A stretch of DNA of 64,000 nucleotides from contig QKEL01000014.1 in assembly GCA_003252395.1 (NCBI GenBank), positions 310,001-374,000 on the forward strand. The letters are read 5' to 3'. The DNA is from Spirochaetales bacterium (GTDB lineage: Bacteria; Spirochaetota; Spirochaetia; Treponematales; Treponemataceae). Shown piece after piece: positions 1 to 64,000 of the stretch. The translations under genes were made by a program, and so were the position numbers. How positions within the stretch are numbered: position 1 is the first letter of the stretch; each line of letters starts with the position of its first letter. The notes beneath the pieces were generated by a model that was not told where the DNA came from, did no database searches, and saw nothing but the letters and a program-made list of their open reading frames with translations.

Positions 1-1
1 A

Positions 2-1300
2 CGTGATCCCGAAAACGGGGCGGAACTCGCCGCTGAACTCACCGTTCCCGCGCTCCGCTCCGCGACCCTTTCAGCGCCTCGGGACAGGGCGTCCGGCCTA
101 GTCCGCGCCCGCATCAGGCGCCTATCCGACAATCCCGCTTCCTGGCAGATCGAGGAATTCCGGGGACAAAAGGCCTTCCACGAAAGCGCCGACGCGGCCG
201 CGCTCAAGGCCCGGCTCGAGGCGACCCTTGGCGCCGTGTGGACGAGGGGGGAATTCACCCTGGACGGGGCTACGGTTTCCGTGCTCGCCAACCGGCGCGG
301 GGAACTCTCCGCCATCCGAAGGGTCGCGGCAGCCGCCCTCCCCCCAAAAAATGACGGCTCGGCGATTGCCGACGCCGCCTTTACGCCCGTACCCGCCCAC
401 GACCGACGCAAGCGCCGAATCCTGGAAGAGGGCGATCCCGTTCCCTTCCTGGTCGATCTGGGCGTCATGACGGCCTCGGGCGCGGTCATAAAAGGCAAAT
501 ACGATAAATTCCGCCAGATAAACCGCTACCTCGAATTCGTGGAAGACGCCTTACCGGCCCTGCTGCAGCGGTCCCAAACGCCCCCAAACGCCGATCGGGA
601 ACTGACCGTCGTCGATTTCGGGTGCGGAAAATCCTATCTGACCTTCGCCGTCTACCATTATCTCGCGAACCTGAAGGGCCTCCGGGTCAAAATCGTTGGC
701 CTCGACCTCAAGGAAGACGTCATCGGTGCCTGTTCTGCCCTGGCGCGCAAGTACGGCTACGGCGGGCTTTCCTTCTCCGTGGGCGACATAGCCGGCTTCC
801 GCGGCCTTGAGCGCGCCGACATGGTCATGACCCTCCACGCCTGCGATACCGCCACCGACGCGGCGCTCGATCAGGCGGTCCGCTGGGGCGCCGCGGTTAT
901 CCTGTCGGTTCCCTGCTGCCAGCACGAACTCAATGCCCAACTGGCGCGCAAGCCCGAAAGCGAGGGGGATGCGGGCGTTCCGAGCGGGCGCACGCTTCTC
1001 GAGCCCGCCTTCCGGCACGGGATAGTCCGGGAACGCATGGCGGCCCTCCTCACCGATTCCTTCCGGGCGGAGCTCCTTGAGGCCGCGGGATACCGGGTGC
1101 AGCTCCTCGAGTTCATCGACATGGCCCATACCCCGAAAAACCTGCTCATTCGGGCGATACGCCGGGAACCCCCGCGGGAAGCGGGAAACGCCGGGCGCGC
1201 CGCTCCCAAACTCGATCTATCGCCTCGCTACTCGGCGCTGAAAGAAGCCCTCGGCGCCGACCCGGCATTGGAACGATACCTTATCTCGGAGGCCCGCTGA
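2..1300 (+). CDS. Class I SAM-dependent methyltransferase (5'-truncated)
   Basis: The frame is open from the first bases of the window, so the true start lies outside it. About 432 residues are present. The N-terminal part carries a FRGQKAFHE segment, which I recall from the Methyltransf_32-type family; the Rossmann core follows with VDFGCGKSYLTFAVYHYL (SAM-binding motif I) and a later SVPCCQHELN motif. The family is thought to modify RNA, but the substrate here is not evident. The stop codon overlaps the mnmA start (TGATG), so the two genes are probably co-translated. An internal ATG near 236 would remove the conserved N-terminal segment and is unlikely to be the start. Family assignment is good; function is inferred. 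Confidence 0.8.
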   Translation, partial: RDPENGAELAAELTVPALRSATLSAPRDRASGLVRARIRRLSDNPASWQIEEFRGQKAFHESADAAALKARLEATLGAVWTRGEFTLDGATVSVLANRRGELSAIRRVAAAALPPKNDGSAIADAAFTPVPAHDRRKRRILEEGDPVPFLVDLGVMTASGAVIKGKYDKFRQINRYLEFVEDALPALLQRSQTPPNADRELTVVDFGCGKSYLTFAVYHYLANLKGLRVKIVGLDLKEDVIGACSALARKYGYGGLSFSVGDIAGFRGLERADMVMTLHACDTATDAALDQAVRWGAAVILSVPCCQHELNAQLARKPESEGDAGVPSGRTLLEPAFRHGIVRERMAALLTDSFRAELLEAAGYRVQLLEFIDMAHTPKNLLIRAIRREPPREAGNAGRAAPKLDLSPRYSALKEALGADPALERYLISEAR

Positions 1301-2400
1301 TGGCTCGCATTTTGGTCGCCATGTCCGGCGGCGTGGACAGTTCCGTCGCCGCAAAGCTCCTCGTGGACGCGGGACACGAGGTGGCGGGGGTTACCCTTAA
1401 GCTCTTTTCCGGCGACGACATAGACGCGGAAAACGCCACCCGTACCTGCTGCGCCCTTTCCGACGTGGAAGACGCCCGCCGCGTCGCCTACAAATTGGGC
1501 ATAGACCATTTCGTGTACAACTTCCGCGACCTCTTCGCCGAGAAGGTGATGAACCGGTTCGTCGCCTCCTACCTCGCCGGGGAGACGCCCAATCCCTGCA
1601 TCGACTGCAACCGCTTCATAAAGTTCGACAAGCTTATAGAGCGGGCCGTGCTTTTGGGCTATGAATACGTGGCGACCGGCCATTACGCCCTGATCGACAA
1701 AGACGCGGAAACCGGTCGATACCTCCTGAAGCGGGGCACGGACCGCACCAAGGACCAAAGCTACGTGCTCTACTCCCTGACCCAGGATCAGCTGGCCCAC
1801 ACCCTCTTCCCGTTGGGCGCCATGGATAAGGTGGAAGTGCGCCGCATCGCCGAGGAAGCCGGACTGATAAACGCCCGCAAGCCGGACAGCCAGGATATTT
1901 GCTTCGTGCCCGACGGCGACTACCCGGCCTTCATCGACCGGGCGGTTCCCGGCCGCGTGAAAGAAGGCGATTTCGTGGACGTAAACGGAAAGCCCATCGG
2001 CGAGCACAAGGGCATAACGCGGTATACCATCGGGCAGCGGCGGGGAATCGCCGTCGCCTTCGGAAAGCCCATGTACGTGGTGGCGAAGGACGCGGAAAAG
2101 AACACCGTGACCCTGGGAGACGACGACGACCTTCGCGCGTCCTCGCTCGAGGCCGACGATTTCAACCTCATTTCCCGGGAAATCCTTACTGAACCGATAC
2201 AAATTCAGGCGAAGATACGTTACAATCAGACAGAGCAGGACGCTACCCTCGTTCCGGAAGGGAACGGCACGTTCAGGGTAGATTTCGACCGGCCGCAGCG
2301 GGCCATAGCCCCGGGCCAGGCCGTCGTGTGCTATAACGGCGATACGGTCATCGGCGGCGGCACGATCCGCGCGCAACGGGACGACAGGAGGAAGGCCTAA
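1300..2400 (+). CDS. mnmA: tRNA-specific 2-thiouridylase MnmA
   Basis: MnmA makes 2-thiouridine at wobble position 34 of Lys, Glu and Gln tRNAs in the cytoplasm, using ATP and sulfur delivered by a persulfide relay. The 366-residue length is normal for the family. The PP-loop SGGVDSS is at residues 9-15, the nucleophile is Cys100 in NPCIDCNRF, and the partner catalytic Cys201 lies in SQDICFVPDGDYP. The C-terminal beta-barrel region is complete. The start ATG overlaps the stop of the upstream methyltransferase, and the stop overlaps the next ATG (TAATGA), so this gene lies in a tightly coupled operon with the sensor genes downstream. Confidence 0.96.
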   Translation: MARILVAMSGGVDSSVAAKLLVDAGHEVAGVTLKLFSGDDIDAENATRTCCALSDVEDARRVAYKLGIDHFVYNFRDLFAEKVMNRFVASYLAGETPNPCIDCNRFIKFDKLIERAVLLGYEYVATGHYALIDKDAETGRYLLKRGTDRTKDQSYVLYSLTQDQLAHTLFPLGAMDKVEVRRIAEEAGLINARKPDSQDICFVPDGDYPAFIDRAVPGRVKEGDFVDVNGKPIGEHKGITRYTIGQRRGIAVAFGKPMYVVAKDAEKNTVTLGDDDDLRASSLEADDFNLISREILTEPIQIQAKIRYNQTEQDATLVPEGNGTFRVDFDRPQRAIAPGQAVVCYNGDTVIGGGTIRAQRDDRRKA

Positions 2401-3176
2401 TGATCAGCGATCAGGATATTATCGGGAAGGTACTCTACGAGGACGCGGACCACAAGTTCATTTGGCTGGGAACGGAGCAGCGGTACCGCAAGGGACTCAT
2501 CCAGACCATGCAGTACCTGATAATCGACCGGGGCAGGGGCATTTTGCTCGATCCGGGCGGGGTGCACCTTTTTTCCCGCGTCGTCGCCGCGCTCAGCCGC
2601 TATATTTCCATCGACAAGATCGATTACATCTTTTTCTCCCACCAAGACCCGGACGTTTCCTCGGGAATCGCCCTGTGGCTCGGCGTGACCAAGGCGAAAG
2701 TCTACGTGTCCAAGCTGTGGACCCGCTTTCTTCCCCACTTCGGCATCGTGGATCCCGAGCGGGTTCTCGGCATCGAGGACAAGGGCGGCTCCCTGTCGCT
2801 CCCGTCCGGCGCGGAACTCCGGTTCGTCCCGGCCCATTTCATGCATTCCTGCGGACAATTCAACCTGTGGGACTCCCGGGCCAAAATACTGTTCACCGGC
2901 GATATCGGGGCGGCGGTATTCGGCGAGGGCGACGAAACCGTATTCGCGGACGATTTTGACCAGCACATGAAACTGGTCGAGGGCTTTCACGCCCGCTACA
3001 TCGCGAACAACGCGGTGGCGCGCAAATGGTGCGGCATGGTAGAGCGGCTCAATCCCGACATGATCGCCCCCCAGCACGGCGCCATTTACCGGGGAAAAAG
3101 CGTGAAACAGTTCCTCGCCTGGCTCTCGAACCTCCGTTGCGGCACCGACCTGGTCGACCAGATCTACGGTTCCTGA
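2400..3176 (+). CDS. ODP-type di-iron metallo-beta-lactamase-fold protein
   Basis: This 258-residue cytoplasmic protein has the metallo-beta-lactamase fold of flavodiiron proteins but lacks the flavodoxin domain. Visible candidate metal ligands are His81, Asp83 and Asp85 (SHQDPDVSSG), His146/His149 (AHFMHSCGQ), Asp168 (FTGDIG) and His226 (APQHGAIY). The second histidine of the usual HxExDH motif is replaced by Val86, a substitution expected of a sensor rather than an oxygen reductase. It overlaps mnmA by one base and is followed 13 nt later by a chemoreceptor without a sensory domain. The same arrangement is known in Treponema denticola, where ODP senses iron and oxygen for chemotaxis. The assignment by context is strong; the ligand chemistry is inferred. 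Confidence 0.85.
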   Translation: MISDQDIIGKVLYEDADHKFIWLGTEQRYRKGLIQTMQYLIIDRGRGILLDPGGVHLFSRVVAALSRYISIDKIDYIFFSHQDPDVSSGIALWLGVTKAKVYVSKLWTRFLPHFGIVDPERVLGIEDKGGSLSLPSGAELRFVPAHFMHSCGQFNLWDSRAKILFTGDIGAAVFGEGDETVFADDFDQHMKLVEGFHARYIANNAVARKWCGMVERLNPDMIAPQHGAIYRGKSVKQFLAWLSNLRCGTDLVDQIYGS

Positions 3177-3189
3177 GGAGGCCCGTCCC

Positions 3190-4068
3190 ATGAGCGATGA
3201 ACTGAATACGGAAATATCCTGCGCGGATTGCTCGGGCAATTACGCTGACGCCATCGCGCGGTTTTCCACGGGCTACAACAAGAGCGTCATCCTCGATTCG
3301 GTAACCGTCCACTCCCTCGAGATTCTCGACGAAGCGATGAATCAGGTAACGAACGGCCTCGCGAGCATCGTGAGCGCCTTCGAGGAAATGCGGGCGACCA
3401 GCGGCAGCACTTCAGAGAACACCCGCAGGATCGACGGCATGATGGCGGGAATCCTCGCGAAAAACGACGCGATGAACTCGGGGATAGCCGCCCGAATGAA
3501 CGAGATAGAGAGCGCGGCGAGCAACGCCCGCTCCATCGCGTCGCTCTTCGAGGAACTAAAGCAGAAATCGGACCAGGTGGCGGGCATAACCGGCTCCATC
3601 CAGGACGTATCGGACCGCACGGGAATCCTCGCGATCAACGCCTCCATCGAGGCGGCGCGGGCGGGCGCGGTGGGACGGGGCTTCCGGATCATCGCGAACG
3701 AGGTCCGGAACCTGGCGATCCAGACCGGCGATTTCGCCAAGCAGATCGAAACCAATATCGGCGAATTCCAAACCTCCGTGGATTCGATTAACCGGCAGAT
3801 GGCAGACTTCCTGAACCTCTTTTCCCGGTTCAAGGCTTCCTTTTCGGACATTCTCGAAACCTTCCAGGATAACGCCCAAAGCGTGGACGACGCGGGAAAG
3901 TCCCTGACGCAGATCACCGGCGCGGTGCGCGAGGAATCGCAGGCCCTCAACGAAGGGCTGATTTCCCTCGAAAAGGTAAACGATTCCATGAGGGACACCC
4001 ACGCGATCCTCAACGTGATCCGCACGAGCCACGAGGAATTGGACAAGCTCCTCTCGCGGGAAGACTGA
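3190..4068 (+). CDS. Soluble methyl-accepting chemotaxis protein
   Basis: This 292-residue protein is almost entirely helical and has no membrane segment or ligand-binding domain. The signalling hairpin tip lies near residues 136-176, with DRTGILAINASIEAARAG and GRGFRIIANEVRNLA matching the MCP consensus that docks CheA and CheW. Flanking coiled coils (about 45-135 and 180-290) form the antiparallel bundle. The start ATG at 3190 has a GAGG Shine-Dalgarno 10 nt upstream. It is the last gene of the operon and is followed by a hairpin terminator. Because it cannot sense anything itself, the adjacent di-iron ODP is its likely input. A short Cys pair (CADC, residues 11-14) near the N-terminus is of unknown meaning. 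Confidence 0.9.
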   Translation: MSDELNTEISCADCSGNYADAIARFSTGYNKSVILDSVTVHSLEILDEAMNQVTNGLASIVSAFEEMRATSGSTSENTRRIDGMMAGILAKNDAMNSGIAARMNEIESAASNARSIASLFEELKQKSDQVAGITGSIQDVSDRTGILAINASIEAARAGAVGRGFRIIANEVRNLAIQTGDFAKQIETNIGEFQTSVDSINRQMADFLNLFSRFKASFSDILETFQDNAQSVDDAGKSLTQITGAVREESQALNEGLISLEKVNDSMRDTHAILNVIRTSHEELDKLLSRED

Positions 4069-4104
4069 GCCCCTGGCGGACGTTTCGCCGCGGGATACGC
4101 AAGA

Positions 4105-4142
4105 AAGCCCCCCGAAGCGCCTCGGCGCCGGAGGGCTTTTTT
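4105..4142 (+). terminator. Rho-independent terminator after the chemoreceptor gene
   Basis: A GC-rich hairpin (AAGCCC arm, GCGCC-tc-GGCGC centre, GGGCTT arm) is followed by a run of six T. It sits between two convergent genes, 3 nt from the amt stop codon, and may act on both transcripts. Confidence 0.85.
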
Positions 4143-4145
4143 ATG

Positions 4146-5984
4146 TCACACCGTCAGGGGAGCGCCCTCCGCCGGGAGCCGCGCCCGCAGCGCCTTAAGC
4201 TCGCGGGAAAGGGCGTTTACCTGCGTAACGTCGCGGGTTACCGCCATTACGTGCGCGATGCCGCCTCCCGAACCGTCGCCCATGCGATGGAAAGAAACGT
4301 CGAGTACCTTGTCTTCCCAGGCGTCGTAGCCCTTGTGGACGCGGAAATAACTGCCCACCAGGGGGTTCAGCGCCCGGATGGCCCGCTCGTTATGGGCGCC
4401 GTCGAACATCATCGAAATATATTCCTCGAACCGGGAAGCCTTCTCGGGGGAAAGCATCGCGCGAAAGAGGGAGCGCACGTCCTTGCCCGCAAGCTCACGG
4501 GAACCGAATATCCGTTCCGTGGCGGCGGAGTAATTCGGGCACACCCGGAAGGAGGAATCGATCAGGAACAGGCCGTCGCTCACGTTGCGGAAAATATCCT
4601 GATACTCGTCCTTCGCGATGGTGTTCCGCTCCAGGGCCGCCATGACGGCGTTGTACCGTTCGGCAATCTGCCCGATTTCCGTGAAGGGCTCCACCGGGAG
4701 CCTTCCGGAAAGGTCTCCGTTCCTGGCCTGCTCCTCCATGGTGGAATAAAGCTCGAATATTTCCGTGGAAGCCCCGTGCTCGGCCACGTTGAGCCCGTAG
4801 CGCTCTTCCTCCGGGGTTACCCGGAGCGGCGCGAACAGGTCGAGAACCTTGAAGAACGCCAGGGAAAGGGAGAAGGACCAGAGGGCGCAGGCCGCCACGC
4901 CGATTGCCTGGGCCGCGAGCTGGCTTCCGAAGATCGGCGAGGTACCCAGCAGGTCCGCGTCGCCGAAGATACCGACGGCAAGGGTGCCCCACACGCCCGC
5001 CGCGAGATGCACCGGGATCGCGCCCACCGCGTCGTCTATTTTCAGCGATTCCAAAAGACGGTCCGCGCCCAGCATGACGATGCCGGCCACCGCCCCGATA
5101 ATCACGGCCTCCGGAGAGCTTACCGCGTGGCAGTTGGCGGTAATGGCCACGAGGCCCGCGAGGCTTCCGTTCATCACGAAGTTCACGTCGGGAACCCCGG
5201 TGGCGGCCCAACCCACGAAAAGGGCCGTAAGCATGCCCGCGCCGCCGGCGAGGCAGGTGTGAAGAATGATCGAAGGTACCCGCTCGTTCATGGCCAGGGT
5301 GCTTCCCCCGTTAAAGCCTATCCAGCCGAACCAGAGGATAATCACCCCCGCGACGGAAAGCGGCACGTTGGAGCCGGGAATCTTTACGGCCTTGCCGCCC
5401 TTGGGAAACCGGCCTTCCCGGGCGCCGATCACGAGGAGGGCGGCCAGGGCGACGTAGCCGCCCACCGAGTGGACCACCGTCGATCCGGCAAAGTCCACGA
5501 AGCCGATTGAGGCGAGCCAACCGGCGCCCGAGCCGATCGAGGGGCCGCCTATTCCGCCCCAGGCCCAATGGCCGAATACCGGATAGATCAGGCCCGAAAG
5601 AAAGGCGGTCCCGACGATATATCCCGCGTAACGCATCCGTTCCGCGACGGCGCCCGACACGATGGTGGCCGAGGTGCTGCAAAACATGGCCTGAAAGAGG
5701 AAAAAGGAGGAAGCGCCCATGAGACCGGCGCCCGAAAAGTCGACGAGAAAACCGGATGCGCCGATAACGCCGAAACGGGAGTTGCCGAACATGAAGGCGA
5801 AACCGAAAAGCCAGAACACGATCATCGAAACGCCGAGGTCGGTCAGGTTCTTGATAGCGACGTTTATGCTGTTCTTGGTCCTTGTCAGGCCGGATTCCAC
5901 CATTGAAAAACCGGCTTGCATAAAGAAGACGAGGGCCGCCGCCACGACTACCCAAAGGTAGTCCACCAATTGTCTCAGTTCCAT
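4146..5984 (-). CDS. amt: Ammonium transporter (Amt) fused to a C-terminal PAS domain
   Basis: Residues 1-395 form a standard Amt channel with eleven predicted membrane helices. The twin pore histidines are His172 (STVVHSVGG) and His326 (AIPVHLAAG). The Amt tail [14 protein letters not shown] is followed by a HAMP-like helical linker (about 405-455, [21 protein letters not shown]) and then a PAS domain (about 460-585, [19 protein letters not shown]). The usual Amt is about 400-450 residues, so the extra 190 residues are a real fusion. No kinase, cyclase or other output domain follows the PAS. Start ATG at 5984 has a GGAG Shine-Dalgarno 6 nt upstream. No glnK gene is adjacent. The PAS might sense a cellular signal that gates transport, or relay ammonium status to a partner; both are inference. 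Confidence 0.93.
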
Positions 5985-6003
5985 GCATTTCTCCCCGCGC
6001 GAG

Positions 6004-6102
6004 CCGTTGGTTCGGCGGGAAAACCGTCGGCTCGGCGGTCAAATTACCGCCAACTCAGCCGACAGAGGCCGCCGACTCGGCGGGATACCGCCGACTCGGC
6101 GG
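6004..6102. repeat. Five 15-bp palindromic repeats upstream of amt
   Basis: Copies start at 6004, 6024, 6047, 6069 and 6088, at spacings of 20, 23, 22 and 19 bp. The last two are identical perfect palindromes (CCGCCGACTCGGCGG); the others are degenerate versions. A sixth partial arm may follow at 6107. They begin 20 bp upstream of the amt start codon, in its promoter or leader region. Confidence 0.85.
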
Positions 6103-6266
6103 TACCCCGCCGAGCACTCTCTTACCCAGCGGCTTTGCTGTATAAATATGCAATATTAATAGATTATTTTGCAATATTATGCAACACCATCGCATACTTT
6201 AAACGATCAAACGGACGGCATTACGGTTTTACCCCTCCATATCTTTCGCCGCATGGGGAAATAAGC

Positions 6267-6272
6267 TATAGT
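6267..6272 (+). promoter_or_regulatory. -10 hexamer TATAGT, leaderless start
   Basis: TATAGT lies exactly 6 nt before the ATG at 6279 and no Shine-Dalgarno is present, so transcription should begin at or next to the start codon. No convincing -35 is seen. Confidence 0.6.
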
Positions 6273-6278
6273 AAGTCC

Positions 6279-7094
6279 ATGAAACTCGACGTAGGCATCA
6301 TCGCGATGGATCTCGATGACACCCTTCTGCGCCACGATCTGACCATATCCGACCGTACCGTCGCCACCCTAAAGCGCGCCGCGGACGCGGGGATCAAGAT
6401 CATGCTCGCCTCGGGCCGTTCGCCCAACGCCATGTATCCCTATGCCGAAAGGATCGGCATAGACCGGTCGCCCAGTTTTATCATAGCAAACAACGGCTCC
6501 CAAATTATCGCCTCGGACACGCGCCGGATCGTGAAGGAAACCTTCCTGCCCACGGATATCGCCCTCGAGGCGTTCGCGCTCACCGAGGCGGCCGGACTCT
6601 CCTGCCACGTATACGAGGATTCCATAATCCACGTGTCCCGGGAAACCGAGTTTTCGGACCGGGACTGGAAGCTCTCGGGACTCAAGCCCATCGTGCCCGC
6701 CGATTACGGGGCACTGCTGCGGCGGGGCGTGTACAAGCTGGTCATACCCGGCGATCCCGAGTTTATCGTGCCGGTGGAAGCCGAATTTAAGGTGGAGTTC
6801 GCGGGCCGCGCCACGGTTTTCGTGAGTAAGCCCTATTTCCTCGAGGTATTGCCCTTCGAAAGCGGCAAGGGAGAGGCGCTCCGCGAGATAGCGGAGAATA
6901 TGCTCGGCATTCCCCGAGACCGCGTCATGGCCTTCGGAGACAGCATGAACGACGAATCGATGATCCGGTACGCGGGACAGAGCGTGGCCATGAAAAACAG
7001 CCGGCAGGAGATCCTAGACCTGGGCCGTCACGTGACCGACCTGACCAACGACGAGGACGGCCTGGCCGACTTTATCGAAAAATACGTGCTCTAG
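6279..7094 (+). CDS. Cof-type HAD-superfamily phosphatase
   Basis: This 271-residue protein has the HAD nucleophile motif I at Asp11-Asp13 (AMDLDDTLL), motif II in ASGRSP, the alpha/beta cap typical of the IIB (Cof) subclass, and motif IV in AFGDSMNDESMI. The fold and the GDS(x)ND signature are those of sugar-phosphate or flavin-phosphate phosphatases; the substrate cannot be told from sequence. The frame stays open for 360 nt upstream, but conservation begins at MKLDVGIIAMD, and a -10 box 6 nt before this ATG supports the chosen start. It runs convergently into trx with 22 nt between the stops. Confidence 0.88.
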   Translation: MKLDVGIIAMDLDDTLLRHDLTISDRTVATLKRAADAGIKIMLASGRSPNAMYPYAERIGIDRSPSFIIANNGSQIIASDTRRIVKETFLPTDIALEAFALTEAAGLSCHVYEDSIIHVSRETEFSDRDWKLSGLKPIVPADYGALLRRGVYKLVIPGDPEFIVPVEAEFKVEFAGRATVFVSKPYFLEVLPFESGKGEALREIAENMLGIPRDRVMAFGDSMNDESMIRYAGQSVAMKNSRQEILDLGRHVTDLTNDEDGLADFIEKYVL

Positions 7095-7116
7095 GCGCGA
7101 CGCGACCGCTCCGGCC

Positions 7117-7473
7117 CTATTCCACGCCTAAAACGTCCTTAATCGCGCTTTTCAGCTGGGCCTTCGGCAGCGCGCCGCGGGCCATCTGGGGCTGTCCCCG
7201 CATCGGAACGAACAGAAGGCTCGGAATGCTTTGAATGCCGAAGGCCCCGGCGAGCTCCTGCTCCTTTTCCGTGTCTATCTTGTATACGTGGATCTTTCCC
7301 TCGTATTCCGCGCTGAGCTCGTCCAATACCGGCCCCACCATCTTGCAGGGGCCGCACCAGTCGGCGTAGAAATCGATAAGGCACGGCAGGTCGCCCTCGT
7401 ATTTCCATTCCTTGTTCGCGTCGTAGTCGAATACCTTGGCCTTGAAATCTTCGGTGGTAAGCTTGATGCTCAT
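7117..7473 (-). CDS. trxA: Thioredoxin
   Basis: A 118-residue thioredoxin with the redox-active WCGPC motif (Cys40 and Cys43) and the cis-proline segment SIPSLL. The N-terminal extension before the fold (residues 1-28, including DANKEWKYEGDLP) is longer than in E. coli TrxA and resembles thioredoxins of anaerobes. It acts as a cytoplasmic disulfide reductase, reduced by thioredoxin reductase, which is not in this window. The start is chosen from a GAGGG Shine-Dalgarno before MSIKLT. It is a single gene between a convergent HAD gene and the divergent CBS-ATPase gene. Confidence 0.92.
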   Translation of the reverse strand: MSIKLTTEDFKAKVFDYDANKEWKYEGDLPCLIDFYADWCGPCKMVGPVLDELSAEYEGKIHVYKIDTEKEQELAGAFGIQSIPSLLFVPMRGQPQMARGALPKAQLKSAIKDVLGVE

Positions 7474-7643
7474 GGCGCACCCTCCCTCATAATTAATCGC
7501 GGGTATCGCGCCCGGCCGGTTCCGCCGCGCGCCCCGGGACCCAATACGGACCCGGTATGGCTTAAGGGTAATGCCATGCCGGCCCGGATACAAGTGACGA
7601 AGTCACCGAACGGATACCTTGCGCAGAAAGCGGCCTTTCGCGG

Positions 7644-7649
7644 TATAAT
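7644..7649 (+). promoter_or_regulatory. -10 hexamer TATAAT, leaderless start
   Basis: A consensus TATAAT ends 6 nt before the ATG at 7656 with no Shine-Dalgarno between. A possible TTGCGC -35 lies at 7619 with a long 19-nt spacer. Confidence 0.65.
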
Positions 7650-7655
7650 AAGCCC

Positions 7656-8606
7656 ATGCTCGCCATACCCATAAACCAGGACAATTCGCCCGAAGCGGTA
7701 CTGGATATCCTGTGCACCCTCAAGGTGCGCGACGTGATGACCCACCCGATCCTCACCGCGCGCCCGTCGGACACCATGCGCCAGATCCAGCAAACCATGA
7801 AGAAAAACCGCATAACCGGGATTCCCGTCACCGATACGGCAAGCAACCTTTTGGGCATCGTGTCCATGGACGACATCATATCGGCCCTGGATTCGGGATG
7901 GATCGACGATCCCGCGGGACTGCACATGACGACGAAGGTCATCGTCCTGCAGGAAACCATGTCCCTCTCGTTTTGCGTGTCGTACTTCAACCGCTTCAGT
8001 TACGGGCGCTTTCCGGTACTCGATTCGGACTCGAAGCTCGTCGGGATCGTGACCGCCAGCGACGTGGTTTCCACCCTCCTCGTGGCGCTGAACCGCGAAA
8101 TGGAAAAGATCGAGCAGACCTCCGCCTCGGAAAGCCAGGGCGCCGCCGAGACGGGGCCCTCGGGAGAGCGGGTTATCGAGTTCCCCACGGAGCCCTTTAA
8201 TTTCGAGATCGCGGGACAGGCTTCCACGGAGATAAAAAAGCTATTGAAGGCCGCGGGAATCGACCAATCCGTATCGAGGCGCGTGGGCATCGCCAGCTAC
8301 GAGCTGGAGATCAACCAGGTAATCCATTCCGCCGGCGGCGTCATGCGGTACGTGATCACCGCCGATACGCTGACCATCGAGGCGCGGGACCGGGGGCCGG
8401 GAATTCCCGACCTCGAAAGGGCAATGACCGAGGGCTTTTCCACGGCCACCGACCGCGTGCGGGCCCTCGGTTTCGGCGCGGGCATGGGACTGCCCAATAC
8501 CAAACGCGTTTCCGATACCTTTACCATAGAATCGAGCCCCGGCGGCGGCACCGTCGTTCGCGCCGGATTCACCCTTAAACCCGCACCAGAAGGACGTACC
8601 CCGTGA
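7656..8606 (+). CDS. CBS-pair protein with HATPase (anti-sigma/RsbW-like) domain
   Basis: Residues about 20-150 hold two CBS motifs (VRDVMTHPILTARPSDTMRQ and GRFPVLDSDSKLVGIVTASD), which usually bind adenine nucleotides. Residues 175-310 form a GHKL ATPase domain with an N-box-like ELEINQVIH, a G1 box DRGPGIPD and a G2 box GFGAGMGLP. There is no histidine phosphoacceptor, so this is an RsbW/anti-sigma-like kinase or ATP sensor rather than a sensor kinase. The stop overlaps the next start (GTGA). CBS-ATPase, DRTGG and PHP genes commonly sit together with [FeFe] hydrogenase operons of anaerobes; here the hydrogenase operon lies about 7 kb downstream. Confidence 0.85.
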   Translation: MLAIPINQDNSPEAVLDILCTLKVRDVMTHPILTARPSDTMRQIQQTMKKNRITGIPVTDTASNLLGIVSMDDIISALDSGWIDDPAGLHMTTKVIVLQETMSLSFCVSYFNRFSYGRFPVLDSDSKLVGIVTASDVVSTLLVALNREMEKIEQTSASESQGAAETGPSGERVIEFPTEPFNFEIAGQASTEIKKLLKAAGIDQSVSRRVGIASYELEINQVIHSAGGVMRYVITADTLTIEARDRGPGIPDLERAMTEGFSTATDRVRALGFGAGMGLPNTKRVSDTFTIESSPGGGTVVRAGFTLKPAPEGRTP

Positions 8607-8947
8607 AAAACACCGAACTCGCGCACCTGCTTTCCGCCTCCTGCGTTCACGACCAATGGGACGAAAAGGAGGTCGCCGGAGCCTATACGACCGATCTCCT
8701 GAGCGACGCCATGGCGAACGCCCCGGACGAGGGAATCCTCGTCACCATTCAGGCGCACAAAAACACCGTGGCCGTGGGGACGCTAAAAGACCTGGCGGGA
8801 ATCGTTATATGCAACGGCCGGCCCATTCCGGACGACATGATCGAGGCGGCGAAATCCGAGCGTATCCCGATTTTCGTGACCGCCGAGGACCAATTTACCG
8901 TTTCCGGCAAACTTTACCCGATCCTGGGCCCGGCCGACGGGCGCTGA
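8603..8947 (+). CDS. DRTGG-like domain protein
   Basis: This 114-residue cytoplasmic protein resembles the stand-alone DRTGG domain, a fold found in HPr kinase and phosphotransacetylase N-termini and thought to bind a regulatory ligand. Visible landmarks are TDLLSDAMANAPDEGILVTIQAH in two pieces and the central TLKDLAGIVICNGRPIPDDMIEAAK. The GTG start overlaps the upstream stop by four bases (GTGA), so translation is coupled. It lies 9 nt before the PHP gene. In hydrogenase-associated clusters this family is regulatory or of unknown function. No enzyme motif is seen. Confidence 0.7.
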   Translation: MKNTELAHLLSASCVHDQWDEKEVAGAYTTDLLSDAMANAPDEGILVTIQAHKNTVAVGTLKDLAGIVICNGRPIPDDMIEAAKSERIPIFVTAEDQFTVSGKLYPILGPADGR

Positions 8948-8956
8948 GAAGGCCGG

Positions 8957-9700
8957 ATGGTTATCCGCGCGGACTTTCACCTCCATTCCTGCCTGTCCCC
9001 CTGCGGCGACCTTTCCATGTCGCCCCGGACCGTCGCCTCGCTGCTTTCCGCCCGGGGCGTCGCGTTGGCGGCCCTGACCGACCACAACACCGCCTTAAAC
9101 GTTCCCGCCTTTTTCGCCGCCTGCCGGGCGGAAGGCATCGCCCCCCTGGCCGGCATCGAGGCGCAAACGGCCGAGGAATGCCACGCCCTGTGCCTCTTCG
9201 CGGAATGCGAAACCGCCCTGCTTTTGGGCGAGGAACTGTACGCGCTTATGCCGCCGGTCATGAATATCCCCGAAAAGACCGGCGATCAGGTATACGTGGA
9301 CGAGAACGACGACATACTGGGCGAGGTGGATAAATATCTCGTGACCAGCGCCGACATCGCCCTTGAAAGCCTCGCCGCCCGGGTGCATGAGCTAGGGGGC
9401 CTATTCATACCGGCCCACGTAGACCGGCCGGCGTTTTCCATGACCAGCCAACTCGGCTTTATCGTGGCGGGCCCCTGGGACGCCCTGGAAACCGTGCGCA
9501 TGAAGGGAACCGACGGCGAATCGGGCCCCGGAATCGACACCCTGGGCTATCCCCTCATAACGTCAAGCGACGCCCACTACCCCGAGCACGTCGCGCGCCG
9601 CTCCTTCGATCTGGACATACAAAAAGACCCGCTCCTCCTTCCGGACGGGCGGGTCAATATCGAAACGGTCAGGGCAGCCCTGCTGAGGCGGCCCCGGTAA
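8957..9700 (+). CDS. PHP-domain metal-dependent phosphoesterase
   Basis: This 247-residue protein has the four PHP motifs: DFHLHSCLSPCGD (residues 6-18), TDHNTA, GIEAQTAEE and, near the end, SSDAHYPEHV, with the extra metal ligand in PAHVDRP. PHP proteins bind three metals and hydrolyse phosphoesters; relatives include histidinol phosphatase and the 3',5'-nucleotidase RNase AM. The exact substrate is unknown. It is the third gene of the CBS-ATPase/DRTGG/PHP operon, 9 nt after the DRTGG gene. Its stop is 3 nt from the stop of the convergent acyl-CoA synthetase, with no terminator between them. Confidence 0.85.
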   Translation: MVIRADFHLHSCLSPCGDLSMSPRTVASLLSARGVALAALTDHNTALNVPAFFAACRAEGIAPLAGIEAQTAEECHALCLFAECETALLLGEELYALMPPVMNIPEKTGDQVYVDENDDILGEVDKYLVTSADIALESLAARVHELGGLFIPAHVDRPAFSMTSQLGFIVAGPWDALETVRMKGTDGESGPGIDTLGYPLITSSDAHYPEHVARRSFDLDIQKDPLLLPDGRVNIETVRAALLRRPR

Positions 9701-9703
9701 GGC

Positions 9704-11431
9704 TTATTTCGCGAAATTACGCTTCACCGTCCGCTTGGTGGTCATTTCCAGGGGCTCCTGAAGCACCGTTATCTTGGAAATGCGCTGATAGGGCTGAAGG
9801 CCCCGGTTCACGCGTTCCACGATTGACTCAAGCTCTTCCCGGGCGTCGTCGTCCGCGCCGGGCGCCCCGCGCATGAGGCCCAGGCGGGCAAACAAGCCGT
9901 CCGCCGGATAGATAAGGGCCTCTATGCCCTCGGTCTTAAGGTTTTTGTCGACGATGTAGCCTTTCACCGTTATCTGCTCTATATCGTCGTAATGCAGCTG
10001 GAAGGCGTTCTCGATCTCCTCGGGGTACACGTTCTTTCCGCCGTCGGTGACGATCATGTTCTTGGCCCTGCCCGCGAGGTAGAGATACCCCTCGGCATCG
10101 AGCCGCCCCAGGTCTCCCGTCTTGAACCAGCCGTCGGCGTCGAGCACGGCCTTCGTCTCCTCGACCATTTTGTAATAGCCCTGCATGACCATGGGCCCGC
10201 GAATGGCCACCTCGCCGACGCCGTCCTCGTTGGGGTCCAGAATCTTCATTTCCATATGGCCCACGAAATATTGGCCGACGCTCTCGATCTTGAAACGGTC
10301 TTTCGGGTTAAGCGCCACGATCGGCGAGGTTTCGGTCAGGCCGTACCCCTGCACGAAGTCGATGCCCAACTCGTTGAACTGCCGGAAAACGCTGGCCGCC
10401 AGGGGCCCGCCGCCGGAAATCGCGATGCGAATATGCGCGAGCCCCGCCTTTTCCAGGACCGCCCCGAAAAGCTTCTTGCCGGGGTTCACCTTACACAGTT
10501 TCTTGGTCAGGTAGGAAAGGCCCATCATGAACCGGATCAAGCCGAAAACCACGGGGCCCTTTTCCCGGATACCCTTCATGATGCCCGCGAGCAGCTTATT
10601 GAAAAGGAGGGGAACCCCGAGGAGCATCGTGATCTGCCCGTCCTTGAGTTCCTTGAGCATGCGGGAAACCGCCATGGACTTTCCGAACACCACCTCGGCG
10701 CCCACGGAAAGCGCCTCGATAAAGACGGCGAGCATGGTATAGGCATGGTGGATGGGCAAAAGCGCGTAAAACACGTCCGTATGGTAGATGCTCAGGTTCA
10801 TCTGGGAGATATAGCAATCCGCCACGAAATTCCGATGGGTGAGCATGACGCCCTTGGGAACGCCCATGGTTCCCGAGGTAAACATGATCGCCGCGAGATC
10901 GTTTTCCTTGGGCGGGACGACGGCCGGCGTGCCCGCGGGTTTGAGGGTGTATACGTACGTTTCCGGAACCGCCGGGCTCAGGGAAAGAACCGTGCCCGAC
11001 TCCGCGACCTTAAGGAAATGGTCGTGCTTTTCCTGATCCACGCAAAACATTTTGGGCAGGGAGGCCCGCAAAAGGTTTTCGATCTCGTTATTGTGGAGAT
11101 TATAGTCGATGGGAATGACTACGGCCCCGGCGAAAAGCACCGCGAGGTAGCTGACCGCCCATTCGGGGGAGTTCTTGCCGGATACGGCGATATGGTCCCC
11201 CGGCCGAATGCCGTTTTCCGCAAACCAGGCGGCAAGGGTTTCAATGCGCGCTAACGCCTCGCGATAGGTAAGGGATATCCGGTTCGGCTCAAATACGGTT
11301 AAACACGGCCTATCCGGATAGCGGTTGGCGGAAATTCGGAACATTTCGGGCAAAGTCGGCCACTCGCCGGAAAAATCTTTCCCGCGATAGGACTCAAGAA
11401 AGTCCCAAGGTTTCCTCTCAGCCTGCTTCAT
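9704..11431 (-). CDS. AMP-binding acyl-CoA synthetase (long-chain type)
   Basis: This 575-residue adenylate-forming enzyme activates a carboxylic acid, most likely a fatty acid, to its CoA thioester through an acyl-AMP intermediate. The P-loop FTSGTMGVPKGVM is near residue 190, motif A5 is QGYGLTETSP, motif A7 is GWFKTGDLG, and the C-terminal lysine region TTKRTVKR is present. Start ATG at 11431 follows a GGGGG ribosome site in a 50-nt divergent intergenic region. A second, only distantly similar synthetase lies at 39226-41133. Chain-length specificity cannot be read. Confidence 0.88.
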   Translation of the reverse strand: MKQAERKPWDFLESYRGKDFSGEWPTLPEMFRISANRYPDRPCLTVFEPNRISLTYREALARIETLAAWFAENGIRPGDHIAVSGKNSPEWAVSYLAVLFAGAVVIPIDYNLHNNEIENLLRASLPKMFCVDQEKHDHFLKVAESGTVLSLSPAVPETYVYTLKPAGTPAVVPPKENDLAAIMFTSGTMGVPKGVMLTHRNFVADCYISQMNLSIYHTDVFYALLPIHHAYTMLAVFIEALSVGAEVVFGKSMAVSRMLKELKDGQITMLLGVPLLFNKLLAGIMKGIREKGPVVFGLIRFMMGLSYLTKKLCKVNPGKKLFGAVLEKAGLAHIRIAISGGGPLAASVFRQFNELGIDFVQGYGLTETSPIVALNPKDRFKIESVGQYFVGHMEMKILDPNEDGVGEVAIRGPMVMQGYYKMVEETKAVLDADGWFKTGDLGRLDAEGYLYLAGRAKNMIVTDGGKNVYPEEIENAFQLHYDDIEQITVKGYIVDKNLKTEGIEALIYPADGLFARLGLMRGAPGADDDAREELESIVERVNRGLQPYQRISKITVLQEPLEMTTKRTVKRNFAK

Positions 11432-11468
11432 TGCATACCCCCTTGTGGTATATCGGAAATTTTAATGG

Positions 11469-11474
11469 TATATT
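11469..11474 (+). promoter_or_regulatory. -10 hexamer TATATT, probable leaderless start
   Basis: TATATT ends 7 nt before the ATG at 11482. No Shine-Dalgarno is present. The same 50-bp region must also drive the divergent acyl-CoA synthetase. Confidence 0.5.
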
Positions 11475-11481
11475 CGATATT

Positions 11482-12600
11482 ATGACACAGCCCGACGGTA
11501 TAATGTTGCAAACTACGCCCAATAATCCGACGCTTCCCGGAAAAGAATCGCGGCAAAACGCCACAACGGCCCGGACGTCGCCGCGTATCCTCCCCGCGTT
11601 GGCCGCTTTCGCGCTGGCCGCCGTTTTTTCCACCGCCGCGCACGCCCAAGTGGTGGGCCCCAAGGGCCGCGATAGCGCAAAAACGGACCGAGAGGTTTTC
11701 ATCGAAGCGGCCCGCGCCTACCTGGGAACGCCCTACGCCTTGGGCGGCAGCACCGGGCGCGGCATCGACTGCTCGGGGCTGATCTACCGCGCGGGGCTGG
11801 ACGGACCGGATATCCAGCTTCCGAGAACGGTGGAATCCCTTTCGTCTTATGTCGAGCATATCAACGACCAGTCCCGGGACCGCGGCGACCTCGTTTTCTT
11901 CAATACAACGGGCAAGCTCTCCCACGTGGGCATCTACCTCGGCGACGGACAGTTTATCCATTCCGCCTCCGACGGGCCCAAGACGGGCGTCATAATCTCC
12001 AAGCTGAACGAAAGCTACTGGAGCAAGTCCTACCGGTTCACCGGCAGGCTCTTTAACCCCTCGGCGCCCTCCGGTCCGGCGGTGACGGACAACCGGCCCG
12101 GCTCGGGAGCGGGCGGCGTGACCGACTCGACCCTTGCGCTCAATATGTTTCCCTTTAGCGGAGAAATCGGCCTCAGGGCGAACGTGACGGGCGCGGCGCT
12201 CTGGGATTTCATGCCCGGGGAATTCCCCCTTCGGGGCGCTACCCTGGGGGGCGAAATAACCTGGGCGAAGAACACCCAACTCCTGCCCGGGCTCGGCGCG
12301 GGGATAACCTGGGACTCGAGGACGGAATCATTGAGCGTGCCCCTGTACGCCTCGCTCGCGGGGGTTCAGGGCATCAGGCTCTTCATGGGCACCCAATTGC
12401 ACCTGCTCGCCGCCTCCGGCCTTTCCAAAAAACCTCAATTTCCGGGCATAATCGGCCTTTCCTGGACCTCGCCCCCCGTCCATGCCCTGGGCCAAAACGT
12501 CCGCTTTTACCAAAGCATGGAATATTCTTGGTTCCCCGATGAAACCTCCAATGCGGGTTTCAGGTTATCTACGGGAGTCACGCTCAGCTATGACCTGTAA
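11482..12600 (+). CDS. Secreted NlpC/P60 peptidase with C-terminal barrel-like domain
   Basis: The protein has a signal sequence (about 32-56, ending STAAHAQ) and a NlpC/P60 cysteine peptidase domain (about 70-185). Cys97 in GIDCSGLIYRAG and His148 in LSHVGIYLGDG are the expected catalytic residues, with His160 as the third member. Such enzymes cut gamma-D-Glu bonds in peptidoglycan peptides. The last 170 residues are rich in alternating aromatic and glycine segments and end in STGVTLSYDL, which looks like an outer-membrane beta-barrel. This is unusual for the family. The start is the ATG 7 nt after a TATATT box; a later ATG at 11503 is an alternative. A lipoprotein gene follows 26 nt later. 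Confidence 0.82.
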   Translation: MTQPDGIMLQTTPNNPTLPGKESRQNATTARTSPRILPALAAFALAAVFSTAAHAQVVGPKGRDSAKTDREVFIEAARAYLGTPYALGGSTGRGIDCSGLIYRAGLDGPDIQLPRTVESLSSYVEHINDQSRDRGDLVFFNTTGKLSHVGIYLGDGQFIHSASDGPKTGVIISKLNESYWSKSYRFTGRLFNPSAPSGPAVTDNRPGSGAGGVTDSTLALNMFPFSGEIGLRANVTGAALWDFMPGEFPLRGATLGGEITWAKNTQLLPGLGAGITWDSRTESLSVPLYASLAGVQGIRLFMGTQLHLLAASGLSKKPQFPGIIGLSWTSPPVHALGQNVRFYQSMEYSWFPDETSNAGFRLSTGVTLSYDL

Positions 12601-12626
12601 TACGATTTCGCGGGGAGAGTAAAACC

Positions 12627-13430
12627 ATGATTCAAGGGCATTCAGGAACGGCGATCCAAACGCCGAAAACAACCGGTCGCGTCGGCGCCCTCGCGGGATT
12701 CGTTCTCGCCGCGGCGGCCTTCCTCTCTTCCTGCGCGCCCCGGGCCACCATATCGGTGCCTGCCAACGCGGCCGATCCCGCGGGAATCCTTTTCGGCACG
12801 AGCCTGTCTCCCGCTTCGGAAAGCCTGATTCGCAAGCTGTCGGGCGCCGGGGGCGCGGACGGCGGCGCGGCAGGGGCCACCGTTTCCGTATTCGACGCGC
12901 CCGCGATCTCCGCGAGCCTTAAGGCGGCGGGGATCGGCGCGCAATCGGTTACGGCCGAGGGTTCCTCCCTGGCGGTAAGCGCGGGCATTCCCAAGGCTGA
13001 CGGCTTCCTAAACGGCGCGGTATCGGTAAAACCCGGCCAACGGCTCTTCAGGATTTCGGTAAACCGGCAGGCCGTGGCGGCCGCGATCGGCCTCATGCCC
13101 GTTTCAACGCGCGACTATCTCGATTTACTGATGGCCCCGGTATTCACGGGAGAAACCATGAGCGCCGCGGAATACCGCGACCTGATCGGCGCCGCCTACG
13201 GGAAAACCGTCGCGACCGAACTGAACGCGGCCCGTTTCACGTTGACCGTCAAGGCCCCCTCGCCCGTCAAAGCGGCCAAGATCGCCGCGGCGGACGGAAA
13301 CGCCGAAGCAGCGGGAACGACGGCCGACTCAGGCAGCGTAAAAACCGCCGGGAACGAGGCGGTTTTCGCCATCCCCCTTATAACCCTTCTGACGCTGGAA
13401 TCCCCGCTTACGGTAGAGGTAGGCTGGTAA
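12627..13430 (+). CDS. Lipoprotein of unknown function
   Basis: This 267-residue protein has a long N-region (17 residues), a hydrophobic stretch and the lipobox FLSSC (Cys about 36), so it should be a lipoprotein. The mature part is rich in Ala, Gly and Ser. It has no domain I recognise. Start ATG at 12627 follows a GGGGAGAG ribosome site. It lies directly downstream of the NlpC/P60 gene with no terminator between, so an envelope-related role in the same operon is likely. The composition and lack of repeats leave the function open. Confidence 0.7.
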   Translation: MIQGHSGTAIQTPKTTGRVGALAGFVLAAAAFLSSCAPRATISVPANAADPAGILFGTSLSPASESLIRKLSGAGGADGGAAGATVSVFDAPAISASLKAAGIGAQSVTAEGSSLAVSAGIPKADGFLNGAVSVKPGQRLFRISVNRQAVAAAIGLMPVSTRDYLDLLMAPVFTGETMSAAEYRDLIGAAYGKTVATELNAARFTLTVKAPSPVKAAKIAAADGNAEAAGTTADSGSVKTAGNEAVFAIPLITLLTLESPLTVEVGW

Positions 13431-13523
13431 GGGCCCCGGCGCGGCATGCTGACCGGCCGGCGGAAAACGGTATTTTTTTCGCTCGTTAGTATCGCGTCCT
13501 TTTTTTTCTGAATAATGCCGTTC

Positions 13524-13529
13524 TATACT
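13524..13529 (+). promoter_or_regulatory. -10 hexamer TATACT upstream of the Crp-family gene
   Basis: TATACT is preceded at 17 nt by a T-rich hexamer. It gives a leader of about 50 nt, in contrast to the leaderless starts elsewhere in the window. The 152-nt gap before the gene shows no other clear element. Confidence 0.4.
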
Positions 13530-13582
13530 CGGCGAAGCCGTCGCAATTCGAACAAATCGCATAAACGAAAGGGCAGGATCCT

Positions 13583-14164
13583 ATGAAACGATCGAATGAA
13601 CTTGTCGACTGGCTTTCCCGGCACATGGAACTTTCGGACGATCTCGCCGAGCTCCTGCTCGGCGGCGTTGCGGTCAAGACGTTCCCGAAGGGCACGATCC
13701 TCCTGCGTCAGGGCGACGTGGCGACCGTGACTTTTTTCGTGCTTCGGGGCTGCGTTCGAAGCTATACGCTCAAGGACGGCGACGATATGACGATCGAGTT
13801 CTATCTTGAGGAAGACCCGATACTCCCGATCGGCTTCGGAAGCGGAGTGCCTTCGGTTCACTTCCTTGAGTGCCTTGAAGACACGGTTGCCGTCGCGAAT
13901 AGCCCCGAACAGGAAGAACGCATGCTAAGAGCCCACCCGGAGCTCAAGGAAGTCTGCCTCGGGATGGCCGAACTCATGGCCGCGAAGCTGCAATCCTCGT
14001 TCGCGGGCTATAAAACGGCGTCGCCGGAAGAACGATACGCCGCATTGCTCGAGCGTCGGCCTGAACTGATCCAACGCGTTCCCCTGTACCATATCGCGAG
14101 TTACCTGGGCGTCAAACCCGAAACCCTGAGCAGGATTCGCGGGAAAATCGGCAAAAAAGCCTAA
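13583..14164 (+). CDS. Crp/Fnr-family transcriptional regulator
   Basis: A 193-residue regulator with a cyclic-nucleotide-binding fold (about 25-115, with FPKGTILLRQGDVATVTFFVL) and a short C-terminal helix-turn-helix (IASYLGVKPETLSRIRGKIG). The sensing pocket lacks the conserved cAMP-binding Arg-Ser pair, and no FNR cysteine cluster is seen, so the ligand is unknown. Small regulators of this shape are often paired with the gene they control; here the next genes encode an outer-membrane-like protein and a four-helix membrane protein. The terminal IGKIGKKA-like tail is basic. Confidence 0.85.
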   Translation: MKRSNELVDWLSRHMELSDDLAELLLGGVAVKTFPKGTILLRQGDVATVTFFVLRGCVRSYTLKDGDDMTIEFYLEEDPILPIGFGSGVPSVHFLECLEDTVAVANSPEQEERMLRAHPELKEVCLGMAELMAAKLQSSFAGYKTASPEERYAALLERRPELIQRVPLYHIASYLGVKPETLSRIRGKIGKKA

Positions 14165-14256
14165 GCCGCGTTCCTTTCTTGATTTTAATCAATTATTTCT
14201 TTCGTTCCCCCGGCTATCCTCGGGAGTATAACCCTAACGGGTACCGGAGGATTGCC

Positions 14257-14895
14257 ATGTCAAAGAGATTTTGTTACCGCTCGTTATTCGCTTTTGCCGT
14301 CGCGCTCTGCGCGTCTCAGGCGGCGCTTTGGGGAGAAGGAGACGGGGCCGTCGCAGACGCGCGCTGCGCGGATACCCCGTTCGTGGTCGAGACATCGCTG
14401 TGGATGATCGCCAATTTTTTTCCCGATTCGGCCGATTTCTATCAGATAAACGTGGGGTATGAGCTGGATTCCCGTAACGTGCTGTTTATCGGGGCCACGA
14501 CGTGGAAATACGACCACCCGCTCGGGATTCCGTACGGTCGCGACTTTGAGTCCGACGAGGAGGAATATCCGGGGTACGTACGCGCCTTCGGCGTTGGGCT
14601 CGGGTATCAGCGGTTTCTGTGGAAGGGCCTTTACGCGTCCGCGTACCTGACCCCGTTCCTGCAGACCTATCACCCCTCGAACGGCCCGACGGGCATGGGG
14701 CTTCAGGTGTACGCGCAGGCGCACGTGGGATACCAGTTAAATTTCCTGAACGATACGCTGTACCTAGAGCCGGCGGTATCGTGCAATTACTGGCCGGTCA
14801 TGACCGGAATGCCCGACGCGTTCCGGGAAACGGAATCGCCCTGGCCGAACTGGTTCCTCTTCGAACCCCATCTCAATATCGGCCTCAGGCTATAA
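14257..14895 (+). CDS. Exported beta-barrel-like protein of unknown function
   Basis: This 212-residue protein begins with a signal sequence (MSKRFCYRSLFAFAVALCAS) and continues with alternating beta segments rich in Tyr, Trp and Gly, ending in FEPHLNIGLRL. The pattern suggests a small outer-membrane barrel. I do not recognise a family. The start is fixed by a CGGAGGA ribosome site 5 nt before the ATG; the frame is open further upstream but without such a site. It is 92 nt after the Crp-family gene and 14 nt before the DUF6326 gene, probably one operon. Confidence 0.7.
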   Translation: MSKRFCYRSLFAFAVALCASQAALWGEGDGAVADARCADTPFVVETSLWMIANFFPDSADFYQINVGYELDSRNVLFIGATTWKYDHPLGIPYGRDFESDEEEYPGYVRAFGVGLGYQRFLWKGLYASAYLTPFLQTYHPSNGPTGMGLQVYAQAHVGYQLNFLNDTLYLEPAVSCNYWPVMTGMPDAFRETESPWPNWFLFEPHLNIGLRL

Positions 14896-14909
14896 GGCGG
14901 GGGTACGGC

Positions 14910-15329
14910 ATGAAAAAGCGATTGGTCGACGTCGCGGTGAACACGAAAACGGTTCTCGCCTTTCTATGGATTACGCTTATGTTCCTGTACGCGTATTGCG
15001 ACATCCTTTCCCTGTATCGGCCGGGACAGGTTCAGGCGATGCTCGGCGGCAAAATGGGCTTTCTCGCGGCGACGCAGGGATCGCTCCTCGGCGCGTCGGT
15101 ATTGATGATCGTCCCGACGCTCATGATCCCCGTGAACGTTCTCGCTCCGGCCCCGGCCGCGCGAATCGCCGATATTGCCTTCGGAGCGCTCTATTTCCTG
15201 GTAACCGTCGGGAATATCGTGTCTGAAACGTGGGCGTACTATCTCTTGTTCGGGGCGATCGAACTGATCATCGCCCTCGCGATCTGCGTAAAGGCCATAC
15301 GGTGGCCCGCGATCGCGAACGGAGAATAA
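14910..15329 (+). CDS. DUF6326-like four-helix membrane protein
   Basis: This 139-residue protein has four predicted membrane helices (about 17-35, 50-75, 83-103, 108-130). It opens with the basic MKKRLVDVAVNTKTVLAFLW and has a LYAYCDILSLYRPG loop, which I recall from the DUF6326 family. The function of that family is unknown. A GGGGG ribosome site precedes the start. It lies 14 nt after the barrel-like gene. Such proteins are often found next to small regulators, as here. Confidence 0.7.
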   Translation: MKKRLVDVAVNTKTVLAFLWITLMFLYAYCDILSLYRPGQVQAMLGGKMGFLAATQGSLLGASVLMIVPTLMIPVNVLAPAPAARIADIAFGALYFLVTVGNIVSETWAYYLLFGAIELIIALAICVKAIRWPAIANGE

Positions 15330-15395
15330 CGGGGGTAAGCCCGAAGCATGTGCTATAGTTTTTCGAGGATGTTCGATTTATACGTGGTACGCTTC

Positions 15396-16511
15396 ATGAA
15401 AAAAGCAAATGCTTATGCCGTCCTTCTCGTTCTTGCATGCTTCTGCGGCTGCAGCACCGCTAAAACGGCAAGCGAAGACGAAGGGCGCCATTTTCCTGCG
15501 GTACCGATCGTACGTACCGTCGGCAACATCGACGTGATGGTAGACCCGAACGTTGAGATGATGAACGTTCTGTACCGTCTTTCGGGTTTACAGCCGGATT
15601 ATGTGCCCGCGAAGGAAGCCCTTCCCTTTTACGCCGATTATTATGCCAAGGTGGACGATTATTTTGGGCCTTATGCGTACGGCCCCGCGGTTAGCGCGAT
15701 CCGGTTATACGGGATGGCGTACTTTCGCCCGTCAGAATTCGGAATGTACTTAAATTCTGACGATTCCGATTTTATCCTGAAAACGGACAATGAAAAATTC
15801 ATCGTTTCCGAAGGAAACGCACGGGATGTCCCCTACTATCGGTTTTCGACCGTAAGGAAGGCTGTCAGGGATTTTAGGATTACGTCCGATTATGACCGGT
15901 TCTTTCTTTCCAACGGCGCCGCATACGGGGAAATGATCGAGAAGCACGTACGAATCCTGAAAACCAGCGACTTTGGTTCATGGCTAGAGGATTTTTACGG
16001 AATAGAACAAAAGGGGAAATCGCGCCTTTACGTAACGAAATTGACGGGAAATTACGGAATTTCATTCGTTACCCCAAAGGGGAAGCCCGTTCCGTATACG
16101 GTCGTTCTGGATCAACCCTCCGAGGAAGGATCGCTCTTTCTTATTTCCCATGAATTTTCCCATCCAATGACGCGCGAAATCGTTAAGGAATTGTACGATG
16201 ACACGGCGATTCGCGCTTTCTTTGACAGTCTTTACGCTAAAGACGCGTTTTTCTTCAATTCGTTCGGATATACCGATGGCTGTTCCGTTTTAAATGAAAT
16301 AATTAACCAGTCGTGCGCCAATAAATTTCTTGAAACCGTATTTACCGAAGAAACGATGCTCAAGTTATTCTCTTTTTTGGAATCCAGAAAATACGCATAC
16401 GTTCATGACATAACCGACTTCCTCGACAACTACCAAAACGACAGGGAAAAGTATAAAACCCTCAAGGACTTTGTTCCCGAAATGAAGAGGTTTCTCGTTT
16501 CCCTCGAATAG
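15396..16511 (+). CDS. DUF4932-type lipoprotein with HExxH-like motif
   Basis: The 371-residue product has a lipoprotein signal (MKKANAYAVLLVLACFCGCS, lipobox CFCGC). The middle and C-terminal part resembles DUF4932 proteins, with LISHEFSHPMTRE near residue 255. HEFSH reads as a zincin-type site, so a secreted metallopeptidase is possible but unproven. Base composition is clearly more AT-rich than that of neighbouring genes, which suggests later acquisition. The frame is open to an ATG at 15348; I chose 15396 because it starts a proper signal peptide. A TATAGT -10-like box is at 15353. Confidence 0.75.
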   Translation: MKKANAYAVLLVLACFCGCSTAKTASEDEGRHFPAVPIVRTVGNIDVMVDPNVEMMNVLYRLSGLQPDYVPAKEALPFYADYYAKVDDYFGPYAYGPAVSAIRLYGMAYFRPSEFGMYLNSDDSDFILKTDNEKFIVSEGNARDVPYYRFSTVRKAVRDFRITSDYDRFFLSNGAAYGEMIEKHVRILKTSDFGSWLEDFYGIEQKGKSRLYVTKLTGNYGISFVTPKGKPVPYTVVLDQPSEEGSLFLISHEFSHPMTREIVKELYDDTAIRAFFDSLYAKDAFFFNSFGYTDGCSVLNEIINQSCANKFLETVFTEETMLKLFSFLESRKYAYVHDITDFLDNYQNDREKYKTLKDFVPEMKRFLVSLE

Positions 16512-16717
16512 GAAAGCGGAACAAAAGCCTTGCTTCATCCTCTATGATCCGCAATGTACGCGCCGACATACGTCTCGCGGATTAACCGTTCGTACAACGG
16601 ACAATCCGCTCCCGCACGGGCGTTCTGGCCGCCGCTGCGGCCTTTACGCCCTCGCCCGCCCTTTCGCTTTCTGCGTCATTCTTGCCCGCATTAATTGTTT
16701 CCCGAGTAATACATTTA

Positions 16718-16727
16718 TTATCGATAA
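16718..16727. promoter_or_regulatory. TTATCGATAA palindrome upstream of the hydrogenase -35
   Basis: A perfect 10-bp palindrome that ends 7 nt before the -35 hexamer. The related TTATCGATA occurs at 16775-16783, just after the expected transcription start, and TTATCG again at 16789-16794. The layout suits operators that flank a promoter. It does not match the Rex consensus. Confidence 0.5.
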
Positions 16728-16734
16728 AAGATCA

Positions 16735-16763
16735 TTGAATAAAACCGTTATTATTAGTACAAT
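16735..16763 (+). promoter_or_regulatory. Sigma-70 promoter of the hydrogenase operon
   Basis: TTGAAT (16735-16740) and TACAAT (16758-16763) are separated by exactly 17 nt. Transcription should start near 16770, giving a leader of about 47 nt to the nuoE-like ATG at 16817. Confidence 0.7.
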
Positions 16764-16816
16764 AGCGCAAGCATTTATCGATATATTTTTATCGTTTTAG
16801 TTGGGGGTTACAACAA

Positions 16817-17293
16817 ATGACGACGGCCTGCGAGTTCACGACGGAACTCAACACATTCATCGACGAATGGAAGGAAAAGCCCGGAAACCTGATCATGATC
16901 CTGCATAGGGTCCAGGAAGAGCAGGGCTTTATCTCCCGCGAAGCCGCCACCGAGGTGGCGAATCGGACCGGCACGCCGCTGGCCCGCGTATACGGCACCA
17001 TGTCGTTCTATTCTTTCTTTAAAACCGTAAAGCCGGGAAAGAACAAGATCTCCGTGTGTCTCGGCACCGCCTGCTACCTGAAGGGCGGGCAGGACCTGAT
17101 CGACGAGTCCCGGAGCCTTCTGGGCTTAAGCGAGGGCGAGATCACCACTTCTGACGGCCTTTTCTCCGTGGAGCCCGTGCGCTGCATCGGCTGCTGCGGC
17201 TTGGCGCCGGTGTTGTCCGTCAACGGCGACGTGTACGGCAAGCTGACCCGGGACCAGATGGACGGGATTATCGCGAAATACAAGAACGCCTAA
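16817..17293 (+). CDS. hndA: NADH-dependent [FeFe] hydrogenase subunit, NuoE/HndA-like
   Basis: This 158-residue thioredoxin-fold subunit binds one [2Fe-2S] cluster through Cys81, Cys86, Cys123 and Cys127 (VCLGTACY and RCIGCCGLA). It passes electrons within the soluble hydrogenase complex next to the NuoF-like flavoprotein. The length is usual for the family. A GGGGG ribosome site precedes the ATG. It is the first gene of a five-gene operon of NuoE-like, ATPase, ferredoxin-like, NuoF-like and HydA subunits that ends at a strong terminator after 21844. Confidence 0.92.
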   Translation: MTTACEFTTELNTFIDEWKEKPGNLIMILHRVQEEQGFISREAATEVANRTGTPLARVYGTMSFYSFFKTVKPGKNKISVCLGTACYLKGGQDLIDESRSLLGLSEGEITTSDGLFSVEPVRCIGCCGLAPVLSVNGDVYGKLTRDQMDGIIAKYKNA

Positions 17294-17309
17294 AATCTAG
17301 GCAAACCCC

Positions 17310-17891
17310 ATGCATTATACGCTTTGCGATCTGTTCAGCGATTTGACCCAAAACGCGGTCGAGGCGGGCGCGGATTTCGTAAAGGTACGCATGGAAGCGG
17401 GCGCTTCCGCCGTTTCCCTGGCCATTGAAGACAACGGCAAGGGGATGTCGCCGGATGAGCTCGCGCGGGCGACCGATCCGTTCTATACCGACGGGGTAAA
17501 GCACCCCGGGCGCAAGATCGGCCTCGGTATCCCGTTTTTGATCCAGACCGCCGAAAGTACCGGCGGCTTCTGGAAGATCGAATCGGCCAAGGCGGGGGAA
17601 TCGGATAAGCCGGGAACCCGCGTGGAATGCAGGTTCGACCTGACGAATATCGATACGCCGCCGACGGGCGACGTACCGGGGTTTTTCCGGCATGTTTTGA
17701 CCTTTGACGGCCGATACGAGATGGAAATCGCGTACCGGAAAGAGGGGCAAGGCGGAAGCGGGACGGTCGAGTTTACCGTGCTGCGGTCGGAATTGCTCGA
17801 AGCCTTGGGGCTCGCGGAGGAAGGCGGCTTTTACGACGCCAACGCGATAGTGCTCCTGGGCCAGTTTATCGAAAGTTTAATGGAGGAATGA
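17310..17891 (+). CDS. GHKL ATPase-domain protein of the hydrogenase operon
   Basis: This 193-residue protein consists of a GHKL ATP-binding domain: N-box DLTQNAVEAGA (residues 10-20), G1 box EDNGKGMSPDEL and a GLGIPF G2 box. There is no phosphoacceptor histidine or receiver, so it is not a complete sensor kinase. Homologues sit at the same position in NADH-dependent hydrogenase operons of many anaerobes, but their role is not settled; an ATP-dependent assembly or regulatory function is inference. It follows the NuoE-like gene by 16 nt and precedes the ferredoxin-like gene by 1 nt. Confidence 0.85.
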   Translation: MHYTLCDLFSDLTQNAVEAGADFVKVRMEAGASAVSLAIEDNGKGMSPDELARATDPFYTDGVKHPGRKIGLGIPFLIQTAESTGGFWKIESAKAGESDKPGTRVECRFDLTNIDTPPTGDVPGFFRHVLTFDGRYEMEIAYRKEGQGGSGTVEFTVLRSELLEALGLAEEGGFYDANAIVLLGQFIESLMEE

Positions 17892-17892
17892 T

Positions 17893-18288
17893 ATGGCCAA
17901 GATGTCCCTCGAAGACCTGCGAAAGCTTAGGGAAAGCACCCAGGCGCAGATCAAGAAACGCGATACGGAAGGCAAGCAAGCCCAGGTAATCGTCGGAATG
18001 GGTACCTGCGGTATCGCCGCGGGCGCCAAGGATACCCTCTCCGCCTTCGCGAAGGCGCTCGACGAGAAGGGAATGGGCGGCGACGTTTCGATCCGCCAGA
18101 CCGGATGCATGGGCCTGTGCCACAACGAGCCCACCGTCGAGGTCGTGATGGCCGGCATGCCCACCATCATTTACGGCCGGGTTGACGCCGCGGCCGCGAA
18201 GGAAATCGTGGAGAAGCACATTCTCAAGAAAGAGCTGCTCAATGACAGGATTCTCGACCGCCCCGCGGCCGATATCCTGAAGAAGTAA
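17893..18288 (+). CDS. hndB: (2Fe-2S) ferredoxin-like hydrogenase subunit, HndB-like
   Basis: A 131-residue protein with a thioredoxin-like ferredoxin domain after a basic N-terminal helix. Cys39 (GMGTCGIAAGA), Cys72 and Cys76 (TGCMGLC) are present. Only three of the four usual cluster cysteines can be seen, as in other HndB-type proteins, so the cluster may be altered or missing. It lies between the ATPase gene and the NuoF-like gene with a GGAGG ribosome site before the ATG. It is expected to be part of the cytoplasmic hydrogenase complex. Confidence 0.87.
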   Translation: MAKMSLEDLRKLRESTQAQIKKRDTEGKQAQVIVGMGTCGIAAGAKDTLSAFAKALDEKGMGGDVSIRQTGCMGLCHNEPTVEVVMAGMPTIIYGRVDAAAAKEIVEKHILKKELLNDRILDRPAADILKK

Positions 18289-18302
18289 GGAGAGGCGGAT
18301 AC

Positions 18303-20084
18303 ATGGCATACAATCACTACATCCTGGTGTGCGGCGGTACGGGCTGCGAGTCGAGCAACGCCGACGGGATATACAACAACCTGATGACCGAGGCGAAGGC
18401 CGCGGGCGTGATCGACCAGGTCCAGATCGTCAAGACCGGCTGTTTCGGCTTCTGCGAAAAGGGCCCCATCGTAAAAGTCCTCCCCGAGGATTCCTTCTAC
18501 GTGGAAGTGAAGCCCGAAGACGCGAAGGACATTATCGCCGAGCAGATCGTGAAGGGCCGCGAGGTTACCCGCCTCCTTTACAACAAGGAAAAGAAGGATA
18601 TTTCCGACTCCGGCGAGATCCAGTTCTATCAAAAACAGCTCCGCGTGGTCTTGCGCAACTGCGGCGTGATCAATCCCGAGGACCTGAACGAATACATCGC
18701 CCGCGACGGCTACCTGGCCCTCGAGAAGGCGCTTTTCCAGCTCACCCCCCAGCAGATCGTGGACGAGGTGAAGGCATCCGGCCTCCGCGGACGCGGCGGC
18801 GCCGGCTTCCCCACGGGACTTAAGTGGGAAGCGGGACTCAAGGCCCAGGGCGACCAGAAGTTCGTGGTCTGCAACGCCGACGAGGGCGACCCGGGCGCCT
18901 ACATGGACCGCTCCACCATCGAGGGCGACCCCCACTCGGTGATCGAGTCCATGGCCATCTGCGGAAAGGCAATCGGCGCGAACCAGGGCTTCGTGTATAT
19001 CCGCGCGGAGTATCCCCTCGCCGTGGACCGCCTCAAGATCGCCCTGAACCAGGCCCGCGAGGCCGGGCTCCTGGGCAAGAACATACTCGGCTCGGGCTTC
19101 GATTTCGATATCGAGATCCGCCTCGGCGCGGGCGCCTTCGTCTGCGGCGAGGAAACCGCCCTCCTCCGCTCCATCGAGGGAAAGCGCGGCATGCCCACCC
19201 CGAAGCCCCCGTTCCCGGCCCAGTCCGGACTCTGGGGCAAGCCCACCATCATCAACAACGTGGAAACCTGGGCGAATATCCCCGTGATCCTCAACAAGGG
19301 AGCGGCTTGGTTCGCCAAGATCGGCACCGAGGATTCCAAGGGCACCAAGGTTTTCGCCCTCACCGGTAAGGTGAAGAATTCCGGCCTCGTCGAGGTTCCC
19401 ATGGGAACTACCCTCCGCGAGATCATCTTCGACATCGGCGGCGGCATCAAGGGCGGCAAGAAGTTCAAGGGCGTGCAGACCGGCGGCCCTTCCGGCGGAA
19501 TCATCACCGAGGAAGCCCTGGACACCCCGATCGACTTCAAGGGGCTCCAGATGCTCGGCTCCATGATGGGCTCCGGCGGCATGATCGTCATGGACGAGGA
19601 CGACTGCGTGATCGACGTGTCCAAGTTCTACATGGAGTTCTGCGTGGAGGAATCCTGCGGCAAGTGCTCGCCCTGCCGCATCGGAACCCGGCAGATCCAC
19701 GCCATCCTCGAGAAGATTTCCCGCGGCTCAGGCACCATGGAAGACCTGAACAAGATGAAGGAAATCGGCTTCGCCATGCAGAAGAGCTCGCTCTGCGCGC
19801 TCGGACAGTCGGCCCCGAACCCGACCCTTTCGACCATCCGCAAGTTCGAGGCCGAGTATATCGCCCATATCCAGGACAAGAAGTGCGCCTCCGGCAAGTG
19901 CAAGCACCTGGTGACCTTCTCGATCAACGACAAGTGCATCGGCTGCGGCGCCTGCGCCAGGAAGTGCCCGGCGGACTGCATCACCGGCGAGAAGAAGTCG
20001 AAACACGTCATTGACCAGTCCAAGTGTCTCAAGTGCGGCGAGTGCTTCAACACCTGTAAGTTCCACGCCATCGACAAGATGTAA
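18303..20084 (+). CDS. hndC: NuoF-like flavoprotein subunit of the hydrogenase (HydB/HndC)
   Basis: This 593-residue protein oxidises or reduces NAD(H) and links it to the iron-sulfur chain. Domain order: N-terminal thioredoxin-like [2Fe-2S] domain (Cys10, Cys15, Cys47, Cys51), FMN/NADH-binding core (GLRGRGGAGFPTGLKWE near 160), SLBB region, NuoF C-terminal [4Fe-4S] site (EESCGKCSPCRIG), and two ferredoxin clusters (CIGCGACARKCP and CLKCGECFNTCK) at the end. Length and order match HydB of electron-bifurcating hydrogenases. A GGAGAGG site precedes the start, and hydA follows after 17 nt. Confidence 0.94.
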   Translation: MAYNHYILVCGGTGCESSNADGIYNNLMTEAKAAGVIDQVQIVKTGCFGFCEKGPIVKVLPEDSFYVEVKPEDAKDIIAEQIVKGREVTRLLYNKEKKDISDSGEIQFYQKQLRVVLRNCGVINPEDLNEYIARDGYLALEKALFQLTPQQIVDEVKASGLRGRGGAGFPTGLKWEAGLKAQGDQKFVVCNADEGDPGAYMDRSTIEGDPHSVIESMAICGKAIGANQGFVYIRAEYPLAVDRLKIALNQAREAGLLGKNILGSGFDFDIEIRLGAGAFVCGEETALLRSIEGKRGMPTPKPPFPAQSGLWGKPTIINNVETWANIPVILNKGAAWFAKIGTEDSKGTKVFALTGKVKNSGLVEVPMGTTLREIIFDIGGGIKGGKKFKGVQTGGPSGGIITEEALDTPIDFKGLQMLGSMMGSGGMIVMDEDDCVIDVSKFYMEFCVEESCGKCSPCRIGTRQIHAILEKISRGSGTMEDLNKMKEIGFAMQKSSLCALGQSAPNPTLSTIRKFEAEYIAHIQDKKCASGKCKHLVTFSINDKCIGCGACARKCPADCITGEKKSKHVIDQSKCLKCGECFNTCKFHAIDKM

Positions 20085-20101
20085 GGAGAAGACGAATTAC
20101 C

Positions 20102-21844
20102 ATGATCAACGTTAAAATAAACGGAAAACCGGTCCAGGTGGCCGAAGGAACCACGATCCTCGCGGCCGCGAAGCTCGCGAACGTGAAGATCCCCTCGCTC
20201 TGCTTTAACGCGGACCTTCCCGCGTGGGCTTCCTGCGGCATCTGCATCGTGCGCATGGAAGGCACTCCCCGCATGATCCGCGCCTGCTGCACCGCCTGCA
20301 CCGAGGGCATGAGCGTCATCACGCACGATCCCGAGATCGTCAAGGCGCGCCGCACCGTGCTCGAGCTGATCCTGTCGAACCATCCCCAGGAATGCCTCAC
20401 CTGCACCCGCAACAACCAGTGCGAGCTGCAGTCGCTCGCGGCAGAGTTCGGCCTGCGCCAGATCCGCTTCGACCACTTCATCGTGGACCGGCCCCTGGAC
20501 CGCACCAACTCCGCGATCGTGTTCGACCGCAACAAGTGCATCAACTGCGGCCGCTGCGTGCAGGTGTGCCAGGAAGTGCAGAAGGTTAACGCCATCGAGT
20601 ACCAGGCCCGCGGCGGAAAGACCGTGATCGGCCCCGCCGCCATGGCGAACCTTGAGGATTCCCCCTGCGTGCGCTGCGGCCAGTGCGCGGCGCATTGCCC
20701 GGTCGGCGCTATTTACGAGGACCACGCGACCCGCAAGGTGTGGGACGCCCTCGACGCGAAAGACACCGTGACCGTCGCCCAGATCGCCCCCGCCGTGCGC
20801 GTGGCCCTCGGCGAGGAATTCGGCATGGCGCCCGGAGCGATCTCCACCAAGAAAATCTACACCGCGCTCCGCCAGATCGGCTTCGACTACGTGTTCGACA
20901 CCAACTTCTCCGCCGACCTTACCATCATGGAAGAGGGTACCGAGCTGATCGGCCGCCTGTCCTCGGGCAAGGCCCCGATCCCGCTGTTTACCTCCTGCTG
21001 CCCGGCCTGGGTCGACTACGCGGAAAAGAACTACCACGACCTCCTTCCCAACGTGTCAAGCGCCAAGAGCCCCCAGCAGATGATGGGCGCCATGATCAAG
21101 ACCTACTGGGCCCAGAAGGCCAATATCGACCCCGCGAAGGTTTTCTCCGTGTCCATCATGCCCTGTACCGCCAAGAAGTACGAGTGCAAGCGCAACGACG
21201 ACATGAAGAGCTCCGGCTTCCAGGACGTCGACTCCGTGCTCACCACCCGCGAGCTCGCGCGCCTGATCAAGCAGGCCGGAATCGACTTCAATAACTGCGA
21301 GGAATCCGAGGCCGACAATCCCTTAGGTCCCTACACCGGCGCGGGCACCATTTTCGGCGCCACCGGCGGCGTTATGGAAGCGGCGCTCCGCACCGCCTAC
21401 GCGGTGCTCACCGGCCAGGAGCTGGCGGACATCAACTACGTGCCCGCCCGCGGCCTTAAGGACGTGAAGGAAGCCGCCGTAGACGTGAACGGCAAGGAAA
21501 TCCGGATCGCCGTCGTGCACCAGCTCGGCAACGTGGATCCCGTGGTCCAGAGCATCCGCTCCGCGATCGCCGAGGGCAAAGAGCCCCCGTACCACTTCGT
21601 CGAGGTCATGGCCTGCCGCGGCGGCTGTATCGCCGGCGGCGGTCAGCCCTACGGCGCCACCGACGAGGTTCGCGAGAAGCGCATCGCCGGCCTCTATACC
21701 GACGACGCGAAGAGCGAGATCAGGGTATCGCACAAGAACCCCTACGTGCAGCAGGCGTACACCGAGTTCCTTACCAAGCCGAACTCCGAGAAGGCCCACC
21801 ACCTCCTCCACACCCACTACGTGAAGCGCGAACTGTACAAGTAA
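20102..21844 (+). CDS. hydA: [FeFe] hydrogenase catalytic subunit
   Basis: The 580-residue catalytic subunit carries the active-site H-cluster. It has a [2Fe-2S] domain (Cys34, Cys45, Cys48, Cys62/63), a His-ligated [4Fe-4S] motif (His94, Cys98, Cys101, Cys107), two ferredoxin clusters (CINCGRCVQVC, CVRCGQCAAHCP), and the three H-cluster motifs TSCCPAW (297-303), MPCTAKKYE (353-361) and MACRGGCIAGGGQP (503-516). The small-subunit domain is fused at the C-terminus. With the NuoE- and NuoF-like subunits it forms an NADH-linked, possibly bifurcating enzyme that makes H2 during fermentation. Maturases HydE, HydF and HydG are not in the window. Confidence 0.96.
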   Translation: MINVKINGKPVQVAEGTTILAAAKLANVKIPSLCFNADLPAWASCGICIVRMEGTPRMIRACCTACTEGMSVITHDPEIVKARRTVLELILSNHPQECLTCTRNNQCELQSLAAEFGLRQIRFDHFIVDRPLDRTNSAIVFDRNKCINCGRCVQVCQEVQKVNAIEYQARGGKTVIGPAAMANLEDSPCVRCGQCAAHCPVGAIYEDHATRKVWDALDAKDTVTVAQIAPAVRVALGEEFGMAPGAISTKKIYTALRQIGFDYVFDTNFSADLTIMEEGTELIGRLSSGKAPIPLFTSCCPAWVDYAEKNYHDLLPNVSSAKSPQQMMGAMIKTYWAQKANIDPAKVFSVSIMPCTAKKYECKRNDDMKSSGFQDVDSVLTTRELARLIKQAGIDFNNCEESEADNPLGPYTGAGTIFGATGGVMEAALRTAYAVLTGQELADINYVPARGLKDVKEAAVDVNGKEIRIAVVHQLGNVDPVVQSIRSAIAEGKEPPYHFVEVMACRGGCIAGGGQPYGATDEVREKRIAGLYTDDAKSEIRVSHKNPYVQQAYTEFLTKPNSEKAHHLLHTHYVKRELYK

Positions 21845-21862
21845 GCGGATAAAACCGCACCG

Positions 21863-21903
21863 AAGGCCGGCCGACCCATCCAGGGAGGGCCGGCCTTTTT
21901 TTT
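21863..21903 (+). terminator. Rho-independent terminator of the hydrogenase operon
   Basis: A perfect 10-bp stem (AAGGCCGGCC with GGCCGGCCTT) is followed by eight T. It isolates the hydrogenase operon from the decarboxylase genes. Confidence 0.93.
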
Positions 21904-21968
21904 CAGTAGATTGACGAGGGAACGGCCTCCCCCTACACTCAGGGAGAACACTGAAAGGAGTCACTGAC

Positions 21969-23111
21969 ATGACCGGTGAAATTCTCGATTTTTTCCTAAG
22001 CGGCCTTCTCTCAATCGGATGGAAGGAAGTCACCATGTATGCCATAGGGGCATTCCTCATCTGGCTCGCCATCGCGAAGGACTATGAGCCCATGCTCCTT
22101 CTGCCCATCGGGTTCGGGGCCATTCTGATCAACCTTCCCCTGGCCACGGTCTGGGAAATGTACGGCGAACCGGGCATTTTGCAGACCCTCTTCAACGCCG
22201 GCATTCTTTCGGAAGTGTTTCCGTTATTGATTTTCGTCGGAGTGGGCGCCATGATCGACTTCGGGCCCCTTTTTCAGCGGCCCTGGCTCATGCTTTTCGG
22301 CGCCGCGGCGCATTTAGGGATCTTCGTCACGGTAATCATCGCCCTGGCCATGGGGTATGACCTGAGGGAAGCCGCCTGCATCGGCGTGATCGGCGCCGCG
22401 GACGGACCAACCACCATCATCGTGACCAAACAATTCGCCGAGGAGCTCCTGGGCCCGATCATGGTGGTCGCCTATTCCTATATGTCCCTGGTTCCCATCA
22501 TTCAGCCCCCGGTAGTACGCGCCCTCACCTCGAAAAAAGAGCGGCTTATCAGGATGACCGCGGAAGACCACGACATTCCCAAAGCGGTCACCGTCAGCTT
22601 TCCCGTAATCGTGACCGTCGTTTCCTGCGTTCTGGTTCCCATGGGCGCGCCGCTCATCGGCTTTTTGATGTTCGGCAACCTGATCCGGGAATGCGGGGTG
22701 CTGGCGAAGCTTTCCTCGACGGCCCAGAACGAGATGGCGAATATCGTCACGCTCCTCCTCGGCATAAGCGTGGCGGCCTCCATGCGCGCCGAGGCCTTCC
22801 TTCGCCCGCAAACCCTGAGCATTCTTGCCCTTGGCCTCGTGGCCTTCATAGTCAATACCGCCGGCGGCGTGCTCTTCGCCAAGCTCGTGAACCTTTTCCT
22901 TCCAAAAGCCAAAAAGATAAATCCGATGATCGGGGCGTGCGGCATTTCCGCCTTTCCCATGTCCAGCCGGGTAATCCAGAAGATGGCGCTGAGGGACGAT
23001 CCCTCGAATATCATCCTGATGCACGCCGTGAGCGCCAACGTATCCGGGCAGCTCGGCTCGGTCATCGCGGGAGGACTCCTTCTCGCCCTGGTGCCCCTGT
23101 TGGCCCATTGA
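21969..23111 (+). CDS. oadB: Sodium-translocating decarboxylase beta subunit
   Basis: This 380-residue membrane protein has about eleven hydrophobic segments and matches the OadB/GcdB/MmdB family, which couples carboxybiotin decarboxylation to Na+ export. Landmarks are GVGAMIDFGPLF, GVIGAADGPTTI (the conserved ion-site region) and the C-terminal HAVSANVSGQLGSVIAGG. An AAGGAG site precedes the ATG. A gamma-like gene follows, but neither the carboxyltransferase alpha subunit nor the biotin carrier is in the window, so the substrate (oxaloacetate, methylmalonyl-CoA or glutaconyl-CoA) cannot be assigned. Confidence 0.92.
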   Translation: MTGEILDFFLSGLLSIGWKEVTMYAIGAFLIWLAIAKDYEPMLLLPIGFGAILINLPLATVWEMYGEPGILQTLFNAGILSEVFPLLIFVGVGAMIDFGPLFQRPWLMLFGAAAHLGIFVTVIIALAMGYDLREAACIGVIGAADGPTTIIVTKQFAEELLGPIMVVAYSYMSLVPIIQPPVVRALTSKKERLIRMTAEDHDIPKAVTVSFPVIVTVVSCVLVPMGAPLIGFLMFGNLIRECGVLAKLSSTAQNEMANIVTLLLGISVAASMRAEAFLRPQTLSILALGLVAFIVNTAGGVLFAKLVNLFLPKAKKINPMIGACGISAFPMSSRVIQKMALRDDPSNIILMHAVSANVSGQLGSVIAGGLLLALVPLLAH

Positions 23112-23137
23112 TCAGCTACATTAAGGAGATTACGATT

Positions 23138-23278
23138 ATGGATTCAGAAGCATTGAAGCAGGGATTGGCCCTATTGGCCGCGGGAATGGCCGTTCTCTTC
23201 GTTTTCATGGGAGCGATGATCGTCATCGTGCATTATTTCCAGATCGTCGCCAGAAAGTTAGGCGGAAAAAAAGGCTGA
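23138..23278 (+). CDS. oadG: Small OadG-like gamma subunit of the decarboxylase pump
   Basis: A 46-residue protein with one membrane helix (about 9-35) followed by a basic tail (RKLGGKKG). Size, topology and position directly after the beta subunit fit the gamma subunit that anchors and assembles Na+ decarboxylases. The ATG follows an AAGGAG site by 7 nt. It is shorter than E. coli-type OadG and lacks a long cytoplasmic tail with a zinc-binding end, which fits MmdD-like or reduced forms. Confidence 0.75.
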   Translation: MDSEALKQGLALLAAGMAVLFVFMGAMIVIVHYFQIVARKLGGKKG

Positions 23279-23399
23279 TACCGACGCCCCTGCCGAGGCG
23301 CGGCGGCCCCGAAAACGCGCGTGCCGCCCTTTTTGCCTTTTTCCGGCCCATCCTTTAGACTTAAGAACAGTTCATCCCGATTCTAATATGGAGGAAATC

Positions 23400-23768
23400 G
23401 TGAAAAAAGCGTTATTCATTCTGGCAGCGCTTCTCGCCGCTTCCCTGGCCTTCGCCCAATCGCCCGACTTAAGCAAGTTACCGAAGGGGAAATGGGTCGA
23501 TTCAAACTGGGCCGCCACCTGGGAGATCGGCGCCGACTCGATCCGCATTCTCGACGCCCAGGGCGCCGTGGTTTTCGACTTCAAGGACAAAATTAAGGAT
23601 TTCGCGGTTGACGCAAAGGTGACCGCCGTAACCTTCTCGTTCCGCTGCGACGAGGCCGAACGAAGCTACGTCTTTACCAAGGGAACCGCGGACCTTGACC
23701 TGACCATGGAGATCAAACGCGACTGGACCGCCGAACCGTATTCCGTGAAGATGAAACTGCAGAAGTAA
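23400..23768 (+). CDS. Small exported protein of unknown function
   Basis: The product of 122 residues begins VKKALFILAALLAASLAFAQ, a clear signal peptide cut after AFA. The mature part is predicted to be beta-rich, with GKWVDSNWAATWEIGADSI and a single Cys. I recognise no family. I prefer the GTG at 23400, which has a GGAGG site 5 nt upstream, over the ATG at 23388, which would place the ribosome site inside the gene. It is a single-gene unit ending at a terminator. Confidence 0.7.
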   Translation: MKKALFILAALLAASLAFAQSPDLSKLPKGKWVDSNWAATWEIGADSIRILDAQGAVVFDFKDKIKDFAVDAKVTAVTFSFRCDEAERSYVFTKGTADLDLTMEIKRDWTAEPYSVKMKLQK

Positions 23769-23810
23769 GACAGCGCCATGCGCCGCGCTCGGGCGCGTAC
23801 CCCACGGCGA

Positions 23811-23842
23811 GGCCGCCCTTCCCGGGCGGTCCCGCTTTTTTT
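23811..23842 (+). terminator. Rho-independent terminator
   Basis: An 8-bp GC stem with one bulged base (GGCCGCCC with GGGCGGTCC) is followed shortly by seven T. Confidence 0.65.
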
Positions 23843-23890
23843 CATGAATGTTCGATTGCCCTGTACTATACTTGTGCGCAGGAGGAATCA

Positions 23891-24430
23891 ATGAAAAAGT
23901 ATGTGTTCGCCGCCGCGGGCGCCGCCCTCGCGGCGCTATTCGCGGGGTGTTCGTCCCTTCCCGTCGACCCGTCCGCCTTGATGAACGCCGGAAGCGCGGT
24001 TTCCACCGCGGCCCAAAAAGCCGAAGGAAAGGAATTCAAGTCCGGCGAGGTACTGTGCGCCAACGGAACCGAGAATGACGCCCAGGACATGAGTTACGGG
24101 GTCGCCAAGGTAATGACCGCCGCGAGCGCGGCGACTAAAAACCAAGCCGAGGTCCTCTTCGTAAGCAACGGCAAGAAAGAGTGGACAACCTTCGTGGTAC
24201 CGAGCCATAAGGCGGCCAAGGCCGAGCTCGCGGTCGGGAAACTCGTCTTCCGCCTGCGCGGTTGGGATAATTACGAGGAAAAGGACGTTTCGGCCGAGCA
24301 ATACCGCCAATCGACCTGGACGCTCGGGACGATTACCTCGTTGGACGAGATGTTCAAGAATTTCGTCGAGATAGACGGAGAGAAATACGACTGGCGCCTG
24401 GTGCGCATACCGGAAATTTCCCTGGAATAA
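23891..24430 (+). CDS. Lipoprotein of unknown function
   Basis: A 179-residue lipoprotein with lipobox LFAGC (Cys20) after a basic, Ala-rich signal. The mature part begins SSLPVDPSALMNAGSAVSTAAQK and later contains DWRLVRIPEISLE. No known domain is recognised. A TATACT -10 box at about 23866 and an AGGAGG site 6 nt before the ATG define expression, with a normal leader. It ends at a strong terminator. Confidence 0.72.
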   Translation: MKKYVFAAAGAALAALFAGCSSLPVDPSALMNAGSAVSTAAQKAEGKEFKSGEVLCANGTENDAQDMSYGVAKVMTAASAATKNQAEVLFVSNGKKEWTTFVVPSHKAAKAELAVGKLVFRLRGWDNYEEKDVSAEQYRQSTWTLGTITSLDEMFKNFVEIDGEKYDWRLVRIPEISLE

Positions 24431-24449
24431 ACCAAAGGATACGCGAACG

Positions 24450-24492
24450 AACCGTCCCCGGGCTTACTGGTCCGCCGGGACGGTTTTTTTTT
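24450..24492 (+). terminator. Rho-independent terminator after the lipoprotein gene
   Basis: A perfect 9-bp stem (AACCGTCCC with GGGACGGTT) is followed by nine T. It lies between convergent genes. Confidence 0.9.
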
Positions 24493-24523
24493 GACGCGAT
24501 CGCGTTCCGGACATACGCGATCC

Positions 24524-24961
24524 TTACGGGTACATTTCTCCCAGGATTTCGCAGGCGGAGGCCACCAGGGGCTCGCATACCTTCGTGAACATGCCGTTCC
24601 CGGAGGCATACTTCGCCAAATCGGGGTCGGAAAGGCCCACTCCCAAGAGGCGCAGGCATTCGCTGGAACCGTGCCTGCCTTCGAAGGCCGCCGTGAATTC
24701 CCTCACCTTCGCGTAACCCCGTTCCTTGGAGCCTTTTGGGTCGGCGGGATCCCACTCGGCCTGCCCGATGGCCATGATCGCCCCGGTGACGGCGCCGCAG
24801 GTCCTTTGCAGCCTGCCCATGCCCGCGCCGAATCCGTTGGCGACGGCCTCGGCGAGCGCCGGATCGATCCCGGCGAGCGAATGGTTCGCGGCATACACCG
24901 CCTGGGCGCAATTCCGCCCGCTCCTGAAAATTTCCAACGCCTTCGCGGCCTTACTCTCCAT
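24524..24961 (-). CDS. C_GCAxxG_C_C family redox protein
   Basis: This 145-residue protein matches the C_GCAxxG_C_C family. It has NCAQAVYAANH (first Cys, residue 18), RTCGAVTGAIMAIGQ (the GCAxxG-type segment, here TCGAVTG), ECLRLLG and TKVCEPLVASACEIL. The cysteines are expected to bind a metal or form a redox site; the family function is unproven. An AAGGAG site precedes the ATG. It sits 30 nt downstream of a MetY-like gene on the same strand, which suggests a link with sulfur metabolism. Confidence 0.85.
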   Translation of the reverse strand: MESKAAKALEIFRSGRNCAQAVYAANHSLAGIDPALAEAVANGFGAGMGRLQRTCGAVTGAIMAIGQAEWDPADPKGSKERGYAKVREFTAAFEGRHGSSECLRLLGVGLSDPDLAKYASGNGMFTKVCEPLVASACEILGEMYP

Positions 24962-24991
24962 ACGCGGCTCCTTATATTACGCGGCGGGCAG

Positions 24992-26272
24992 TCACAACGC
25001 CTCGCCGATGGCTCGGTATACGTCTTCCCAATGCTCAATGCCCACGGAGACCCGGATATAATCCTCCCCGATTCCGGCGAGGCGGCGGGCCTCCGCGTCC
25101 ATATTGCGGTGGGTGGTCGAGGCGGGATGGATGACGAGGGTTTTCGTATCGCCGATGTTGGTCGTGTGCGACACGAGGCGGACCCGGTCGATAAAGGCGC
25201 GGCAGGCATCGTAGCCGCCCTTGAGGGAGAAGCCGAGCATGGCGCCGTAATTTCCCCCGAGGTAGCGGTTCGCGTTGGCGTGGGAAGGATGGCCGGGAAA
25301 GGAAGGATGGTTCACCCGCGCCACGGCGGGGTGACGCGCCAGCGCCTCGGCGAGGCGGACCGCGTTTTCCAGGTGACGGGGATACCGGACGTGCAGGCTT
25401 TCAAGGCCCCGTAAAAGGAGCCAGGCATGGAAGGGAGCCATGCAGCCGCCGAGATTCATCAGCACCTTGCCCCGCAGCCGCGTCAGGAAGGCCTTTGACC
25501 CGAACGATTCCGCGAAGGGCTTTCCCGTCGGGGAAGGATCGAATAAAAGGGGATACCGCTCGGGATCGAAGGCGAAGGTGCCTGAGTCCACGAGCATGCC
25601 GCCGATGGCGTCGCCGTGGCCCATCATGTATTTGGTGCAGGAATGGAGGACATAGTCGGCGCCGAATTCCGCGGGCCGGGACGTGATGGGGGTGGCCAGG
25701 GTGTTGTCGACCAAGTAGGGTACCCGGTACCGCTTGGCCACCGCGGATATTCCCGCGTGGTCAGGTACCGAAAGGGCGGGATTCGCCAGGTTCTCCGCGA
25801 GCACGAGCCGGACCCGGTCGTCCATGACCGACTCGAGGCTTTCGGCGCTCAGGGGATCGAAAAAGCGGGCGGTAATGCCGAGCCGGGGCAGGGAATCGGT
25901 AAGCAAGCCCATGCTCCCGCCATAGAGGCTATTGGATGCCGCGATAACGTCGCCCGACCGGAGCAGGTTCAACGCGAAGCCCGAGAGGGCCGCCATACCG
26001 GAAGCGAAGGAGACGGCGCCGATGCCGCCCTCGAGGAGGGCCACGCGTTTTTCGGCCTCGTCGGTGGTCGGCGTTCCAAGCCGGGAGTAAATGCTGCCCT
26101 CCTCTGCGAAAGAGAACAGGGCGGCGGCCGAATCGGCCGAATCGTAGCAATACGCCGCGCTCTGATAGATGGGCATGGCGCGGGCGCCCTTATGCTCGTA
26201 AGGATCGTAGGCGCCGTGGACGCACACGGTATCGGGATGCAGGGGCCGCGCCCCGCTTTTTTCATTATTCAT
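24992..26272 (-). CDS. PLP-dependent O-acetylhomoserine sulfhydrylase-like enzyme
   Basis: This 426-residue enzyme belongs to the Cys/Met metabolism PLP family. Substrate-loop, PLP-contact and Schiff-base regions are present: SRLGTPTTDEAEKRVALLEGG, FASGMAALSG in sequence, and LHSCTKYMMGHGDAIGG with the PLP lysine in SCTK. It most resembles MetY, which makes homocysteine from O-acetylhomoserine and sulfide, but may be a methionine gamma-lyase-like paralogue. A second member is at 33582-34880. The start is uncertain: ATG at 26272 and TTG at 26290 both lack a Shine-Dalgarno. An inverted GTACG/CGTAC repeat lies just before the ATG. Confidence 0.85.
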   Translation of the reverse strand: MNNEKSGARPLHPDTVCVHGAYDPYEHKGARAMPIYQSAAYCYDSADSAAALFSFAEEGSIYSRLGTPTTDEAEKRVALLEGGIGAVSFASGMAALSGFALNLLRSGDVIAASNSLYGGSMGLLTDSLPRLGITARFFDPLSAESLESVMDDRVRLVLAENLANPALSVPDHAGISAVAKRYRVPYLVDNTLATPITSRPAEFGADYVLHSCTKYMMGHGDAIGGMLVDSGTFAFDPERYPLLFDPSPTGKPFAESFGSKAFLTRLRGKVLMNLGGCMAPFHAWLLLRGLESLHVRYPRHLENAVRLAEALARHPAVARVNHPSFPGHPSHANANRYLGGNYGAMLGFSLKGGYDACRAFIDRVRLVSHTTNIGDTKTLVIHPASTTHRNMDAEARRLAGIGEDYIRVSVGIEHWEDVYRAIGEAL

Positions 26273-26368
26273 GGTACGTCGATCGTACAACGGCCGGAGG
26301 GTAGCCTGTCAATGTGCGAATCCGCCCATGGGCGGCTAAAAGCGTTATATTCTAACGTGGAGGGTCAC

Positions 26369-26911
26369 ATGCGTTTATGGAGCCTTTCGCCCGTCTATCT
26401 CGATACCAAGGGCCTGCTCGCGGCGTGGCGGGAAGGCTTGCTCGCCCTGGCCGTTTTGGAAGGCAGGACCAGGGGTTACCGCAACCACCCCCAACTGATC
26501 CGCTTTCGCGCCGCGAGCGCCCCCGCGGAGTGCGCGGTCCGATACCTGGAAGCCGTGGCGAACGAGGCGGACCGGCGGGGCTATCGTTTTGACCGGGAAA
26601 GAATCGCCGCGAATAGGGCCGTCGCGGTACCGCCGAAACCGCCCGCGCGAACGCCCGACCCGGCCCGAATCCCCGTCGCCGAAGGGCAAATCGCCTACGA
26701 GGCTGCCCTGCTCCTCCATAAGTTACGGGAACGCGACAGCGACGGCGCGATCGCCTTGGAACGGGCGATGCGGACCGGAATCGAGCTCAATCCCGCCTTT
26801 GCCCCCGTTTCGGGCGACGCGGCCGAGTGGGAGCGAATCAGGGGCGATATTACCGTGCGGCCGATCAAGCTCCTACGGGAGGCCCCGATCACAGGGACTC
26901 GCGCCACATGA
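26369..26911 (+). CDS. Pyrimidine dimer DNA glycosylase family protein
   Basis: A 180-residue protein whose first 70 residues (MRLWSLSPVYLDTKGLLAAW, REGLLALAVLEG, RGYRNHPQLIRF) match the Pyr_excise family related to T4 endonuclease V. Those enzymes remove UV-induced pyrimidine dimers and cut the abasic site. Bacterial members of this branch are often uncharacterised. The start is fixed by a GGAGGG site 4 nt before the ATG and a TATATT box upstream. The last 23 nt overlap the end of the convergent DHH gene. Confidence 0.85.
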   Translation: MRLWSLSPVYLDTKGLLAAWREGLLALAVLEGRTRGYRNHPQLIRFRAASAPAECAVRYLEAVANEADRRGYRFDRERIAANRAVAVPPKPPARTPDPARIPVAEGQIAYEAALLLHKLRERDSDGAIALERAMRTGIELNPAFAPVSGDAAEWERIRGDITVRPIKLLREAPITGTRAT

Positions 26912-27878
26912 TCGCCCGGTGCCGAATAAGCAGGTCGGGGTCCCTGTCGCGGGGAATCCGGTCAGCGGGAATAAAACCGCCCGCCATATGGGCGTGCCCG
27001 CCGCCCACGCCCAAACCCGAAACGATGGACCGTACCGCGTCGCTGGCGGGGGCTTCGGCAAGCTCGCTCCGAACGGAGAGCTTTATGCCCGCGCCCCTGA
27101 CCGACCAGGAAACCGAAACCCGCACCGTATCCAGGGACAGAACGATATCGTTGGCGGAGCCCAAAAGGGAATCGTCGGGACAATCCAGGCGCATAAAGCC
27201 GAGATCGCCGTACGTCTCCACGGTCTTAAAGGCCTCCGCGTAGCGAAGGAGGTCTTCCTTGGTCAGTTGGCTGCCGTTCAATTCCCGTATGGCCGCCGGA
27301 TCGGAATACCGGAACAGGCGATAGAGCATTCCGACGTCTAAATCCGCAACGCCCCGGGTCAGGTTGTCCGTGTCTTTCATGATACCGAACACCAGGGCCC
27401 CGGCGAGGGCCGACGGGGGCTCAATTCCGTTCTCGAAAAACCAGGAGGCGATTATGGTTGAGCAGGCGCCCAGTTCGGGCCTCAGCTCCGAAAAGCGGCA
27501 GCTCGCGTCTCGCCCGATCTCGTGATGGTCTATTACCGCCACTTCCTCGGTGATCAGATCGGTCACGTTGCTCGAACCCCGCTGGCAATCCACCAGCACG
27601 GCCCAATCGCGCTCGTCTAGCGTATCGGCCCGCCCCGCGGGGACCATGTCGATCCCGAAGAGCTTGAGCATCAAAAGGGCGTCGGCCTTTTCGAGTTCCC
27701 GGTCATACACGATCTTCGTCTCTATTCCCCGAAGGGCGAGCAGGTACTGGAGACCCGCGCAGCTGGCGATGGCGTCGGGGTCGGGCACGTTGTGGGGCTG
27801 GAGGAAAACCTCGTCGGGGGCGCCGCGCAAAAGTTCGGCGAGCTCGTCCAGCCGCGTTTGGCCGCCCTTACGATCCAA
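26889..27878 (-). CDS. DHH/DHHA1-family phosphoesterase
   Basis: This 329-residue protein has the DHH motifs (NVPDPDAIAS, DCQRG, VIDHHEIGRD) and a DHHA1 domain ending in GLGVGGGHAHMAGG. The layout fits NrnA-type enzymes that degrade short oligonucleotides or pAp, or related cyclic-dinucleotide phosphodiesterases. The start appears to be TTG at 27878 with a GGAG site 7 nt upstream, overlapping the end of the ArsC-like gene by 11 nt. It is the last gene of a minus-strand series from about 31298. Its end overlaps the convergent DNA glycosylase-like gene by 23 nt. Confidence 0.87.
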   Translation of the reverse strand: MDRKGGQTRLDELAELLRGAPDEVFLQPHNVPDPDAIASCAGLQYLLALRGIETKIVYDRELEKADALLMLKLFGIDMVPAGRADTLDERDWAVLVDCQRGSSNVTDLITEEVAVIDHHEIGRDASCRFSELRPELGACSTIIASWFFENGIEPPSALAGALVFGIMKDTDNLTRGVADLDVGMLYRLFRYSDPAAIRELNGSQLTKEDLLRYAEAFKTVETYGDLGFMRLDCPDDSLLGSANDIVLSLDTVRVSVSWSVRGAGIKLSVRSELAEAPASDAVRSIVSGLGVGGGHAHMAGGFIPADRIPRDRDPDLLIRHRAIMWRESL

Positions 27879-28200
27879 GGGGCAACTCCGAAAGGTCGGG
27901 CCGGACGTAATACTTCGAGTCGAGCCGGATCACGGGCGTGGCGAGAAGGGCCGGGTCCTTTTCCAATTCCTCGGCGGGGTCGTACTCCATAAATCCCAGC
28001 CCGCGCGCGATAAACCGCTTGGACCCCTCGTCGATAAGGGAAAGCGCGCCCTTGCCGCCCGCCATGGCCTTAATCTCGTTGGCCGTCAGCGGTTTTTCCT
28101 GAACGTCGCGCAACTGAAAGGGTATTCGCCTCTCCTTGAGCCAACGCTCCGCGCGCCGGGTTTCGGCGCATTTTTTCGTGCCGTACACGATCACGTTCAT
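27868..28200 (-). CDS. ArsC/Spx-family thioredoxin-fold protein
   Basis: A 110-residue ArsC-like protein with the N-terminal redox segment YGTKKCAETRRAERWL (Cys11) and the ArsC-type middle RDVQEKPLTANEIKAM. Only one cysteine is in the active-site loop (CAET, not CxxC). It is more like YffB/ArsC-type reductases than Spx. It could be a glutaredoxin-dependent reductase; the substrate is unknown. The ATG overlaps the stop of the 7TM gene upstream (ATGA), so translation is coupled. Confidence 0.82.
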   Translation of the reverse strand: MNVIVYGTKKCAETRRAERWLKERRIPFQLRDVQEKPLTANEIKAMAGGKGALSLIDEGSKRFIARGLGFMEYDPAEELEKDPALLATPVIRLDSKYYVRPDLSELPLGS

Positions 28201-29639
28201 GCCAAACCTCCCTTCGAGGGGTCCCGGGAACCGAGGGCGTCGCCGATCCTGGAGGCCTCGGTAACGATCAGGTCGGCCGCGGCGACCACGCCCGGATCGG
28301 AATACTCCCGCTGCAGGGTCCCGACTGCGGCGAAGATGCCCACCAACGGGGCCTCGCAATCCGCCGCGAGACGCGAGCGGTATTTCACGCGCTCTTCCCG
28401 AATTTTTCCCTCGTTCGCCTCCTGACAGCGGCGCGCCTCGGCGAGCTCCGCCCCGAGCCGGAGAATCCTTTCGCCGGCCTCGCGCTCGCGGGTCCGAATG
28501 CTCGTGACGGTCACCAGGATTAGGGAGAAGAGCATGCCGAACGCCTGCCGGTAATCCGCGAGGAATATTTGCCTCGGCTTAATATAAATGATTACGATCT
28601 CGACCGCCATCGTCAAAATCCACGGGGCGAAGGCGAGCATGATCTGCAATACCGCGGCGTCCCTGCGGCGCGCGGCGGTCAGGACCCCGACCAAAACGAT
28701 GAGCAGGGTGATCATGGCGAACACGTTCAGCACGTCGGCGACGGTATAGGCCGCGCCGAAGAACGAGACCGCCGTTAGAAAGACCGTGAGCGCGGAAAGG
28801 ATCCGGTACGCCCAGCGCTGCCAAGGCCTGAAATTTTCGCCCATGAGGTACCCGAAGAATATATGCGCCGAAACGAGCTCGAACGCGATGCTTAAGGGGT
28901 AGAGCCACGGCGCGTAGGCCTGGGAACTGAAAATGACGAGGAGGAGCCGCGACTGACGGGCGAAGAAGAACAGGAGCGAAAAGGTCAGGAAGGACATCCG
29001 TACCAATTCGGGCCGAAAAAGCGCGAGGCCGGCGATAAGGTTCATGAGGGTCAGGCAAAGGACGGAAGCGGAAATGAAGATGACGATATCGCGCTCGATT
29101 CCGGCCTCGGTAAACCATTGCGTGGCCTCGCGCACGTCGGGGTCCACCACGATATCCCGTTCGTTCATGTATTCCAGCACGAACTGCGTCGAGGTTCCCG
29201 GCGGCAGGGAAACCGGGAACGCGGCCCGTATATGACGCAGGGGGCTTTCCCCGGAAGGCACCGGGTCGCCTTGCCGGAACCGGGTGGTATAGACCCGACC
29301 GTCAAAAGAGAGAAAGGAGGTGTAGTAATTTCGCGTGTCGTTCTGGACGATCAGGGCCATGTCCGAATCCCCGGCGTTGGTCAGCGAAAAGCGCGCGTAG
29401 GCGTATTGGGAAGGAACGGTCAGGGGCGCCCCGTCGAGGGAACGCCATACCCGCGCGTTATCGGTCAGCTCGGCGGAGGACAGTCGGTGATCGGAAACGG
29501 AATACTCGACGGAAACGCCAAGGCCCGGTATCGGTTTAGACGGAACCGGCGACGGTATGAGCGTAACGGCAAGGATGACGGCTATACCGAGAATAGCGGT
29601 CCCGACAAGCACGGCCGTAAAACTGAGGCTTTTACGCAT
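28197..29639 (-). CDS. 7TMR-DISM-type membrane protein without output domain
   Basis: This 480-residue protein has an N-terminal membrane anchor, a periplasmic beta-rich domain (about 35-175) and seven membrane helices (about 180-385), the 7TMR-DISM arrangement used to sense extracytoplasmic, often carbohydrate, signals. The cytoplasmic tail is a coiled coil (RTREREAGERILRLGAELAE) followed by about 60 residues that resemble a worn-down kinase dimerisation segment (KYRSRLAADCEAPLVGIF). No ATPase, cyclase or phosphatase domain follows. It may signal through a partner such as the preceding protein. The ATG at 29639 follows an AAGG site by 10 nt; GTG at 29648 is an alternative. Confidence 0.8.
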   Translation of the reverse strand: MRKSLSFTAVLVGTAILGIAVILAVTLIPSPVPSKPIPGLGVSVEYSVSDHRLSSAELTDNARVWRSLDGAPLTVPSQYAYARFSLTNAGDSDMALIVQNDTRNYYTSFLSFDGRVYTTRFRQGDPVPSGESPLRHIRAAFPVSLPPGTSTQFVLEYMNERDIVVDPDVREATQWFTEAGIERDIVIFISASVLCLTLMNLIAGLALFRPELVRMSFLTFSLLFFFARQSRLLLVIFSSQAYAPWLYPLSIAFELVSAHIFFGYLMGENFRPWQRWAYRILSALTVFLTAVSFFGAAYTVADVLNVFAMITLLIVLVGVLTAARRRDAAVLQIMLAFAPWILTMAVEIVIIYIKPRQIFLADYRQAFGMLFSLILVTVTSIRTREREAGERILRLGAELAEARRCQEANEGKIREERVKYRSRLAADCEAPLVGIFAAVGTLQREYSDPGVVAAADLIVTEASRIGDALGSRDPSKGGLA

Positions 29640-29705
29640 AGGAGACACACCTTTTACACTTTTTATTCTACGGACGGCCGCCCGACGCGGCTGGGGCCCG
29701 TCAAT

Positions 29706-31298
29706 TTAAAGCATTCGAAGCAGCTCGACGATCCGCGCCTCCGAAGTCTCGCAGGGGTACAGGGCGCACTCCACCCGACGGGCTTCCCCCCTCTCCGACA
29801 GTACCGATTCTATGCGTTCGCCCATGCCGGGCAGCTCGGCCTCGGTGAGGCCCGGAAAAAGGACGGCAAAGAGGCCCGGTTCCACGATTCCCGCGAAATC
29901 ATGGATACCGATGCAGCTTTTCAGCCTGCGCGCGAAAGAGCGAACGGAAAACGGGTCGGGTTCGTTCTGCTTCCACTTCACCAGTATAACCGAGAAAACC
30001 TCGTTGCGAGTCCGGAAATTTTCCGATAGGCCCAGAATCTTGCTTTTAATGAAGCCGCGGTTGAGCAGCCCGCTCACCGGGTCCACGATGCTCTGTTCCA
30101 CGAGTTGCGCGTTCTTTTCGGCCAGTTCCCGGGTAATTTTCTTGACCCGGGATTCCAGCTCCTGTTGGCGGCTCGAATCCTCGAGGAGGATGGCCTTTCC
30201 CACGGGATCGCCGAGCATGGTCGCTATCTCCAGGGGTTTTCTGCGGACCGTTTTTTTCCGTTCCGGATCGTTGTATATCCGGTACAGCTGGTTTTCGCCG
30301 GAACGGGTTCGGTCCAGGCTTTCCCAGCGCAAGCCGAAGGGTAAACTGCCCAATACCAGCTCCAGGAATTTCACGTCTTCCTTAGACCGTTCAGACTGCC
30401 GCGAAAAGCCGTAAACGGTCGTGAAATACCAGATAAGCCCGATGAGAAAGGCCAACAGGATGCTCGCCATGATCCAGAAAAAGGGCGTTATCGAGGCAAC
30501 GTACGAGAACGATTCATGGGGGAACGCTATCTTTGCCGCCTTTATGAGCCGCTGCGTTTCGCCGGAACGCTGCATGATCGCGATCCCCTCGTTGAGAAAG
30601 GCAAGCAGGTCGGCGTCGCCTTTGCGCACGGCGAAGCGGAATTCCGCGGGAAAAAGCGGGCGTTCCGTAAAGGCCACGTTTTTCAGGTCCTTTCGATCGA
30701 TCGTCGCGGCGCCTATGGCATAAGGCGCCAAGGTATAATCGGCCAGCCCGTCGTTGACCCGGTCGAACGCCTCTTCTATGGACGCGGCCGCGTTGACGTC
30801 GCTTTCCAAGCCTGCCGGACGGACCCACAGGTCAAGGACGGCGTCGTTCTCGAGAACGGCGAGCCTTTTCCCCGCGAGATCTCCCGCGTCGGTAATGGAG
30901 GCCTTTTTATTGGCGAAAATATAGTATTGATCGATAAAGTAAGGGATCGTGAAATCGAAGCGTTCGTCCCGGTCCTCGGTTTGGATGCAGCCTGAAATGA
31001 AATCCGACCTGCCGTCGGCGAGGCTTTCCAGGGTCTCGCCCCACTGATAGAGGCGGATATCCACGGGTAGTCGCAGCAATTCCCCCAACCGGTCCAGGAA
31101 AGCGCGGTCAAAACCCGTCGCCAGGCCGTTTTGAACGTAGCTCAGCGGGGGGTAATTCGAGTCCGCGCCGACGTAAAGGCGACGGGGAACGCTTTTTTCG
31201 GCAAAAGCGCCGCCAGAGGCGCACCAGACGAGGATAACGGTCATAAGCATGGCGGGCCGTAGCCCAAAGGGGAACTTCCGGGGACTAACGTTATTCAT
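29706..31298 (-). CDS. Periplasmic solute-binding sensor with degenerate GGDEF domain
   Basis: This 530-residue protein has a signal/anchor, a SBP_bac_3 domain (about 38-265, RLYVGADSNYPPLSYVQNG) that binds amino-acid-like ligands in other proteins, one membrane helix (about 275-300), a linker with a coiled coil, and a C-terminal GGDEF-like domain starting at DPVSGLLNRGFIKSK. The catalytic GGDEF loop is replaced by VEPGLFAVLFPG, so it should not make cyclic di-GMP. It probably acts through protein contact or GTP binding. Start: ATG at 31298 lies 6 nt after a GATAGT box; an upstream ATG at 31304 is possible. It is 67 nt before the 7TMR gene. Confidence 0.82.
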   Translation of the reverse strand: MNNVSPRKFPFGLRPAMLMTVILVWCASGGAFAEKSVPRRLYVGADSNYPPLSYVQNGLATGFDRAFLDRLGELLRLPVDIRLYQWGETLESLADGRSDFISGCIQTEDRDERFDFTIPYFIDQYYIFANKKASITDAGDLAGKRLAVLENDAVLDLWVRPAGLESDVNAAASIEEAFDRVNDGLADYTLAPYAIGAATIDRKDLKNVAFTERPLFPAEFRFAVRKGDADLLAFLNEGIAIMQRSGETQRLIKAAKIAFPHESFSYVASITPFFWIMASILLAFLIGLIWYFTTVYGFSRQSERSKEDVKFLELVLGSLPFGLRWESLDRTRSGENQLYRIYNDPERKKTVRRKPLEIATMLGDPVGKAILLEDSSRQQELESRVKKITRELAEKNAQLVEQSIVDPVSGLLNRGFIKSKILGLSENFRTRNEVFSVILVKWKQNEPDPFSVRSFARRLKSCIGIHDFAGIVEPGLFAVLFPGLTEAELPGMGERIESVLSERGEARRVECALYPCETSEARIVELLRML

Positions 31299-31304
31299 AT
31301 ACAT

Positions 31305-31310
31305 ACTATC
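31305..31310 (-). promoter_or_regulatory. -10 hexamer GATAGT, probable leaderless start
   Basis: On the minus strand GATAGT ends 6 nt before the ATG at 31298, with no Shine-Dalgarno. Confidence 0.45.
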
Positions 31311-31330
31311 GGGCTTGGGCGCGGGTTTTC

Positions 31331-32461
31331 TTACGAAATTACGGGGAAAAGCCGTTGTAGCGCGGTTTTGCCGGACATGCCCCAGCCGTTCTCCCGTATT
31401 TCGGGTTCGGTTACCAGCAGGTAGTCTCCCCGCTCAAGTCGGTCGAACGCGGGGAACCCCGTCGCCTCGGTTTTCCCGTCCGCCGTCGGGGCCGAAAGGG
31501 GAAAACGGCCGGTGGCCCCGCAGAGTAATTTGCGAACCCGGCCCGATTTGTTTCGCATGGGGTCGGAGACTATCCGATAGAGCGGGCGTTCCTCCCCGCT
31601 CGGCGCGCCTTCGGGGCGGGGCGGCCGCAAGGCGAACCAGGCCATCTTGAGCCATTCCCTGTCCAGGCCCAGGGACCGGGCCAGTCGGGAAGTTTCTTCC
31701 GGGATGTCCCAACGGACCGCCTCATGGCACGTGTGGGTAAGGCCCGCGTCCAGGGCGGGACAGGGAAGCCGTTCGCGGCCCGGGCAGGGGGCGAGCGCCT
31801 CCCACCCCTTCGCCACGAGAAGGTTCCGCACGGCGATAAGGTCGCGGCTCGTACCCAGTAACGCCGGCTCAAGGACTAGGATAAAGCCGCCGGGAGAGAG
31901 CGCCGCCGCGTAGCGTTCCAAAAGCCGCGCGCGAAGCGATACCCGGTCTTCCGCCCGCGCCCACAACTCGTTGAGTGAATGGCCGAAGGCCACGCAGTCG
32001 GCCTTGCCCCATTGGGCGATACGGGCGGGATCGGGGTTGCGGATATCGCAAGAAAGGGTCGAGACCTCGGCGAGCCCCACTTTTTTCCGGGCTAGGCTCA
32101 GGGCGTCGGGGCTTTGGTCAAGAAGGGAAACCTTCGTCGCCCCCCGGGAGGCGAAGGCGGCGGCGATGGGCCCGGGACCCGAACCCACGTCGATCAGGGT
32201 ATTGACCGGCAGTGGAAGGGCCGCCCCGGCGCGACGGCCTTCGAGAAAGGCGATCCGGTCAAGGATCGCGAGGCACTGGGCCCGGGAAGCGGGCCAGTAG
32301 TATCCCAGATAGGCGGACAACATGCCGGAATCGTCCATATAGGACTTTCCGACCAAGCCGCGGTCGCCGGTCAGTCCGCGCTGCAAGTTCCTGAACCCTT
32401 CCGTAACGGCCTTTCCGGCGGGACGCGGAGGGGCGGTTCGCCCCCGTGCCTTGCCTTTCAC
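31331..32461 (-). CDS. Rsm22-family ribosomal small subunit methyltransferase-like protein
   Basis: This 376-residue protein has a class I SAM core (LIDVGSGPGPIAAAFASRGA, FGHSLNELW) and the Rsm22-type segment LVLEPALLGTSRDLIAVRNL. Four cysteines, in LAPCPGRERLPCP, THTCHEAVRW and RKLLCGAT, are placed like those that bind an iron-sulfur cluster in mitochondrial METTL17/Rsm22. The family acts in small-subunit assembly. The GTG start overlaps the patatin gene's stop by four bases. The metal-binding role here is inferred from the cysteine pattern. Confidence 0.8.
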   Translation of the reverse strand: MKGKARGRTAPPRPAGKAVTEGFRNLQRGLTGDRGLVGKSYMDDSGMLSAYLGYYWPASRAQCLAILDRIAFLEGRRAGAALPLPVNTLIDVGSGPGPIAAAFASRGATKVSLLDQSPDALSLARKKVGLAEVSTLSCDIRNPDPARIAQWGKADCVAFGHSLNELWARAEDRVSLRARLLERYAAALSPGGFILVLEPALLGTSRDLIAVRNLLVAKGWEALAPCPGRERLPCPALDAGLTHTCHEAVRWDIPEETSRLARSLGLDREWLKMAWFALRPPRPEGAPSGEERPLYRIVSDPMRNKSGRVRKLLCGATGRFPLSAPTADGKTEATGFPAFDRLERGDYLLVTEPEIRENGWGMSGKTALQRLFPVIS

Positions 32462-33321
32462 CGCGCGAATTCCAGGACGCGTTGGGCCACGGAAGCCGAA
32501 TCGGACAACCCCGAGCGATAGAGACCGTCCAGCTTCTTCGGGTCGCGTTCCAGGCGGTCGAGACCGGGTTGGGGACGGGGAGCGATGACGAGAGCCCGCC
32601 CCTCGGCCTCCAGCGCGTCGAGGCGGTCAAGGGCCGCGTTATAGCGTTCGTTTCGGGTAGAAAGGGTTTCGACGAAGCGCGGATACGAACCGTACATCGC
32701 CCGATAGAGGGCCTTTCCCCCGGTCGCGCCCTTACGGTAGCCTTTCGGCTGGGTTCGGACCACCACCATCCGCTCAAACCCGTCGGCCACGACCCGGTCT
32801 ATCGGAAGGGAATCGGCGATCCCGCCGTCGAGATAGGGAACTCCGTCGAGAAGGACGGGCTTTGACACGAGGGGAAGGGAACAGGAGGCGATAACCGGGG
32901 CGAAAAGCCCCTCTCCGGTCAGGGGTTCCCGATATTCGGGCCGCCCGGTGATCAGGTTCGTGACCACGACGACGTACCGCCCCACGTTCCGCTCGAAAGA
33001 CGCGAAATCGTAGGGGTCATACCGTTCGGGAATGGTGCGGAACATAAAATCCAAACCGAAATAGGAACCGGTGCGAACGAGGTTGCGAAAGCCCATATAT
33101 TCGCCGCGGGTACAGTATTCCACGTTTACCCGGCGGGCCCTACCCCGCTGGCGCGAAATATAGGACAGGGCATGGCTCGCCCCGGCGGACACGCCGATGA
33201 CGTAATCGAAATGATAGCCCAGGTCCAAAAAGGTATCGAGCACTCCGGTGGTATAAATGCCGCGCATGCCGCCGCCCTCAAGCACGAGGGCGGCGCCGCG
33301 GAGGGGTTCCCGTGTTTTCAT
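32458..33321 (-). CDS. Patatin-like phospholipase
   Basis: A 287-residue lipid acyl hydrolase of the YjjU type. The oxyanion-hole motif LEGGGMRGIYTTG (residues 14-26), the nucleophile elbow GVSAGAS (Ser in the GxSxG) and the catalytic Asp in YLDGGIADS are all present. It has no signal peptide, so it is cytoplasmic or membrane-associated. A TACAAT box 6 nt before the ATG and the lack of a ribosome site suggest a leaderless transcript that continues into the Rsm22 gene, with which it overlaps by four bases. Confidence 0.9.
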   Translation of the reverse strand: MKTREPLRGAALVLEGGGMRGIYTTGVLDTFLDLGYHFDYVIGVSAGASHALSYISRQRGRARRVNVEYCTRGEYMGFRNLVRTGSYFGLDFMFRTIPERYDPYDFASFERNVGRYVVVVTNLITGRPEYREPLTGEGLFAPVIASCSLPLVSKPVLLDGVPYLDGGIADSLPIDRVVADGFERMVVVRTQPKGYRKGATGGKALYRAMYGSYPRFVETLSTRNERYNAALDRLDALEAEGRALVIAPRPQPGLDRLERDPKKLDGLYRSGLSDSASVAQRVLEFAR

Positions 33322-33327
33322 GCGGGC

Positions 33328-33356
33328 ATTGTACCGGCGCGCCGAGAATGAGTCCA
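33328..33356 (-). promoter_or_regulatory. Promoter TGGACT-17-TACAAT, leaderless start
   Basis: On the minus strand the -35 (33351-33356) and -10 (33328-33333) are separated by 17 nt. The -10 ends 6 nt before the ATG at 33321. Confidence 0.6.
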
Positions 33357-33378
33357 GATCGTAAGCGATTCGGGACGG

Positions 33379-33585
33379 TCAGACGATCTTGACGAGGGTA
33401 AAACCCGCTTTTTTAATCGCCCGATCGACCAAAACCGAGCTGAATTCCTCGGCTTCCACCAAGGCGGTTCCCCGGAAGGCGTCTACCTCGACGGTCTTGA
33501 CGCCGCGAAGGGCCTCAAGATCCGCCTTAACCCGCATGCCGCAGGAACCGCAGGCCATCCCGGAGATTGTCAAAAGCTTCTTCAC
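33379..33585 (-). CDS. Heavy-metal-associated (HMA) domain protein
   Basis: A 68-residue single HMA domain with the metal-binding motif GMACGSCGMRV (Cys12 and Cys15), as in CopZ copper chaperones. The fold should be beta-alpha-beta-beta-alpha-beta, and the length is typical. The ATG overlaps the stop of the metY gene by four bases (ATGA), so it is translated together with the sulfur enzymes. A role in carrying Cu(I) or another soft metal is inferred; no metal ATPase is nearby. Confidence 0.88.
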   Translation of the reverse strand: MKKLLTISGMACGSCGMRVKADLEALRGVKTVEVDAFRGTALVEAEEFSSVLVDRAIKKAGFTLVKIV

Positions 33586-34880
33586 GCCTTTTCCAACGCC
33601 CGTCCGAGGTCTTCCAGGATATCGTCCACGTGCTCGATCCCGACGGACAGCCGGATCAGTTCGGGGGGAATGCCCGCCGCGACCTGTTCGGCCGGGGTGA
33701 GTTGCGAATGGGTGGTCGTGCCGGGATGGATGGCCAGGCTCTTCGTGTCGCCCACGTTCGCCAGGTGCGAAATGAGGGACAGGGAATCGATAAAGGCCCG
33801 CCCGGAAGCCAGTTTCGCCTCGCCGTCCGCGCCGGCGAGCCCGAAGACCACCATGCCCCCAAAGCCTTTCGGGAATTGCCGCGAGGCTACCGCGTGGGAA
33901 GGATCGTCTTCGAGGCCCGGATACCGTACCCAGGCGACCTTGGGATGCCGTTTAAGCCACGTGGCCACGGCGAGGCCGTTTTCGTTATGGCGTTCCATGC
34001 GGAGCGCCAGGGTTTCGGCCCCTTGGAGGAATATCCACGAGTTATCGGGGGCGAGACAGGCGCCGAGGTTGCGCAGGGGAACGGTCCTGAACCGGAGGGC
34101 GAAGGCGATGGGCGCGAGGGGCTCGGGCAGGTCGAGCGCCCAGCGAAGGCCGTGGTAGTTCGCGTCGGGCTCGGTAAAGAAGGGCACGTTGGAATTCTTC
34201 CAGTCGAAGCGGCCCGAATCGATTACCGCGCCGCCGATGGCGGAACCGTGACCGCCGATCCACTTGCTCAGGGAGTGGATAACGATGTCGGCGCCGTCCT
34301 CGATGGGACGGTAATTGGTCGGCGGGGTGAACGTGGAATCGACGACCAGGGGAATGCGACGCTCATGGGCGATCTTCGCCAGGGCGGCGATGTCCGCCAC
34401 GTCCAGCGAGGGGTTCCCGATGGTTTCGGCATAGAGGAACCGGGTCCGCTCGGTTATGGCGGCACGGAAGGTTTCAGGCCGGGTAACGTCGGCGAATTTC
34501 ACGGTAATGCCCTGATCCTTCAGCAGGACCGAGAACATGGTATAGGTGCCGCCGTAGAGGTTCGAGGCAGACACGATTTCGTCGCCGGCCTTGGCGAGGG
34601 TCAGTGCCGTATAATGGATCGCGGCGGTGCCCGACGCGGTGACGACCGCCGCGGCGCCCCCTTCCATCAGGGCGAGCCTTTTTTCCAGTATGTCGCCGGT
34701 CGGGTCGCCGAGCCGGGAATAGATAAAGCCGAGCTCCTTGAGGGCAAAGAGGTCGGCCCCATGCCGGGCCGAGTCGAAATTGTACGCCGAGGTTCTCCAA
34801 ACGGGGACACCCCGGGCCTTCGTGACGGGATCGGGTTTTTGCCCCCCGTGAACCGCGATGGTCTCAATGCGTTGCGCCAT
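33582..34880 (-). CDS. metY: O-acetylhomoserine aminocarboxypropyltransferase
   Basis: This 432-residue PLP enzyme makes homocysteine from O-acetylhomoserine and sulfide. The Tyr/Arg loop SRLGDPTGDILEKR, PLP contacts TASGTAAIHYT and NLYGGTYTMFS, and the Schiff-base lysine in IHSLSKWIGGHG are all present. The start is the ATG at 34880, with GGAGG 5 nt upstream; an in-frame TTG at 34898 would swallow this site. It lies 14 nt after cysK and overlaps the HMA gene, forming a cysK-metY-HMA operon. It is closer to classical MetY than the paralogue at 24992-26272. Confidence 0.92.
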   Translation of the reverse strand: MAQRIETIAVHGGQKPDPVTKARGVPVWRTSAYNFDSARHGADLFALKELGFIYSRLGDPTGDILEKRLALMEGGAAAVVTASGTAAIHYTALTLAKAGDEIVSASNLYGGTYTMFSVLLKDQGITVKFADVTRPETFRAAITERTRFLYAETIGNPSLDVADIAALAKIAHERRIPLVVDSTFTPPTNYRPIEDGADIVIHSLSKWIGGHGSAIGGAVIDSGRFDWKNSNVPFFTEPDANYHGLRWALDLPEPLAPIAFALRFRTVPLRNLGACLAPDNSWIFLQGAETLALRMERHNENGLAVATWLKRHPKVAWVRYPGLEDDPSHAVASRQFPKGFGGMVVFGLAGADGEAKLASGRAFIDSLSLISHLANVGDTKSLAIHPGTTTHSQLTPAEQVAAGIPPELIRLSVGIEHVDDILEDLGRALEKA

Positions 34881-34894
34881 GTTTTCCTCCGAAT

Positions 34895-35815
34895 TCAATT
34901 ATCGAAAAGCCAGGTGGAAAGGTACCGCTCTCCCGTATCGGGCAGCAGCACCACGATCGTCTTCCCCGCGTTTTCGCTCCTGCGGGACAGGGCAAGCGCC
35001 GCTTCCAGGGCCGAGCCCGCTGAAATGCCAACGAAGATCGCCTCTTCGCGGGCCGCCCGGCGCGCGGTAGTCCCGGCCTTTTCGTCGTCGGTCAGGTATA
35101 TTTCGTCGATCACCGAACGGTCAAGGATTCCCGGCACGAACCCCGCGCCGATACCCTGGATCTTGTGGGGGCCGGGGCCCTTGCCGGAAAGGACGGGCGA
35201 GCCCGCGGGCTCAACGGCGACCACCCGTACCGAACTCTTTTTTTCCTTGAGGTAGCGGCCAACCCCCGTAAGGGTACCGCCGGTCCCGACTCCGGCGACG
35301 AAAATGTCCACTGAGCCCTTCGTATCGTTCCAAATTTCGGGTCCGGTATGGGCGTAATGCGCCGCGGGGTTTGCCTGATTCTCGAACTGCTGGGGCATAA
35401 AGGCGCCGGGAATCGAGGCGACCAACTCGTTCGCCTTTTCTATCGCGCCCTTCATCCCCTTCGCGCCTTCGGTCAAAATAAGCTCCGCCCCGAATATCTG
35501 GAGCAGCTTTCTGCGTTCCACGCTCATGGTGTCCGGCATGGTTAAGATGACCCGGTATCCCTTCACCGCGGCCACCGCCGCCAGGGCGATACCGGTATTG
35601 CCGCTCGTGGGCTCCACGATGGTAGAGCCGGGTTTTAGGCGGCCCGCGGCCTCGGCGGTCTCGATCATGGACATGGCCGCCCGGTCCTTCACGCTGGAAA
35701 AGGGATTGAAATATTCCAGCTTGGCGTACACCGTCGCCCCACCGTCATTCATGCGATTAATTTTTACCATCGGCGTATTGCCGATCGTATCGGTAATCTT
35801 TTCCACTAAAGCCAT
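34895..35815 (-). CDS. cysK: Cysteine synthase (O-acetylserine sulfhydrylase)
   Basis: This 306-residue PLP enzyme condenses O-acetylserine with sulfide to cysteine. The PLP lysine is in [12 protein letters not shown], the substrate loop is [11 protein letters not shown] and the phosphate-binding loop is [17 protein letters not shown]. Length is typical. A GGGGGA site precedes the ATG. The promoter overlaps an inverted repeat (see the site entry), and the gene upstream on the same strand is an Rrf2 regulator of the CymR/IscR type, which suggests cysteine-responsive repression. Confidence 0.95.
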
Positions 35816-35835
35816 ACCATCCCCCTGTTTCCTAG

Positions 35836-35880
35836 TATTATGGTAATATTTATAGTATAACCTTCGTCAAGACTCGTCAA
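35836..35880 (-). promoter_or_regulatory. cysK promoter with overlapping inverted repeat
   Basis: On the minus strand a TTGACG -35 (35875-35880) and a TACTAT -10 (35852-35857) are 17 nt apart. The perfect repeat TATTA-TGG-TAATA (35836-35848) covers the expected start of transcription, as a repressor site would. TTGACG is also repeated at 35865-35870. Confidence 0.55.
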
Positions 35881-35920
35881 GAACTTTATTATTATTCCAA
35901 GCTTTTTAATAGGTTATTAC

Positions 35921-35943
35921 TAAAAAAAAGCCGTTTCCGGCTT
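35921..35943 (-). terminator. Terminator of the Rrf2 gene pair
   Basis: On the minus strand AAGCCG-GAAA-CGGCTT is followed by a T run. The stem overlaps the last base of the Rrf2 stop codon and separates the regulators from cysK. Confidence 0.85.
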
Positions 35944-36377
35944 TAGATATAGTACATAAGGGTATCCGCGACGTTCCCCGTGCCGATGAGGCTAGCCAGG
36001 GTTTGGCTGTCTATAACCGCGAGGATGCGTTGATCCAGTTTGTCATACACGTTGATCCGAACGCACCGCTGCAGTTTCGTTTCCGGTTTATCGAGGCGCG
36101 GCGGTTCCACCACGGACATATCCCCCTCCAGGGCGCGAAGCACGTCCCCTACCACGATATCGGAGGGGGGTATCGCGAGGATATAGCCGCCGGAGGCTCC
36201 CTTGATCGAACGGATAAACCCGGCGCGCTTGAGAATCACCGCGACCTGTTCCAGGTACCGGGCGGAAATTCGCTGGCGGTCCGCCACGCTGGAAAGCGAA
36301 ACGTGGCTTTCGTCGGTGTTAAAGGCTAAGTCGATGAGCAAACGGAGGCCATACCGCCCCCTGGTGGATATCTTCAC
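35943..36377 (-). CDS. Rrf2-family transcriptional regulator (CymR-like, no cluster cysteines)
   Basis: A 144-residue winged-helix repressor beginning MKISTRGRYGLRLLIDLAF, with the recognition region ISARYLEQVAVILKRAGFI and the Rrf2 wing IKGASGGYILAIPP. Only one Cys is present (QRCVRINVY), so it should not hold an Fe-S cluster and is closer to CymR, which represses sulfur genes together with CysK. The GTG start overlaps the stop of the preceding Rrf2 gene by four bases. It lies directly upstream of cysK, a likely target. Confidence 0.88.
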   Translation of the reverse strand: MKISTRGRYGLRLLIDLAFNTDESHVSLSSVADRQRISARYLEQVAVILKRAGFIRSIKGASGGYILAIPPSDIVVGDVLRALEGDMSVVEPPRLDKPETKLQRCVRINVYDKLDQRILAVIDSQTLASLIGTGNVADTLMYYI

Positions 36378-36805
36378 GACGCGCTCTCCTCGGGGTTACG
36401 GGTTCGATAGCAGATGACCAAATCGGAAAGATGCATGGAATCGATGCAGTCGTTTATTTCGTCGGACAGGACGCCCCACACCTTGCGCGCCAGGCAATCG
36501 TCCTGGGCCTCGCACGGGAGCTTTCCAAGGCAGGCAACGGGTTCGAGGGGACCTTCGACGGTACGAATCACGTCGCCCACGGTTATGGATTCGGCGGGCC
36601 GGGCGATCATGTAGCCCCCGGAAGAGCCGCGGATACCCCTTATCAACCCCGCCTTTTTCAGGGGAATGAACAATTGTTCCAAATACCCGTCGGATATGCC
36701 GGTTGCCCCGGATATGACACGGGTGCTCGCGTATTCGCCATCGGGCAAGAGGGCCAGATACAGCATGGATTCAAGGGAATAACGACCCCGAGAAGATATT
36801 TTCAT
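36374..36805 (-). CDS. Rrf2-family transcriptional regulator (IscR-like, with three cysteines)
   Basis: A 143-residue Rrf2 regulator starting MKISSRGRYSLESMLYLAL. Its three cysteines (ACLGKLPCEAQDDCLARK) have the C-x5-C-x5-C spacing of IscR, so a [2Fe-2S] cluster is likely. The start is the ATG at 36805 with an AGGAG site 5 nt upstream, although the frame is open to 36880. It is the first gene of a two-gene unit with the CymR-like paralogue. It may sense iron-sulfur status while its partner senses cysteine supply. Confidence 0.88.
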   Translation of the reverse strand: MKISSRGRYSLESMLYLALLPDGEYASTRVISGATGISDGYLEQLFIPLKKAGLIRGIRGSSGGYMIARPAESITVGDVIRTVEGPLEPVACLGKLPCEAQDDCLARKVWGVLSDEINDCIDSMHLSDLVICYRTRNPEESAS

Positions 36806-36908
36806 GGCAACTCCTGGGAATCCTTCAATCCGTAATTCCCCTATGGAAACTAGGATATACCGAAGCGAAAAAAATGACAAGACGACTGAACAAGAGAACG
36901 GTTTATGC

Positions 36909-36914
36909 TACACT
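36909..36914 (+). promoter_or_regulatory. -10 hexamer TACACT, leaderless start
   Basis: TACACT ends 6 nt before the slyX-like ATG at 36921. A TGAACA -35-like hexamer lies at 36887-36892 (spacer 16). Confidence 0.55.
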
Positions 36915-36920
36915 GGAACG

Positions 36921-37127
36921 ATGAACGCTACCGAGGATCGCATAACGGCGATCGAGATGAAACTCGCCTATTTGGAAGATTTTTTGAACAAGCTACAGGC
37001 GGTTACCGTTGAACACACTGCGGTAATTGACCGGATTCAAGGCGAAACCCGCGCCATAAAAGATAAAATTACCGATTTGGCGGGCTCGGCCCAGGATATT
37101 CCGAACGTTCGTCCGCCCCATTATTGA
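36921..37127 (+). CDS. slyX: SlyX-family protein
   Basis: A 68-residue coiled-coil protein with the SlyX pattern: RITAIEMKLAYLEDFLNKL at the start and the diagnostic C-terminal RPPHY. The function of SlyX is unknown. The frame is open further upstream, but conservation and the TACACT box 6 nt before this ATG set the start. It sits between the divergent Rrf2 pair and the receiver gene. It is easy to miss because of its size. Confidence 0.82.
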   Translation: MNATEDRITAIEMKLAYLEDFLNKLQAVTVEHTAVIDRIQGETRAIKDKITDLAGSAQDIPNVRPPHY

Positions 37128-37154
37128 GTTCGCGTTCGGCCGGAAGGATCGCCC

Positions 37155-37183
37155 TTGACCGCATGGGGGAATGGGAGTATTCT
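37155..37183 (+). promoter_or_regulatory. Promoter TTGACC-17-TATTCT of the receiver gene
   Basis: A -35 at 37155-37160 and a -10 at 37178-37183 have the optimal 17-nt spacing. Transcription should begin near 37190, about 28 nt before the ATG. Confidence 0.6.
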
Positions 37184-37217
37184 TCACACATCAGAAATAA
37201 TTGGAGATTTTTACCAT

Positions 37218-37598
37218 ATGACCAAGATTCTCGTAGTCGAAGATGACGAATCGGTATCCGAACTGGTAAAAAGCGTGCTGGAACTCGAGGGCTATTCCGT
37301 TTCCACCGCCCCGAATGCCGAGACGGCAAAAAAGCTCATTCAAGAAAACGCTCCCGACCTCGCGCTTATCGATATTATACTGCCCGGACAGGGCGGAATG
37401 GATCTCATTCTCGAGCTTCACGCCTACTGCCCCGACCTGGCCATCGTGCTTACCTCGGGCAAGATCGACATGACCAAGGCGACCTTCAAGGTTCTGGCCC
37501 ATCAATTCGGCGTCGTTTCCATCCTTCCGAAACCCTTCACCGTCGAGGAATTAATCACTACCGTTACCGAATCGCTCGCCGGCTCAGTTCACGCATAA
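37218..37598 (+). CDS. Single-domain response regulator (CheY-like receiver)
   Basis: A 126-residue stand-alone receiver. The acidic pocket is VVEDDES (Asp9, Asp10), the phosphoacceptor is in ALIDIILPGQ (about Asp53), and the conserved Thr/Ser and Lys are in LTSGK and LPKPF. There is no output domain, so it acts by protein contact or in a phosphorelay. No kinase gene is adjacent. The ATG follows a TTGGAGA site at a somewhat long 11-nt spacing. The last 35 nt overlap the convergent RNA methyltransferase gene. Confidence 0.9.
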   Translation: MTKILVVEDDESVSELVKSVLELEGYSVSTAPNAETAKKLIQENAPDLALIDIILPGQGGMDLILELHAYCPDLAIVLTSGKIDMTKATFKVLAHQFGVVSILPKPFTVEELITTVTESLAGSVHA

Positions 37599-38307
37599 GT
37601 ATCGAGCCCGCCACGGCCACGTTCAGGGAATCCACGTCGGTCGAAACGGGAATCATGACCGCGCGGGCGCAGCGTTCCCGCCAGGCGTCGGGTATGCCGT
37701 CATGTTCGTTTCCCAGGACTAAGCACGTGCCGGCGCCGCCGCGACCCTCCCATTCATCCACCGAAACGGCCCCGCTTTCCAGTGAGGCCGCCACGGGCTC
37801 AACGCCCCTTTTTCCCCATTCAGCGAGGGTCTCAGGTTCCCCCCATACCGTTCGCAGGCGGTAGGCGGCGCCCATGGAGGCGCGCAGGGCCTTTCGGTTA
37901 AAGGGATCCAGGCACTCTTTCCCCAAAAGGACGGCGGTACAGCCGAACGCCAAGGCGGAGCGCAGGAGGGTGCCCAGGTTACCCGGATCGGTGATTTTCG
38001 GGAGCGCGAGGGATAGGCCGCGGGGAACGTCATCGCCAAAGCCGGAACGGTTTTCGTTTTGGGGGCGGCGTACGTGGGCGAGCATGCCCCGGTGAAAGGG
38101 GTACCCCGCCTCCCGGGAAAGGCCCGGGGCGTCCAGTACGGTAACCCCGGGAAAAAGCGCGCGGGCTTCCTCCGCCGCGGCCGAATCGGCAAAAAGCCGC
38201 ACGACCTCAAAGCCGGACTCGAAGGCCCGCGAGACTAAGAGCCGCCCCTCCGCTGCGAAAAGCCCCCGGACGCGGAGCTCGGCGTCTTTCGCGGCGTGAT
38301 CAGCCAT
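37564..38307 (-). CDS. SpoU/TrmH-family RNA 2'-O-ribose methyltransferase
   Basis: This 247-residue SPOUT enzyme has the three family motifs: LPKITDPGNLGTLLRSAL (motif 1, with the Asn and catalytic Arg), CLVLGNEHDGIP (motif 2) and IPVSTDVDSLNVAVAGSIL (motif 3), which form the SAM-binding knot. The N-terminal substrate domain (residues 1-85) resembles that of rRNA methyltransferases. The target nucleotide, in rRNA or tRNA, cannot be told. It follows mscS with an 8-nt overlap. Confidence 0.9.
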   Translation of the reverse strand: MADHAAKDAELRVRGLFAAEGRLLVSRAFESGFEVVRLFADSAAAEEARALFPGVTVLDAPGLSREAGYPFHRGMLAHVRRPQNENRSGFGDDVPRGLSLALPKITDPGNLGTLLRSALAFGCTAVLLGKECLDPFNRKALRASMGAAYRLRTVWGEPETLAEWGKRGVEPVAASLESGAVSVDEWEGRGGAGTCLVLGNEHDGIPDAWRERCARAVMIPVSTDVDSLNVAVAGSILMRELSRRAIR

Positions 38308-39166
38308 TCGCTTCGGCGTCGGCGTTCGCGGAAGGGGATGCGAATGCGGCGGAATCGACCATATGGACGTCCAATTGGGGGAAGGGAATGGAGATTCCCT
38401 CTGCTCGGAACCGCTCGGACAAGTCCATCATCAGCGTGTTTTTCAGGTCCAGGTAGTTTTCTTTGGAGCCCCACACTCCCAGCAATATGTCCACGCTGGA
38501 CGAGGAAAAGGAATCGAAAACGACGATCGGGGCGGGATCGGCCACGGCGAAGGCGTTTTTCGCGGCGATATCCAAAAGGATTTCCCTGATTCGGCGGAGG
38601 TTCGCCTCGTAGGAAACGCCGACGCGCAGGTCGCACCTTCTCACGTCGAAATGGGTAATGTTGACCAGATTGGTCTTGATGATCGTTTCGTTGGGAATGC
38701 GGACCAGCTTGTTATCGAAGGTTTTGAGGCGCACCGACAAGAGATCGAAGGATTCCACCACCCCGGTCACCGAGTCGACGGTGAGCACGTCGCCGATTTT
38801 AAACGCCCGCTCGGTCATCACGAAAAGGCCGGAGATCACGTTCGAAACCGAGGTCTGCGCGGCAAAGCCCACCGCGACGCCCGCGATGCCCGCCGCCCCG
38901 AGAATCGCGGAGAAATTGATGCCCAGGCGGTTGAAAATCGTCATCACGATTACCACGACCGCCGTATAGTCAATGGCCTTGTGAATCAGGTACCGAACCT
39001 GTTCCGAAAGCCGGCTCCCGATAAAGCGGAGGACGAGCGAACGCACAATGCGAAAAGAGAGCCAAACCGTCGCGACTATAGCCACGCCCCAGGCAATATC
39101 CATAACTCGTTCCTTTGACAGGACCGTAAAAAAAGAATCGAAAAAACGGTTTACTGCTTCAATCAT
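38300..39166 (-). CDS. mscS: Small-conductance mechanosensitive channel
   Basis: This 288-residue channel protects against hypo-osmotic shock. It has three N-terminal helices, the pore-lining helix with Gly/Ala packing (LGAAGIAGVAVGFAAQTSVSN), the beta domain (FKIGDVLTVDSVTGVVESFD) and the C-terminal alpha/beta cage. Length matches E. coli MscS. A TATACT box 7 nt before the ATG at 39166, and no ribosome site, suggest a leaderless mRNA. The RNA methyltransferase gene is coupled downstream. Confidence 0.93.
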   Translation of the reverse strand: MIEAVNRFFDSFFTVLSKERVMDIAWGVAIVATVWLSFRIVRSLVLRFIGSRLSEQVRYLIHKAIDYTAVVVIVMTIFNRLGINFSAILGAAGIAGVAVGFAAQTSVSNVISGLFVMTERAFKIGDVLTVDSVTGVVESFDLLSVRLKTFDNKLVRIPNETIIKTNLVNITHFDVRRCDLRVGVSYEANLRRIREILLDIAAKNAFAVADPAPIVVFDSFSSSSVDILLGVWGSKENYLDLKNTLMMDLSERFRAEGISIPFPQLDVHMVDSAAFASPSANADAEANG

Positions 39167-39173
39167 GAGAATA

Positions 39174-39179
39174 AGTATA
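39174..39179 (-). promoter_or_regulatory. -10 hexamer TATACT, leaderless start of mscS
   Basis: On the minus strand TATACT ends 7 nt before the ATG. No -35 consensus is seen. Confidence 0.5.
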
Positions 39180-39183
39180 CAAT

Positions 39184-39219
39184 AAAAAAGGGGAAAACGG
39201 CCAATGCCGATTTCCCCTT
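39184..39219 (-). terminator. Terminator after the acyl-CoA synthetase gene
   Basis: On the minus strand AAGGGGAAA pairs with TTTCCCCTT around an inner CGGC/GCCG stem, followed by TTTTTT. It insulates mscS from the upstream gene. Confidence 0.9.
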
Positions 39220-39225
39220 CGCCGT

Positions 39226-41133
39226 TTACCGGAAAAGCCGCCGTATGCGGCTCGGGTAGAGGTCTTCCAGTTTGTAGCGCATTATCTCCTGTTTCGCGGA
39301 AAGCTCGACGCCGACCTCAAAGGGCTTCGAAAGGAGCTCCACGCGATTGATTCGCTCGAACATCTTGAAGCCCGTCTTGGCGTTGACCAATTCCGCGACC
39401 TCTACCTCGTACAGGCGTTTCACCTGCTCGTTTTCCAAAAGCACGTCGATATCCGACGGGTCGAGGCCGTTTTCGCGGGCCCAGGAAAGAAGCTCGTCGC
39501 GATTCACCACGATCAGGGCGCCGAGGTAGCGTTGGTCCTGGCCGAGCACCACCGATTGGGCGACGAAGCGGGATTCGTTGATCTTCATTTCGATGGGCGC
39601 GGGTTCGATGTTTTCGCCGCCGCGAAGCACGATCGTGTCCTTTTTGCGGCCCCGGAGGATCAGCTCGCCCCGGTAGGTCTTCAGCCCGAGATCGCCCGTA
39701 TCGAGCCAGCCGTCGGGAGAGAGCACCTTGGCGGTAAGGTCGGGTTTTTTATAGTACCCCCGCATCACGTTGCCGCCGCGGACCAGCACCATGCCCTTTT
39801 TCCCGGGAGGCAGTTCATTGCCCTCTTCATCCACGATTTTTACCTGATTGCAGCCGAGCGGCGCGCCGATGGTCCCGAATACGGGGCGCGGACCGGGCCG
39901 GACCGCCACAACCGGGGCGGTTTCGGTAAGGCCGTATCCTTCCACGACCCTGACGCCGACCGCCCAGAAGAACTCGTCCACGTTTGGGGGGAGCGCCCCG
40001 CCGCCGGAAACCCCCACGACGAAGCCGGTTCCCAGCTTGGCCCGAATTTTCCGGAATACCAGCAGGCCGCCCAAGGCGCGGAGGGGTAAAAGGAGGAGCG
40101 CCGGGAGAAGGCCGATCAAGAAGCCCGAAACCCGGTCGGTCAGGCTAAAATACGGATAGCGTCCCGTGACGGCGCGGACCGAACGGGCGTGAACCTTGGC
40201 GATTTCCACGAAGAAATTGAAAAGCAGCCAGGTCGCGCCCCCGGTTTTCCGCATGGTTCGGTAAATTCCGTCGTACACCGATTCCCATATGCGGGGTACC
40301 GAGGGGAAAAGCTGCGGATTCGTTTTCGCGAAATCGGCAAGGAGCACGCTGCCTATGGGCTTCGAGTACACGATCGACGTGGCCCCGCCCAGCATGACGT
40401 ACTCGCACAGGCGCTCAAAGGAGTGCCATACCGGCAGGACGGACAGGGCCTTGTGCCCGGGTTTCACCGGTATGCGCCAGGACAGCTCCGGCAATTGGCA
40501 GAGGAAGTTGGAATGGCTGAGCATGACGCCCTTGGGCTCCCCGGTGGTGCCGGAGGTGAAAATCAGCGTGGCGAGCTCGGAATCGATTCCCTTATCGAGC
40601 TCCGCCTGGGCGGCCCCGGGATTCGCCGCGGCCCAGACGCGTCCGGCGGCGACGAAATCGGCGAAGGAATGGGCCGTAAGGCCCGCGTCGGAGAGGGCCT
40701 TGACCGTATCCGCCGAGACCGCGTCGTAAAAAATGGCGTTTTTCAGGAGCGGAAGGCTCGATCGGTACTCGAGGATCTTTTTCCCCTGGGCCTCGTTTTC
40801 GAGAAACACCGTGCCGCAGTCGGCGAAGGAAAGAATATAGGCGATTTCCTTGGCGTTGGCGTCGCAGCCCCGGGGCACGTCCGCCGCCCCGATAGCCATG
40901 ATGGCCATGCTCGTCTGGAACCATTCCGGCCGATTGTCGGAAATGATGCCGATATGGTCGCCCCGCTTATGCGAGGACGAAAGGAGCGCGGACGAAAGAT
41001 CCAGCACGGAGGCATAGAAATCACGATAGAGCACCGGAACGAACTCGCCGTTCGGGGAGCGATAATACTGGGCCGGCAGGTCCGGGTATTCGTTGGCAAT
41101 GCGCTTTAAAAGCTGGGGAATCGATTGTTCCAT
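39226..41133 (-). CDS. Long-chain acyl-CoA synthetase (FAA1-type)
   Basis: A 635-residue AMP-forming acyl-CoA synthetase. The P-loop is IFTSGTTGEPKGVMLSHSN, the A5 motif VVEGYGLTETAPVVAV and the A7/A8 region GWLDTGDLGLKTYRGELILRGRKKD in pieces. It is longer than the 9704-11431 enzyme because of an insertion near residues 270-330 with hydrophobic helices, typical of eukaryote-like long-chain synthetases. It should activate fatty acids at the membrane. A TATTTT box lies 7 nt before the ATG without a ribosome site. Confidence 0.9.
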   Translation of the reverse strand: MEQSIPQLLKRIANEYPDLPAQYYRSPNGEFVPVLYRDFYASVLDLSSALLSSSHKRGDHIGIISDNRPEWFQTSMAIMAIGAADVPRGCDANAKEIAYILSFADCGTVFLENEAQGKKILEYRSSLPLLKNAIFYDAVSADTVKALSDAGLTAHSFADFVAAGRVWAAANPGAAQAELDKGIDSELATLIFTSGTTGEPKGVMLSHSNFLCQLPELSWRIPVKPGHKALSVLPVWHSFERLCEYVMLGGATSIVYSKPIGSVLLADFAKTNPQLFPSVPRIWESVYDGIYRTMRKTGGATWLLFNFFVEIAKVHARSVRAVTGRYPYFSLTDRVSGFLIGLLPALLLLPLRALGGLLVFRKIRAKLGTGFVVGVSGGGALPPNVDEFFWAVGVRVVEGYGLTETAPVVAVRPGPRPVFGTIGAPLGCNQVKIVDEEGNELPPGKKGMVLVRGGNVMRGYYKKPDLTAKVLSPDGWLDTGDLGLKTYRGELILRGRKKDTIVLRGGENIEPAPIEMKINESRFVAQSVVLGQDQRYLGALIVVNRDELLSWARENGLDPSDIDVLLENEQVKRLYEVEVAELVNAKTGFKMFERINRVELLSKPFEVGVELSAKQEIMRYKLEDLYPSRIRRLFR

Positions 41134-41140
41134 AAATTAC

Positions 41141-41146
41141 AAAATA
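41141..41146 (-). promoter_or_regulatory. -10-like hexamer TATTTT, possible leaderless start
   Basis: On the minus strand TATTTT ends 7 nt before the ATG at 41133. It lies in a 92-bp region that also drives the divergent pdxA-like gene. Confidence 0.4.
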
Positions 41147-41213
41147 TCATGCGATGTCATTTTGCGCAAGTTTTTAAGAAGGCGCGACGCAAGCCGTTCT
41201 CCCGGGAATTCGC

Positions 41214-41219
41214 TATACT
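41214..41219 (+). promoter_or_regulatory. -10 hexamer TATACT, leaderless start of pdxA
   Basis: TATACT ends 6 nt before the ATG at 41226 and no Shine-Dalgarno is present. Confidence 0.55.
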
Positions 41220-41225
41220 GTAACC

Positions 41226-42122
41226 ATGAGCGAACAAAAGAACAGGCCGAGAATCGGCATAACCGCGGGCGACCCGGCGGGCATAGGCCCGGAGATCGTC
41301 GCGAAAACGCTGCGAGAGGGCGAAATAATCGATCTCTGCGAGCCCGTGGTCTTCGGGCCGATCGATCCGGCGGAAATCGCGGGGCTGGGCATACGGACCG
41401 GCGAGGTTTCCGCCCAGGGAGGGCGCATCGCCTTCGAATCGATCGAGCGCGCGGTAGCCGCGGCAAAACGGGGGGAAATCGACGCGGTCGCGACGGCCCC
41501 CATCAACAAGGAAAGCCTCCGCGCCGCCGGGGTTCCCTATATCGGGCATACGGAAATTCTCGCGGGCCTTACGGGAAGCGACGATCCCCTTACCCTCTTC
41601 GAGACCCTGGGGCTCAGGACGTTCTTCCTTTCCCGCCACGTCTCCCTTCGCCAGGCCTGCGACCTGGTGACCGAGGAGCGGGTGTACCGGTACCTCGTTC
41701 GCTCCTGCCTGGCGCTGAAAAACGACCTGGGAATCGACGACCCCCTGGTGGCGGTGGCGGGACTGAACCCCCACTGCGGCGAGCACGGGCTATTCGGGAA
41801 CGAGGAAGAGGGAATCGAGCGGGCGATCGAGCGGGCGAAGGCGGACGGGCTTCGGATCGCGGGGCCGGTCGGCGCGGACTCGGTCTTTCACCAGGCGAAG
41901 ATCGGGCGGTACGACGCGGTGCTTTCCCTCTACCACGATCAGGGACACATCGCCTGCAAAACGCTGGACTTCGAGCGCACCATCTCCCTCACCCTCGGGC
42001 TGCCCTTTCTCAGGACCAGCGTGGACCACGGCACGGCCTTCGACATCGCGGGAAAGGGAACGGCGAGCGCGGTCAGCATGATCGAGGCGGTAAAGACGGC
42101 GGCGCGGTACGCGCGGTCCTAA
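41226..42122 (+). CDS. pdxA: 4-hydroxythreonine-4-phosphate dehydrogenase family protein
   Basis: This 298-residue protein has the PdxA motifs [34 protein letters not shown] in two parts, [11 protein letters not shown] and [14 protein letters not shown], which bind a divalent metal and NAD. PdxA oxidises 4-phosphohydroxy-L-threonine in pyridoxal phosphate synthesis; PdxA2 relatives act on phosphorylated four-carbon acids. It is about 30 residues shorter than E. coli PdxA. No other pdx gene is nearby, so the biosynthetic role is not certain. It converges with the yesN-like gene 40 nt downstream. Confidence 0.87.
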
Positions 42123-42162
42123 GCCGGAGCGGGCCGGGCCAAGACGGGTCAGCCTGGGGCGG

Positions 42163-43587
42163 TCAGAACTGCTTCCGGTATTCGCCGGGGGAAACCCCGG
42201 TGTTTTCCTTGAAGGTCTTCATGAAGTATTTCACGTCGCCGAAGCCCGCGTTCTCGGCCACCTCGTATACCTTGTAGCACCCCTTCTCCAATAAGCGCTT
42301 CGCCTCGGCGAGCCTCAGGTTCTTGAGGTAGTCGTTAAAGTTGATCCCGGTATGTTCCTTGAATTTTTCCGAAAAATACGTGTAGTTAACCGAAACGTGA
42401 TTGGCCACCACGGTCATGTTGATATCCTCGGTGAAATGCGCCCGGATATAGTCGATGGCCTCGCTTACGAACGGATACTCCCCGTGGCCCTTTCGGAGTA
42501 TGGTGTCCAGATACACGGCAAAATCGCCCACGGCGGCCCGATAGGCGCCGAGGGTCTCGAACTGGAACGCGTTCTCCAGCATGATTCCCTTCAGCGTGAG
42601 ATAGGCGTCGGACTCGACCTGCTCCCGGTACTTTCGCAGGAATACCGCGTCCAATAGCTCGCGAAGGGCATACAGCTCCCGGGCTCCCTCGGCGGTTCCC
42701 GGGCTCCCGAAATCGAAAAGCGCGTCGAGGGCCTCGGTCAGGCCCGCCGCGTTGCCGGCGCCGACATAGAGCGACAGCTTTTGCGCCGCCGACTCCGCGC
42801 CGGGGCGCCCCGCCCGCACGTCCGTCTCGGCGTGGAAGAAAACGCGGGTTTCCGCGTCGAAAAAGCGCCCCAACAGGGCGATCTCCGCCTGCCGCCGCGC
42901 GGCGCGCAGGTTGGCCGCGCTGGAGCAGGGGGCGCTCAAGCCGGCCCTGCCCCCGGCGACCGCGACGGCCCGCACGAACTCCTCCACCCGGTCATCGCGC
43001 ACCACCAGGCCGAGCGACTCGCTTTTCCGCTCCACCACGTACCACGGGGCGCCGAGATCCAGGGACCCCAAGGCGGCTCCCCCGCCGGGCGCGGCGGCGA
43101 TTGCGTAGCGGAAGGGCTCCCGGAACGAGAAGCCGCCGGGCAAGGAAACCCGGCCCGCCCTACCGTCTTCTATGGTTTTCCGTACCACCGCCTCGACGGT
43201 CCGCTTCCGGTCCGCCTCGATCCGCGCCATGGCCTTGGTAACGGTGGCTATGAGCTCGTTTCGGTCCACGGGCTTCAGGATGTACGAAACGGCGCCGTAA
43301 CGGATCGCGTTCTGCGCGTAGGTGAAGTCGTCAAAGCCGCTCAGGACGACGATCACCGGCTTGCGGTTCCCGCCGGAAATTTCCTTCATCAGGGCGACCC
43401 CGTCCATCTTGGGCATCCGGATGTCCGTGATGACCAGGTCGGGCGAGGATTCCCGCGCGATTTCGAGCGCCTCGAGCCCGTTTTTCGCCTCGAGGAATCT
43501 CACGGGGTAGCGGATCGATTCCGAGAGGATCTTGTGGATGCCCGCGCGGATGTTCTTCTCGTCGTCCACGATCAGTATCGATATCAT
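42163..43587 (-). CDS. YesN-type response regulator with AraC DNA-binding domain
   Basis: This 474-residue regulator has a receiver domain (1-120: Asp8/Asp9, phosphoacceptor Asp in VITDIRMPKMDG, Lys in ILKPVDRNE), a middle region of about 230 residues, and two AraC-type helix-turn-helix motifs at the C-terminus (INMTVVANHVSVNYTYFSEKF in part and VYEVAENAGFGDVKYFMKTF). The ATG at 43587 overlaps the kinase stop by four bases. The frame stays open far upstream, inside the kinase gene, but the receiver begins at this ATG. It should activate the glucan genes, probably through the 30-nt element listed below. Confidence 0.93.
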   Translation of the reverse strand: MISILIVDDEKNIRAGIHKILSESIRYPVRFLEAKNGLEALEIARESSPDLVITDIRMPKMDGVALMKEISGGNRKPVIVVLSGFDDFTYAQNAIRYGAVSYILKPVDRNELIATVTKAMARIEADRKRTVEAVVRKTIEDGRAGRVSLPGGFSFREPFRYAIAAAPGGGAALGSLDLGAPWYVVERKSESLGLVVRDDRVEEFVRAVAVAGGRAGLSAPCSSAANLRAARRQAEIALLGRFFDAETRVFFHAETDVRAGRPGAESAAQKLSLYVGAGNAAGLTEALDALFDFGSPGTAEGARELYALRELLDAVFLRKYREQVESDAYLTLKGIMLENAFQFETLGAYRAAVGDFAVYLDTILRKGHGEYPFVSEAIDYIRAHFTEDINMTVVANHVSVNYTYFSEKFKEHTGINFNDYLKNLRLAEAKRLLEKGCYKVYEVAENAGFGDVKYFMKTFKENTGVSPGEYRKQF

Positions 43588-45308
43588 CGTCCGTCCTCCA
43601 GGGGAACCGGGATGGTCACCTCCGTGCCCGATCCCGGCGTGCTCACGATTTTCAGGCTGTATTCGCGGCCGTAAAAGGCGCGCAGCCGGTCCTGTATGTT
43701 CCGCAGCCCAATTCCGCCCACGGGGCACGAGGACTCGTCGCTCCCCGCGAGCGCGTGGCCCAAACGGTCTACCTCGTCGGAGTCGAGGCCGGGCCCGTAG
43801 TCGCGGACGCGAAGCGTCAAGGCGCCGGCGACCGCGTCGGGATGGACAGAAACCTCGATCACCGCGTCCTCCCCCAGGGGCTCTATCGCGTGGAGCACGG
43901 CGTTTTCCACCACCGGCTGGATAATCATCTTGGGGATCCTGAACTCCCAATAGCCCGGGTCCACGTCCAACGCAAGTTCGATGCGGTAGTCGTTGCGTAT
44001 GTTCATCAGGTCTATATAGCCCCGCACGTATTCGAGCTCCTCCCGAACCATGACCTGGTGGTTGCGCCAGCGGAGGCAAAAGCGCATCATGCGCCCGAGC
44101 AGGGTCACGCTTTCCACGATGTCCGCCTGGTCGGCGAGCTCGGCCTGCATCTTGATGGTCTCCAGAACGTTGTACAGGAAGTGGGCGTTGATCTGGTTTT
44201 GCATCGCCTTAATCTCGGTTTGCGTGACCAGCTCCTGCTCGGTCTTTATCTCGCCGATCAGCTCCCGGATGCGCGCGGCCATCGCGGTGAAGGCGGCGGC
44301 CATCTCCGCCACCTCGTCGTCGCCGGATACGCTCACCGACACGTCCAGGTTGCCGGAACGCAGCTCGCTCATCGCGCCCATTACCTGGTAGAGGCGGGAA
44401 AAGAGGCGTCGGGTGGTGAATTTGATCAGGACGAACATGAGAGCCACCGAGAGAAGAAGGATGATGCAGGCGCCCAGCCGAATGAAGCTCACGCTCTCGT
44501 TGATCACCGAAGGCGAGGTGGCCCGCGCGACGGTGAGCCCCAGGCGCGCTATCCGCTCGTAGGCGACGATGAGGTTTTCGTTTCCCGCCCTCGTCACGAA
44601 ACTGCCGCCCGGCTCCCCGCCGTTCCCGATCCTCGCAAGGACGGTTTCCGCCTCGGCGTTCCCCGCGCCCAGTATTTCCCCGTCCCGGGCGAGGATATCG
44701 ACGCGGAGGGCGTCGCCTTCCCGGAAGGCGAAGGGGGCGAAATCTTCCATGCGCATTCCAAGCTGGAGATACCCCACGTGCCGTTTGTTCAGCAGTATTT
44801 CCTCGGTCAGGTAGAACGCGTCGCCGCTTTTCGCGGAAAGGTTTCCCATCAGGTCGTCGCGGTAATTATAGGACCAGCGGGGAAGCGAGGCGAGGTCGAG
44901 CCGGTCCTCGCGGAACACGATGGGCCAGCGTTCCGGCACGTTGGGATTCTCTATGAAAAGGCGGATGGAATATACCTGGGGCATGGCGAATTGGAGCCGC
45001 TCGATATTCTTAATGTCGTAGCGGAGGGTCTCGATCAGGCTGTCCTCGTCTTTCGGCTCGGCGAAGAAAAAGGTCCGCAAGAGGTCGTAGTCGCTGGTAA
45101 TGATGCTTTCGAGCCGCTCCATTTGGTCCACCGCGAGCACGATTGAGCGCGCGTCGTCGGCAGCCGCCTTTCTCGCGTCGTCCAGGACCGACTCGTACAT
45201 GGAAACGCGGAAGTATTCCGAGGCGAGAAACACGAAAATCATGATCGGCAGCGCGACGATCAGGGTATACACGATGGCGATCTGCGAGGAAAAGGAAAGC
45301 CGTTTCAT
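43584..45308 (-). CDS. YesM-type sensor histidine kinase
   Basis: A 574-residue kinase of the LytS/YesM class: membrane helix about 8-30, extracytoplasmic sensor about 31-280, second helix about 285-305, HAMP (about 307-360), His_kinase domain with phosphoacceptor in QINAHFLYNVLETI, and a GHKL ATPase (VVENAVLHAIEP, DYGPGLD, GGIGLRNIQDR). Such kinases sense extracytoplasmic sugars, often through a binding protein. A TATAAT box (45328-45333) and the shared 30-nt element upstream suggest that the pair activates its own transcription. Confidence 0.93.
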   Translation of the reverse strand: MKRLSFSSQIAIVYTLIVALPIMIFVFLASEYFRVSMYESVLDDARKAAADDARSIVLAVDQMERLESIITSDYDLLRTFFFAEPKDEDSLIETLRYDIKNIERLQFAMPQVYSIRLFIENPNVPERWPIVFREDRLDLASLPRWSYNYRDDLMGNLSAKSGDAFYLTEEILLNKRHVGYLQLGMRMEDFAPFAFREGDALRVDILARDGEILGAGNAEAETVLARIGNGGEPGGSFVTRAGNENLIVAYERIARLGLTVARATSPSVINESVSFIRLGACIILLLSVALMFVLIKFTTRRLFSRLYQVMGAMSELRSGNLDVSVSVSGDDEVAEMAAAFTAMAARIRELIGEIKTEQELVTQTEIKAMQNQINAHFLYNVLETIKMQAELADQADIVESVTLLGRMMRFCLRWRNHQVMVREELEYVRGYIDLMNIRNDYRIELALDVDPGYWEFRIPKMIIQPVVENAVLHAIEPLGEDAVIEVSVHPDAVAGALTLRVRDYGPGLDSDEVDRLGHALAGSDESSCPVGGIGLRNIQDRLRAFYGREYSLKIVSTPGSGTEVTIPVPLEDGR

Positions 45309-45327
45309 GCGGTAAAAACCTCACGCC

Positions 45328-45333
45328 ATTATA
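45328..45333 (-). promoter_or_regulatory. -10 hexamer TATAAT of the yesMN operon
   Basis: A consensus -10 with no good -35 (CGCTTC at the expected place). The 30-nt element begins 28 nt upstream of it, as expected for an activator-dependent promoter. Confidence 0.65.
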
Positions 45334-45360
45334 CGCCGGGCAGGGAGAATGCGAAGCGGG

Positions 45361-45390
45361 CAAAATGTCGAAAAGGTGTCTTTTTTTCGG
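45361..45390 (-). promoter_or_regulatory. Shared 30-nt element, copy 1 (yesMN)
   Basis: On the plus strand the core GGTGTCTTTTTTTCGG spans 45375-45390. The element is found, without gaps, upstream of five transcription units of the glucan locus. GGTGTC lies 42 nt from the -10. Confidence 0.75.
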
Positions 45391-45469
45391 TTTTTTTCGC
45401 GAGGAGGAGCCCCGTCACCCGCGGAAAGAAGCCCCGCGCCCGAAGGACGCGAGGCAAAGAGGGGAGGAA

Positions 45470-47170
45470 TTATTCGAAGCTAACCGCGGAAACGTAGAGG
45501 CTGCCGGTCACTTTCGACGGCGCCGTATCCGGAAGATAGGGGTTGTTGAGCTGGTCGGCGAAGGCGACCACGTATACCTTGGTCAGGTCGATTCCGGTAA
45601 AGGCGGAGAGGGGGACCGTTATGGTCTTCCAGCCGTCCGCGTCGGCCGCGGAAACGGTACCGGGGAAATCCCCGGCGGCGATCTGCAGGGCCTTCTCGGT
45701 ACCCCCGACGGAGTTCATCTTCACCACCGCTGTATTGACCGCCGCGTCGAGGTCGGAATCGTTGAAGGTAATCACGAGATTCTCGTACCCGCTTACGTCA
45801 ACGCTACCGCCGCCGTCCCGCTGCCAGAAGCAGCCGTACCACGACATGGTCGAATCGAGGGTGTAACGGATCGCGTTCGCCGCCCCGTATACGTCCTCCG
45901 CTAGGGTCGGGTCAGTGTTTCCGCCGCCCCACACGGCGCAATTGACCACGGGAAGCTCGTCGAGGGAAAGGTCGGTGAAATCAAGCCCCAGGGGAGGAAG
46001 GGTCGAGGTTACCTCCACGGCTATCCCGACGCTCTTGCCGCCGAAGGACGCGGTGATTACGGTGCTTCCGTCGGCGACCCCGGTTATCACGCCGTCGGCG
46101 ACGGTCGCGACGCCCTCGTCCCCGCTCGCCCAGGAAACCTCGGCGGCGTCCACGGCGAGCGCGCCGGGATCGGAGGTAATGGAGACGGGCTTGGAGGCGC
46201 CGACCATCAGGATTACCGAGGCCGGGGAGGCGGAGAGGGACTCGACGGGGGCCACGTAGTTCGCTTCGTAATAGACGTTGTCGAGCAGGTAATAGGAATC
46301 GTACAGGGTCGTTCCGTCGGCCTTTTTCGGATGCCAGAAACCGGCGAACACCGTGAGGTTCTCCAGGTCGACGCTGGCGTTCTTCGCCTTGAAAGAGGCC
46401 ATGGGGACGGTGTAGGTCTTCCAGCCGTCGGCCGTTTCCGGGGTAAAGTTTCTGAGGAACACGCTGGCGCCCTGGCCGTCCGACTCGATCTTGACTTCCA
46501 TGTCCGCCACGTCGCCCTTCAGGGAAAACACGAGCGCGCCGTTTTTATACGCGGCGGTATTGCCCGCGACGGGAGCGGCGGGCTTGAAGAACATACCGCC
46601 CCAGACCGTGGTCGCGCTGTAGTCGATTTTCGCGCACGTCGAGCCGTCGGCGGAATCGGAATTCTCGTTGGTAATGCCAAGGGGAAGGCTTCCGTCGTTC
46701 GCGTTCTCCGCGTGGTCCCAGGTCATGTCGGACGCGATAAGGGCGTAGGTTTCTGAGTAGATTCCCCCCGCTGAGGTATCGGCGCCTCCCGCGCCGATCG
46801 TGAGGGTATCGTCCGGGGCTTCCACGATCTCGCCGTTGAAGGTTTCGACCGCGGCGCCAAGGGCCGCGAGGGCGGCGTCTACCTGGGCTTGGGTCGCGGC
46901 GGTATTATCGTTCACGGTCTCGGCGGCGTCGATGGCGGCAAGGAAGGTTGCCTTCGCGGACGCCGAAGCTTGCCCCTCTTCGGTACCCTCGGCCGTCGCG
47001 GTATAAAGCAGGTTGGCGGCGGCGATCGCGGACGCGAGTTCGGCTTTGTCTACCGTTGTCGGGTTCGCGCTGGGGCTGGGCTTGTCGTTCGAGGACGTGG
47101 AACACGCCACGAACGCTACTGTCGCGAGCGCGGCGATTATCGCGGCGAACGTTACGTTCCTTCTTTTCAT
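45470..47170 (-). CDS. Multidomain carbohydrate-binding lipoprotein
   Basis: This 566-residue lipoprotein (lipobox FVACS, Cys22) has a FIVAR-like helical segment (about 40-115), a first beta-sandwich with DGWKTYTVPMASFK (about 130-300), a Big_2 immunoglobulin-like domain (about 305-395, VSWASGDEGVATVADGVITG in part) and a second beta-sandwich with DGWKTITVPLSAF (about 400-566). The two sandwiches look like related carbohydrate-binding modules. No catalytic site is seen, so it likely captures glucan at the cell surface. It is expressed from its own promoter with copy 2 of the 30-nt element. Confidence 0.8.
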   Translation of the reverse strand: MKRRNVTFAAIIAALATVAFVACSTSSNDKPSPSANPTTVDKAELASAIAAANLLYTATAEGTEEGQASASAKATFLAAIDAAETVNDNTAATQAQVDAALAALGAAVETFNGEIVEAPDDTLTIGAGGADTSAGGIYSETYALIASDMTWDHAENANDGSLPLGITNENSDSADGSTCAKIDYSATTVWGGMFFKPAAPVAGNTAAYKNGALVFSLKGDVADMEVKIESDGQGASVFLRNFTPETADGWKTYTVPMASFKAKNASVDLENLTVFAGFWHPKKADGTTLYDSYYLLDNVYYEANYVAPVESLSASPASVILMVGASKPVSITSDPGALAVDAAEVSWASGDEGVATVADGVITGVADGSTVITASFGGKSVGIAVEVTSTLPPLGLDFTDLSLDELPVVNCAVWGGGNTDPTLAEDVYGAANAIRYTLDSTMSWYGCFWQRDGGGSVDVSGYENLVITFNDSDLDAAVNTAVVKMNSVGGTEKALQIAAGDFPGTVSAADADGWKTITVPLSAFTGIDLTKVYVVAFADQLNNPYLPDTAPSKVTGSLYVSAVSFE

Positions 47171-47233
47171 TTCTTACACTCCTCTCATTATCTGTCCGTT
47201 CCACCCGTGGGGTGCGGTACTTTTTTCAGGTTC

Positions 47234-47239
47234 ATTTTG
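47234..47239 (-). promoter_or_regulatory. -10-like hexamer CAAAAT before the surface lipoprotein gene
   Basis: It lies 44 nt from GGTGTC of element copy 2, matching the spacing of the other copies. The leader is longer here (about 60 nt). Confidence 0.35.
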
Positions 47240-47268
47240 GGGGCCTTTACGCGAAACGGAACAGACGG

Positions 47269-47298
47269 GCGATTTTCAAAAAGGTGTCATATCTTCGG
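47269..47298 (-). promoter_or_regulatory. Shared 30-nt element, copy 2 (surface lipoprotein)
   Basis: GGTGTC is at 47283-47288 and the terminal CGG at 47296-47298. The preceding ATTTTCAAAAA agrees with copies 4 and 5. The start codon is 113 nt from GGTGTC, longer than for the other copies. Confidence 0.7.
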
Positions 47299-47322
47299 AA
47301 ACGAAATTTCTCCACCTTGCCC

Positions 47323-47369
47323 GAAAAAAAAAGACGCCCGCGCATTCCCTGGGGAAAGCGTGGGCATCC
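47323..47369 (-). terminator. Terminator after the GH64 gene
   Basis: On the minus strand an 11-bp stem (GATGCCCACGC with GCGCGGGCGTC, one mismatch) is followed by nine or ten T. Confidence 0.85.
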
Positions 47370-47394
47370 TTGAATATGCGGATTATCGGGGGGG

Positions 47395-49434
47395 TTACCA
47401 ACCGATTCCGATCACGAGGCCGCGGGGCGCGTGGCTCTCGATGAGCGTGCTGTGGTCGGCAACGTCGTCATAGCAGAACCCGTAAGCCTTACCGTCGATA
47501 TTGTGGTCGTGCCAGAACTTGGCGTAGTAATTGGCGGGACCGGCGGGATAATAGGCCGAGGCGGTCGCCCAGCTCGCGGGGCTTTGCGCGATATGGCGGT
47601 TGAGGGCGGCGCAGAGCTGGGCCTGGAGCGCGAGCTCTACCGTATTGCCCGTGGCGAGAACGCCCGAACCCTCGAAGAGCTCGTCGTTGTTCGGCTTGCC
47701 CGAAACGTAGAATTTCCCGCCGTCGCTCGTCCGGGTGAATTCGAACCGGTTATCCGAAAGCACGCGGCCGTTGAAGCGCCCCAGGGGATGGTCGAAGGAT
47801 AGGGTATTGGTCTTGTAGTAATTCCATACCTGATCCACGTAGGAGTTCATGTAAGTACCGTAGGCGCGGCCGACCCGGAAGTCGCCCTTGCAGGGGGCCA
47901 CGATGCGGTAGGGTCGCTGCACGAGGCCGCGGAATTCCGCCTGGGCAATATTCTCGAAGGCGCTGAAAATCGCCTCGCGGGTTTCGGTGATTCCCACTTT
48001 CTTGAAGGAGGCATACGACGAACCCGAGTCGTTGTACATTTCCATGGTAATTGGGAAACCGAACTGGTCCACCTGGGTGGTATTGCCCCAGAACGCGCCG
48101 GGGGCGACGGTGTACTCGATCCAGTCGTAAATCGTTGAGGCATTCGCGTCGGAGGGATTGTTCAGGTCCGGCTGAACCACCCCGATGTTGCCCGCGCCGT
48201 CCACGATTCCGCGCATGACCATCTTTTTGTCGAGGGAGATATAGAGGCGGGTCGCGGGCATGGACTTGGGCACCTGGAAGCCGGAGATATCGCTCAGGCG
48301 GTAGGACCAGGCGTCGCTGGTTTGCCCCGCGACGATGGGGACGAGGGTCCCGTCGGGCTTGAGATAGCAGAACTGGCCCGAGGCGTTTTGGCCGACGGCG
48401 CAAATCCAGATGCGGTCATTGGAGTAATTGCCCCGGGTATTGTTCGCGAATTGAAGGGTCATCTCCATGTTGGCGTTCAGGGGAATGAGGGTGTCGCTTC
48501 CGGTGCCGCCGGTATCGCCGCCCGTGCCCGAATCGAGGCGGGTAAAGGTCCAGCGCTGGGCGTTGGAGGAGTTCGAGGTCCAAAGCTGAATATTACCGCC
48601 GTTCTCGGTGGAGGAAGACGACACGTCGAGAACCTTGTTGGCGTGAACGTTGGTCAACTTAAAAGAGCCGTCGCCGTAAGGTTCGATTTTCCATTTTTGG
48701 TTTGCCTGATTGTTCCCCAAGGTCCACTGGACGATATTGGTGCCGTCGCCCGTTCCCCAGCCAGCGCCGTCAAGGGCAAGTCCGCTCCACAGGGAAACGA
48801 GATAGAAGGTTCCGTCCCCCGCGGCGACCAGTTTCCATTTCTGGTTCTCGCCGCCCACGTAATCCCATTGGTGGATATTCGCGCCGGGGTTCTTCGAGAC
48901 GTCTGCGACGTCCATGGCCTTACCCGAGCACTTTGCGACGATCTTGTAGACGGCCCCGGCGACGAGGCCGCTCGTATCTCCCGTAGAACCGCTTCCCGTT
49001 CCCGCGGAAGCGTCGCCGTAGGTAACGGCCGCCCAGCTGGCGGTGTCGGACAGGGTACCTTGGGGCACGCAGGCTTCCGCGCCGTTCTGGTTTTTAAGCA
49101 CGGCGATCCGGATTTTCGCCCCGGCGGTAAACGTCGGGCGGGAGAGGGTGTAACTGTATTTTCCGCCGGAATAGTTCATGTCCTTCGAGGCGAGCACGAG
49201 GCCGAGCCCGTTGCCCTCGCTCACGTACAGGCGGGCATAGCTTACCTGGGACCCAGCGTTCCAAGTCACGGTCATGGAGGTGCCGCTCATGCCGGTCACT
49301 TCGATCGTGCCGTTCGTTCCGGTCACCGCCCTCGCGCCGGCGGATTCAGGGGAAGCCTTCGCGTCGAAAGACGCCATGCTGCAAGAGGCGAGCAAGACTG
49401 ACGCTGCAAGCGCGAGCCCAAAGATCTTCTTCAT
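47395..49434 (-). CDS. GH64-type beta-1,3-glucanase lipoprotein with ricin-type lectin domain
   Basis: This 679-residue lipoprotein (lipobox LLASC, Cys18) has a Fn3/CBM-like domain (about 40-130), a ricin B-type beta-trefoil (about 155-305) with three QxW repeats (ENQKWKLV, ANQKWKIE, NAQRWTFT), a Gly/Thr linker and a C-terminal domain (about 320-679) that matches the GH64/thaumatin-like beta-1,3-glucanases. GH64 enzymes cut long-chain beta-1,3-glucans into short oligosaccharides. The start ATG at 49434 has an AAGGAG site. The domain call rests on overall pattern; catalytic residues were not individually placed. Confidence 0.78.
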   Translation of the reverse strand: MKKIFGLALAASVLLASCSMASFDAKASPESAGARAVTGTNGTIEVTGMSGTSMTVTWNAGSQVSYARLYVSEGNGLGLVLASKDMNYSGGKYSYTLSRPTFTAGAKIRIAVLKNQNGAEACVPQGTLSDTASWAAVTYGDASAGTGSGSTGDTSGLVAGAVYKIVAKCSGKAMDVADVSKNPGANIHQWDYVGGENQKWKLVAAGDGTFYLVSLWSGLALDGAGWGTGDGTNIVQWTLGNNQANQKWKIEPYGDGSFKLTNVHANKVLDVSSSSTENGGNIQLWTSNSSNAQRWTFTRLDSGTGGDTGGTGSDTLIPLNANMEMTLQFANNTRGNYSNDRIWICAVGQNASGQFCYLKPDGTLVPIVAGQTSDAWSYRLSDISGFQVPKSMPATRLYISLDKKMVMRGIVDGAGNIGVVQPDLNNPSDANASTIYDWIEYTVAPGAFWGNTTQVDQFGFPITMEMYNDSGSSYASFKKVGITETREAIFSAFENIAQAEFRGLVQRPYRIVAPCKGDFRVGRAYGTYMNSYVDQVWNYYKTNTLSFDHPLGRFNGRVLSDNRFEFTRTSDGGKFYVSGKPNNDELFEGSGVLATGNTVELALQAQLCAALNRHIAQSPASWATASAYYPAGPANYYAKFWHDHNIDGKAYGFCYDDVADHSTLIESHAPRGLVIGIGW

Positions 49435-49453
49435 ATCGTATTCTCCTTTACGC

Positions 49454-49459
49454 ATTGTC
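49454..49459 (-). promoter_or_regulatory. -10-like hexamer GACAAT of the GH64 gene
   Basis: It lies 45 nt from element copy 3. A TACACT at 49465-49470 is an alternative. Confidence 0.4.
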
Positions 49460-49489
49460 CGGCCAGTGTACTTTCTAGGGAAAGTGGCG

Positions 49490-49519
49490 CAATTTTCGGA
49501 AGGGGGTATTTTTTTTCGG
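49490..49519 (-). promoter_or_regulatory. Shared 30-nt element, copy 3 (GH64)
   Basis: The most divergent copy in the middle (GGGTAT in place of GGTGTC), but the flanks AATTTTC and TTTTTTTCGG match and the distance to the ATG (70 nt) agrees. Confidence 0.6.
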
Positions 49520-49527
49520 CTCAGGGC

Positions 49528-49549
49528 AAAAAAAAGGGCCCGAAGGCCC
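49528..49549 (-). terminator. Terminator after the small carbohydrate-binding lipoprotein gene
   Basis: On the minus strand GGGCC-TTCG-GGCCC is followed by eight T, 8 nt upstream of element copy 3. Confidence 0.88.
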
Positions 49550-49578
49550 ATACAACGTGCGGTATCTCCAATAACTAA

Positions 49579-50259
49579 TTAAAAGGTAACGTGCTCGAAT
49601 ACATTCACGTTCGCGTCGGATCCATCAAGGAAAGCGATATCCTTATATTCCGCCCAGCGCCCCTCGATGCAGGGAAGGACGAAGGTAAAGGCGACTTTGA
49701 TCTTCCTGTTGACGGCGGAAAGCGAGGTTGTGGGTATCGTTACGGTTTTCCATCCCTCCGAGTCGGCGGCGCTCACCGTAAAAGTCGAAAGGGCTGATTC
49801 GGGAATCGCGTCCGCGGTTAGGCTCACGAGCTTAAATTTAAGTTCGGCCGTGCTGCAGTTGTCGGATCGAACCTTAAAACGGACCTTCGCGACGTCGGTA
49901 AAGTCGATATAGGAACCGGCCGCGGCATTGTCCGGCAGCTGGGCCAGGGTCCCGGCGCTCCAACCCTTGCCCGTAACCGCGCTCGCCTTGATCCCTCCGG
50001 AGTCCGCGTTTTCCAGATTGGCCGTCGCTTCCCAATCCCCGATCGCGACATTGGGCTTTAGGCCGCCGAGTATCTGCTCCCATCGTCCATAGGTAATCGA
50101 ATTATCGACGAATAAATTGGGCGCAAAATCCTCAAAGAGCGCGCCGTCCCCGCCCGCCGGGTCACCGGTATTTACGGGGTTTCCGGGAGCCGCGCCTTGA
50201 GAGCAGGCAGACAGCAACGCGACGGCGGCGGCCGCTAAGAATGACAGTTTTATTTTCAT
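49579..50259 (-). CDS. Small carbohydrate-binding-like lipoprotein
   Basis: A 226-residue lipoprotein (lipobox LLSAC, Cys19). The mature part is one beta-sandwich that contains EGWKTVTIPTTSL, the same motif as in the two sandwiches of the 45470-47170 protein, so the three modules are probably homologous. No catalytic residues are seen. It likely binds glucan at the cell surface. A GGAGGAGA site precedes the ATG. It forms its own transcription unit with element copy 4. Confidence 0.75.
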   Translation of the reverse strand: MKIKLSFLAAAAVALLSACSQGAAPGNPVNTGDPAGGDGALFEDFAPNLFVDNSITYGRWEQILGGLKPNVAIGDWEATANLENADSGGIKASAVTGKGWSAGTLAQLPDNAAAGSYIDFTDVAKVRFKVRSDNCSTAELKFKLVSLTADAIPESALSTFTVSAADSEGWKTVTIPTTSLSAVNRKIKVAFTFVLPCIEGRWAEYKDIAFLDGSDANVNVFEHVTF

Positions 50260-50284
50260 GGATGAATCTCCTCCGAGTTGCTGT

Positions 50285-50290
50285 ATTGTC
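50285..50290 (-). promoter_or_regulatory. -10-like hexamer GACAAT of the small lipoprotein gene
   Basis: It lies 43 nt from GGTGTT of element copy 4, matching the spacing in the other units. Confidence 0.4.
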
Positions 50291-50318
50291 GCGCGGGTCG
50301 GAGGTTCGGAGAAGCGGG

Positions 50319-50348
50319 AAGATTTTCACAAAGGTGTTGGAATTTCGG
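50319..50348 (-). promoter_or_regulatory. Shared 30-nt element, copy 4 (small lipoprotein)
   Basis: ATTTTCACAAAGGTGTT and the terminal TTTCGG match the consensus. GGTGTT starts 74 nt from the start codon. Confidence 0.68.
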
Positions 50349-50382
50349 GATTCGGCTCTGAGGCGATAACGGTTACGTCATT

Positions 50383-50765
50383 CTATTGGTATACGCGGAC
50401 GCAATCGATTTCCATCACGGCCTCATCGATATCCTCGTCCACGGTTCCGCCGAGCTACTTGCGGCCCGCGGTACACCCCCTCGAACCGAATCCGGATTTC
50501 CGGTGTATGGTACCGAAGGGCGAGCCCATTCCGGAGAGCCGACAACGCTCCATCAGGTCTATCTCGCCGTTATCCGGCCAGTATCGCCGGCCAGGTACCG
50601 TTTTACATGGGGAATTTCGCGCGAACCTCAAGCCGGCCGTACAGCCAGTCATGCTTGCCCTTCGTATGGAGCCGCGCGCTGGTCCAATACCCGCGTGCGA
50701 CCAGTGGGTTTGGCATGGCGATCGTTCTCCGCTGCCTTCAAATTCGTCCGATCACAGCAATGTCG
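50383..50765 (-). pseudogene. Decayed GH16 beta-glucanase gene
   Basis: Fragments of a GH16 enzyme can be read on the minus strand in changing frames: TLL-stop-SDEFEGSG (the usual WSDEF with Trp changed to TGA at 50752-50754), SARLHTKGKHDWLYGRLEV and RAKFP followed by TAA, YWPDNGEIDLMER with the catalytic GEIDxME motif and GTIH, and GGTVDEDIDEAVMEIDCVRV before the final TAG. There are at least three stops, two frameshifts and a deletion of about 80 residues between GTIH and the C-terminus. It is not a recent copy of the intact GH16 next door, whose sequence differs (GINKQEWTYGYMEAKIK). Open frames on the plus strand here are accidental. Confidence 0.85.
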
Positions 50766-50792
50766 TATACATACTCATCCCACGCTCACCGA

Positions 50793-50825
50793 TACGGGGG
50801 CCCCGTTCATCGCGGCGCCCCCGTA
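50793..50825 (-). other. Strong stem-loop after the GH16 gene
   Basis: A perfect 9-bp stem (TACGGGGGC with GCCCCCGTA) starts 12 nt after the GH16 stop. It lacks a T run, so it may protect the 3' end rather than terminate. Confidence 0.5.
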
Positions 50826-50837
50826 CCGTTTTAAAGC

Positions 50838-51671
50838 TTACCGGTACACCCGCACGTAGTCAACTTCCATTATGGCCTGGGTGAGGGACGGGGAGATGGA
50901 TCCCCCAAGATTGCCCCCCATGGCCACGTTAAGGATGAAGTGGAAATCCTGGTCAAACGGCCATACCTTCCAGTCGCCGGTTTTCCGGTACGGAATGCCG
51001 ACCGGCACGCCGTCCACGAACCAGCTTATGGAGTCATCGGTCCATTCCACGCCGTAACGGTGAAATTCCGAGGTGGCGGTGGGTATCTCTTTCTTCCCGA
51101 TGGACGGATACGCGTGGGCGGCAATGCTCTCGCCGAAATGCACCGTACCGTACACCTGATTGACGCCCACGGTGCCCGGAGAATATTCCATGATATCGAT
51201 CTCTCCGCTTCGGGGCCACGAGTCATACACGCTGTCCGTGGGCATCATCCAGAATGCGGGCCAGACGCCGTTCCCCGCCGGAAGCTTTATTTTCGCTTCC
51301 ATGTACCCGTAGGTCCATTCCTGCTTGTTGATTCCCCGCAAGCGGGCGCTCGTCCAGGAGCCGTTCGCCTTAACCGCCTTCACCTTGAGCGTTCCGTTGT
51401 CTACCCAGGAGTTCGCGCGGGTATCGGTATAGGTTTGAACCTCGTTGTTCCCCCAGCCGCCCGCGCCGAGCTGATAGCCCCAATTCGACCCAGAGGGAGC
51501 GTTGAGCGTCCCCGCGGCGTCGAACTCGTCGGACCACACCAGGGTCTGGTAGCGCTCGGAAGCGGAAACCCCTTCGGGCGCGCCTTCTATGATTTCTTCC
51601 TCCGGCGGGATGAACATGCACCCCGCGAAAAGGAAGGCCGCCGCCGTGAGACCGGCGGCGCGTTTCGCCAT
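50838..51671 (-). CDS. GH16 beta-1,3-glucanase lipoprotein
   Basis: A 277-residue lipoprotein (lipobox FLFAGC, Cys18) with a complete GH16 domain. WSDEFD opens the domain, and the catalytic motif SGEIDIMEY gives nucleophile Glu157, Asp159 and acid/base Glu162. GTVHFGE and the C-terminal MEVDYVRVYR match laminarinases (endo-beta-1,3-glucanases). It should cut beta-1,3-glucan at the cell surface. The ATG at 51671 has GGAAGG upstream; ATG at 51686 is an alternative. It follows the glycosidase-barrel gene by 38 nt in the same operon. Confidence 0.92.
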   Translation of the reverse strand: MAKRAAGLTAAAFLFAGCMFIPPEEEIIEGAPEGVSASERYQTLVWSDEFDAAGTLNAPSGSNWGYQLGAGGWGNNEVQTYTDTRANSWVDNGTLKVKAVKANGSWTSARLRGINKQEWTYGYMEAKIKLPAGNGVWPAFWMMPTDSVYDSWPRSGEIDIMEYSPGTVGVNQVYGTVHFGESIAAHAYPSIGKKEIPTATSEFHRYGVEWTDDSISWFVDGVPVGIPYRKTGDWKVWPFDQDFHFILNVAMGGNLGGSISPSLTQAIMEVDYVRVYR

Positions 51672-51709
51672 TTTCGTACCTTCCATAGTTAACTGCCTTT
51701 TGTCCGAAA

Positions 51710-54700
51710 TTAATACGTCACGTTCACGTACATTGAAAGCTCCGAGTATTCCCTGCCGTCCGGGTCCGGGGAACCCCCGTAAATATTCCAGGGATCGCTT
51801 GAATACTCTCCGAATTTCCAGCCCTGCCACTTCACGCCGACCCGGTTTGTCGCCTTGGCGAACAGGGGCGTGTCAAAGCCGTAAGAAACGTCCAGGTTCC
51901 ACTGGGCGGGCCAGGTTGTATTGAAGCCCCGGACCCAAGCGGGCTCCAGCCACTTATCCGCGACCCACGCGCCGTCAAGCATCCACGTGCGGTACCGGAG
52001 CTTCGCGCCCGCCTGCCAGTAGTCCACGATCCGCGTATCCATGCCGGCGCTGCCCTGATGCCCCGCCTCGGCGGTCAGAATGGCCCGGAAGCTCGGGAAG
52101 GGGTTGGTCACGATACGGGTGCCGACCTGCCAAAGGTCGCGCTGCTCCGGAAGCCCTGACGCGAAGGAAGTCCAGGTTCCGTCGGCCATTTTAAAGGCCA
52201 TGCGGTCCGTTTCGCCCGCGTAGAGGGTATACAATCCGGTCAGGCTCGCGGCGAATTTCGCGCCCTCGATATCGTCGCCGTTCCACTCATGGAACCAGGT
52301 GGCCCCTTCGGGGTCATAGGTGAGCACGCCCTCAAACTCGATCGCCTGACGGTTGGCGAACACTATGAAGGGAGAGCCAAAGCCCTCGTGGGAATCCGTT
52401 AGCGCGCGATCCGCGGGTTTTACCAGGGGCATACGGGAGCGCGCGACGGGCTTGAAGTTCAGGAAACCGTAATTGATGTCCGCGCCAAACTCCACTTCCT
52501 GCCGGTTTCCAGACCCGGAGTCGCCGGTGAAAAAACTACCGCGCACCACGGCGGGATTCGTGTCGGTCACGAGTCCGCGATGGATAAACTTTCCGTACAC
52601 GTAGGCCTTGCTCAGGATGTTCGTCCCGAGTTCCACCGAACCGCCAAGGGTATCGAGGTCCTGTACGGCCGCCCAGGTTCCGTCGGAAAGCCTGTACGGC
52701 GCCCCTACCTTCTCGTCGCCCGCGTACAGGATTCCCGTCTTGAGCGTCACGAAGGGATAGAGGGACGCTTCCCCGTACAGAGACGCCTTGCGCCCGGGAC
52801 CGTACGAATTGTGCGGATTTTCGGCCAGGTCGGATCGGGTACCGAACTCCTCCGCGAAGGTCAGTCCTAGATTAAACGAAGGCATGGGGACCGAGCGGGA
52901 GGGAAACGACTTCCACCAATTCGCGGCGATCTGGGGTTCCGCGGATCCGTAAATCTCGGGACCGCCGATTACCTGCAAGCCGGAAAGGAGACCTTTCCCG
53001 ATAAACTCCACGGCGATCGGCGCGAGGGATCCATAGGTGTCGTATCCGATGATATCGAAGGCCTCGTGGTTGATGTTGAATACGTCGCCCGAGGTCTCGA
53101 AGGCCGCGTGCTCCGCGTGGTAATAGCCGTTCAGGGAGAAGGAAGGATCGTCGAACCTGAAGGCGGCCGAATACAGGGACGCGTTGTACGCGATTTCGCC
53201 CGTCGTCTTGTCCTGATTGTAAATCGGGTAAATCTCGGCCATCTTGGTAGGCGCCGGATTCGACCACACGCGGAAATGGGCCTCGGCGCTCAGGTTTTCG
53301 GCGGGCGCCGCGGCGATGCCGATATCGGCCTCGCTGTAGGGCAAAAAGTTTATGCCCTCCTTCACGCTCCGCCCGGCGGCGTCAAGCCCGTCGAGACTGT
53401 CCTTATCAAGACCGGCGAGCGCCCCCGCCGTCACGCTGATCCCGGAAATCCTGATCGCGTCGCGCTCGTTGATCATCTCCTTGATGCCCGGCTCGGTGCC
53501 CCGCTGGAGGGCCAGGGCAAAGTCGAGATTGGCGAAGGCGGCGTCCACGTCGGCCTGGGTCGAGTCGTAGAGCGAAACCTGCCAGATATCCTTCATGAGG
53601 TAATAGGCGGCGCGCGGCATGCGCTTGGCGATCCCGTTTTCCTTCAGGGCGCTTTGGGCGACGATCCCGAACCATTCCTCGTTCATGTTGTTCACGCCGA
53701 TCCGGTAGTCCAGCTCGTAGCCCGCGTTGGACCAGGAACCGAGGACGTTATGCACGTCGAGTTCCTTGTTCTGGTACTGCTTCCACCATTCGTCAACCCA
53801 CTCGAACACGTACCCGCCGAGCATGTTGGCGGACTTTCCCTTGCCGTAGCCCTGGGAGTAGAGCTCTTCCCACTGGCTCTTGAGGTAGGTCGCCTGCATG
53901 TACTGGTCTTCCTGCCGGGTCAGGGCGTTGTACGCGTCGGCCCCGGCCTCGGTGAGCACCACCGGCCGGTCGAGCGTATCCGCGATTCCCTGGTAAAAGG
54001 AATCGTAGAACCGGTACCCGCGGTAGGCGTTCACGCCCAGGATATCCAGGGAGGGGCACAGCTCGGCGATCAGGTCGACGTACTGCGTGTCGCCGTTGAT
54101 AAGGCCGACGGGCCGCAGGGGGTCCACTTCCTTGAGGGCGGCCATGGCCTCCTCGAAGAGGCTGTAGAGGTAGCCCGCGCGCACGGCGTTTTGCTCGCCC
54201 GTGGGGAGGTTTTCGATTTCCGAACCCGACCACACGAGGCCGTAGTTGCTTTCGTTGCCCAGCATGTACATGAGCACGCCCTTGGTACCGCGGTAGGTTT
54301 CGGCGGTTTTCCTGGCCTGGGCGACGAGGGCCTGCCGGGTATAGAGGTCGGAGTAATCGGTGACGGCGTACCATTTGCCGTTTACGGTCATGCCGTAACG
54401 CCCCAAGAGGTCGTTGATCATGGTGTAGATGCCGTACTTCGTGTAGATGTACTCGACCCAGCGCGGGGGAATCGTCGAGAACGCGCGGATCGTGTTGACG
54501 CCCATGGCCTTGAGAAGGGGCATGTCCACGTCCAGCATCCGCATGACGTAGTCGTCCGACTGGGCCCATAGGTTGAAGGTATGGGTCTCGCCTATCGGCG
54601 TGCAGGACCACACGACGCCCTTTACCTCGAAGGGCTTATTGTCCACCAGGAGCCGCCAGCCGTCCGCGTCCTTTTTCGTCTGCACGTATTGCGCGCTCGC

Positions 54701-54763
54701 GGGGAAGGCCGCCGCGAGGGCGACGGCCGCGGCGAGCAGGGCCTTTATGATCGATCGCTTCAT
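51710..54763 (-). CDS. Clan-A glycoside hydrolase fused to an outer-membrane beta-barrel
   Basis: This 1017-residue protein has a signal peptide (cut near ASA, residue 24), a TIM-barrel glycosidase domain (about 30-410) and a long C-terminal half (about 470-1017) of alternating amphipathic strands that ends in MYVNVTY, the terminal aromatic expected of an outer-membrane barrel. Likely acid/base is Glu171 (MLGNESNYGL) and nucleophile Glu272 (VLTEAGAD), as in GH2-like enzymes. The fusion would hold the enzyme in the outer membrane. The exact GH family is uncertain; context suggests beta-1,3-glucan. The ATG overlaps the CBM9 gene stop by four bases. Confidence 0.78.
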   Translation of the reverse strand: MKRSIIKALLAAAVALAAAFPASAQYVQTKKDADGWRLLVDNKPFEVKGVVWSCTPIGETHTFNLWAQSDDYVMRMLDVDMPLLKAMGVNTIRAFSTIPPRWVEYIYTKYGIYTMINDLLGRYGMTVNGKWYAVTDYSDLYTRQALVAQARKTAETYRGTKGVLMYMLGNESNYGLVWSGSEIENLPTGEQNAVRAGYLYSLFEEAMAALKEVDPLRPVGLINGDTQYVDLIAELCPSLDILGVNAYRGYRFYDSFYQGIADTLDRPVVLTEAGADAYNALTRQEDQYMQATYLKSQWEELYSQGYGKGKSANMLGGYVFEWVDEWWKQYQNKELDVHNVLGSWSNAGYELDYRIGVNNMNEEWFGIVAQSALKENGIAKRMPRAAYYLMKDIWQVSLYDSTQADVDAAFANLDFALALQRGTEPGIKEMINERDAIRISGISVTAGALAGLDKDSLDGLDAAGRSVKEGINFLPYSEADIGIAAAPAENLSAEAHFRVWSNPAPTKMAEIYPIYNQDKTTGEIAYNASLYSAAFRFDDPSFSLNGYYHAEHAAFETSGDVFNINHEAFDIIGYDTYGSLAPIAVEFIGKGLLSGLQVIGGPEIYGSAEPQIAANWWKSFPSRSVPMPSFNLGLTFAEEFGTRSDLAENPHNSYGPGRKASLYGEASLYPFVTLKTGILYAGDEKVGAPYRLSDGTWAAVQDLDTLGGSVELGTNILSKAYVYGKFIHRGLVTDTNPAVVRGSFFTGDSGSGNRQEVEFGADINYGFLNFKPVARSRMPLVKPADRALTDSHEGFGSPFIVFANRQAIEFEGVLTYDPEGATWFHEWNGDDIEGAKFAASLTGLYTLYAGETDRMAFKMADGTWTSFASGLPEQRDLWQVGTRIVTNPFPSFRAILTAEAGHQGSAGMDTRIVDYWQAGAKLRYRTWMLDGAWVADKWLEPAWVRGFNTTWPAQWNLDVSYGFDTPLFAKATNRVGVKWQGWKFGEYSSDPWNIYGGSPDPDGREYSELSMYVNVTY

Positions 54764-55578
54764 CGTTTGCCTCCCTTGAGCGCGTCGGATAGCGGAACGA
54801 CCCTGCCGTCGCCCCAGGTGCTCGCGTCCATGTACGCCGCGTCTTTCTCGCTCATCCAGTGCACGAGCCGCGACCGTTCCTTGCCGCCGTCGGCGTCGTT
54901 GATCTGGAATTCTAGCCTGACCTTTTGCCCGTTTTTTAACGGCTTCGCGTTTAGGAGGCTTACGGGTATCGCCGCCTCGATACGGTAGCCCGCGTCGCCG
55001 TAAACGATCGCGGCCTTAATCGAATCGTTGGGGACGGTCGAATCGTTCACGCACGCCTCGTAGGCGCCCTTGGCGGCCTTGCTCTTGGGCACGATGCGCA
55101 CGCGCTTGTCGGTATTCCTGTAAAAGGTGTGGTAGAGCGTGTCCGTACCAAAAAAGAACTCGATCGAGTCGCCGCGCCAGCCCTGCGGGGCAGGAAGCGC
55201 GTTCACGCCGGGATCGTCGTCGGCAACGTCGGCGAAGAGGTAGACGTTCGCGCCGTCGGTGCGGGTCACGAAAAGGCCGTCGGTGTTTTTCGCGTCGAAT
55301 AGGCCGCCGTACACCATCACCCGGGCGTTCACCCCGGGAAGGCCTTCCCAGTCGGAAAAGTCGCCGTCTATAACGGGCGCCTCGTCCTTGGAAAAGTACA
55401 CGGGGGCAACCTGCCCCACCGGGGGCTTGTTCGATTGGGATACGGCGTTCGGGTCCACGGAAGGCCGCCATGGGGGATCGATGATCTTCTTTTCCATGGC
55501 GGTCAGGCACGAGGAAAGGGCGAACGCCGCGAGGGCCAACGCGCATAGCTTGAGCGTGCCCTGAATTTTCGTCGTCAT
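54760..55578 (-). CDS. CBM9-like domain lipoprotein
   Basis: A 272-residue lipoprotein (lipobox ALSSC, Cys24) with one CBM9/DOMON-like sugar-binding domain (about 65-265). Landmarks are APVIDGDFSDWEGLPG, FVTRTDGANVYLFADVADDD and the WRGDSIEFFFGTD strand. It likely binds glucan chains or reducing ends and may work with the glycosidase-barrel protein, with which its gene overlaps by four bases. No element copy is found upstream, so it is probably read through from the transporter operon despite the terminator at 55639-55669. Confidence 0.83.
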   Translation of the reverse strand: MTTKIQGTLKLCALALAAFALSSCLTAMEKKIIDPPWRPSVDPNAVSQSNKPPVGQVAPVYFSKDEAPVIDGDFSDWEGLPGVNARVMVYGGLFDAKNTDGLFVTRTDGANVYLFADVADDDPGVNALPAPQGWRGDSIEFFFGTDTLYHTFYRNTDKRVRIVPKSKAAKGAYEACVNDSTVPNDSIKAAIVYGDAGYRIEAAIPVSLLNAKPLKNGQKVRLEFQINDADGGKERSRLVHWMSEKDAAYMDASTWGDGRVVPLSDALKGGKR

Positions 55579-55638
55579 TCGGGGTCTCCAGTCCGCTTCG
55601 AGAGCGGGGGGGGTATGGTATCTTAAAAAAATAGCCTG

Positions 55639-55669
55639 AAAAAAAAGCCGTCAGGAATCTGACGGCTTT
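55639..55669 (-). terminator. Terminator between transporter and CBM9 genes
   Basis: On the minus strand AAAGCCGTCAG-ATTC-CTGACGGCTTT is followed by a T run. It may set lower expression of the downstream enzymes by partial read-through. Confidence 0.9.
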
Positions 55670-55695
55670 CGTCGGTTCGGGACCGGCTCGGGACC

Positions 55696-57327
55696 CTACT
55701 TGAGGCCGAGCTTTCCCTTATTGACCTTCATCATTTCGGTCTGCTTGGCGAGCACCTTGTCGGCGCCCTTGGCCTTGCGGAAGGCCTGCCAATCGGACCA
55801 GATCCGGTCGAAGTCTGACTCCGATTTCGCGCGGAGCAAGAGGGGCAGGTCCTTGCCCCAGCGGCGGGCAAGCTCTTCGGAGATCAGGGCCTCGTCCGTT
55901 CCGGGCGCCAGTTGGGTAAGCCCGTCGTAGGCGGCGAAAGAGGTTACGTAGGGGCGGGTCCACAGCTGGGGCTGCTCGAGGGCGGGGGAATACTTCGCGC
56001 CGAACTGTCCCTGCCAGGCGGTGTCCATGAGCATCCAGTAGGTGTACATGACGCCGTATTGCGTTTCCTGGGCGTTTTTGTCCGTAGAGTCCAGCTTCTC
56101 GACCGCGGGAAGGAGCTGGGGCTTTCCGTTCACCGTCTCGTAGGTCACGCCGGGCACGCCGAAACAGGTGTCCATCTGGCCTTCCTCGCTGATAAGGTAG
56201 GTGAGGAACTGGATGGCGCGGGCCTTGTCCTTGCAGTTTTTGGAAATCATGGTAACGGTCCAGCCGGCGATACCGCCGCCGCCGAGGGTCGGGTTCGCGC
56301 CCTTGGAATTGCGGGGGCCCTCGACCGCGACGTAAACCGTGTTCGGGTCTTTATTGTACAGGGCCATCTGGGCGGCCTGCATGTCCCAGTTTTGGTAGAA
56401 CATGGCGAAGTAGCGGCCCTGGGCGATCTTTTCCTCCATCTGGGAACGCTTGTCCACGAACACGTCGGTGGCGAGGAGCCCTTCCTGGTTGGCCTGGCGG
56501 AATACTTTCAGCCAGCGCACGTATTCGGGATCGCTACCCCGGTCGTAGAATTTGCCGTCCTTTTCGTTGGGAATGGCGAGGAAATTCTGGATGTACTTTT
56601 CGAGGGAAACGTTGCCGGTATCGGTAAACTCCTGGAACCCGACGGGGATTAGGGGCTGGCCGTTCACGGTGCCGAACTTGGCCTTGGCGGCCCGAAGGGC
56701 GCCGAGGAAGCCCTCGGGGGTAGTCATGTCGGGCTTGCCGAGGGCCTCGTACATATCCTTGCGGACGAGGAAAGTCTCGTTGGAGGTGAGCTTTCCCTTA
56801 TAGGTTACGTAGTCCTGCGGGGTGTATGAGGCGTTGGGATACCCGTAGACCTTCCCGTCGGGCTGCCGGTACCAGCCGAGCTTTTCGGGGTTCGCGACCT
56901 TGAAGAAGATCGGGTCGTAGTTCTGGGCAAGCTCGTCCAGGGGAAGCACGAGGCCCGCGTCTATCATCATCCCCACCTGGCTTTCCCACCAACCGAGGGT
57001 GATAAGGTCGGGAAGGGTATCGCCGGCGATCATTGAGTTGAGCTTTTCGGCCTCGTTGCCCGCGGGCACCACGAAGCGCACGTTCACGCCGGTCTTTTCG
57101 GTGACGTACTTGGACACCGCCGAGTCTCCCCATTGCCGCGCGAACCAGCTGAAGTTCACGTACCAGTCGAAGGTAATCGGCTTGTCCTTGTTGAGTTTCC
57201 AGCCCGGGGTCGAACCGGTTCCGCTCACGGTTGCCGCGGATTGCCCCTTGGCGTCCTGTTTTCCCGCCGCGAACGTCAGCGGGGCCACCAGGCCCAGCGC
57301 GAGCGCGACCGCGATCAGTTTCTTCAT
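55696..57327 (-). CDS. Extracellular solute-binding protein of the LplA type
   Basis: This 543-residue family 1 binding protein supplies the LplBC permease. The signal peptide ends LTFAAGKQ with no lipobox, so it should be periplasmic rather than lipid-anchored. Length and features such as MIAGDTLPDLITLGWWESQ and GIAGWTVTMISKNC match the LipO/LplA group that binds oligosaccharides. The start is the ATG at 57327 with an AGGAGGAG site. It follows lplC by 64 nt. No ATP-binding subunit is encoded here, as is usual for this group; a shared MsmK-like ATPase elsewhere is expected. Confidence 0.9.
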   Translation of the reverse strand: MKKLIAVALALGLVAPLTFAAGKQDAKGQSAATVSGTGSTPGWKLNKDKPITFDWYVNFSWFARQWGDSAVSKYVTEKTGVNVRFVVPAGNEAEKLNSMIAGDTLPDLITLGWWESQVGMMIDAGLVLPLDELAQNYDPIFFKVANPEKLGWYRQPDGKVYGYPNASYTPQDYVTYKGKLTSNETFLVRKDMYEALGKPDMTTPEGFLGALRAAKAKFGTVNGQPLIPVGFQEFTDTGNVSLEKYIQNFLAIPNEKDGKFYDRGSDPEYVRWLKVFRQANQEGLLATDVFVDKRSQMEEKIAQGRYFAMFYQNWDMQAAQMALYNKDPNTVYVAVEGPRNSKGANPTLGGGGIAGWTVTMISKNCKDKARAIQFLTYLISEEGQMDTCFGVPGVTYETVNGKPQLLPAVEKLDSTDKNAQETQYGVMYTYWMLMDTAWQGQFGAKYSPALEQPQLWTRPYVTSFAAYDGLTQLAPGTDEALISEELARRWGKDLPLLLRAKSESDFDRIWSDWQAFRKAKGADKVLAKQTEMMKVNKGKLGLK

Positions 57328-57391
57328 ATTGCTCCTCCTTACTATGCCGGCCTCCCCGCGGGGCGGCCCCAAACGGTATCTATGCTACGGA

Positions 57392-58309
57392 TCAGCCCTT
57401 TACCGAGCCGATCATGACTCCCTTCACGAAATACTTTTGCAGGAACGGATACACGCAGATTATGGGCGCGGTGGTCACCACCATGGTGGCGAGCTTCACG
57501 GACTGCGAATTCACCTGGGCGCCCGAAATGCCCACCGGCAGGCTCACGACGGTCTTGGACGCGGACGCGCTGGCGATGATCCGGTACAGGAAGGTCTGGA
57601 TCGGCTGCAGGTCCGGGTTGTTAACGAAAATGACGCCCGAGAAATAGTCGTTCCAGTGCCCGACCCCGTTAAAGAGGGCGATGGTCGCGAGGACAGGCCC
57701 GGAAAGGGGCAGCACGATGCGCGCGAATATCCTGAACTCGTTCGCGCCGTCTATCTTCGCCGACTCCTCGAGGGCCGGCGGCATCTCCCGGAAAAAGGAC
57801 ATGAAAATGATCAGGTTCCAAAAGTTGAACAGCGAGGGGACGATGTACACCCAGAAGGTATCGTAGAGCCCGACGTTCTTTAAAAGGATGAAGTAGGGAA
57901 TGAGGCCGCCGCCGAAGAACATGGTGACGGTGCCCATGAGAAGGTACCAGCGATGGCCCATGATATGGCGCTTCGAGAAGGCGAACGCCACCATTGAGGT
58001 AAAGAACACGCTCGTGACCGTGCCGAGCAGGGTCCGCCATATGGTAACGTTGAAGGCCTGCAGTATCGCCTTGTCCTGGAATACCGTGCGGTAGCTGGCG
58101 ACGCTGAATTTCCTCGGCCACCAGTACACGCCGCCCATGAGGGTGTCGCTGGATTCGTTGAACGAGAGCACCACGGTGTACCACACGGGGTACAGCGTCG
58201 CGAAGCACAGGACCGCCATGAACACGACCAGGGCCTTGTCGAATAGCCGCATGTCGTTGAGCTTTCCGCCCGTCTTGCCCTTTCGTCCCATAACCTGATT
58301 ATCCGCCAT
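57392..58309 (-). CDS. ABC sugar permease, LplC/YtcP type
   Basis: A 305-residue CUT1 permease with six membrane helices and the EAA loop EESAKIDGANEFRIFARIVL that docks the ATPase. It forms a heterodimer with the LplB-like protein for oligosaccharide import. The start is the ATG at 58309 (MADNQVMG); the frame stays open for 200 nt upstream into the preceding gene but without conservation. It is 20 nt after lplB. Confidence 0.92.
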   Translation of the reverse strand: MADNQVMGRKGKTGGKLNDMRLFDKALVVFMAVLCFATLYPVWYTVVLSFNESSDTLMGGVYWWPRKFSVASYRTVFQDKAILQAFNVTIWRTLLGTVTSVFFTSMVAFAFSKRHIMGHRWYLLMGTVTMFFGGGLIPYFILLKNVGLYDTFWVYIVPSLFNFWNLIIFMSFFREMPPALEESAKIDGANEFRIFARIVLPLSGPVLATIALFNGVGHWNDYFSGVIFVNNPDLQPIQTFLYRIIASASASKTVVSLPVGISGAQVNSQSVKLATMVVTTAPIICVYPFLQKYFVKGVMIGSVKG

Positions 58310-58329
58310 AGTCGATTCTCCCGTCGTCG

Positions 58330-59286
58330 TTAGAACAGCGATACGTCGTTGATCCGACGCGTCAGTTGGTTGGTGGTATACAGCAAGACGAACGCGAAGA
58401 TCGACTTGAAGAAACCGATGGCGGTGGCGTAGGAGAACCGCATGCTCCGCATGGCCACGTTGAATACGTATATGTCCAAGACATTGCTCCTCGGGGCGTT
58501 GAGGGGGTTCCAAAGAACGAAAATCTGGTCGAAATTCGAGTTGAGGAGCCCGCCCACCGCGAGTATCAAAAGGATGGTCACCGTGCCCTTAATGCAGGGC
58601 AGGGTAATGGAGACCATCTGGCGGAACCGGCCCGCCCCGTCCACCCGCGCCGCCTCGTAGAGCTCCTGGTCTATTCCCGCGATCGCGGCAAGGTAAATGA
58701 TCGCCGACCAGCCGAGTTCCTTCCATATATCAGAGACGATAACGATGCCCCAAAAATACTCGGGATAGGCGAGGAAGGTGATGCCTTCCTTGAGTACGCC
58801 CATACCCACCAAAAGGTCGTTGATGAAGCCCGTATCGGAGAGCCAGGTGGTCAGGATTCCCCCGAGGATTACCCAGGAAAGGAAATGGGGCAAATACGAG
58901 ATGGTCTGGACGTACCGCTTGAACTTCGCGTTCCGCACCTCGTTGAGCAGAAGGGCGAAGATGATCGGCAGGGGAAAGCCGATGGCGAGCTTAAGCACGC
59001 TCAGGCCCAGGGTATTCATGAGGATATTCGCGAATTCCGGATCGCGCAAAAAGGCGATAAAGTGCTGGAACCCGTAATTGTCCGCCCAGGGGGAAGCGAG
59101 GAATTTCAAGCTAAAAAGCTTCTCGGTGATTTTGTAGTTTTTCTTGAAACCGGTGATTATTCCGTACATCGGGGCATAGTTGAAGACCAGCATCCAGATA
59201 ACGCCGCACCATGCCATGACTTGGAGGTATCGTTCCTCTTTCAGGCGCTGCATAAACGTTTTGGAGCTCGGCGGTTTCTGTCTCAT
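58330..59286 (-). CDS. ABC sugar permease, LplB type
   Basis: A 318-residue CUT1 permease with six helices, the LplB signature near the N-terminus (FNYAPMYGIITGFKKNY) and the EAA loop YEAARVDGAGRFRQMVSITL. It is the first gene of the transporter operon. A GAGAGG site lies 6 nt before the ATG, a TATACT box at 59308-59313 and element copy 5 upstream. Its substrate is expected to be beta-1,3-gluco-oligosaccharides by context; this is inference. Confidence 0.92.
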   Translation of the reverse strand: MRQKPPSSKTFMQRLKEERYLQVMAWCGVIWMLVFNYAPMYGIITGFKKNYKITEKLFSLKFLASPWADNYGFQHFIAFLRDPEFANILMNTLGLSVLKLAIGFPLPIIFALLLNEVRNAKFKRYVQTISYLPHFLSWVILGGILTTWLSDTGFINDLLVGMGVLKEGITFLAYPEYFWGIVIVSDIWKELGWSAIIYLAAIAGIDQELYEAARVDGAGRFRQMVSITLPCIKGTVTILLILAVGGLLNSNFDQIFVLWNPLNAPRSNVLDIYVFNVAMRSMRFSYATAIGFFKSIFAFVLLYTTNQLTRRINDVSLF

Positions 59287-59307
59287 AACGAACCTCTCAT
59301 GGTTTCG

Positions 59308-59313
59308 AGTATA
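59308..59313 (-). promoter_or_regulatory. -10 hexamer TATACT of the transporter operon
   Basis: It lies 44 nt from GGTGTC of element copy 5 and gives a short leader that still includes the Shine-Dalgarno. Confidence 0.55.
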
Positions 59314-59342
59314 GCCGTGCCCGTTTTATTCCGGCCATCGGG

Positions 59343-59372
59343 AGAGATTTCAAAATGGTGTCTTTTTTTCTG
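59343..59372 (-). promoter_or_regulatory. Shared 30-nt element, copy 5 (transporter operon)
   Basis: The GGTGTCTTTTTTTC core is identical to copy 1; the preceding GATTTCAAAAT agrees with copies 2 and 4. GGTGTC starts 71 nt from the start codon. Confidence 0.75.
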
Positions 59373-59378
59373 ATTTAC

Positions 59379-59390
59379 GCAACCGGTTGC
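59379..59390. promoter_or_regulatory. LacI-type operator GCAACCGGTTGC
   Basis: A perfect 12-bp palindrome with the central CG typical of LacI/GalR-family sites. It lies 9 nt upstream of the -35 of the divergent phosphorylase promoter and 6 nt from element copy 5. No LacI-family gene is in the window. Confidence 0.75.
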
Positions 59391-59399
59391 CATTTTTTA

Positions 59400-59428
59400 T
59401 TGACAACGTAAACATATCCATACATACT
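59400..59428 (+). promoter_or_regulatory. Promoter TTGACA-17-CATACT of the phosphorylase gene
   Basis: A consensus -35 (59400-59405) and a near-consensus -10 (59423-59428) have the optimal spacing. The leader is about 100 nt and holds no obvious structure. Confidence 0.7.
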
Positions 59429-59536
59429 CAGCCTGAAAGGGTTTGAGCCGCCTCGGACCCAGGAAATATTCAAGAGAAAGGGCCAAATGCCCCATGTCGC
59501 GTTTTATTGGGCCCATGCCCCGCGAGGAGGAATACC

Positions 59537-62500
59537 ATGAATGGATTAACGATACAAGCCGTGAGCGAACGGCGCAGCAAGGCCCCGACCGGCGAATTTA
59601 CCGATTTCATGGGGGAACCTTTCTATAAAATCTCTAACCATGACGGCATGAGCGCCTTTTTCATGACCATAGCGAGCGCCTCCGACGTTTGGAACTACGT
59701 ATGGTCCAACGGCGGCCTCACCGCGGGAAGGATCAATGCCGATCACGCGCTGTTCCCCTATTACACCGCCGATAAGGTTTCCGACGGCCGTACGATCACC
59801 GGTCCCGCCGTCGCGATTCGGGGCAAGGGCGAAGGCGGCACCTGGCTGTGGGAACCCTTCGCCGAGCGGGGCCGCGACTCCTGGAAGCTGGAACGGAACG
59901 TTTACAAAAACAGCAACGGGTCCAAGCTCTACTTCGAGGAGCGGAACCTGGACCTGGGCCTCGCCTACCGGTACGGGTGGACTTCCAGCGACCGCTTCGG
60001 CCTGGTCCGCCCCGTTACGGTCGTCAACGAGGCCGGCCGCACGACGGAAATCGAGATACTGGACGGTTGCCGGAATATACTGCCCGCCTGCGTCAGTGCC
60101 GCCTTGCAGAACGATAACAGCGTCCTTCTCGACGCCTACAAGAAAACGGACATAGACCCCGCCTCTTCCCTGGCGATCTTCTCGGTGTCTTCCATCGTCA
60201 CGGACAAGGCGGAGCCCAGCGAGGGACTCCTCGCCAACGTGGGCTGGTTTTCCTGCGAGGGAGACGTGTACCTGGACCCCCTCGCCCTGGAAGCGTTCCG
60301 CCTCGGCGACCCGCTCCCCGACACGGCCGTATTGAAAGGGCTCAGGCCTTCCCTCTTCGTCCGGCGCGACCTTTCACTCGCCCCGGGCGCCGCGGAAACG
60401 TGGTACCAGGTTCTCGACACGGATTACGACGCCGCCCGCATGGTCTCCCTGGCGAACCGGCTCGCGGACCGGAAAGCCCTGACGAAGGAAATAATCGCCG
60501 ACGTGGAGGAGGGAAACCGCCTCCTCGACTCGTACATCGCCGCCGCCGACGGCATTCAGGACACCGCGGATATCGCGACCTGCGTGCACCACAAGGCCAA
60601 CGTGATGTTCAATATCATGCGCGGCGGCTTGCCGGCCGACGGCGACCGCATAAACCTGGACGACTTCGCCGCCTTTTGCGAAAACCGAAACCGCAAACAC
60701 GCGCCCCGGGCGATTCGGGCGGCGGAGAGCCTTCGCCGGGACGATTCCGTCAATCCGTCCTACCGGGAAGTGCTCGCAAAGGTACGCGCCACGGGCGACG
60801 CCCAGGCGGTGAGACTCTGCCTGGAATACCTGCCCTTCACCTTCTCGCGCCGCCACGGCGACCCGAGCCGTCCCTGGAACCGTTTCTCCATCGAGCTCAA
60901 GGACTCCCGGGGCAACCGGAAGCTCAATTACCAGGGAAATTGGCGCGACATATTCCAGAACTGGGAAGCCCTCGCCCTCTCCTGGCCGGTTTTCCTGGAA
61001 GGCATGATCGCGAAATTCCTCAACGCCTCCACCGCCGACGGCTTTAACCCGTACCGCGTGACCCGCGACGGGATCGATTGGGAGGTGGTGGAACCCGACA
61101 ATCCCTGGTCGAATATCGGCTACTGGGGCGACCATCAGGTCATCTACCTCGCGAAGCTTTTGGAATTGCGCAACCGCTTCGAGCGGAAGGAACTGCTCGA
61201 AGGGCTTTCCTCCGCGCGCTTCTCCAGCGGAAACGTGCCCTATCGGCTCAAGGGCCACGCCGAGATCGTCGCGAACCCCCGCTCCACCATCGAGTTCGAC
61301 TTTGACGCGCACCGCAGGATTGAACGGGAGGAAGCGGAATACGGCACCGACGCGAAACTCCTTCGCGGGGCCGACGGGGAAGTGACCCTCGTCTCCATGA
61401 CCGCGAAATTCCTCTCGATTATCTGCGCGAAAATGGCGAGCTACGTGCCGGGGGGCGGAATCTGGCTCAATACCCAGCGGCCCGAATGGAACGACGCGAA
61501 CAACGCCCTGGCGGGGTACGGCCTTTCCATGGTCACCCTTTCCTACCTTCGGCGCTTCCTCGTATTCCTTACCGACCTCTACCGATCCGCGCCCGCGGAC
61601 GCCTTCGACGTACCCTCCGAAACCGCCGCGTTCTTCCGCGGCCTCGCCGAAACGTACGCGGGAGCCGACCCCGCGTCGCTTAACGAGCCCCGCTCCCGCC
61701 GCGCCTTCGTGGATTCCTGCGGGACCCTTTTCGAGACGGCCCGCGCCTCCCTTTACCGGAACGGGTACGCCGCCGAAACCGTCAACCTTTCGCGAGACGA
61801 GATCGTCGCGGGCTTTACCGCCTTCCTCGCCCACGCGGAAGCCACGATCGCCGCGAACCGCCGGAGCGACGGGCTGTACCACGCCTATAACACCCTGGCC
61901 ATCGCGGGCGACGGGGGCATGAGCGTCGGAACCCTCAACGAAATGCTGGAAGGACAGGTCGCCGTACTCTCTTCCGGCCAGCTCGATTCCGCGGAAGCCC
62001 TATCCCTGCTGAGGGCGATGAAAAAAAGCGCCCTGTGGCGGGAAGACCAGTACTCCTATATCCTGTACCCGAACCGGGAACTCCCCCACTTTCTCGCCAA
62101 GAACGCCGTCTCGGAGGCGGAAGCGCGGCGCATTCCCCTGCTCGCGGCCATGCTCGACGCGAAAGACGCCTCGATCGTCGTCAAGGACGAGAACGGACGC
62201 TGCCACTTTCATAGCGGGTTCAGGAACGCCGCGCACATGGACCCGGTCTTCGCCCGCCTCGCTGCCCGTGGCGGCGCGGAAGCGGCGCTCGCGGCCGGGT
62301 CACGCGACGCGGTGTACGCGCTCTACGAAAAAACCTTCGACCACCGGAGCTTCACCGGCCGATCCGGCACCTTTTACGCCTATGAAGGGCTCGGGAGCAT
62401 CTACTGGCACATGGTGGCGAAGCTCATGCTGGCGGTACAGGAATACGCCCTCGCCGAAAGCGATCCCGCCGTCCGAAAGGAGCTCGCAGAGGCTTACTAC

Positions 62501-62953
62501 GATATCCGAAAGGGGATCGGCTTCAACAAGACGCCGACCGAATACGGCGCCTTCCCGACCGACCCCTACTCCCATACGCCAGCCGGACAGGGCGCGAAGC
62601 AGCCGGGCATGACCGGACAGGTAAAAGAGGAAATCATCACCCGCTGGGGAGAGTTGGGCCTGCGCGTTCGCGACGGCGCGCTTGAAATTTGGCCAAGCCT
62701 TCTCAAGCGATCGGAATTCGGCGCCTCGGGGCGGCTTTCCTTTACGTGGTGCGGCGTTCCCTTCTCCTATCGGCTCGCGAACCCGGGCGAGGAGCCTTCG
62801 GTCTCCATGTACGGCCCCGCGAAACCGGGAAAGCCCGCCGAACCGGTTACCCGCGCCGGGGGGTCGCTCACGGCCGGGGAATCGCGGTCGATCTTCCTGC
62901 ACGACGGCTCCATTTCGCGAATCGAGGCGGTCGTGGCTCCCTGCGGCCTGTAA
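59537..62953 (+). CDS. Large cytoplasmic inverting glycoside phosphorylase (GH94/GH149/GH161-like)
   Basis: This 1138-residue protein has no signal peptide. It resembles the cellobiose-phosphorylase superfamily: an N-terminal beta-sandwich, a helical linker and an (alpha/alpha)6 barrel with NYQGNWRDIFQNWEALALSW and GGGIWLNTQRPEWNDANNAL in part (WND-like catalytic region), then a C-terminal sandwich. The great length and the locus favour beta-1,3-glucan phosphorylases (GH149 or GH161) over GH94 cellobiose enzymes. It would split imported oligosaccharides with phosphate into glucose-1-phosphate. The ATG at 59537 has an AGGAGG site 6 nt upstream. The exact GH family needs a profile search. Confidence 0.83.
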   Translation: MNGLTIQAVSERRSKAPTGEFTDFMGEPFYKISNHDGMSAFFMTIASASDVWNYVWSNGGLTAGRINADHALFPYYTADKVSDGRTITGPAVAIRGKGEGGTWLWEPFAERGRDSWKLERNVYKNSNGSKLYFEERNLDLGLAYRYGWTSSDRFGLVRPVTVVNEAGRTTEIEILDGCRNILPACVSAALQNDNSVLLDAYKKTDIDPASSLAIFSVSSIVTDKAEPSEGLLANVGWFSCEGDVYLDPLALEAFRLGDPLPDTAVLKGLRPSLFVRRDLSLAPGAAETWYQVLDTDYDAARMVSLANRLADRKALTKEIIADVEEGNRLLDSYIAAADGIQDTADIATCVHHKANVMFNIMRGGLPADGDRINLDDFAAFCENRNRKHAPRAIRAAESLRRDDSVNPSYREVLAKVRATGDAQAVRLCLEYLPFTFSRRHGDPSRPWNRFSIELKDSRGNRKLNYQGNWRDIFQNWEALALSWPVFLEGMIAKFLNASTADGFNPYRVTRDGIDWEVVEPDNPWSNIGYWGDHQVIYLAKLLELRNRFERKELLEGLSSARFSSGNVPYRLKGHAEIVANPRSTIEFDFDAHRRIEREEAEYGTDAKLLRGADGEVTLVSMTAKFLSIICAKMASYVPGGGIWLNTQRPEWNDANNALAGYGLSMVTLSYLRRFLVFLTDLYRSAPADAFDVPSETAAFFRGLAETYAGADPASLNEPRSRRAFVDSCGTLFETARASLYRNGYAAETVNLSRDEIVAGFTAFLAHAEATIAANRRSDGLYHAYNTLAIAGDGGMSVGTLNEMLEGQVAVLSSGQLDSAEALSLLRAMKKSALWREDQYSYILYPNRELPHFLAKNAVSEAEARRIPLLAAMLDAKDASIVVKDENGRCHFHSGFRNAAHMDPVFARLAARGGAEAALAAGSRDAVYALYEKTFDHRSFTGRSGTFYAYEGLGSIYWHMVAKLMLAVQEYALAESDPAVRKELAEAYYDIRKGIGFNKTPTEYGAFPTDPYSHTPAGQGAKQPGMTGQVKEEIITRWGELGLRVRDGALEIWPSLLKRSEFGASGRLSFTWCGVPFSYRLANPGEEPSVSMYGPAKPGKPAEPVTRAGGSLTAGESRSIFLHDGSISRIEAVVAPCGL

Positions 62954-62972
62954 AAGAAACGGGCAAATCGGG

Positions 62973-62978
62973 TATACT
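62973..62978 (+). promoter_or_regulatory. -10 hexamer TATACT, leaderless start
   Basis: TATACT ends 6 nt before the ATG at 62985, and no Shine-Dalgarno is present. Confidence 0.55.
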
Positions 62979-62984
62979 TGGCCC

Positions 62985-63647
62985 ATGATCCGCCATCTTT
63001 TGCTTGATTTGGACAACACCCTCTATCCCGCCTCCGGCGGGATGGACGAGGGGATAACCCGGCGCATGATCGGCTACGTGGCTTCCTGGCTGGGAGTTCC
63101 GGCCGACGAGGCGGTCAAGCGCCGGATAGAGGGGCTTCCGGGCTACGGAACCACCCTGGAATGGCTGAAGGCCGAGCACGGACTGCGGGACGAGCAAGAC
63201 TATTTCGACAAGGTGCATCCCGAGTCCGAGATCGACGAATTGCAAAAGGACCCCGCGCTTCGGGATTACCTTCTCGGGCTCGGCCTCCCCATGACCCTTC
63301 TCACGAACGCGCCCATGAGTCACGCCCAACGGCTTCTCCGCTTTTTCAATATCGAGGACGTTTTCCTGGGGGTTTTCGACGTTACCTACCACAAGGGCAA
63401 GGGGAAACCGCACCCCTCCAGCTTCCTCGACACCCTTGCCGCGGTCGGCCACTCGGTGGAAGACACCCTATTCGTGGACGACCACCCAAAATACGTCCGC
63501 GGCTACCGGGCCATCGGCGGGCAGGCCGCGTTGGTGGACGAAAAGGATCGCTTCGCCGATTTGGCCCGGGACGAGGGCTTTTATCGCATCAAATCCATCT
63601 ATGGCCTTCGCGCGCTCCTCGTCGAACGGGGAATTCTCGATTCTTGA
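62985..63647 (+). CDS. HAD-family pyrimidine 5'-nucleotidase-like hydrolase
   Basis: A 220-residue HAD enzyme. Motif I is LLDLDNTLYPASGGMD (Asp7, Asp9), motif II is LLTNAPMSHAQR, the lysine is in GKGKPHPSS and motif IV is LFVDDHPKYV. The NTLYP signature places it with SDT1/PHM8-like pyrimidine nucleotidases that dephosphorylate UMP or CMP. It lies 31 nt after the phosphorylase gene, with its own -10 box. The stop codon overlaps the promoter of the next gene. Confidence 0.87.
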   Translation: MIRHLLLDLDNTLYPASGGMDEGITRRMIGYVASWLGVPADEAVKRRIEGLPGYGTTLEWLKAEHGLRDEQDYFDKVHPESEIDELQKDPALRDYLLGLGLPMTLLTNAPMSHAQRLLRFFNIEDVFLGVFDVTYHKGKGKPHPSSFLDTLAAVGHSVEDTLFVDDHPKYVRGYRAIGGQAALVDEKDRFADLARDEGFYRIKSIYGLRALLVERGILDS

Positions 63648-63672
63648 CACCCCCGGTCCAACGGGGTAAAAC
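63644..63672 (+). promoter_or_regulatory. Promoter TTGACA-17-TAAAAC of the acyltransferase gene
   Basis: The consensus -35 overlaps the stop codon of the HAD gene. The -10 is weaker. A normal leader with a GGAG site follows. Confidence 0.6.
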
Positions 63673-63719
63673 TGTTTATCGCTTCCCCTCGGGGAAAGTT
63701 GCGTCTTACGGAGATCCGA

Positions 63720-64000
63720 ATGAACCCGAATTCCCTGGCCGGCAAGTACGGCTACCTGTTTCCGGAACTGGAGCGCCTTTCCCGCGCCCAAAACGTCATA
63801 ACCGAAGAAAACGTCCTTCAGCCCGCGAACGAGGGCATCAGAAAGCACATGGACGCCATGTGCGGCGAGCATATGCTCCCGGGCTCGGAATTCCGCGGCC
63901 TCGAGCACGCCGCCCAATTCCTCGAGGCGATACAATCGGGGAAACGCGGCATTATCCTCATGGAACACTACAGCAACTTTGACCTTCCCGGGCTCATGTG
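63720..64000 (+). CDS. Glycerol-3-phosphate acyltransferase-like protein (3'-truncated)
   Basis: The first 93 codons of a gene cut by the window end. The segment GIILMEHYSNFDLPGLM has the H-x4-D motif of PlsB/PlsC acyltransferases, which add acyl chains to glycerol phosphates in membrane lipid synthesis. The preceding 75 residues are helical (LERLSRAQNVITEENV). The ATG follows a GGAG site by 6 nt. Full-length family assignment is not possible here. Confidence 0.65.
   Translation, partial: MNPNSLAGKYGYLFPELERLSRAQNVITEENVLQPANEGIRKHMDAMCGEHMLPGSEFRGLEHAAQFLEAIQSGKRGIILMEHYSNFDLPGLM

Follow-up and report, generated by a model that had tools for sequence, protein, structure and literature searches.

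The Rex operator (ROP) described in S. agalactiae has the consensus TTGTGAAN4TTCACAA (PMC8376106). Hydrogenase genes are included in the Rex regulons of T. maritima and Caldicellulosiruptor (PMC8836258, PMC6391272); the regulon of C. bescii takes in rex itself, and a class V aminotransferase/phosphoglycerate dehydrogenase unit of the same organism has a predicted Rex site in front (PMC6391272). Within a 22-mer bound by T. maritima Rex, G5 is read by Arg48 and G7/A8 by Lys49, and the wing residues Arg60 and Gly61 touch T4 and T3 in the minor groove (PMC8836258). Among the titles and abstract openings of the open-licence literature, no publication on Rex in Treponema or Spirochaetes was found.

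The window analyzed here is a stretch of 64,000 nucleotides from a Spirochaetales bacterium, and features a row of hydrogenase genes on the + strand. The first gene of the presumed operon is hydC-like (16817-17293), and encodes a thioredoxin-like [2Fe-2S] subunit (PF01257). It is followed by genes for a HATPase_c protein (17310-17891; PF02518), a [2Fe-2S] thioredoxin-like protein (17893-18288; PF01257, just under the cut-off), a hydB-like NADH-binding (Nuo51) subunit (18303-20084; PF01512, PF10589), and the [FeFe]-hydrogenase catalytic subunit HydA (20102-21844; PF02906, PF02256). The HATPase_c protein is histidine-kinase-like, and its gene separates hydC from the [2Fe-2S] gene that comes next in the row.

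Three TTATCG sites, reported in a preliminary description to bracket the hydrogenase promoter, are all in place: TTATCGATAA at 16718-16727, TTATCGATA at 16775-16783, and TTATCG at 16789-16794. Their reported distances hold as well, because the region 16500-16850 yielded a single promoter-like pair, TTGAAT (-35 element, 16735-16740, + strand) and TACAAT (-10 element, 16758-16763, + strand), separated by 17 nt. TTATCGATAA ends 7 nt before the -35 element, TTATCGATA begins about 5 nt past the expected start of transcription, and the third TTATCG follows 14 nt further on. What relatives conserve, however, is not a set of three sites around a promoter, but an 18-bp inverted repeat. The main operator, O2 (TCGATATATTTTTATCGT, 16778-16795, no strand), is an imperfect inverted repeat of the TCGATAA-N4-TTATCGA form, located about 8-25 nt past the expected start; the second and third TTATCG make up its arms. 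A weaker upstream operator, O1 (TCGATAAAAGATCATTGA, 16721-16738, no strand), holds the first TTATCG, and ends in the TTGA with which the -35 element begins. The three TTATCG were also considered as direct repeats, an arrangement ruled out because both arms of the inverted repeat are kept in relatives, whereas the first TTATCG varies (TTATAG in L032 and L033).

Matches to hydC were identified in all 12 genomes of the genus, and the promoter is readable in 11 of them (rows L022-L033, leaving out L029, in which the promoter is cut off). Footprinting of hyd promoters had been proposed as a check in the preliminary description, and in all 11 readable promoters the 18-bp inverted repeat is conserved. 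Four blocks stand out in the alignment: the -35 element, of which ATTG is invariant in 11/11, the -10 element, the 18-bp repeat after the expected start, and TTGGGGGTT (16801-16809, + strand). The repeat reads TCGATAAAN2TTTATCGA or near, and deviates from TCGATAAN4TTATCGA by no mismatch in 3 promoters, one in 4 and two in 4; its arms are among the invariant columns, and adjacent bases vary. O1 was found within 2 mismatches in G000 (the window genome), G002, G003 and G006, always at 57 bp from O2, and is absent at this threshold from the remaining 7 of the 11 promoters; three of the four carriers are close relatives. TTGGGGGTT, near-invariant in 11/11, is a putative Shine-Dalgarno-like leader before the hydC start codon. 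It is more constant than a Shine-Dalgarno sequence with a G-U wobble in the middle needs to be, though that role would explain its conservation.

Outside the genus, the 18-mer precedes hyd, with 1 mismatch, in both sampled g5 genomes, and looser versions of it reside in some g4, g8, g10 and g19 genomes. Hyd promoters were also collected from relatives with named contigs (80 listed out of 157, overlapping in part with the genus and family genomes used for footprinting). Two of the 80 (L204 and L254) are too short; among the other 78 promoters the repeat was found 13 times within 2 mismatches and 24 times within 3, as against 0 and 1 for a reversed-pattern control. A site with 3 mismatches is present in the cultured relative Breznakiella homolactica (L263). 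The canonical Rex patterns TTGTGAA and TTGTTAA, allowing 2 mismatches, were found in none of the 78. For 8 named records corresponding, by identity, to genus members, 200 shuffles each were run, of which no more than 0.5% did as well as the real sequence. G000, G002 and G003 possess a second hydC-like gene, about 52% identical, with a different upstream region; no such operator was recognized by eye before the second hyd operon of the window genome (G000:C8:46915, L036) and its relatives L034 and L035.

The shorter words are less informative. TTATCGATA matches the window 4 times vs 0.25 expected from shuffles, but two of the four are one palindrome counted on both strands, and the match at 37366 is inside an ORF. 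TTATCGATAA occurs 17 times genome-wide vs once for the reversed word; 14 of the copies lie in ORFs of at least 239 aa; of the other three, two are clear of any ORF and one meets the end of an ORF of 153 aa. The share outside long ORFs (3/17) is close to that expected by chance, ORFs of 230 aa or more leaving 14% of the window uncovered; the short word is therefore not promoter-specific. TTATCGATAA was accordingly set aside as a regulatory word, having failed the frequency comparison which the preliminary description itself had proposed.

In the window genome the 18-mer matches 9 places within 2 mismatches vs 4 for the control, among the matches listed. Five of the nine sites precede genes: hyd (two sites), adhE (Aldedh and Fe-ADH domains), rnfC (RnfC_N), and a gene with FAD_binding_2 and FMN_bind domains which resembles fumarate reductases. 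The other four are located inside ORFs of 184-868 aa. The adhE, rnfC and FAD-gene sites also overlap mechanical ORFs (176, 262 and 153 aa, respectively), which are taken as spurious; those of 176 and 262 aa overlap adhE and rnfC, respectively, on the opposite strand. Summed over the 12 genus genomes, matches within 2 mismatches number 121 vs 56 for the control, again among the matches listed. In G002 and G009 the site is found also before an [FeFe]-hydrogenase gene of another type. Of 11 genus members only 2 have the rnfC site (2 mismatches allowed), and rnfC was dropped as a conserved target on this ground.

A scan of 60 genomes of the family at 1 mismatch or less identified 40 sites vs 25 in the control. 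In five genera (g1, g4, g5, g8 and g10; 20 genomes), grouped post hoc once the result had been seen, the figures are 21 vs 1; the other 40 genomes, the RexA-bearing g15 and g20 included, exhibit no excess (19 vs 24). Twelve of the 21 sites precede hyd (7), adhE (2), an Fe-ADH gene (1), a frd-like gene (1), or a unit in which an [FeFe]-hydrogenase ORF is joined by an ORF of 82 aa (1). One more such site, the thirteenth, lies before a frd-like gene in G060 (genus g9). In G020 the Fe-ADH site overlaps the ORF when the latter is given its longer, mechanical reading; as judged by eye, a start codon with a ribosome site comes after the site. Matches unaccompanied by a fermentation-type gene include a phage portal gene (G008), a site at the side of divIC (G014), and a cluster in G077. 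Thirty-one of the 40 sites of the family scan were inspected singly (all but two in G020, G006:C83, the second in G069, the second in G085, two in G060, two in G077). The G077 cluster (L357, G077:C8:17734-17793) consists of three near-perfect TCGATAN6TATCGA sites in 60 bp, and no ORF of at least 100 aa begins within 350 bp of the first.

The 18-mer sits at fermentation, hydrogenase and rex genes, where a Rex operator would be expected, and its targets form a list which we take to be of Rex type. Gene lists of like kind have been given for Rex of C. bescii and S. agalactiae (PMC6391272, PMC8376106). By eye, the site falls between the -35 and -10 elements of adhE and of the hydrogenase genes in G002 and G033, which argues against an RNA element. 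A hairpin in the leader RNA is unlikely also because the centre of the repeat is too tight for a hairpin of full length, and because the adhE site is upstream of the expected start.

A Rex domain was detected above the Pfam cut-off in all 12 genus genomes, and the window genome encodes two paralogs, RexA and RexB. RexA was found in 11 genus genomes, and as a contig-end fragment in G003. It matches PF06971 above the cut-off, aligns over residues 8-196 of 214 to the solved Rex 2vt2 (116 bits), carries the motif GAGNLG, and is thus predicted to have the Rex N-terminal DNA-binding and NAD-binding domains. Rex sequences of the family fall into two clades, RexA (44 sequences) and RexB (40). Both coexist in at least 28 of 56 genomes, a minimum because second Rex loci were fetched only in part. 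Two Rex-like proteins of a third type, L064 (G006:C23) and L139 (G088:C49), belong to neither clade and were kept out of the counts.

The rexA promoter features a related 18-bp element, TCGTTAAAAA-N5-CGA (TCGTTAAAAAN5CGA), in 11/11 genus members. The element is partly palindromic, its right half being poor (CGA only). Elements resembling TCGATAAAN2TTTATAGT were found in 3 of 4 g8 rexA promoters, TCGGTAAAAAAATACCG in both g5 promoters, and TCGTTAAAACGTTAAAGA in g14. A recognizable self-site is therefore present in 17 of 44 family promoters (11 in g1, 3 in g8, 2 in g5, 1 in g14), and a convincing one was not found in the remaining 27; g15 and g20 yielded no clear motif. In the rexB promoter the word is instead TTGTGAAN4TTCACAA, present at 2 mismatches or less in 32 of 40 cases (30 of 31 outside g3). 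In the window genome, rexB has a canonical TGTGAAN4TTCACA box, one of two canonical boxes detected there at 2 mismatches or less, the other being at C9:74337. Behind the box rexB is followed by a gene named serC-like by eye (L325 2477-4323, G000:C6). With the site predicted in C. bescii in mind, the link of Rex to serine genes may be a recurring one.

Converted by us to the numbering of the 18-mer, the T. maritima contacts G5, G7/A8, and T4 and T3 correspond to positions 3, 5 and 6, and 2 and 1, respectively. Arg48 and Lys49 are kept in 44/44 RexA sequences, and G3 and A6 are invariant in the left half of the operator in 11/11 genus promoters. Position 2 of the operator is C, and in the wing of RexA residue 60 is Pro in 44/44, residue 61 Lys in 42 and Arg in 2. 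Twelve residues of T. maritima Rex contact DNA: R12, Q46, R48, K49, G58 and Y64 are kept in 44/44 RexA proteins, the other six (S33, E34, K43, S52, R60, G61) are changed in 43 or 44 of 44. The wing of RexB is equally altered, yet its box is canonical; therefore the wing alone does not explain the operator change, and the match between the altered RexA wing and C2 is a correlation, not an explanation.

Taken together, the 7-4-7 geometry, the target genes, the site at rexA, and the pairing of Arg48/Lys49 with G3/A6 speak for a Rex-family regulator whose half-site is altered. On these comparisons the conserved operator is real, and the system appears to be of Rex type with a lineage-specific word. 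We consider it likely that O2, along with the weaker O1, is an operator for RexA, which is encoded elsewhere in the window genome and would sense NADH and repress hyd when NADH is low. By analogy with the Rex family, which suggests binding by RexA, release by NADH and the direction of regulation alike, a RexA dimer would sit at low NADH on TCGATAW-N4-TTATCGA just past the start, and block the hyd operon; in a few species RexA may also occupy O1, over the -35 element. As NADH rises RexA would be released, the NADH-linked [FeFe]-hydrogenase would be made, and reducing power would leave the cell as H2. Besides hyd, this word marks adhE and, depending on the species, also rnfC, fumarate-reductase-like, [FeFe]-hydrogenase and Fe-ADH genes. 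In Treponema-like spirochaetes the half-site may have drifted from TTGT(G/T)AA to TCG(A/T)TAA, RexB still residing behind a canonical box. The chances are about even that one cell uses two insulated words, RexA having switched to TCG(A/T)TAA through coordinated changes of the contacts to position 2 and running the redox regulon, RexB keeping TGTGAA and being confined to the rexB-serC promoter.

Another dimeric repressor, of the TetR, GntR or Crp/Fnr type for example, could read TCGATAA-N4-TTATCGA at the same fermentation genes. The half-site does differ from that of textbook Rex, and a Crp/Fnr-like gene (13583-14164) lies upstream of hyd; but the geometry, the target list and the rexA site all fit Rex, and make this reading unlikely. 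No match to the Crp/Fnr-like neighbour was obtained in the 17 hyd loci examined in relatives, a partial test, since these extend at most 3 kb upstream, and some far less. An FNR box is TTGATN4ATCAA, 14 bp, and a Crp-type box the 16-bp TGTGAN6TCACA. Like the FNR box, the 18-mer is a short AT-rich palindrome at anaerobic genes, but it measures 18 bp and has TCGA ends, as against 14 bp with 5-4-5 halves. The 18-bp unit with its TCGATAA halves does not fit an FNR/Crp operator. The preliminary description had called the motif neither a Rex nor an FNR site; as regards Rex it was probably wrong, given the geometry, the targets, the rexA site and the contacts.

That RexB, or both paralogs, act on the hyd operators in place of RexA alone is still less probable. 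In G018 a box with 1 mismatch precedes adhE, and the only Rex found is of RexB type (185 vs 69 bits), RexA possibly missing because of an assembly gap. The rexB promoters, however, carry the different word given above. Genera g2 and g3, where of the two paralogs RexB alone was found, lack the 18-mer before hyd (0/5 within 2 mismatches), and g3 lacks it before adhE as well (0/6 within 3 mismatches).

Roadblock or looping control had been suggested earlier from the bracketing of the promoter. The first part is supported, as a repressor-type site is seen in a roadblock or occlusion position. Looping between O1 and O2 is unsupported and has very little probability: four of the 11 relatives do carry the two sites 57 bp apart, but seven lack O1 within 2 mismatches, and 57 bp (about 5.4 turns) is very short and out of phase, simple occlusion being sufficient. 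Chance matching in an AT-rich 5' leader, which the 29% GC of the hyd promoter region in a window of 61% GC and the equal frequency of TTATCGATAA in coding and other DNA might suggest, is the least probable reading, largely refuted by arms conserved in 11/11 promoters amid varying neighbours and by the shuffling trials.

If the RexA reading is true, the hydrogenase and ethanol genes of these spirochaetes, and in some species the Rnf and fumarate-reductase-like genes, are placed under one redox sensor. Searches restricted to the textbook box can miss Rex regulons of this kind. How a Rex paralog acquires another DNA word could be examined cleanly with the RexA/RexB pair, and the two-word reading, if true, would show a duplicated redox sensor that has split, in nature, by operator specificity.

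Compared to the ROP, O2 is likewise an 18-bp palindrome of 7-4-7 architecture with G3, A6 and A7, and the 18-mer likewise overlaps promoter elements and is found at hydrogenase, adhE, frd/rnf-type and rex genes. In contrast, the half-site is TCG(A/T)TAA rather than TTGT(G/T)AA, with C at position 2 and T at position 5; the textbook TTGTGAA/TTGTTAA half-site is not present, and we therefore class the 18-mer as a variant rather than a textbook ROP. As in T. maritima and Caldicellulosiruptor, hydrogenase genes are predicted to be under Rex and, as in C. bescii, rex would regulate itself; unlike the TTGTGAA-type boxes of T. maritima and Caldicellulosiruptor, the word is changed here, and a second paralog keeps the old one.

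Follow-up and report, generated by a model that had tools for sequence, protein, structure and literature searches.

The gene cluster described here raises the question of how its genes could be turned on together, and in particular whether a short element repeated in front of five of its promoters is the landing site of a single activator encoded within the cluster itself. The original prediction, made from the window (the whole 64,000-nucleotide stretch of DNA that was analyzed), had named the AraC-type regulator YesN as the candidate. The cluster can be recognized as a locus for β-1,3-glucan because it carries a divergently transcribed gene for a GH149 1,3-β-D-glucan phosphorylase (59537..62953, plus strand), which scores above the curated cut-off and is strongly similar to PDB entry 6hq6. 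The further enzymes, all encoded on the minus strand, complete the profile of a β-1,3-glucan utilization locus: a GH64 β-1,3-glucanase with ricin-type lectin domains (47395..49434), a 1017-residue protein with weak similarity to GH158 endo-β-1,3-glucanases (51710..54763) and a GH16 glucanase (50838..51713). A GH16 remnant is also present in the locus.

The GH158-like and GH16 genes close a transporter run that begins with ABC permease B (permB, 58330..59286) and continues with permease C (permC, 57392..58306), an ABC solute-binding protein (SBP, 55696..57372), which is the only one of the locus and sits with the permeases, and a CBM9-like lipoprotein (54760..55578). Two further lipoprotein genes on the same strand are putative targets, as is the GH64 gene: one encodes a 226-residue protein without a family match (49579..50259), and the other a 566-residue CBM-like protein with Big_2 and weak carbohydrate-binding-domain matches (45470..47170). 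Last in order come yesM (43584..45308, minus strand), for a sensor kinase with HAMP, His_kinase (PF06580) and HATPase_c domains, and yesN (42163..43587, minus strand), for a response regulator with a receiver (Response_reg, PF00072, E 1.4e-27) and a C-terminal AraC-type double helix-turn-helix (HTH_18 and HTH_AraC). The two genes overlap, and the pair is conserved in relatives; the receiver, the AraC-type DNA-binding region and the adjoining YesM-type kinase place the proposed element binder among the YesN-type (AraC/XylS) response regulators.

All five predicted copies of the element (at 45361, 47269, 49490, 50319 and 59343) are present, each on the minus strand, and an unprompted repeat search over the 28-kb locus ranked them first in size among its direct-repeat families. 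At its full extent, the first copy (59337..59372; CAGAAAAAAAGACACCATTTTGAAATCTCTCCCGAT) precedes the permB-permC-SBP-CBM9-GH158-GH16 run, the second (50313..50348) the gene for the 226-residue lipoprotein, the third (49483..49519) the GH64 gene and the fourth (47263..47298), with a long leader, the gene for the CBM-like lipoprotein. The regulator does have a copy of its own, as had been claimed, although this putative autoregulatory site (45355..45390) stands before yesM, the first gene of the overlapping yesM-yesN pair. Judged from gene spacing, each of the five elements would have a unit of its own: permB through GH16, the 226-residue lipoprotein, GH64, the CBM-like lipoprotein and yesMN. 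No copy was found in the direction of the phosphorylase gene.

The element is longer than the 30 nucleotides first assigned to it. Read in the direction of transcription, its consensus is CCGAAA-N5-ACACC-TTTYTGAAA-N9-CT, about 36 nucleotides, and the blocks conserved in a set of 61 sites, drawn from this genome and its relatives, are CCGAAA (positions 1-6), ACACC (12-16), GAAA (22-25), a weaker C (31) and a final CT (35-36). Four of the copies align without gaps, as described, but in the copy at 49490 the spacer from CCGAAA to ACACC is one base longer, through an insertion, so that ‘ungapped’ is not exact. In leave-one-out weight matrices scored over 127,942 positions, each of the four others, when held out, ranks at or next to the remaining copies; the 49490 copy ranks eighth in its original register, and its best fit is obtained with a one-base shift. 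The self-similarity of the element’s profile reaches its maximum, 0.245, with a displacement of 19 bp (against 0.12 at neighboring shifts and less than 0.06 at the remaining ones). The element is a direct repeat with a period of 19 bp, about two helical turns, in which two half-sites (roughly CCGAAA-N5-ACACC, then YTGAAA-N9-CT) follow one another and, at this distance, lie on nearly the same face of the helix.

A regulatory site of this kind should be confined to genes that act together, and the element was accordingly searched for across the genome with covariance models without structure. A sequence-only model built from the five window copies (R1) recovered, at E<=10, just those five copies from the 3.41-Mb genome (with E values from 8e-5 at best to 2e-3 at worst), in a scan that scored 150 of 399 first-look candidates and could therefore have missed weak, diverged sites. 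A longer, 64-position model (R2), built mostly from sites in other genomes, returned the same five at E<=1. The genome-wide scan, proposed as a way of refuting the prediction through matches at unrelated genes, thus left it standing: by these scans the element is limited to co-functional genes, as a regulon element would be, rather than being a common repeat. A reading as an RNA element was dropped, since no Rfam match was found in 42000-64000 and the transcript begins only downstream of the element. A palindrome between permB and the phosphorylase gene, GCAACCGGTTGC, was likewise set aside as a part of the system on frequency and conservation: it occurs exactly once in the genome, with 16 matches at up to one mismatch (17 for a reversed control), and among the intergenic regions of 22 relatives it is kept only in one genome of the same genus, G003.

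If YesN binds the element, the two should be inherited together. Orthologues of YesN were found in six of a first set of 58 relatives, and the best R1 matches outside the window’s own genome fall in those six. Across the family, 48 of 274 genomes carry an orthologue at E<=1e-75; among the other 273, R1, which had been built from the window only, finds matches in 29 of 47 carriers and in 14 of 226 non-carriers (Fisher p about 1e-16, a value that overstates the number of independent events because the genomes share ancestry). The expectation that related genomes would hold the element near yesN was strongly borne out, as carriers have it and the site precedes yesM. The matched non-carriers are of several kinds: a second search found pieces of YesN in three (G080, G169 and G216), two fragmented genomes (G060 and G185) have true promoters of the locus, but their contigs break off within or beside the place where yesMN would lie, and some show chance matches in or beside unrelated genes. 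Within the yesN loci themselves, 37 of 44 have a site at the threshold used, a count that is descriptive, the matrix having been seeded from permB sites, so that the R1 comparison is the unbiased one; three of the seven loci without a site lie on stretches of less than 10 kb.

The arrangement in which the phosphorylase gene diverges from permB-permC-SBP-yesM-yesN is widespread, and sites precede permB in more than 20 genomes, orthologous to the first copy here, and yesM in many, as well as CBM9, GH16, GH64, lipoprotein, SBP and GH30-like genes. The putative regulon grows in some of them: in L216 a site stands before a gene resembling an endo-1,6-β-glucanase, and in L249 one precedes a gene for a UgpC/MsmX-type ATPase, the component that such importers lack. 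Other sites are unlinked to yesN. In G081 a second cluster (SBP-CBM9-GH158-GH16-lipoprotein) carries two sites about 0.57 Mb from yesN (measured along the shorter arc, on the assumption of a circular contig), and in G286 the importer site and yesN fall on separate contigs, which points to a trans-acting factor rather than to linkage alone. The element is also kept before yesM where the yesMN pair lacks its usual importer neighbor (L163, L182, L190, L191, L192 and L195).

Taken with the five promoters and the uniqueness of the element in the genome, this co-inheritance makes it very likely that the element is the predicted landing site of YesN. A different regulator, encoded elsewhere, might instead control both the glucan genes and yesMN through it, with YesN a passenger or the owner of another site. 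The genome does encode many other AraC-type and response regulators, and strong permB sites occur in three genomes in which no YesN was detected (G185, which is 92% complete, G194 and G243); incompleteness may or may not explain these exceptions. We nevertheless regard this alternative as unlikely, given that element and YesN co-occur family-wide, that the element precedes yesM even where the neighboring genes are unrelated, that a 19-bp direct repeat is what would be expected for a dimer of an AraC-type protein, and that a related element, discussed below, is found near the next-closest clade of YesN proteins while loci with distant ones score low.

The position of the element relative to the promoter bears on what YesN would do there. 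Downstream of the five copies, on the minus strand, lie TATACT (59308..59313, starting at position 60 of the element register, copy 1), GACAAT (50285..50290, position 59, copy 2), GACAAT again (49454..49459, position 61, or 60 allowing for the extra base, copy 3), a weak CAAAAT (47234..47239, position 60, copy 4) and TATAAT (45328..45333, position 58, copy 5). The ‘-10-like’ hexamers that had been reported are therefore good in two cases, TATAAT and TATACT, whereas the other three match at four of six positions. Likewise, the distances originally given (42-45 nucleotides to the -10 hexamer, 67-74 to the start codon) hold when counted from the GACACC/ACACC core; with the first base of the element as position 1, the -10 hexamer has its start at 58-61, and the distance to the start codon is 82-89 nucleotides, or 128 for the copy at 47269. 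The -35 regions are indeed poor at all five promoters, with a best match of two to four positions of six and no recognizable -35 box, and an ordinary sigma-70 promoter that works without an activator was rejected on this ground. Of the 61 sites from this and related genomes, 44 have a -10 that starts at position 58-60, so that the element spans about -70 to -35 and ends at the -35 position, as an activator site would. Class II AraC-type activators share this geometry, with a proximal half-site in the place of the -35 box, and the features of an operator for such a protein, a direct repeat of about two turns held at a fixed distance from the -10 so as to abut or overlap the -35, are found here together.

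The proposal of a single activator, with YesN as the candidate, thus draws support from co-occurrence, the fixed distance to the -10, the 19-bp repeat and genomic uniqueness, all of them properties of sequence. Most probably, in our estimation, the YesN encoded in the locus uses this element as its operator: in phosphorylated form it would bind as a tandem dimer and activate a β-1,3-glucan regulon that includes its own yesMN genes. Under this scheme, YesM would sense a β-1,3-glucan fragment, either directly or through a binding protein, and, as is usual for the family, would phosphorylate YesN. Two YesN molecules would then bind head to tail, with the promoter-proximal one, to go by the geometry, touching RNA polymerase at -35, so that the element would stand in for the missing -35 box. 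The targets turned on would be the importer run, including the GH158-like and GH16 enzymes encoded in it, GH64, the two surface lipoproteins and yesMN, the last of these closing a positive loop.

The sign of regulation is not fixed by sequence alone, and YesN might act mainly as a repressor or as a dual regulator. Repressors usually bind over the promoter or downstream of it, whereas this site lies upstream of the -10 in a rigid register, ends at -35 and accompanies poor -35 boxes. The same upstream placement of tandem sites was judged to be activating for the AraC-type systems of Caldicellulosiruptor bescii (PMC8579813), and both XydR (PMC3572039) and CuaR (PMC10384115) activate their targets; a chiefly repressing or dual role of YesN is accordingly very improbable. 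The rigid spacing between element and -10 might also suit an unusual core promoter, recognized by an alternative sigma factor and needing no specific activator. A repeat of 36 nucleotides, however, exceeds in both length and upstream distance what a sigma factor recognizes. With only five copies in the genome, each of them in this locus, and a distribution that tracks YesN, the idea can be given almost no weight. Hardly any credence is left, finally, for chance AT-rich stretches or functionless duplicated promoter DNA: long runs of A do inflate the similarity, and copies of lipoprotein and glucanase genes do arise by duplication in loci of this sort (the GH16 remnant being an example), but the element is unique in a window of 60% G+C and in the genome. 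It is conserved at orthologous promoters even where the YesN proteins of the genomes compared share only about 40% identity, and it is also conserved in front of non-homologous genes.

Polysaccharide-eating bacteria very often have YesMN systems, of which, to our knowledge, few have a defined operator. The classical precedent for the arrangement is class II activation by AraC at araI1-I2, where, as here, the proximal of two direct-repeat half-sites abuts or overlaps the -35; AraC, however, is ligand-bound and not phosphorylated, and its half-sites differ from those of the element in sequence and period. Among two-component systems, there is a close likeness to CuaDSR of Ruminiclostridium cellulolyticum, in which the YesN/AraC-family regulator CuaR activates an importer-phosphorylase operon (PMC10384115). 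Both systems combine such a regulator and a sensor with an ABC oligosaccharide importer and a phosphorylase (cuaABC-cbpA in that case), and in both the importer ATPase gene lies elsewhere; they differ in substrate (cellobiose rather than β-1,3-glucan), in that cuaDSR is constitutive whereas yesMN carries the element, and in that a second binding protein, CuaD, aids sensing, for which no counterpart is evident in the spirochete locus (PMC10384115). XydS/XydR of Clostridium cellulolyticum also pairs a sensor with an AraC/XylS-type activator of polysaccharide-degradation genes, with XydR repeats near -35 boxes, but its own genes are not regulated and its sites yield no clear consensus, in contrast to the sharp consensus found here, yesMN included (PMC3572039). 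Similar tandem-repeat sites, judged to be activator sites, lie upstream of oligosaccharide-importer promoters for the AraC-type systems AviRS, MosSQ and AxeRS of C. bescii; phylum and substrates differ, and the likeness is one of site placement (PMC8579813). Motifs for the YesMN-type systems of pneumococcus were also sought by comparing promoters, but the candidate for RR07 (TCS07), CTWWWWWWAG, is unlike the element, and no clear repeat was found for YesNM (TCS09) (PMC11034029). A literature search returned no work that joins Treponema, laminarin and a two-component system, and no match of motif letters in work titled on such a regulator.

The type of switch is therefore familiar, while the particular code of this YesN element seems to be unreported; it stands out for being sharply defined, unique within the genome and widespread. 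A predicted operator, its geometry and its targets, conserved across dozens of genomes, have been derived from sequence, and an unstudied spirochete system can be assigned a probable class of substrate, β-1,3-glucans such as laminarin, with a gene of the endo-1,6-β-glucanase type joining the putative regulon in relatives.

The element also appears to extend, in altered form, beyond the spirochetes. A matrix trained on Treponemataceae sites reaches 17 bits in 12 of 33 loci from Lachnospiraceae, which have the next-closest YesN proteins, against 11 of 660 dinucleotide shuffles; loci with distant, Paenibacillus-type YesN proteins give low scores. The Lachnospiraceae sites read CTAAAAAAATGACACC-TTTTTAAAAA...CATT...TATAAT, with the -10 mostly at position 58, and lie upstream of genes for sugar-binding proteins or, in L016, of a gene for a GH94 phosphorylase. 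Both sequence and spacing suggest that they are related to the spirochete element. We lean, with some reserve, toward a single ancient code, in which a YesN protein and a tandem GAAA...ACACC site, held at constant spacing from the -10, would have been kept across Spirochaetota and Lachnospiraceae (Bacillota) even as sugar and genes changed, along with part of the second half-site; if so, the targets of many uncharacterized YesMN systems from gut and environmental bacteria could be read straight from sequence. A search model is at hand for YesN regulons in Treponemataceae and, in related form, in Lachnospiraceae: at E<=0.1, the model built from Lachnospiraceae sites gives three to six matches, mostly weak, in each of three genomes, and in a fourth, the 6.2-Mb genome G298, its single match is the site at the locus.

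The GH149 phosphorylase gene, which runs divergently from the importer genes and has no copy of the element in its own direction, is preceded (window 59379-59428) by the perfect palindrome GCAACCGGTTGC and then by a good sigma-70 type promoter (TTGACA, 17 nt, CATACT). The palindrome is retained in a relative of the same genus (G003) and absent from the other relatives examined. It represents a possible LacI-type operator, and the phosphorylase may therefore be controlled by a second regulator. Elsewhere in the window, a second, decayed GH16-like gene lies on the minus strand at 50380-50840, directly 3' of the intact GH16 gene and 5' of the element copy that precedes the 226-aa lipoprotein gene; its single-frame fragments include SDEFEG, NGEIDLME and AVMEIDCVRVYQ, and stops interrupt the frame.

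Among the relatives, the element was also encountered in several other settings. One genome (G081) harbors a second, unlinked glucan cluster (L246, 7575-14900; SBP-CBM9-GH158-GH16-lipoprotein) with two elements. In G127, back-to-back elements form an array-like layout (L194:12172-12269), where yesM is preceded by two overlapping copies, 19 nt apart, and a small gene by one divergent copy. In G194, a strong match precedes a UgpC/MsmX-like ABC ATPase gene (L249:13148-13174) whose contig does not carry the glucan locus; the CT and the -10 are less clear there than at other sites. The ABC ATPase that is absent from the importer genes may belong to the regulon in that genome.

A related element, CTAAAAAAATGACACC...CATT, is found in Lachnospiraceae (L028, L030, L066, L076 and about 20 further loci), mostly about 7 kb 5' of yesN and in most cases with TATAAT at position 58, counted from the first base of the element. 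The genes behind it encode sugar ABC binding proteins, except that in L016 the gene specifies a phosphorylase, which Pfam assigns to GH94, and the one in L040 apparently also encodes a phosphorylase.

Follow-up and report, generated by a model that had tools for sequence, protein, structure and literature searches.

A glycosidase domain fused to a predicted outer-membrane beta-barrel in beta-1,3-glucan loci of Spirochaetota and other bacteria

In the 64,000-nucleotide stretch of Spirochaetales DNA analyzed here (the window), we identified a gene that combines, in a single polypeptide, a clan GH-A glycosidase domain and a predicted 24-stranded outer-membrane beta-barrel, and that resides in a locus for the utilization of beta-1,3-glucan. 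Homologues that share both parts occur in several phyla, and in some genomes the two parts are encoded by separate, neighboring genes. We propose that the fusion protein serves beta-1,3-glucan uptake as an enzyme-porin of the outer membrane that cuts gluco-oligosaccharides on entry, an interpretation to which we assign a probability of roughly 0.6.

Results

Architecture of the fusion protein

An earlier note, made from the sequence alone and giving no strand, had described an open reading frame encoding a glycosidase catalytic domain joined to a membrane barrel; the frame is present at exactly those positions, on the minus strand (Table 1), and AlphaFold2 (AF2) models and structural matches support both domains. 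As read from the sequence, the gene starts with ATG preceded by a GGGAGG Shine-Dalgarno sequence, and its start codon overlaps the stop codon of the upstream gene for a CBM9-like protein in an ATGA, so that the pair is probably co-translated. The GNESN and LTEAGAD motifs that had been singled out as active-site motifs are indeed there, and the terminal aromatic residue is Tyr1017. The assignment of residues 470-1017 to a barrel stood with respect to the fold predicted by AF2 but not with respect to its start, which lies at about residue 437. A Pfam scan of the entire fusion protein gave no matches, and the NCBIfam scan yielded a weak beta-galactosidase match and nothing else.

Table 1. Features of the fusion protein and of its locus in the window
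Feature	Position	Strand	Basis or remark
Glycosidase-barrel fusion protein	51710..54763	-	1017 aa; full-length homologues
Predicted Sec-type signal peptide, residues 1-24	54692..54763	-	sequence ...AAAFPASA-Q; AF2 helix 2-18
Clan GH-A TIM-barrel glycosidase domain, residues 25-411	53531..54691	-	AF2, VIA-align
GNESN, residues 169-173	54245..54259	-	invariant in 79 homologues; aligns with GNES of GH158(Pro)
LTEAGAD, residues 270-276	53936..53956	-	E272 invariant; aligns with TEFG of GH158(Pro)
Short low-confidence hinge between enzyme and barrel, residues 412-436	53456..53530	-	pLDDT 64-68 at 421-440
Predicted 24-stranded outer-membrane beta-barrel, residues 437-1016	51716..53455	-	AF2, fold matches, strand statistics
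CBM9-like lipoprotein, coupled upstream partner	54760..55578	-	PF06452 2.2e-21; lipobox LSSC
GH16 (laminarinase-type) lipoprotein, directly downstream	50838..51671	-	PF00722 1.6e-19; lipobox FAGC
Lipoprotein, no assigned function	49579..50259	-	weak similarity to C-terminal parts of the CBM11-type lipoproteins adjoining the fusion in L007 and L082
GH64 beta-1,3-glucanase with ricin-B lectin domain	47395..49431	-	PF16483 2.3e-77
Surface-type lipoprotein, Big_2 and weak carbohydrate-binding domain matches	45470..47170	-	Pfam
Histidine kinase (HAMP, His_kinase), likely sensor	43584..45308	-	
Response regulator/AraC, adjoins histidine kinase	42163-43590		
ABC sugar solute-binding protein	55696..57330	-	PF01547 1.5e-18
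ABC permease (ORF limits, start not set)	57392..58513	-	clusters with permeases of L003, L005, L007
ABC permease	58330..59286	-	PF00528 4.5e-16
GH149 1,3-beta-D-glucan phosphorylase, divergent	59507..62953	+	NF058639 1320.8 bits (cut-off 1150)

The enzyme half

The full-length AF2 model, built with 79 homologues (pLDDT 82.7, pTM 0.69), contains a TIM barrel at residues 25-411. The closest solved folds are those of GH157 and GH158 endo-beta-1,3-glucanases, followed by GH2 enzymes: VIA-align aligned 316 residues with the GH157 structure 9g4n at 3.0 A (Z 28.4) and 277 residues with the GH158 structure 9p25 at 2.6 A (Z 27.6), with Z 27.6 also for 9oro. Identity to the characterized members of these families in the structural alignments is about 19-25%, and the sequence match to GH158 is remote and covers a partial span (phmmer E 8.6e-6; profile 2.9e-8).

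The glutamates of GNES and TEFG in GH158(Pro) align with E171 and E272, which are the predicted acid/base and nucleophile, respectively, with N170 as the conserved asparagine ahead of the acid/base. BuGH158 relies on N136, E137 and E220 for catalysis and is inactive when they are mutated to alanine (PMC7157763). All 79 homologues retain N170, E171 and E272, and W102, N117, R122, Y174, W178, N245, Y247, D324, W326, W327 and K328 are invariant as well. The assignment of the enzyme half as a retaining beta-glycosidase is therefore well supported, and the fold neighbors together with the locus point to beta-1,3-glucan as its likely substrate.

Like the GH158 and GH157 enzymes (BuGH158, 6PAL; GH158(Pro), 9ORO; LaGH157, 9G4N), the fusion enzyme is a clan GH-A TIM barrel with a GNE...TE pair, and it too is found in beta-1,3-glucan loci. 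However, BuGH158 has an Ig-like domain packed C-terminal to the TIM barrel, whereas in the fusion the membrane barrel comes straight after the hinge. We did not file the fusion enzyme simply as GH158 because true GH158 proteins adjoin the fusion in the same operons; the separate GH158 protein of the proteobacterial fusion operons matches that family at 2.6e-102.

The barrel half

Residues 411-1017 modeled alone by AF2 (pLDDT 86.0, pTM 0.83) form a barrel in which 24 strands were counted. The connections between the strands strictly alternate between long ones (mean 20.7 residues), which differ in length among family members, and short ones (mean 5.5, median 2), and the hydrophobic/polar alternation of the strand faces is 2.45 vs 1.23 +/- 0.19 in shuffles. 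The predicted model therefore has the attributes of an outer-membrane barrel, namely, an even number of antiparallel, amphipathic strands, with long loops and short turns at opposite ends. Among the Foldseek/VIA-align matches listed, all were outer-membrane barrels except for one mitochondrial VDAC barrel and one SusD assembly. The best match by Z was AlgE (16.6), with Occ porins at 15-16; further matches listed were Campylobacter MOMP, PapC, FimD, Wzi, chitoporin, maltoporin and TonB-dependent receptors. The ushers PapC and FimD, which have 24 strands, align over model residues 20-607, that is, the entire barrel. Most proteobacterial members carry the usual signal for assembly, an alternating strand with Phe as the final residue. 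Thus, structure prediction, which had been suggested as a check, produced a membrane barrel for the C-terminal half; the alternative of a soluble beta-sandwich was not seen and was rejected on the basis of the model, the fold matches and the strand statistics.

The fold of the C-terminal half is shared with Occ porins, AlgE, LamB/chitoporin, ushers and TonB-dependent receptors; searches of Pfam and the PDB gave no family and no sequence relative for it, respectively. FimD and PapC share the strand number as well, but have periplasmic domains of their own where the fusion has an N-terminal glycosidase. A TonB-dependent receptor or SusC was rejected because the plug domain characteristic of these receptors, PF07715, is absent in the Pfam scan, and a type Va autotransporter barrel (PF03797) was rejected given the 24 rather than 12 strands and the lack of a Pfam match.

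The predicted orientation of the enzyme

As a rule, barrels of the outer membrane have their short turns, and likewise their two ends, on the periplasmic side. In the model of the fusion, the short turns are on the side of the N- and C-termini of the barrel and the number of strands is even, so an enzyme domain placed before strand 1 is expected in the periplasm, except if it passes through the pore. The layout of relatives that lack the enzyme domain (L099, L110, L103, L104, L107, L111, L112), in which the barrel begins soon after the signal peptide, is consistent with a periplasmic enzyme. The alignment of the 24-stranded usher FimD with the barrel over model residues 20-607 points the same way. 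Only about 16 low-confidence residues connect the packed enzyme to strand 1. The predicted strand count, the general rule and the short hinge all speak against display on the surface, so that the 'self-anchored surface enzyme' put forward in the earlier note now seems less likely. Two free enzymes encoded in split loci (L117, L118; see below) end in an FlgD-like Ig domain, which could indicate that these enzymes are secreted to the surface instead of the periplasm.

The locus in the window and its counterparts in other genomes

The co-localization of beta-1,3-glucan hydrolases with a GH149 phosphorylase identifies the surroundings of the fusion gene (Table 1) as a beta-1,3-glucan utilization locus. 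Laminarin, on which an activity assay had been proposed, fits this setting as a substrate, with GH16, GH64 and GH149 alongside the fusion. The phosphorylase, which is without a lipobox, is presumed to be cytoplasmic. The CBM9-like lipoprotein adjoins the fusion in loci L001-L003, L082 and L122 too. The protein combining GH64 with a ricin-B lectin domain is an occurrence of this type in a spirochaete, near the fusion. Elsewhere in the window, positions 11431-12600 (plus strand) encode an NlpC/P60 hydrolase domain (Pfam 9e-26); the stretch of about 150 residues after it resembles amphipathic strands and ends in SYDL, so that this may be another, smaller enzyme fused to an outer-membrane barrel, and positions 15348-16511 (plus strand) encode a lipoprotein with DUF4932 (3.7e-34).

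Genes for beta-1,3-glucan utilization recur at other fusion loci. Among 82 gene-called loci, many of them incomplete, GH16 was found in 55, GH149 and GH17 in 39 each, and GH30 in 27; in Bacteroidota, the recurrent order is fusion, CBM11-type lipoprotein, GH16, GH149, GH17, GH30, and proteobacterial loci additionally contain a separate true GH158, LacI and GH149. Of 75 fusion loci, 47 have as the next gene one for a CBM11-type lipoprotein that binds glycans, and 18, mostly from Proteobacteria and Myxococcota, have one for a lipoprotein of the family that we denote u245. The u245 proteins (190-270 residues; for example, L026:13094-13828, plus strand, and 18 similar genes) are without a Pfam match. 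Many of the CBM11 and GH16 lipoproteins have acidic residues soon past the lipobox cysteine, a pattern that resembles the surface-export signals of Bacteroidota. Within Spirochaetota, GH149 is present in 16 of the 18 genomes with the fusion vs 27 of the 374 without it (Fisher p 3e-15, kinship ignored).

Neither SusC nor SusD was detected in the ABC-type locus of the window or among the large flanking ORFs scanned at the other loci, and import by SusCD was accordingly rejected for the genes scanned at the fusion loci. The genome from which the window comes encodes, elsewhere, TonB and two plug-bearing receptors, so that other entry routes exist. The fusion loci resemble SusCD-type polysaccharide utilization loci (PULs) and susCD-less GH149 clusters in that an outer-membrane protein is combined with a glycan-binding lipoprotein, a surface GH16, GH17, GH30 and GH149; however, the outer-membrane protein here is the enzyme-barrel fusion, and neither SusC nor SusD was found in the flanking genes scanned. 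CAZyme clusters that lack susCD but include GH149 have been noted before (PMC5827456). Furthermore, marine laminarin PULs with the order GH149-GH0-GH17-GH16_3-GH30_1 contain an unclassified 'GH0' for which no domain description is given (PMC10108472). The Bacteroidota fusion loci match these PULs in composition, and 'GH0' may plausibly be the same gene.

Distribution of fused and split forms

A scan of genome contigs for relatives returned at least 589 loci. The best 80 of these belong to Spirochaetota, Bacteroidota, Myxococcota, Gammaproteobacteria and single genomes of other groups, and most of the 80 align to the query from residues 1-30 through residues 960-1016. Hence the rarity of the fusion that the earlier note implied turned out to be wrong, and its proposed search for the same fusion in other spirochaetes was successful: 18 of 392 Spirochaetota genomes carry it, so within this phylum the distribution is patchy. 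The relatives in Treponema bryantii, a member of the same family as the genome from which the window comes, match the query at 56-57%. Given that full-length homologues are found in several phyla, the arrangement is far beyond chance. Cultured carriers include Treponema bryantii and several species of Flavobacterium and Myxococcus.

In the loci L117-L121 of other Spirochaetota, no more than a few genes separate a barrel without this enzyme domain from a free TIM-barrel relative. The free enzymes match the profile of the fusion enzyme with small-set E-values of 2.9e-55, 8.6e-33, 4.9e-31, 1.8e-12 and 4.5e-10, and three of them match the Pfam GH2 TIM barrel. Such split pairing was observed in 5 of the 6 testable loci, the sixth, L116, having the barrel without a free TIM enzyme; L099 was too short. 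In L121 (2631-5048, plus strand; genome G060), the barrel is fused N-terminally to a u245 domain (hmmsearch 1.6e-26). The fact that the enzyme and the barrel are fused in some loci and split in others, with u245 as a common partner, suggests that the parts work together, such a pattern being a classical sign of joint function. In L117 (889-1887) and L118 (2722-3720, plus strand), the genes for the free enzyme and for the barrel flank one that encodes a 333-aa protein with a signal peptide and the motif 'RxSGMGxAFxALxDDSSAxYYNPA', which resembles PorV/FadL-type outer-membrane proteins and had no Pfam match when the L118 copy was scanned.

Discussion

The findings described above can be translated into a model of stepwise uptake. 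Under this model, the CBM9-like binding protein, GH16 and the GH64-lectin protein at the cell surface would bind and pre-cut laminarin-like beta-1,3-glucan, and the 24-stranded barrel, as a putatively open pore, would provide passage for the resulting oligosaccharides. The GH-A domain, held on its short hinge at the periplasmic mouth, would cleave the emerging oligosaccharides with retention, using E171 as the acid/base and E272 as the nucleophile in a two-glutamate mechanism, and this cleavage would turn entry into a one-way step. The products would then be carried inward by the adjacent ABC system and phosphorolyzed by GH149 in the cytoplasm.

Several other interpretations have to be considered. 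If the enzyme domain were passed through the barrel and displayed outside, with the barrel serving only as anchor and exporter, the domain order would be that of type Va autotransporters with enzyme passengers, in which a signal and an N-terminal enzyme are likewise followed by a C-terminal barrel, and the FlgD-like C-terminal domain of the two free enzyme relatives, which is of a kind present on some secreted proteins, would be readily accommodated. However, type Va barrels have 12 strands as opposed to 24 in the fusion, no barrel family was matched in Pfam, and the hinge leaves little to span the pore; moreover, there are barrel relatives without the enzyme domain, which a dedicated exporter would not need. 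We consider surface display of this kind unlikely. Still less can be said for a degenerate or binding-only enzyme domain, which would make the protein a porin equipped with a module that binds oligosaccharides in the periplasm: the low identity to characterized GH157 and GH158 would allow it, but the invariance, in 79 homologues, of both catalytic glutamates, the preceding asparagine and many residues of active-site type makes it improbable.

It is also conceivable that the barrel secretes a self-made beta-glucan that the enzyme trims, by analogy with AlgE, BcsC and PgaA. Although AlgE heads the structural matches, Occ uptake porins lag behind it by no more than 1-1.5 Z, so that the AlgE match is not diagnostic, and we dropped it as evidence of export. 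Furthermore, the annotated neighbors are catabolic (GH16, GH17, GH30, GH64, GH149, GH158, ABC uptake, LacI), and no synthase-type glycosyltransferases were found among the neighbors scanned. Such a role in export and remodeling therefore appears very improbable, and cleavage on entry by an enzyme-porin remains the interpretation that we favor.

The earlier note knew of no described family with this arrangement, and this held: there is no family model for the barrel, and no description of a glycosidase-barrel fusion was found in the open-access literature, nor anything relevant on Treponema bryantii and laminarin. Taken singly, the GH-A enzyme and the membrane barrel are of known kinds, but no account of their fusion was found, and there is a real chance that it represents a new class of importers. 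In its full form, that is, a single polypeptide that, together with a glycan-binding lipoprotein and independently of SusCD, achieves hydrolysis-driven one-way entry in several phyla, this previously undescribed class is a tentative proposition, for which we would put the odds somewhat below even.

The beta-1,3-glucan laminarin is a major marine carbon store. How it crosses the outer membrane without SusCD is a missing step in many lineages, for which the fusion is a conserved candidate and, as a single gene with cultured carriers, one that is directly testable. In addition, the families of the large barrel and of the glycosidase, neither of which has a Pfam model, gain a likely joint function.
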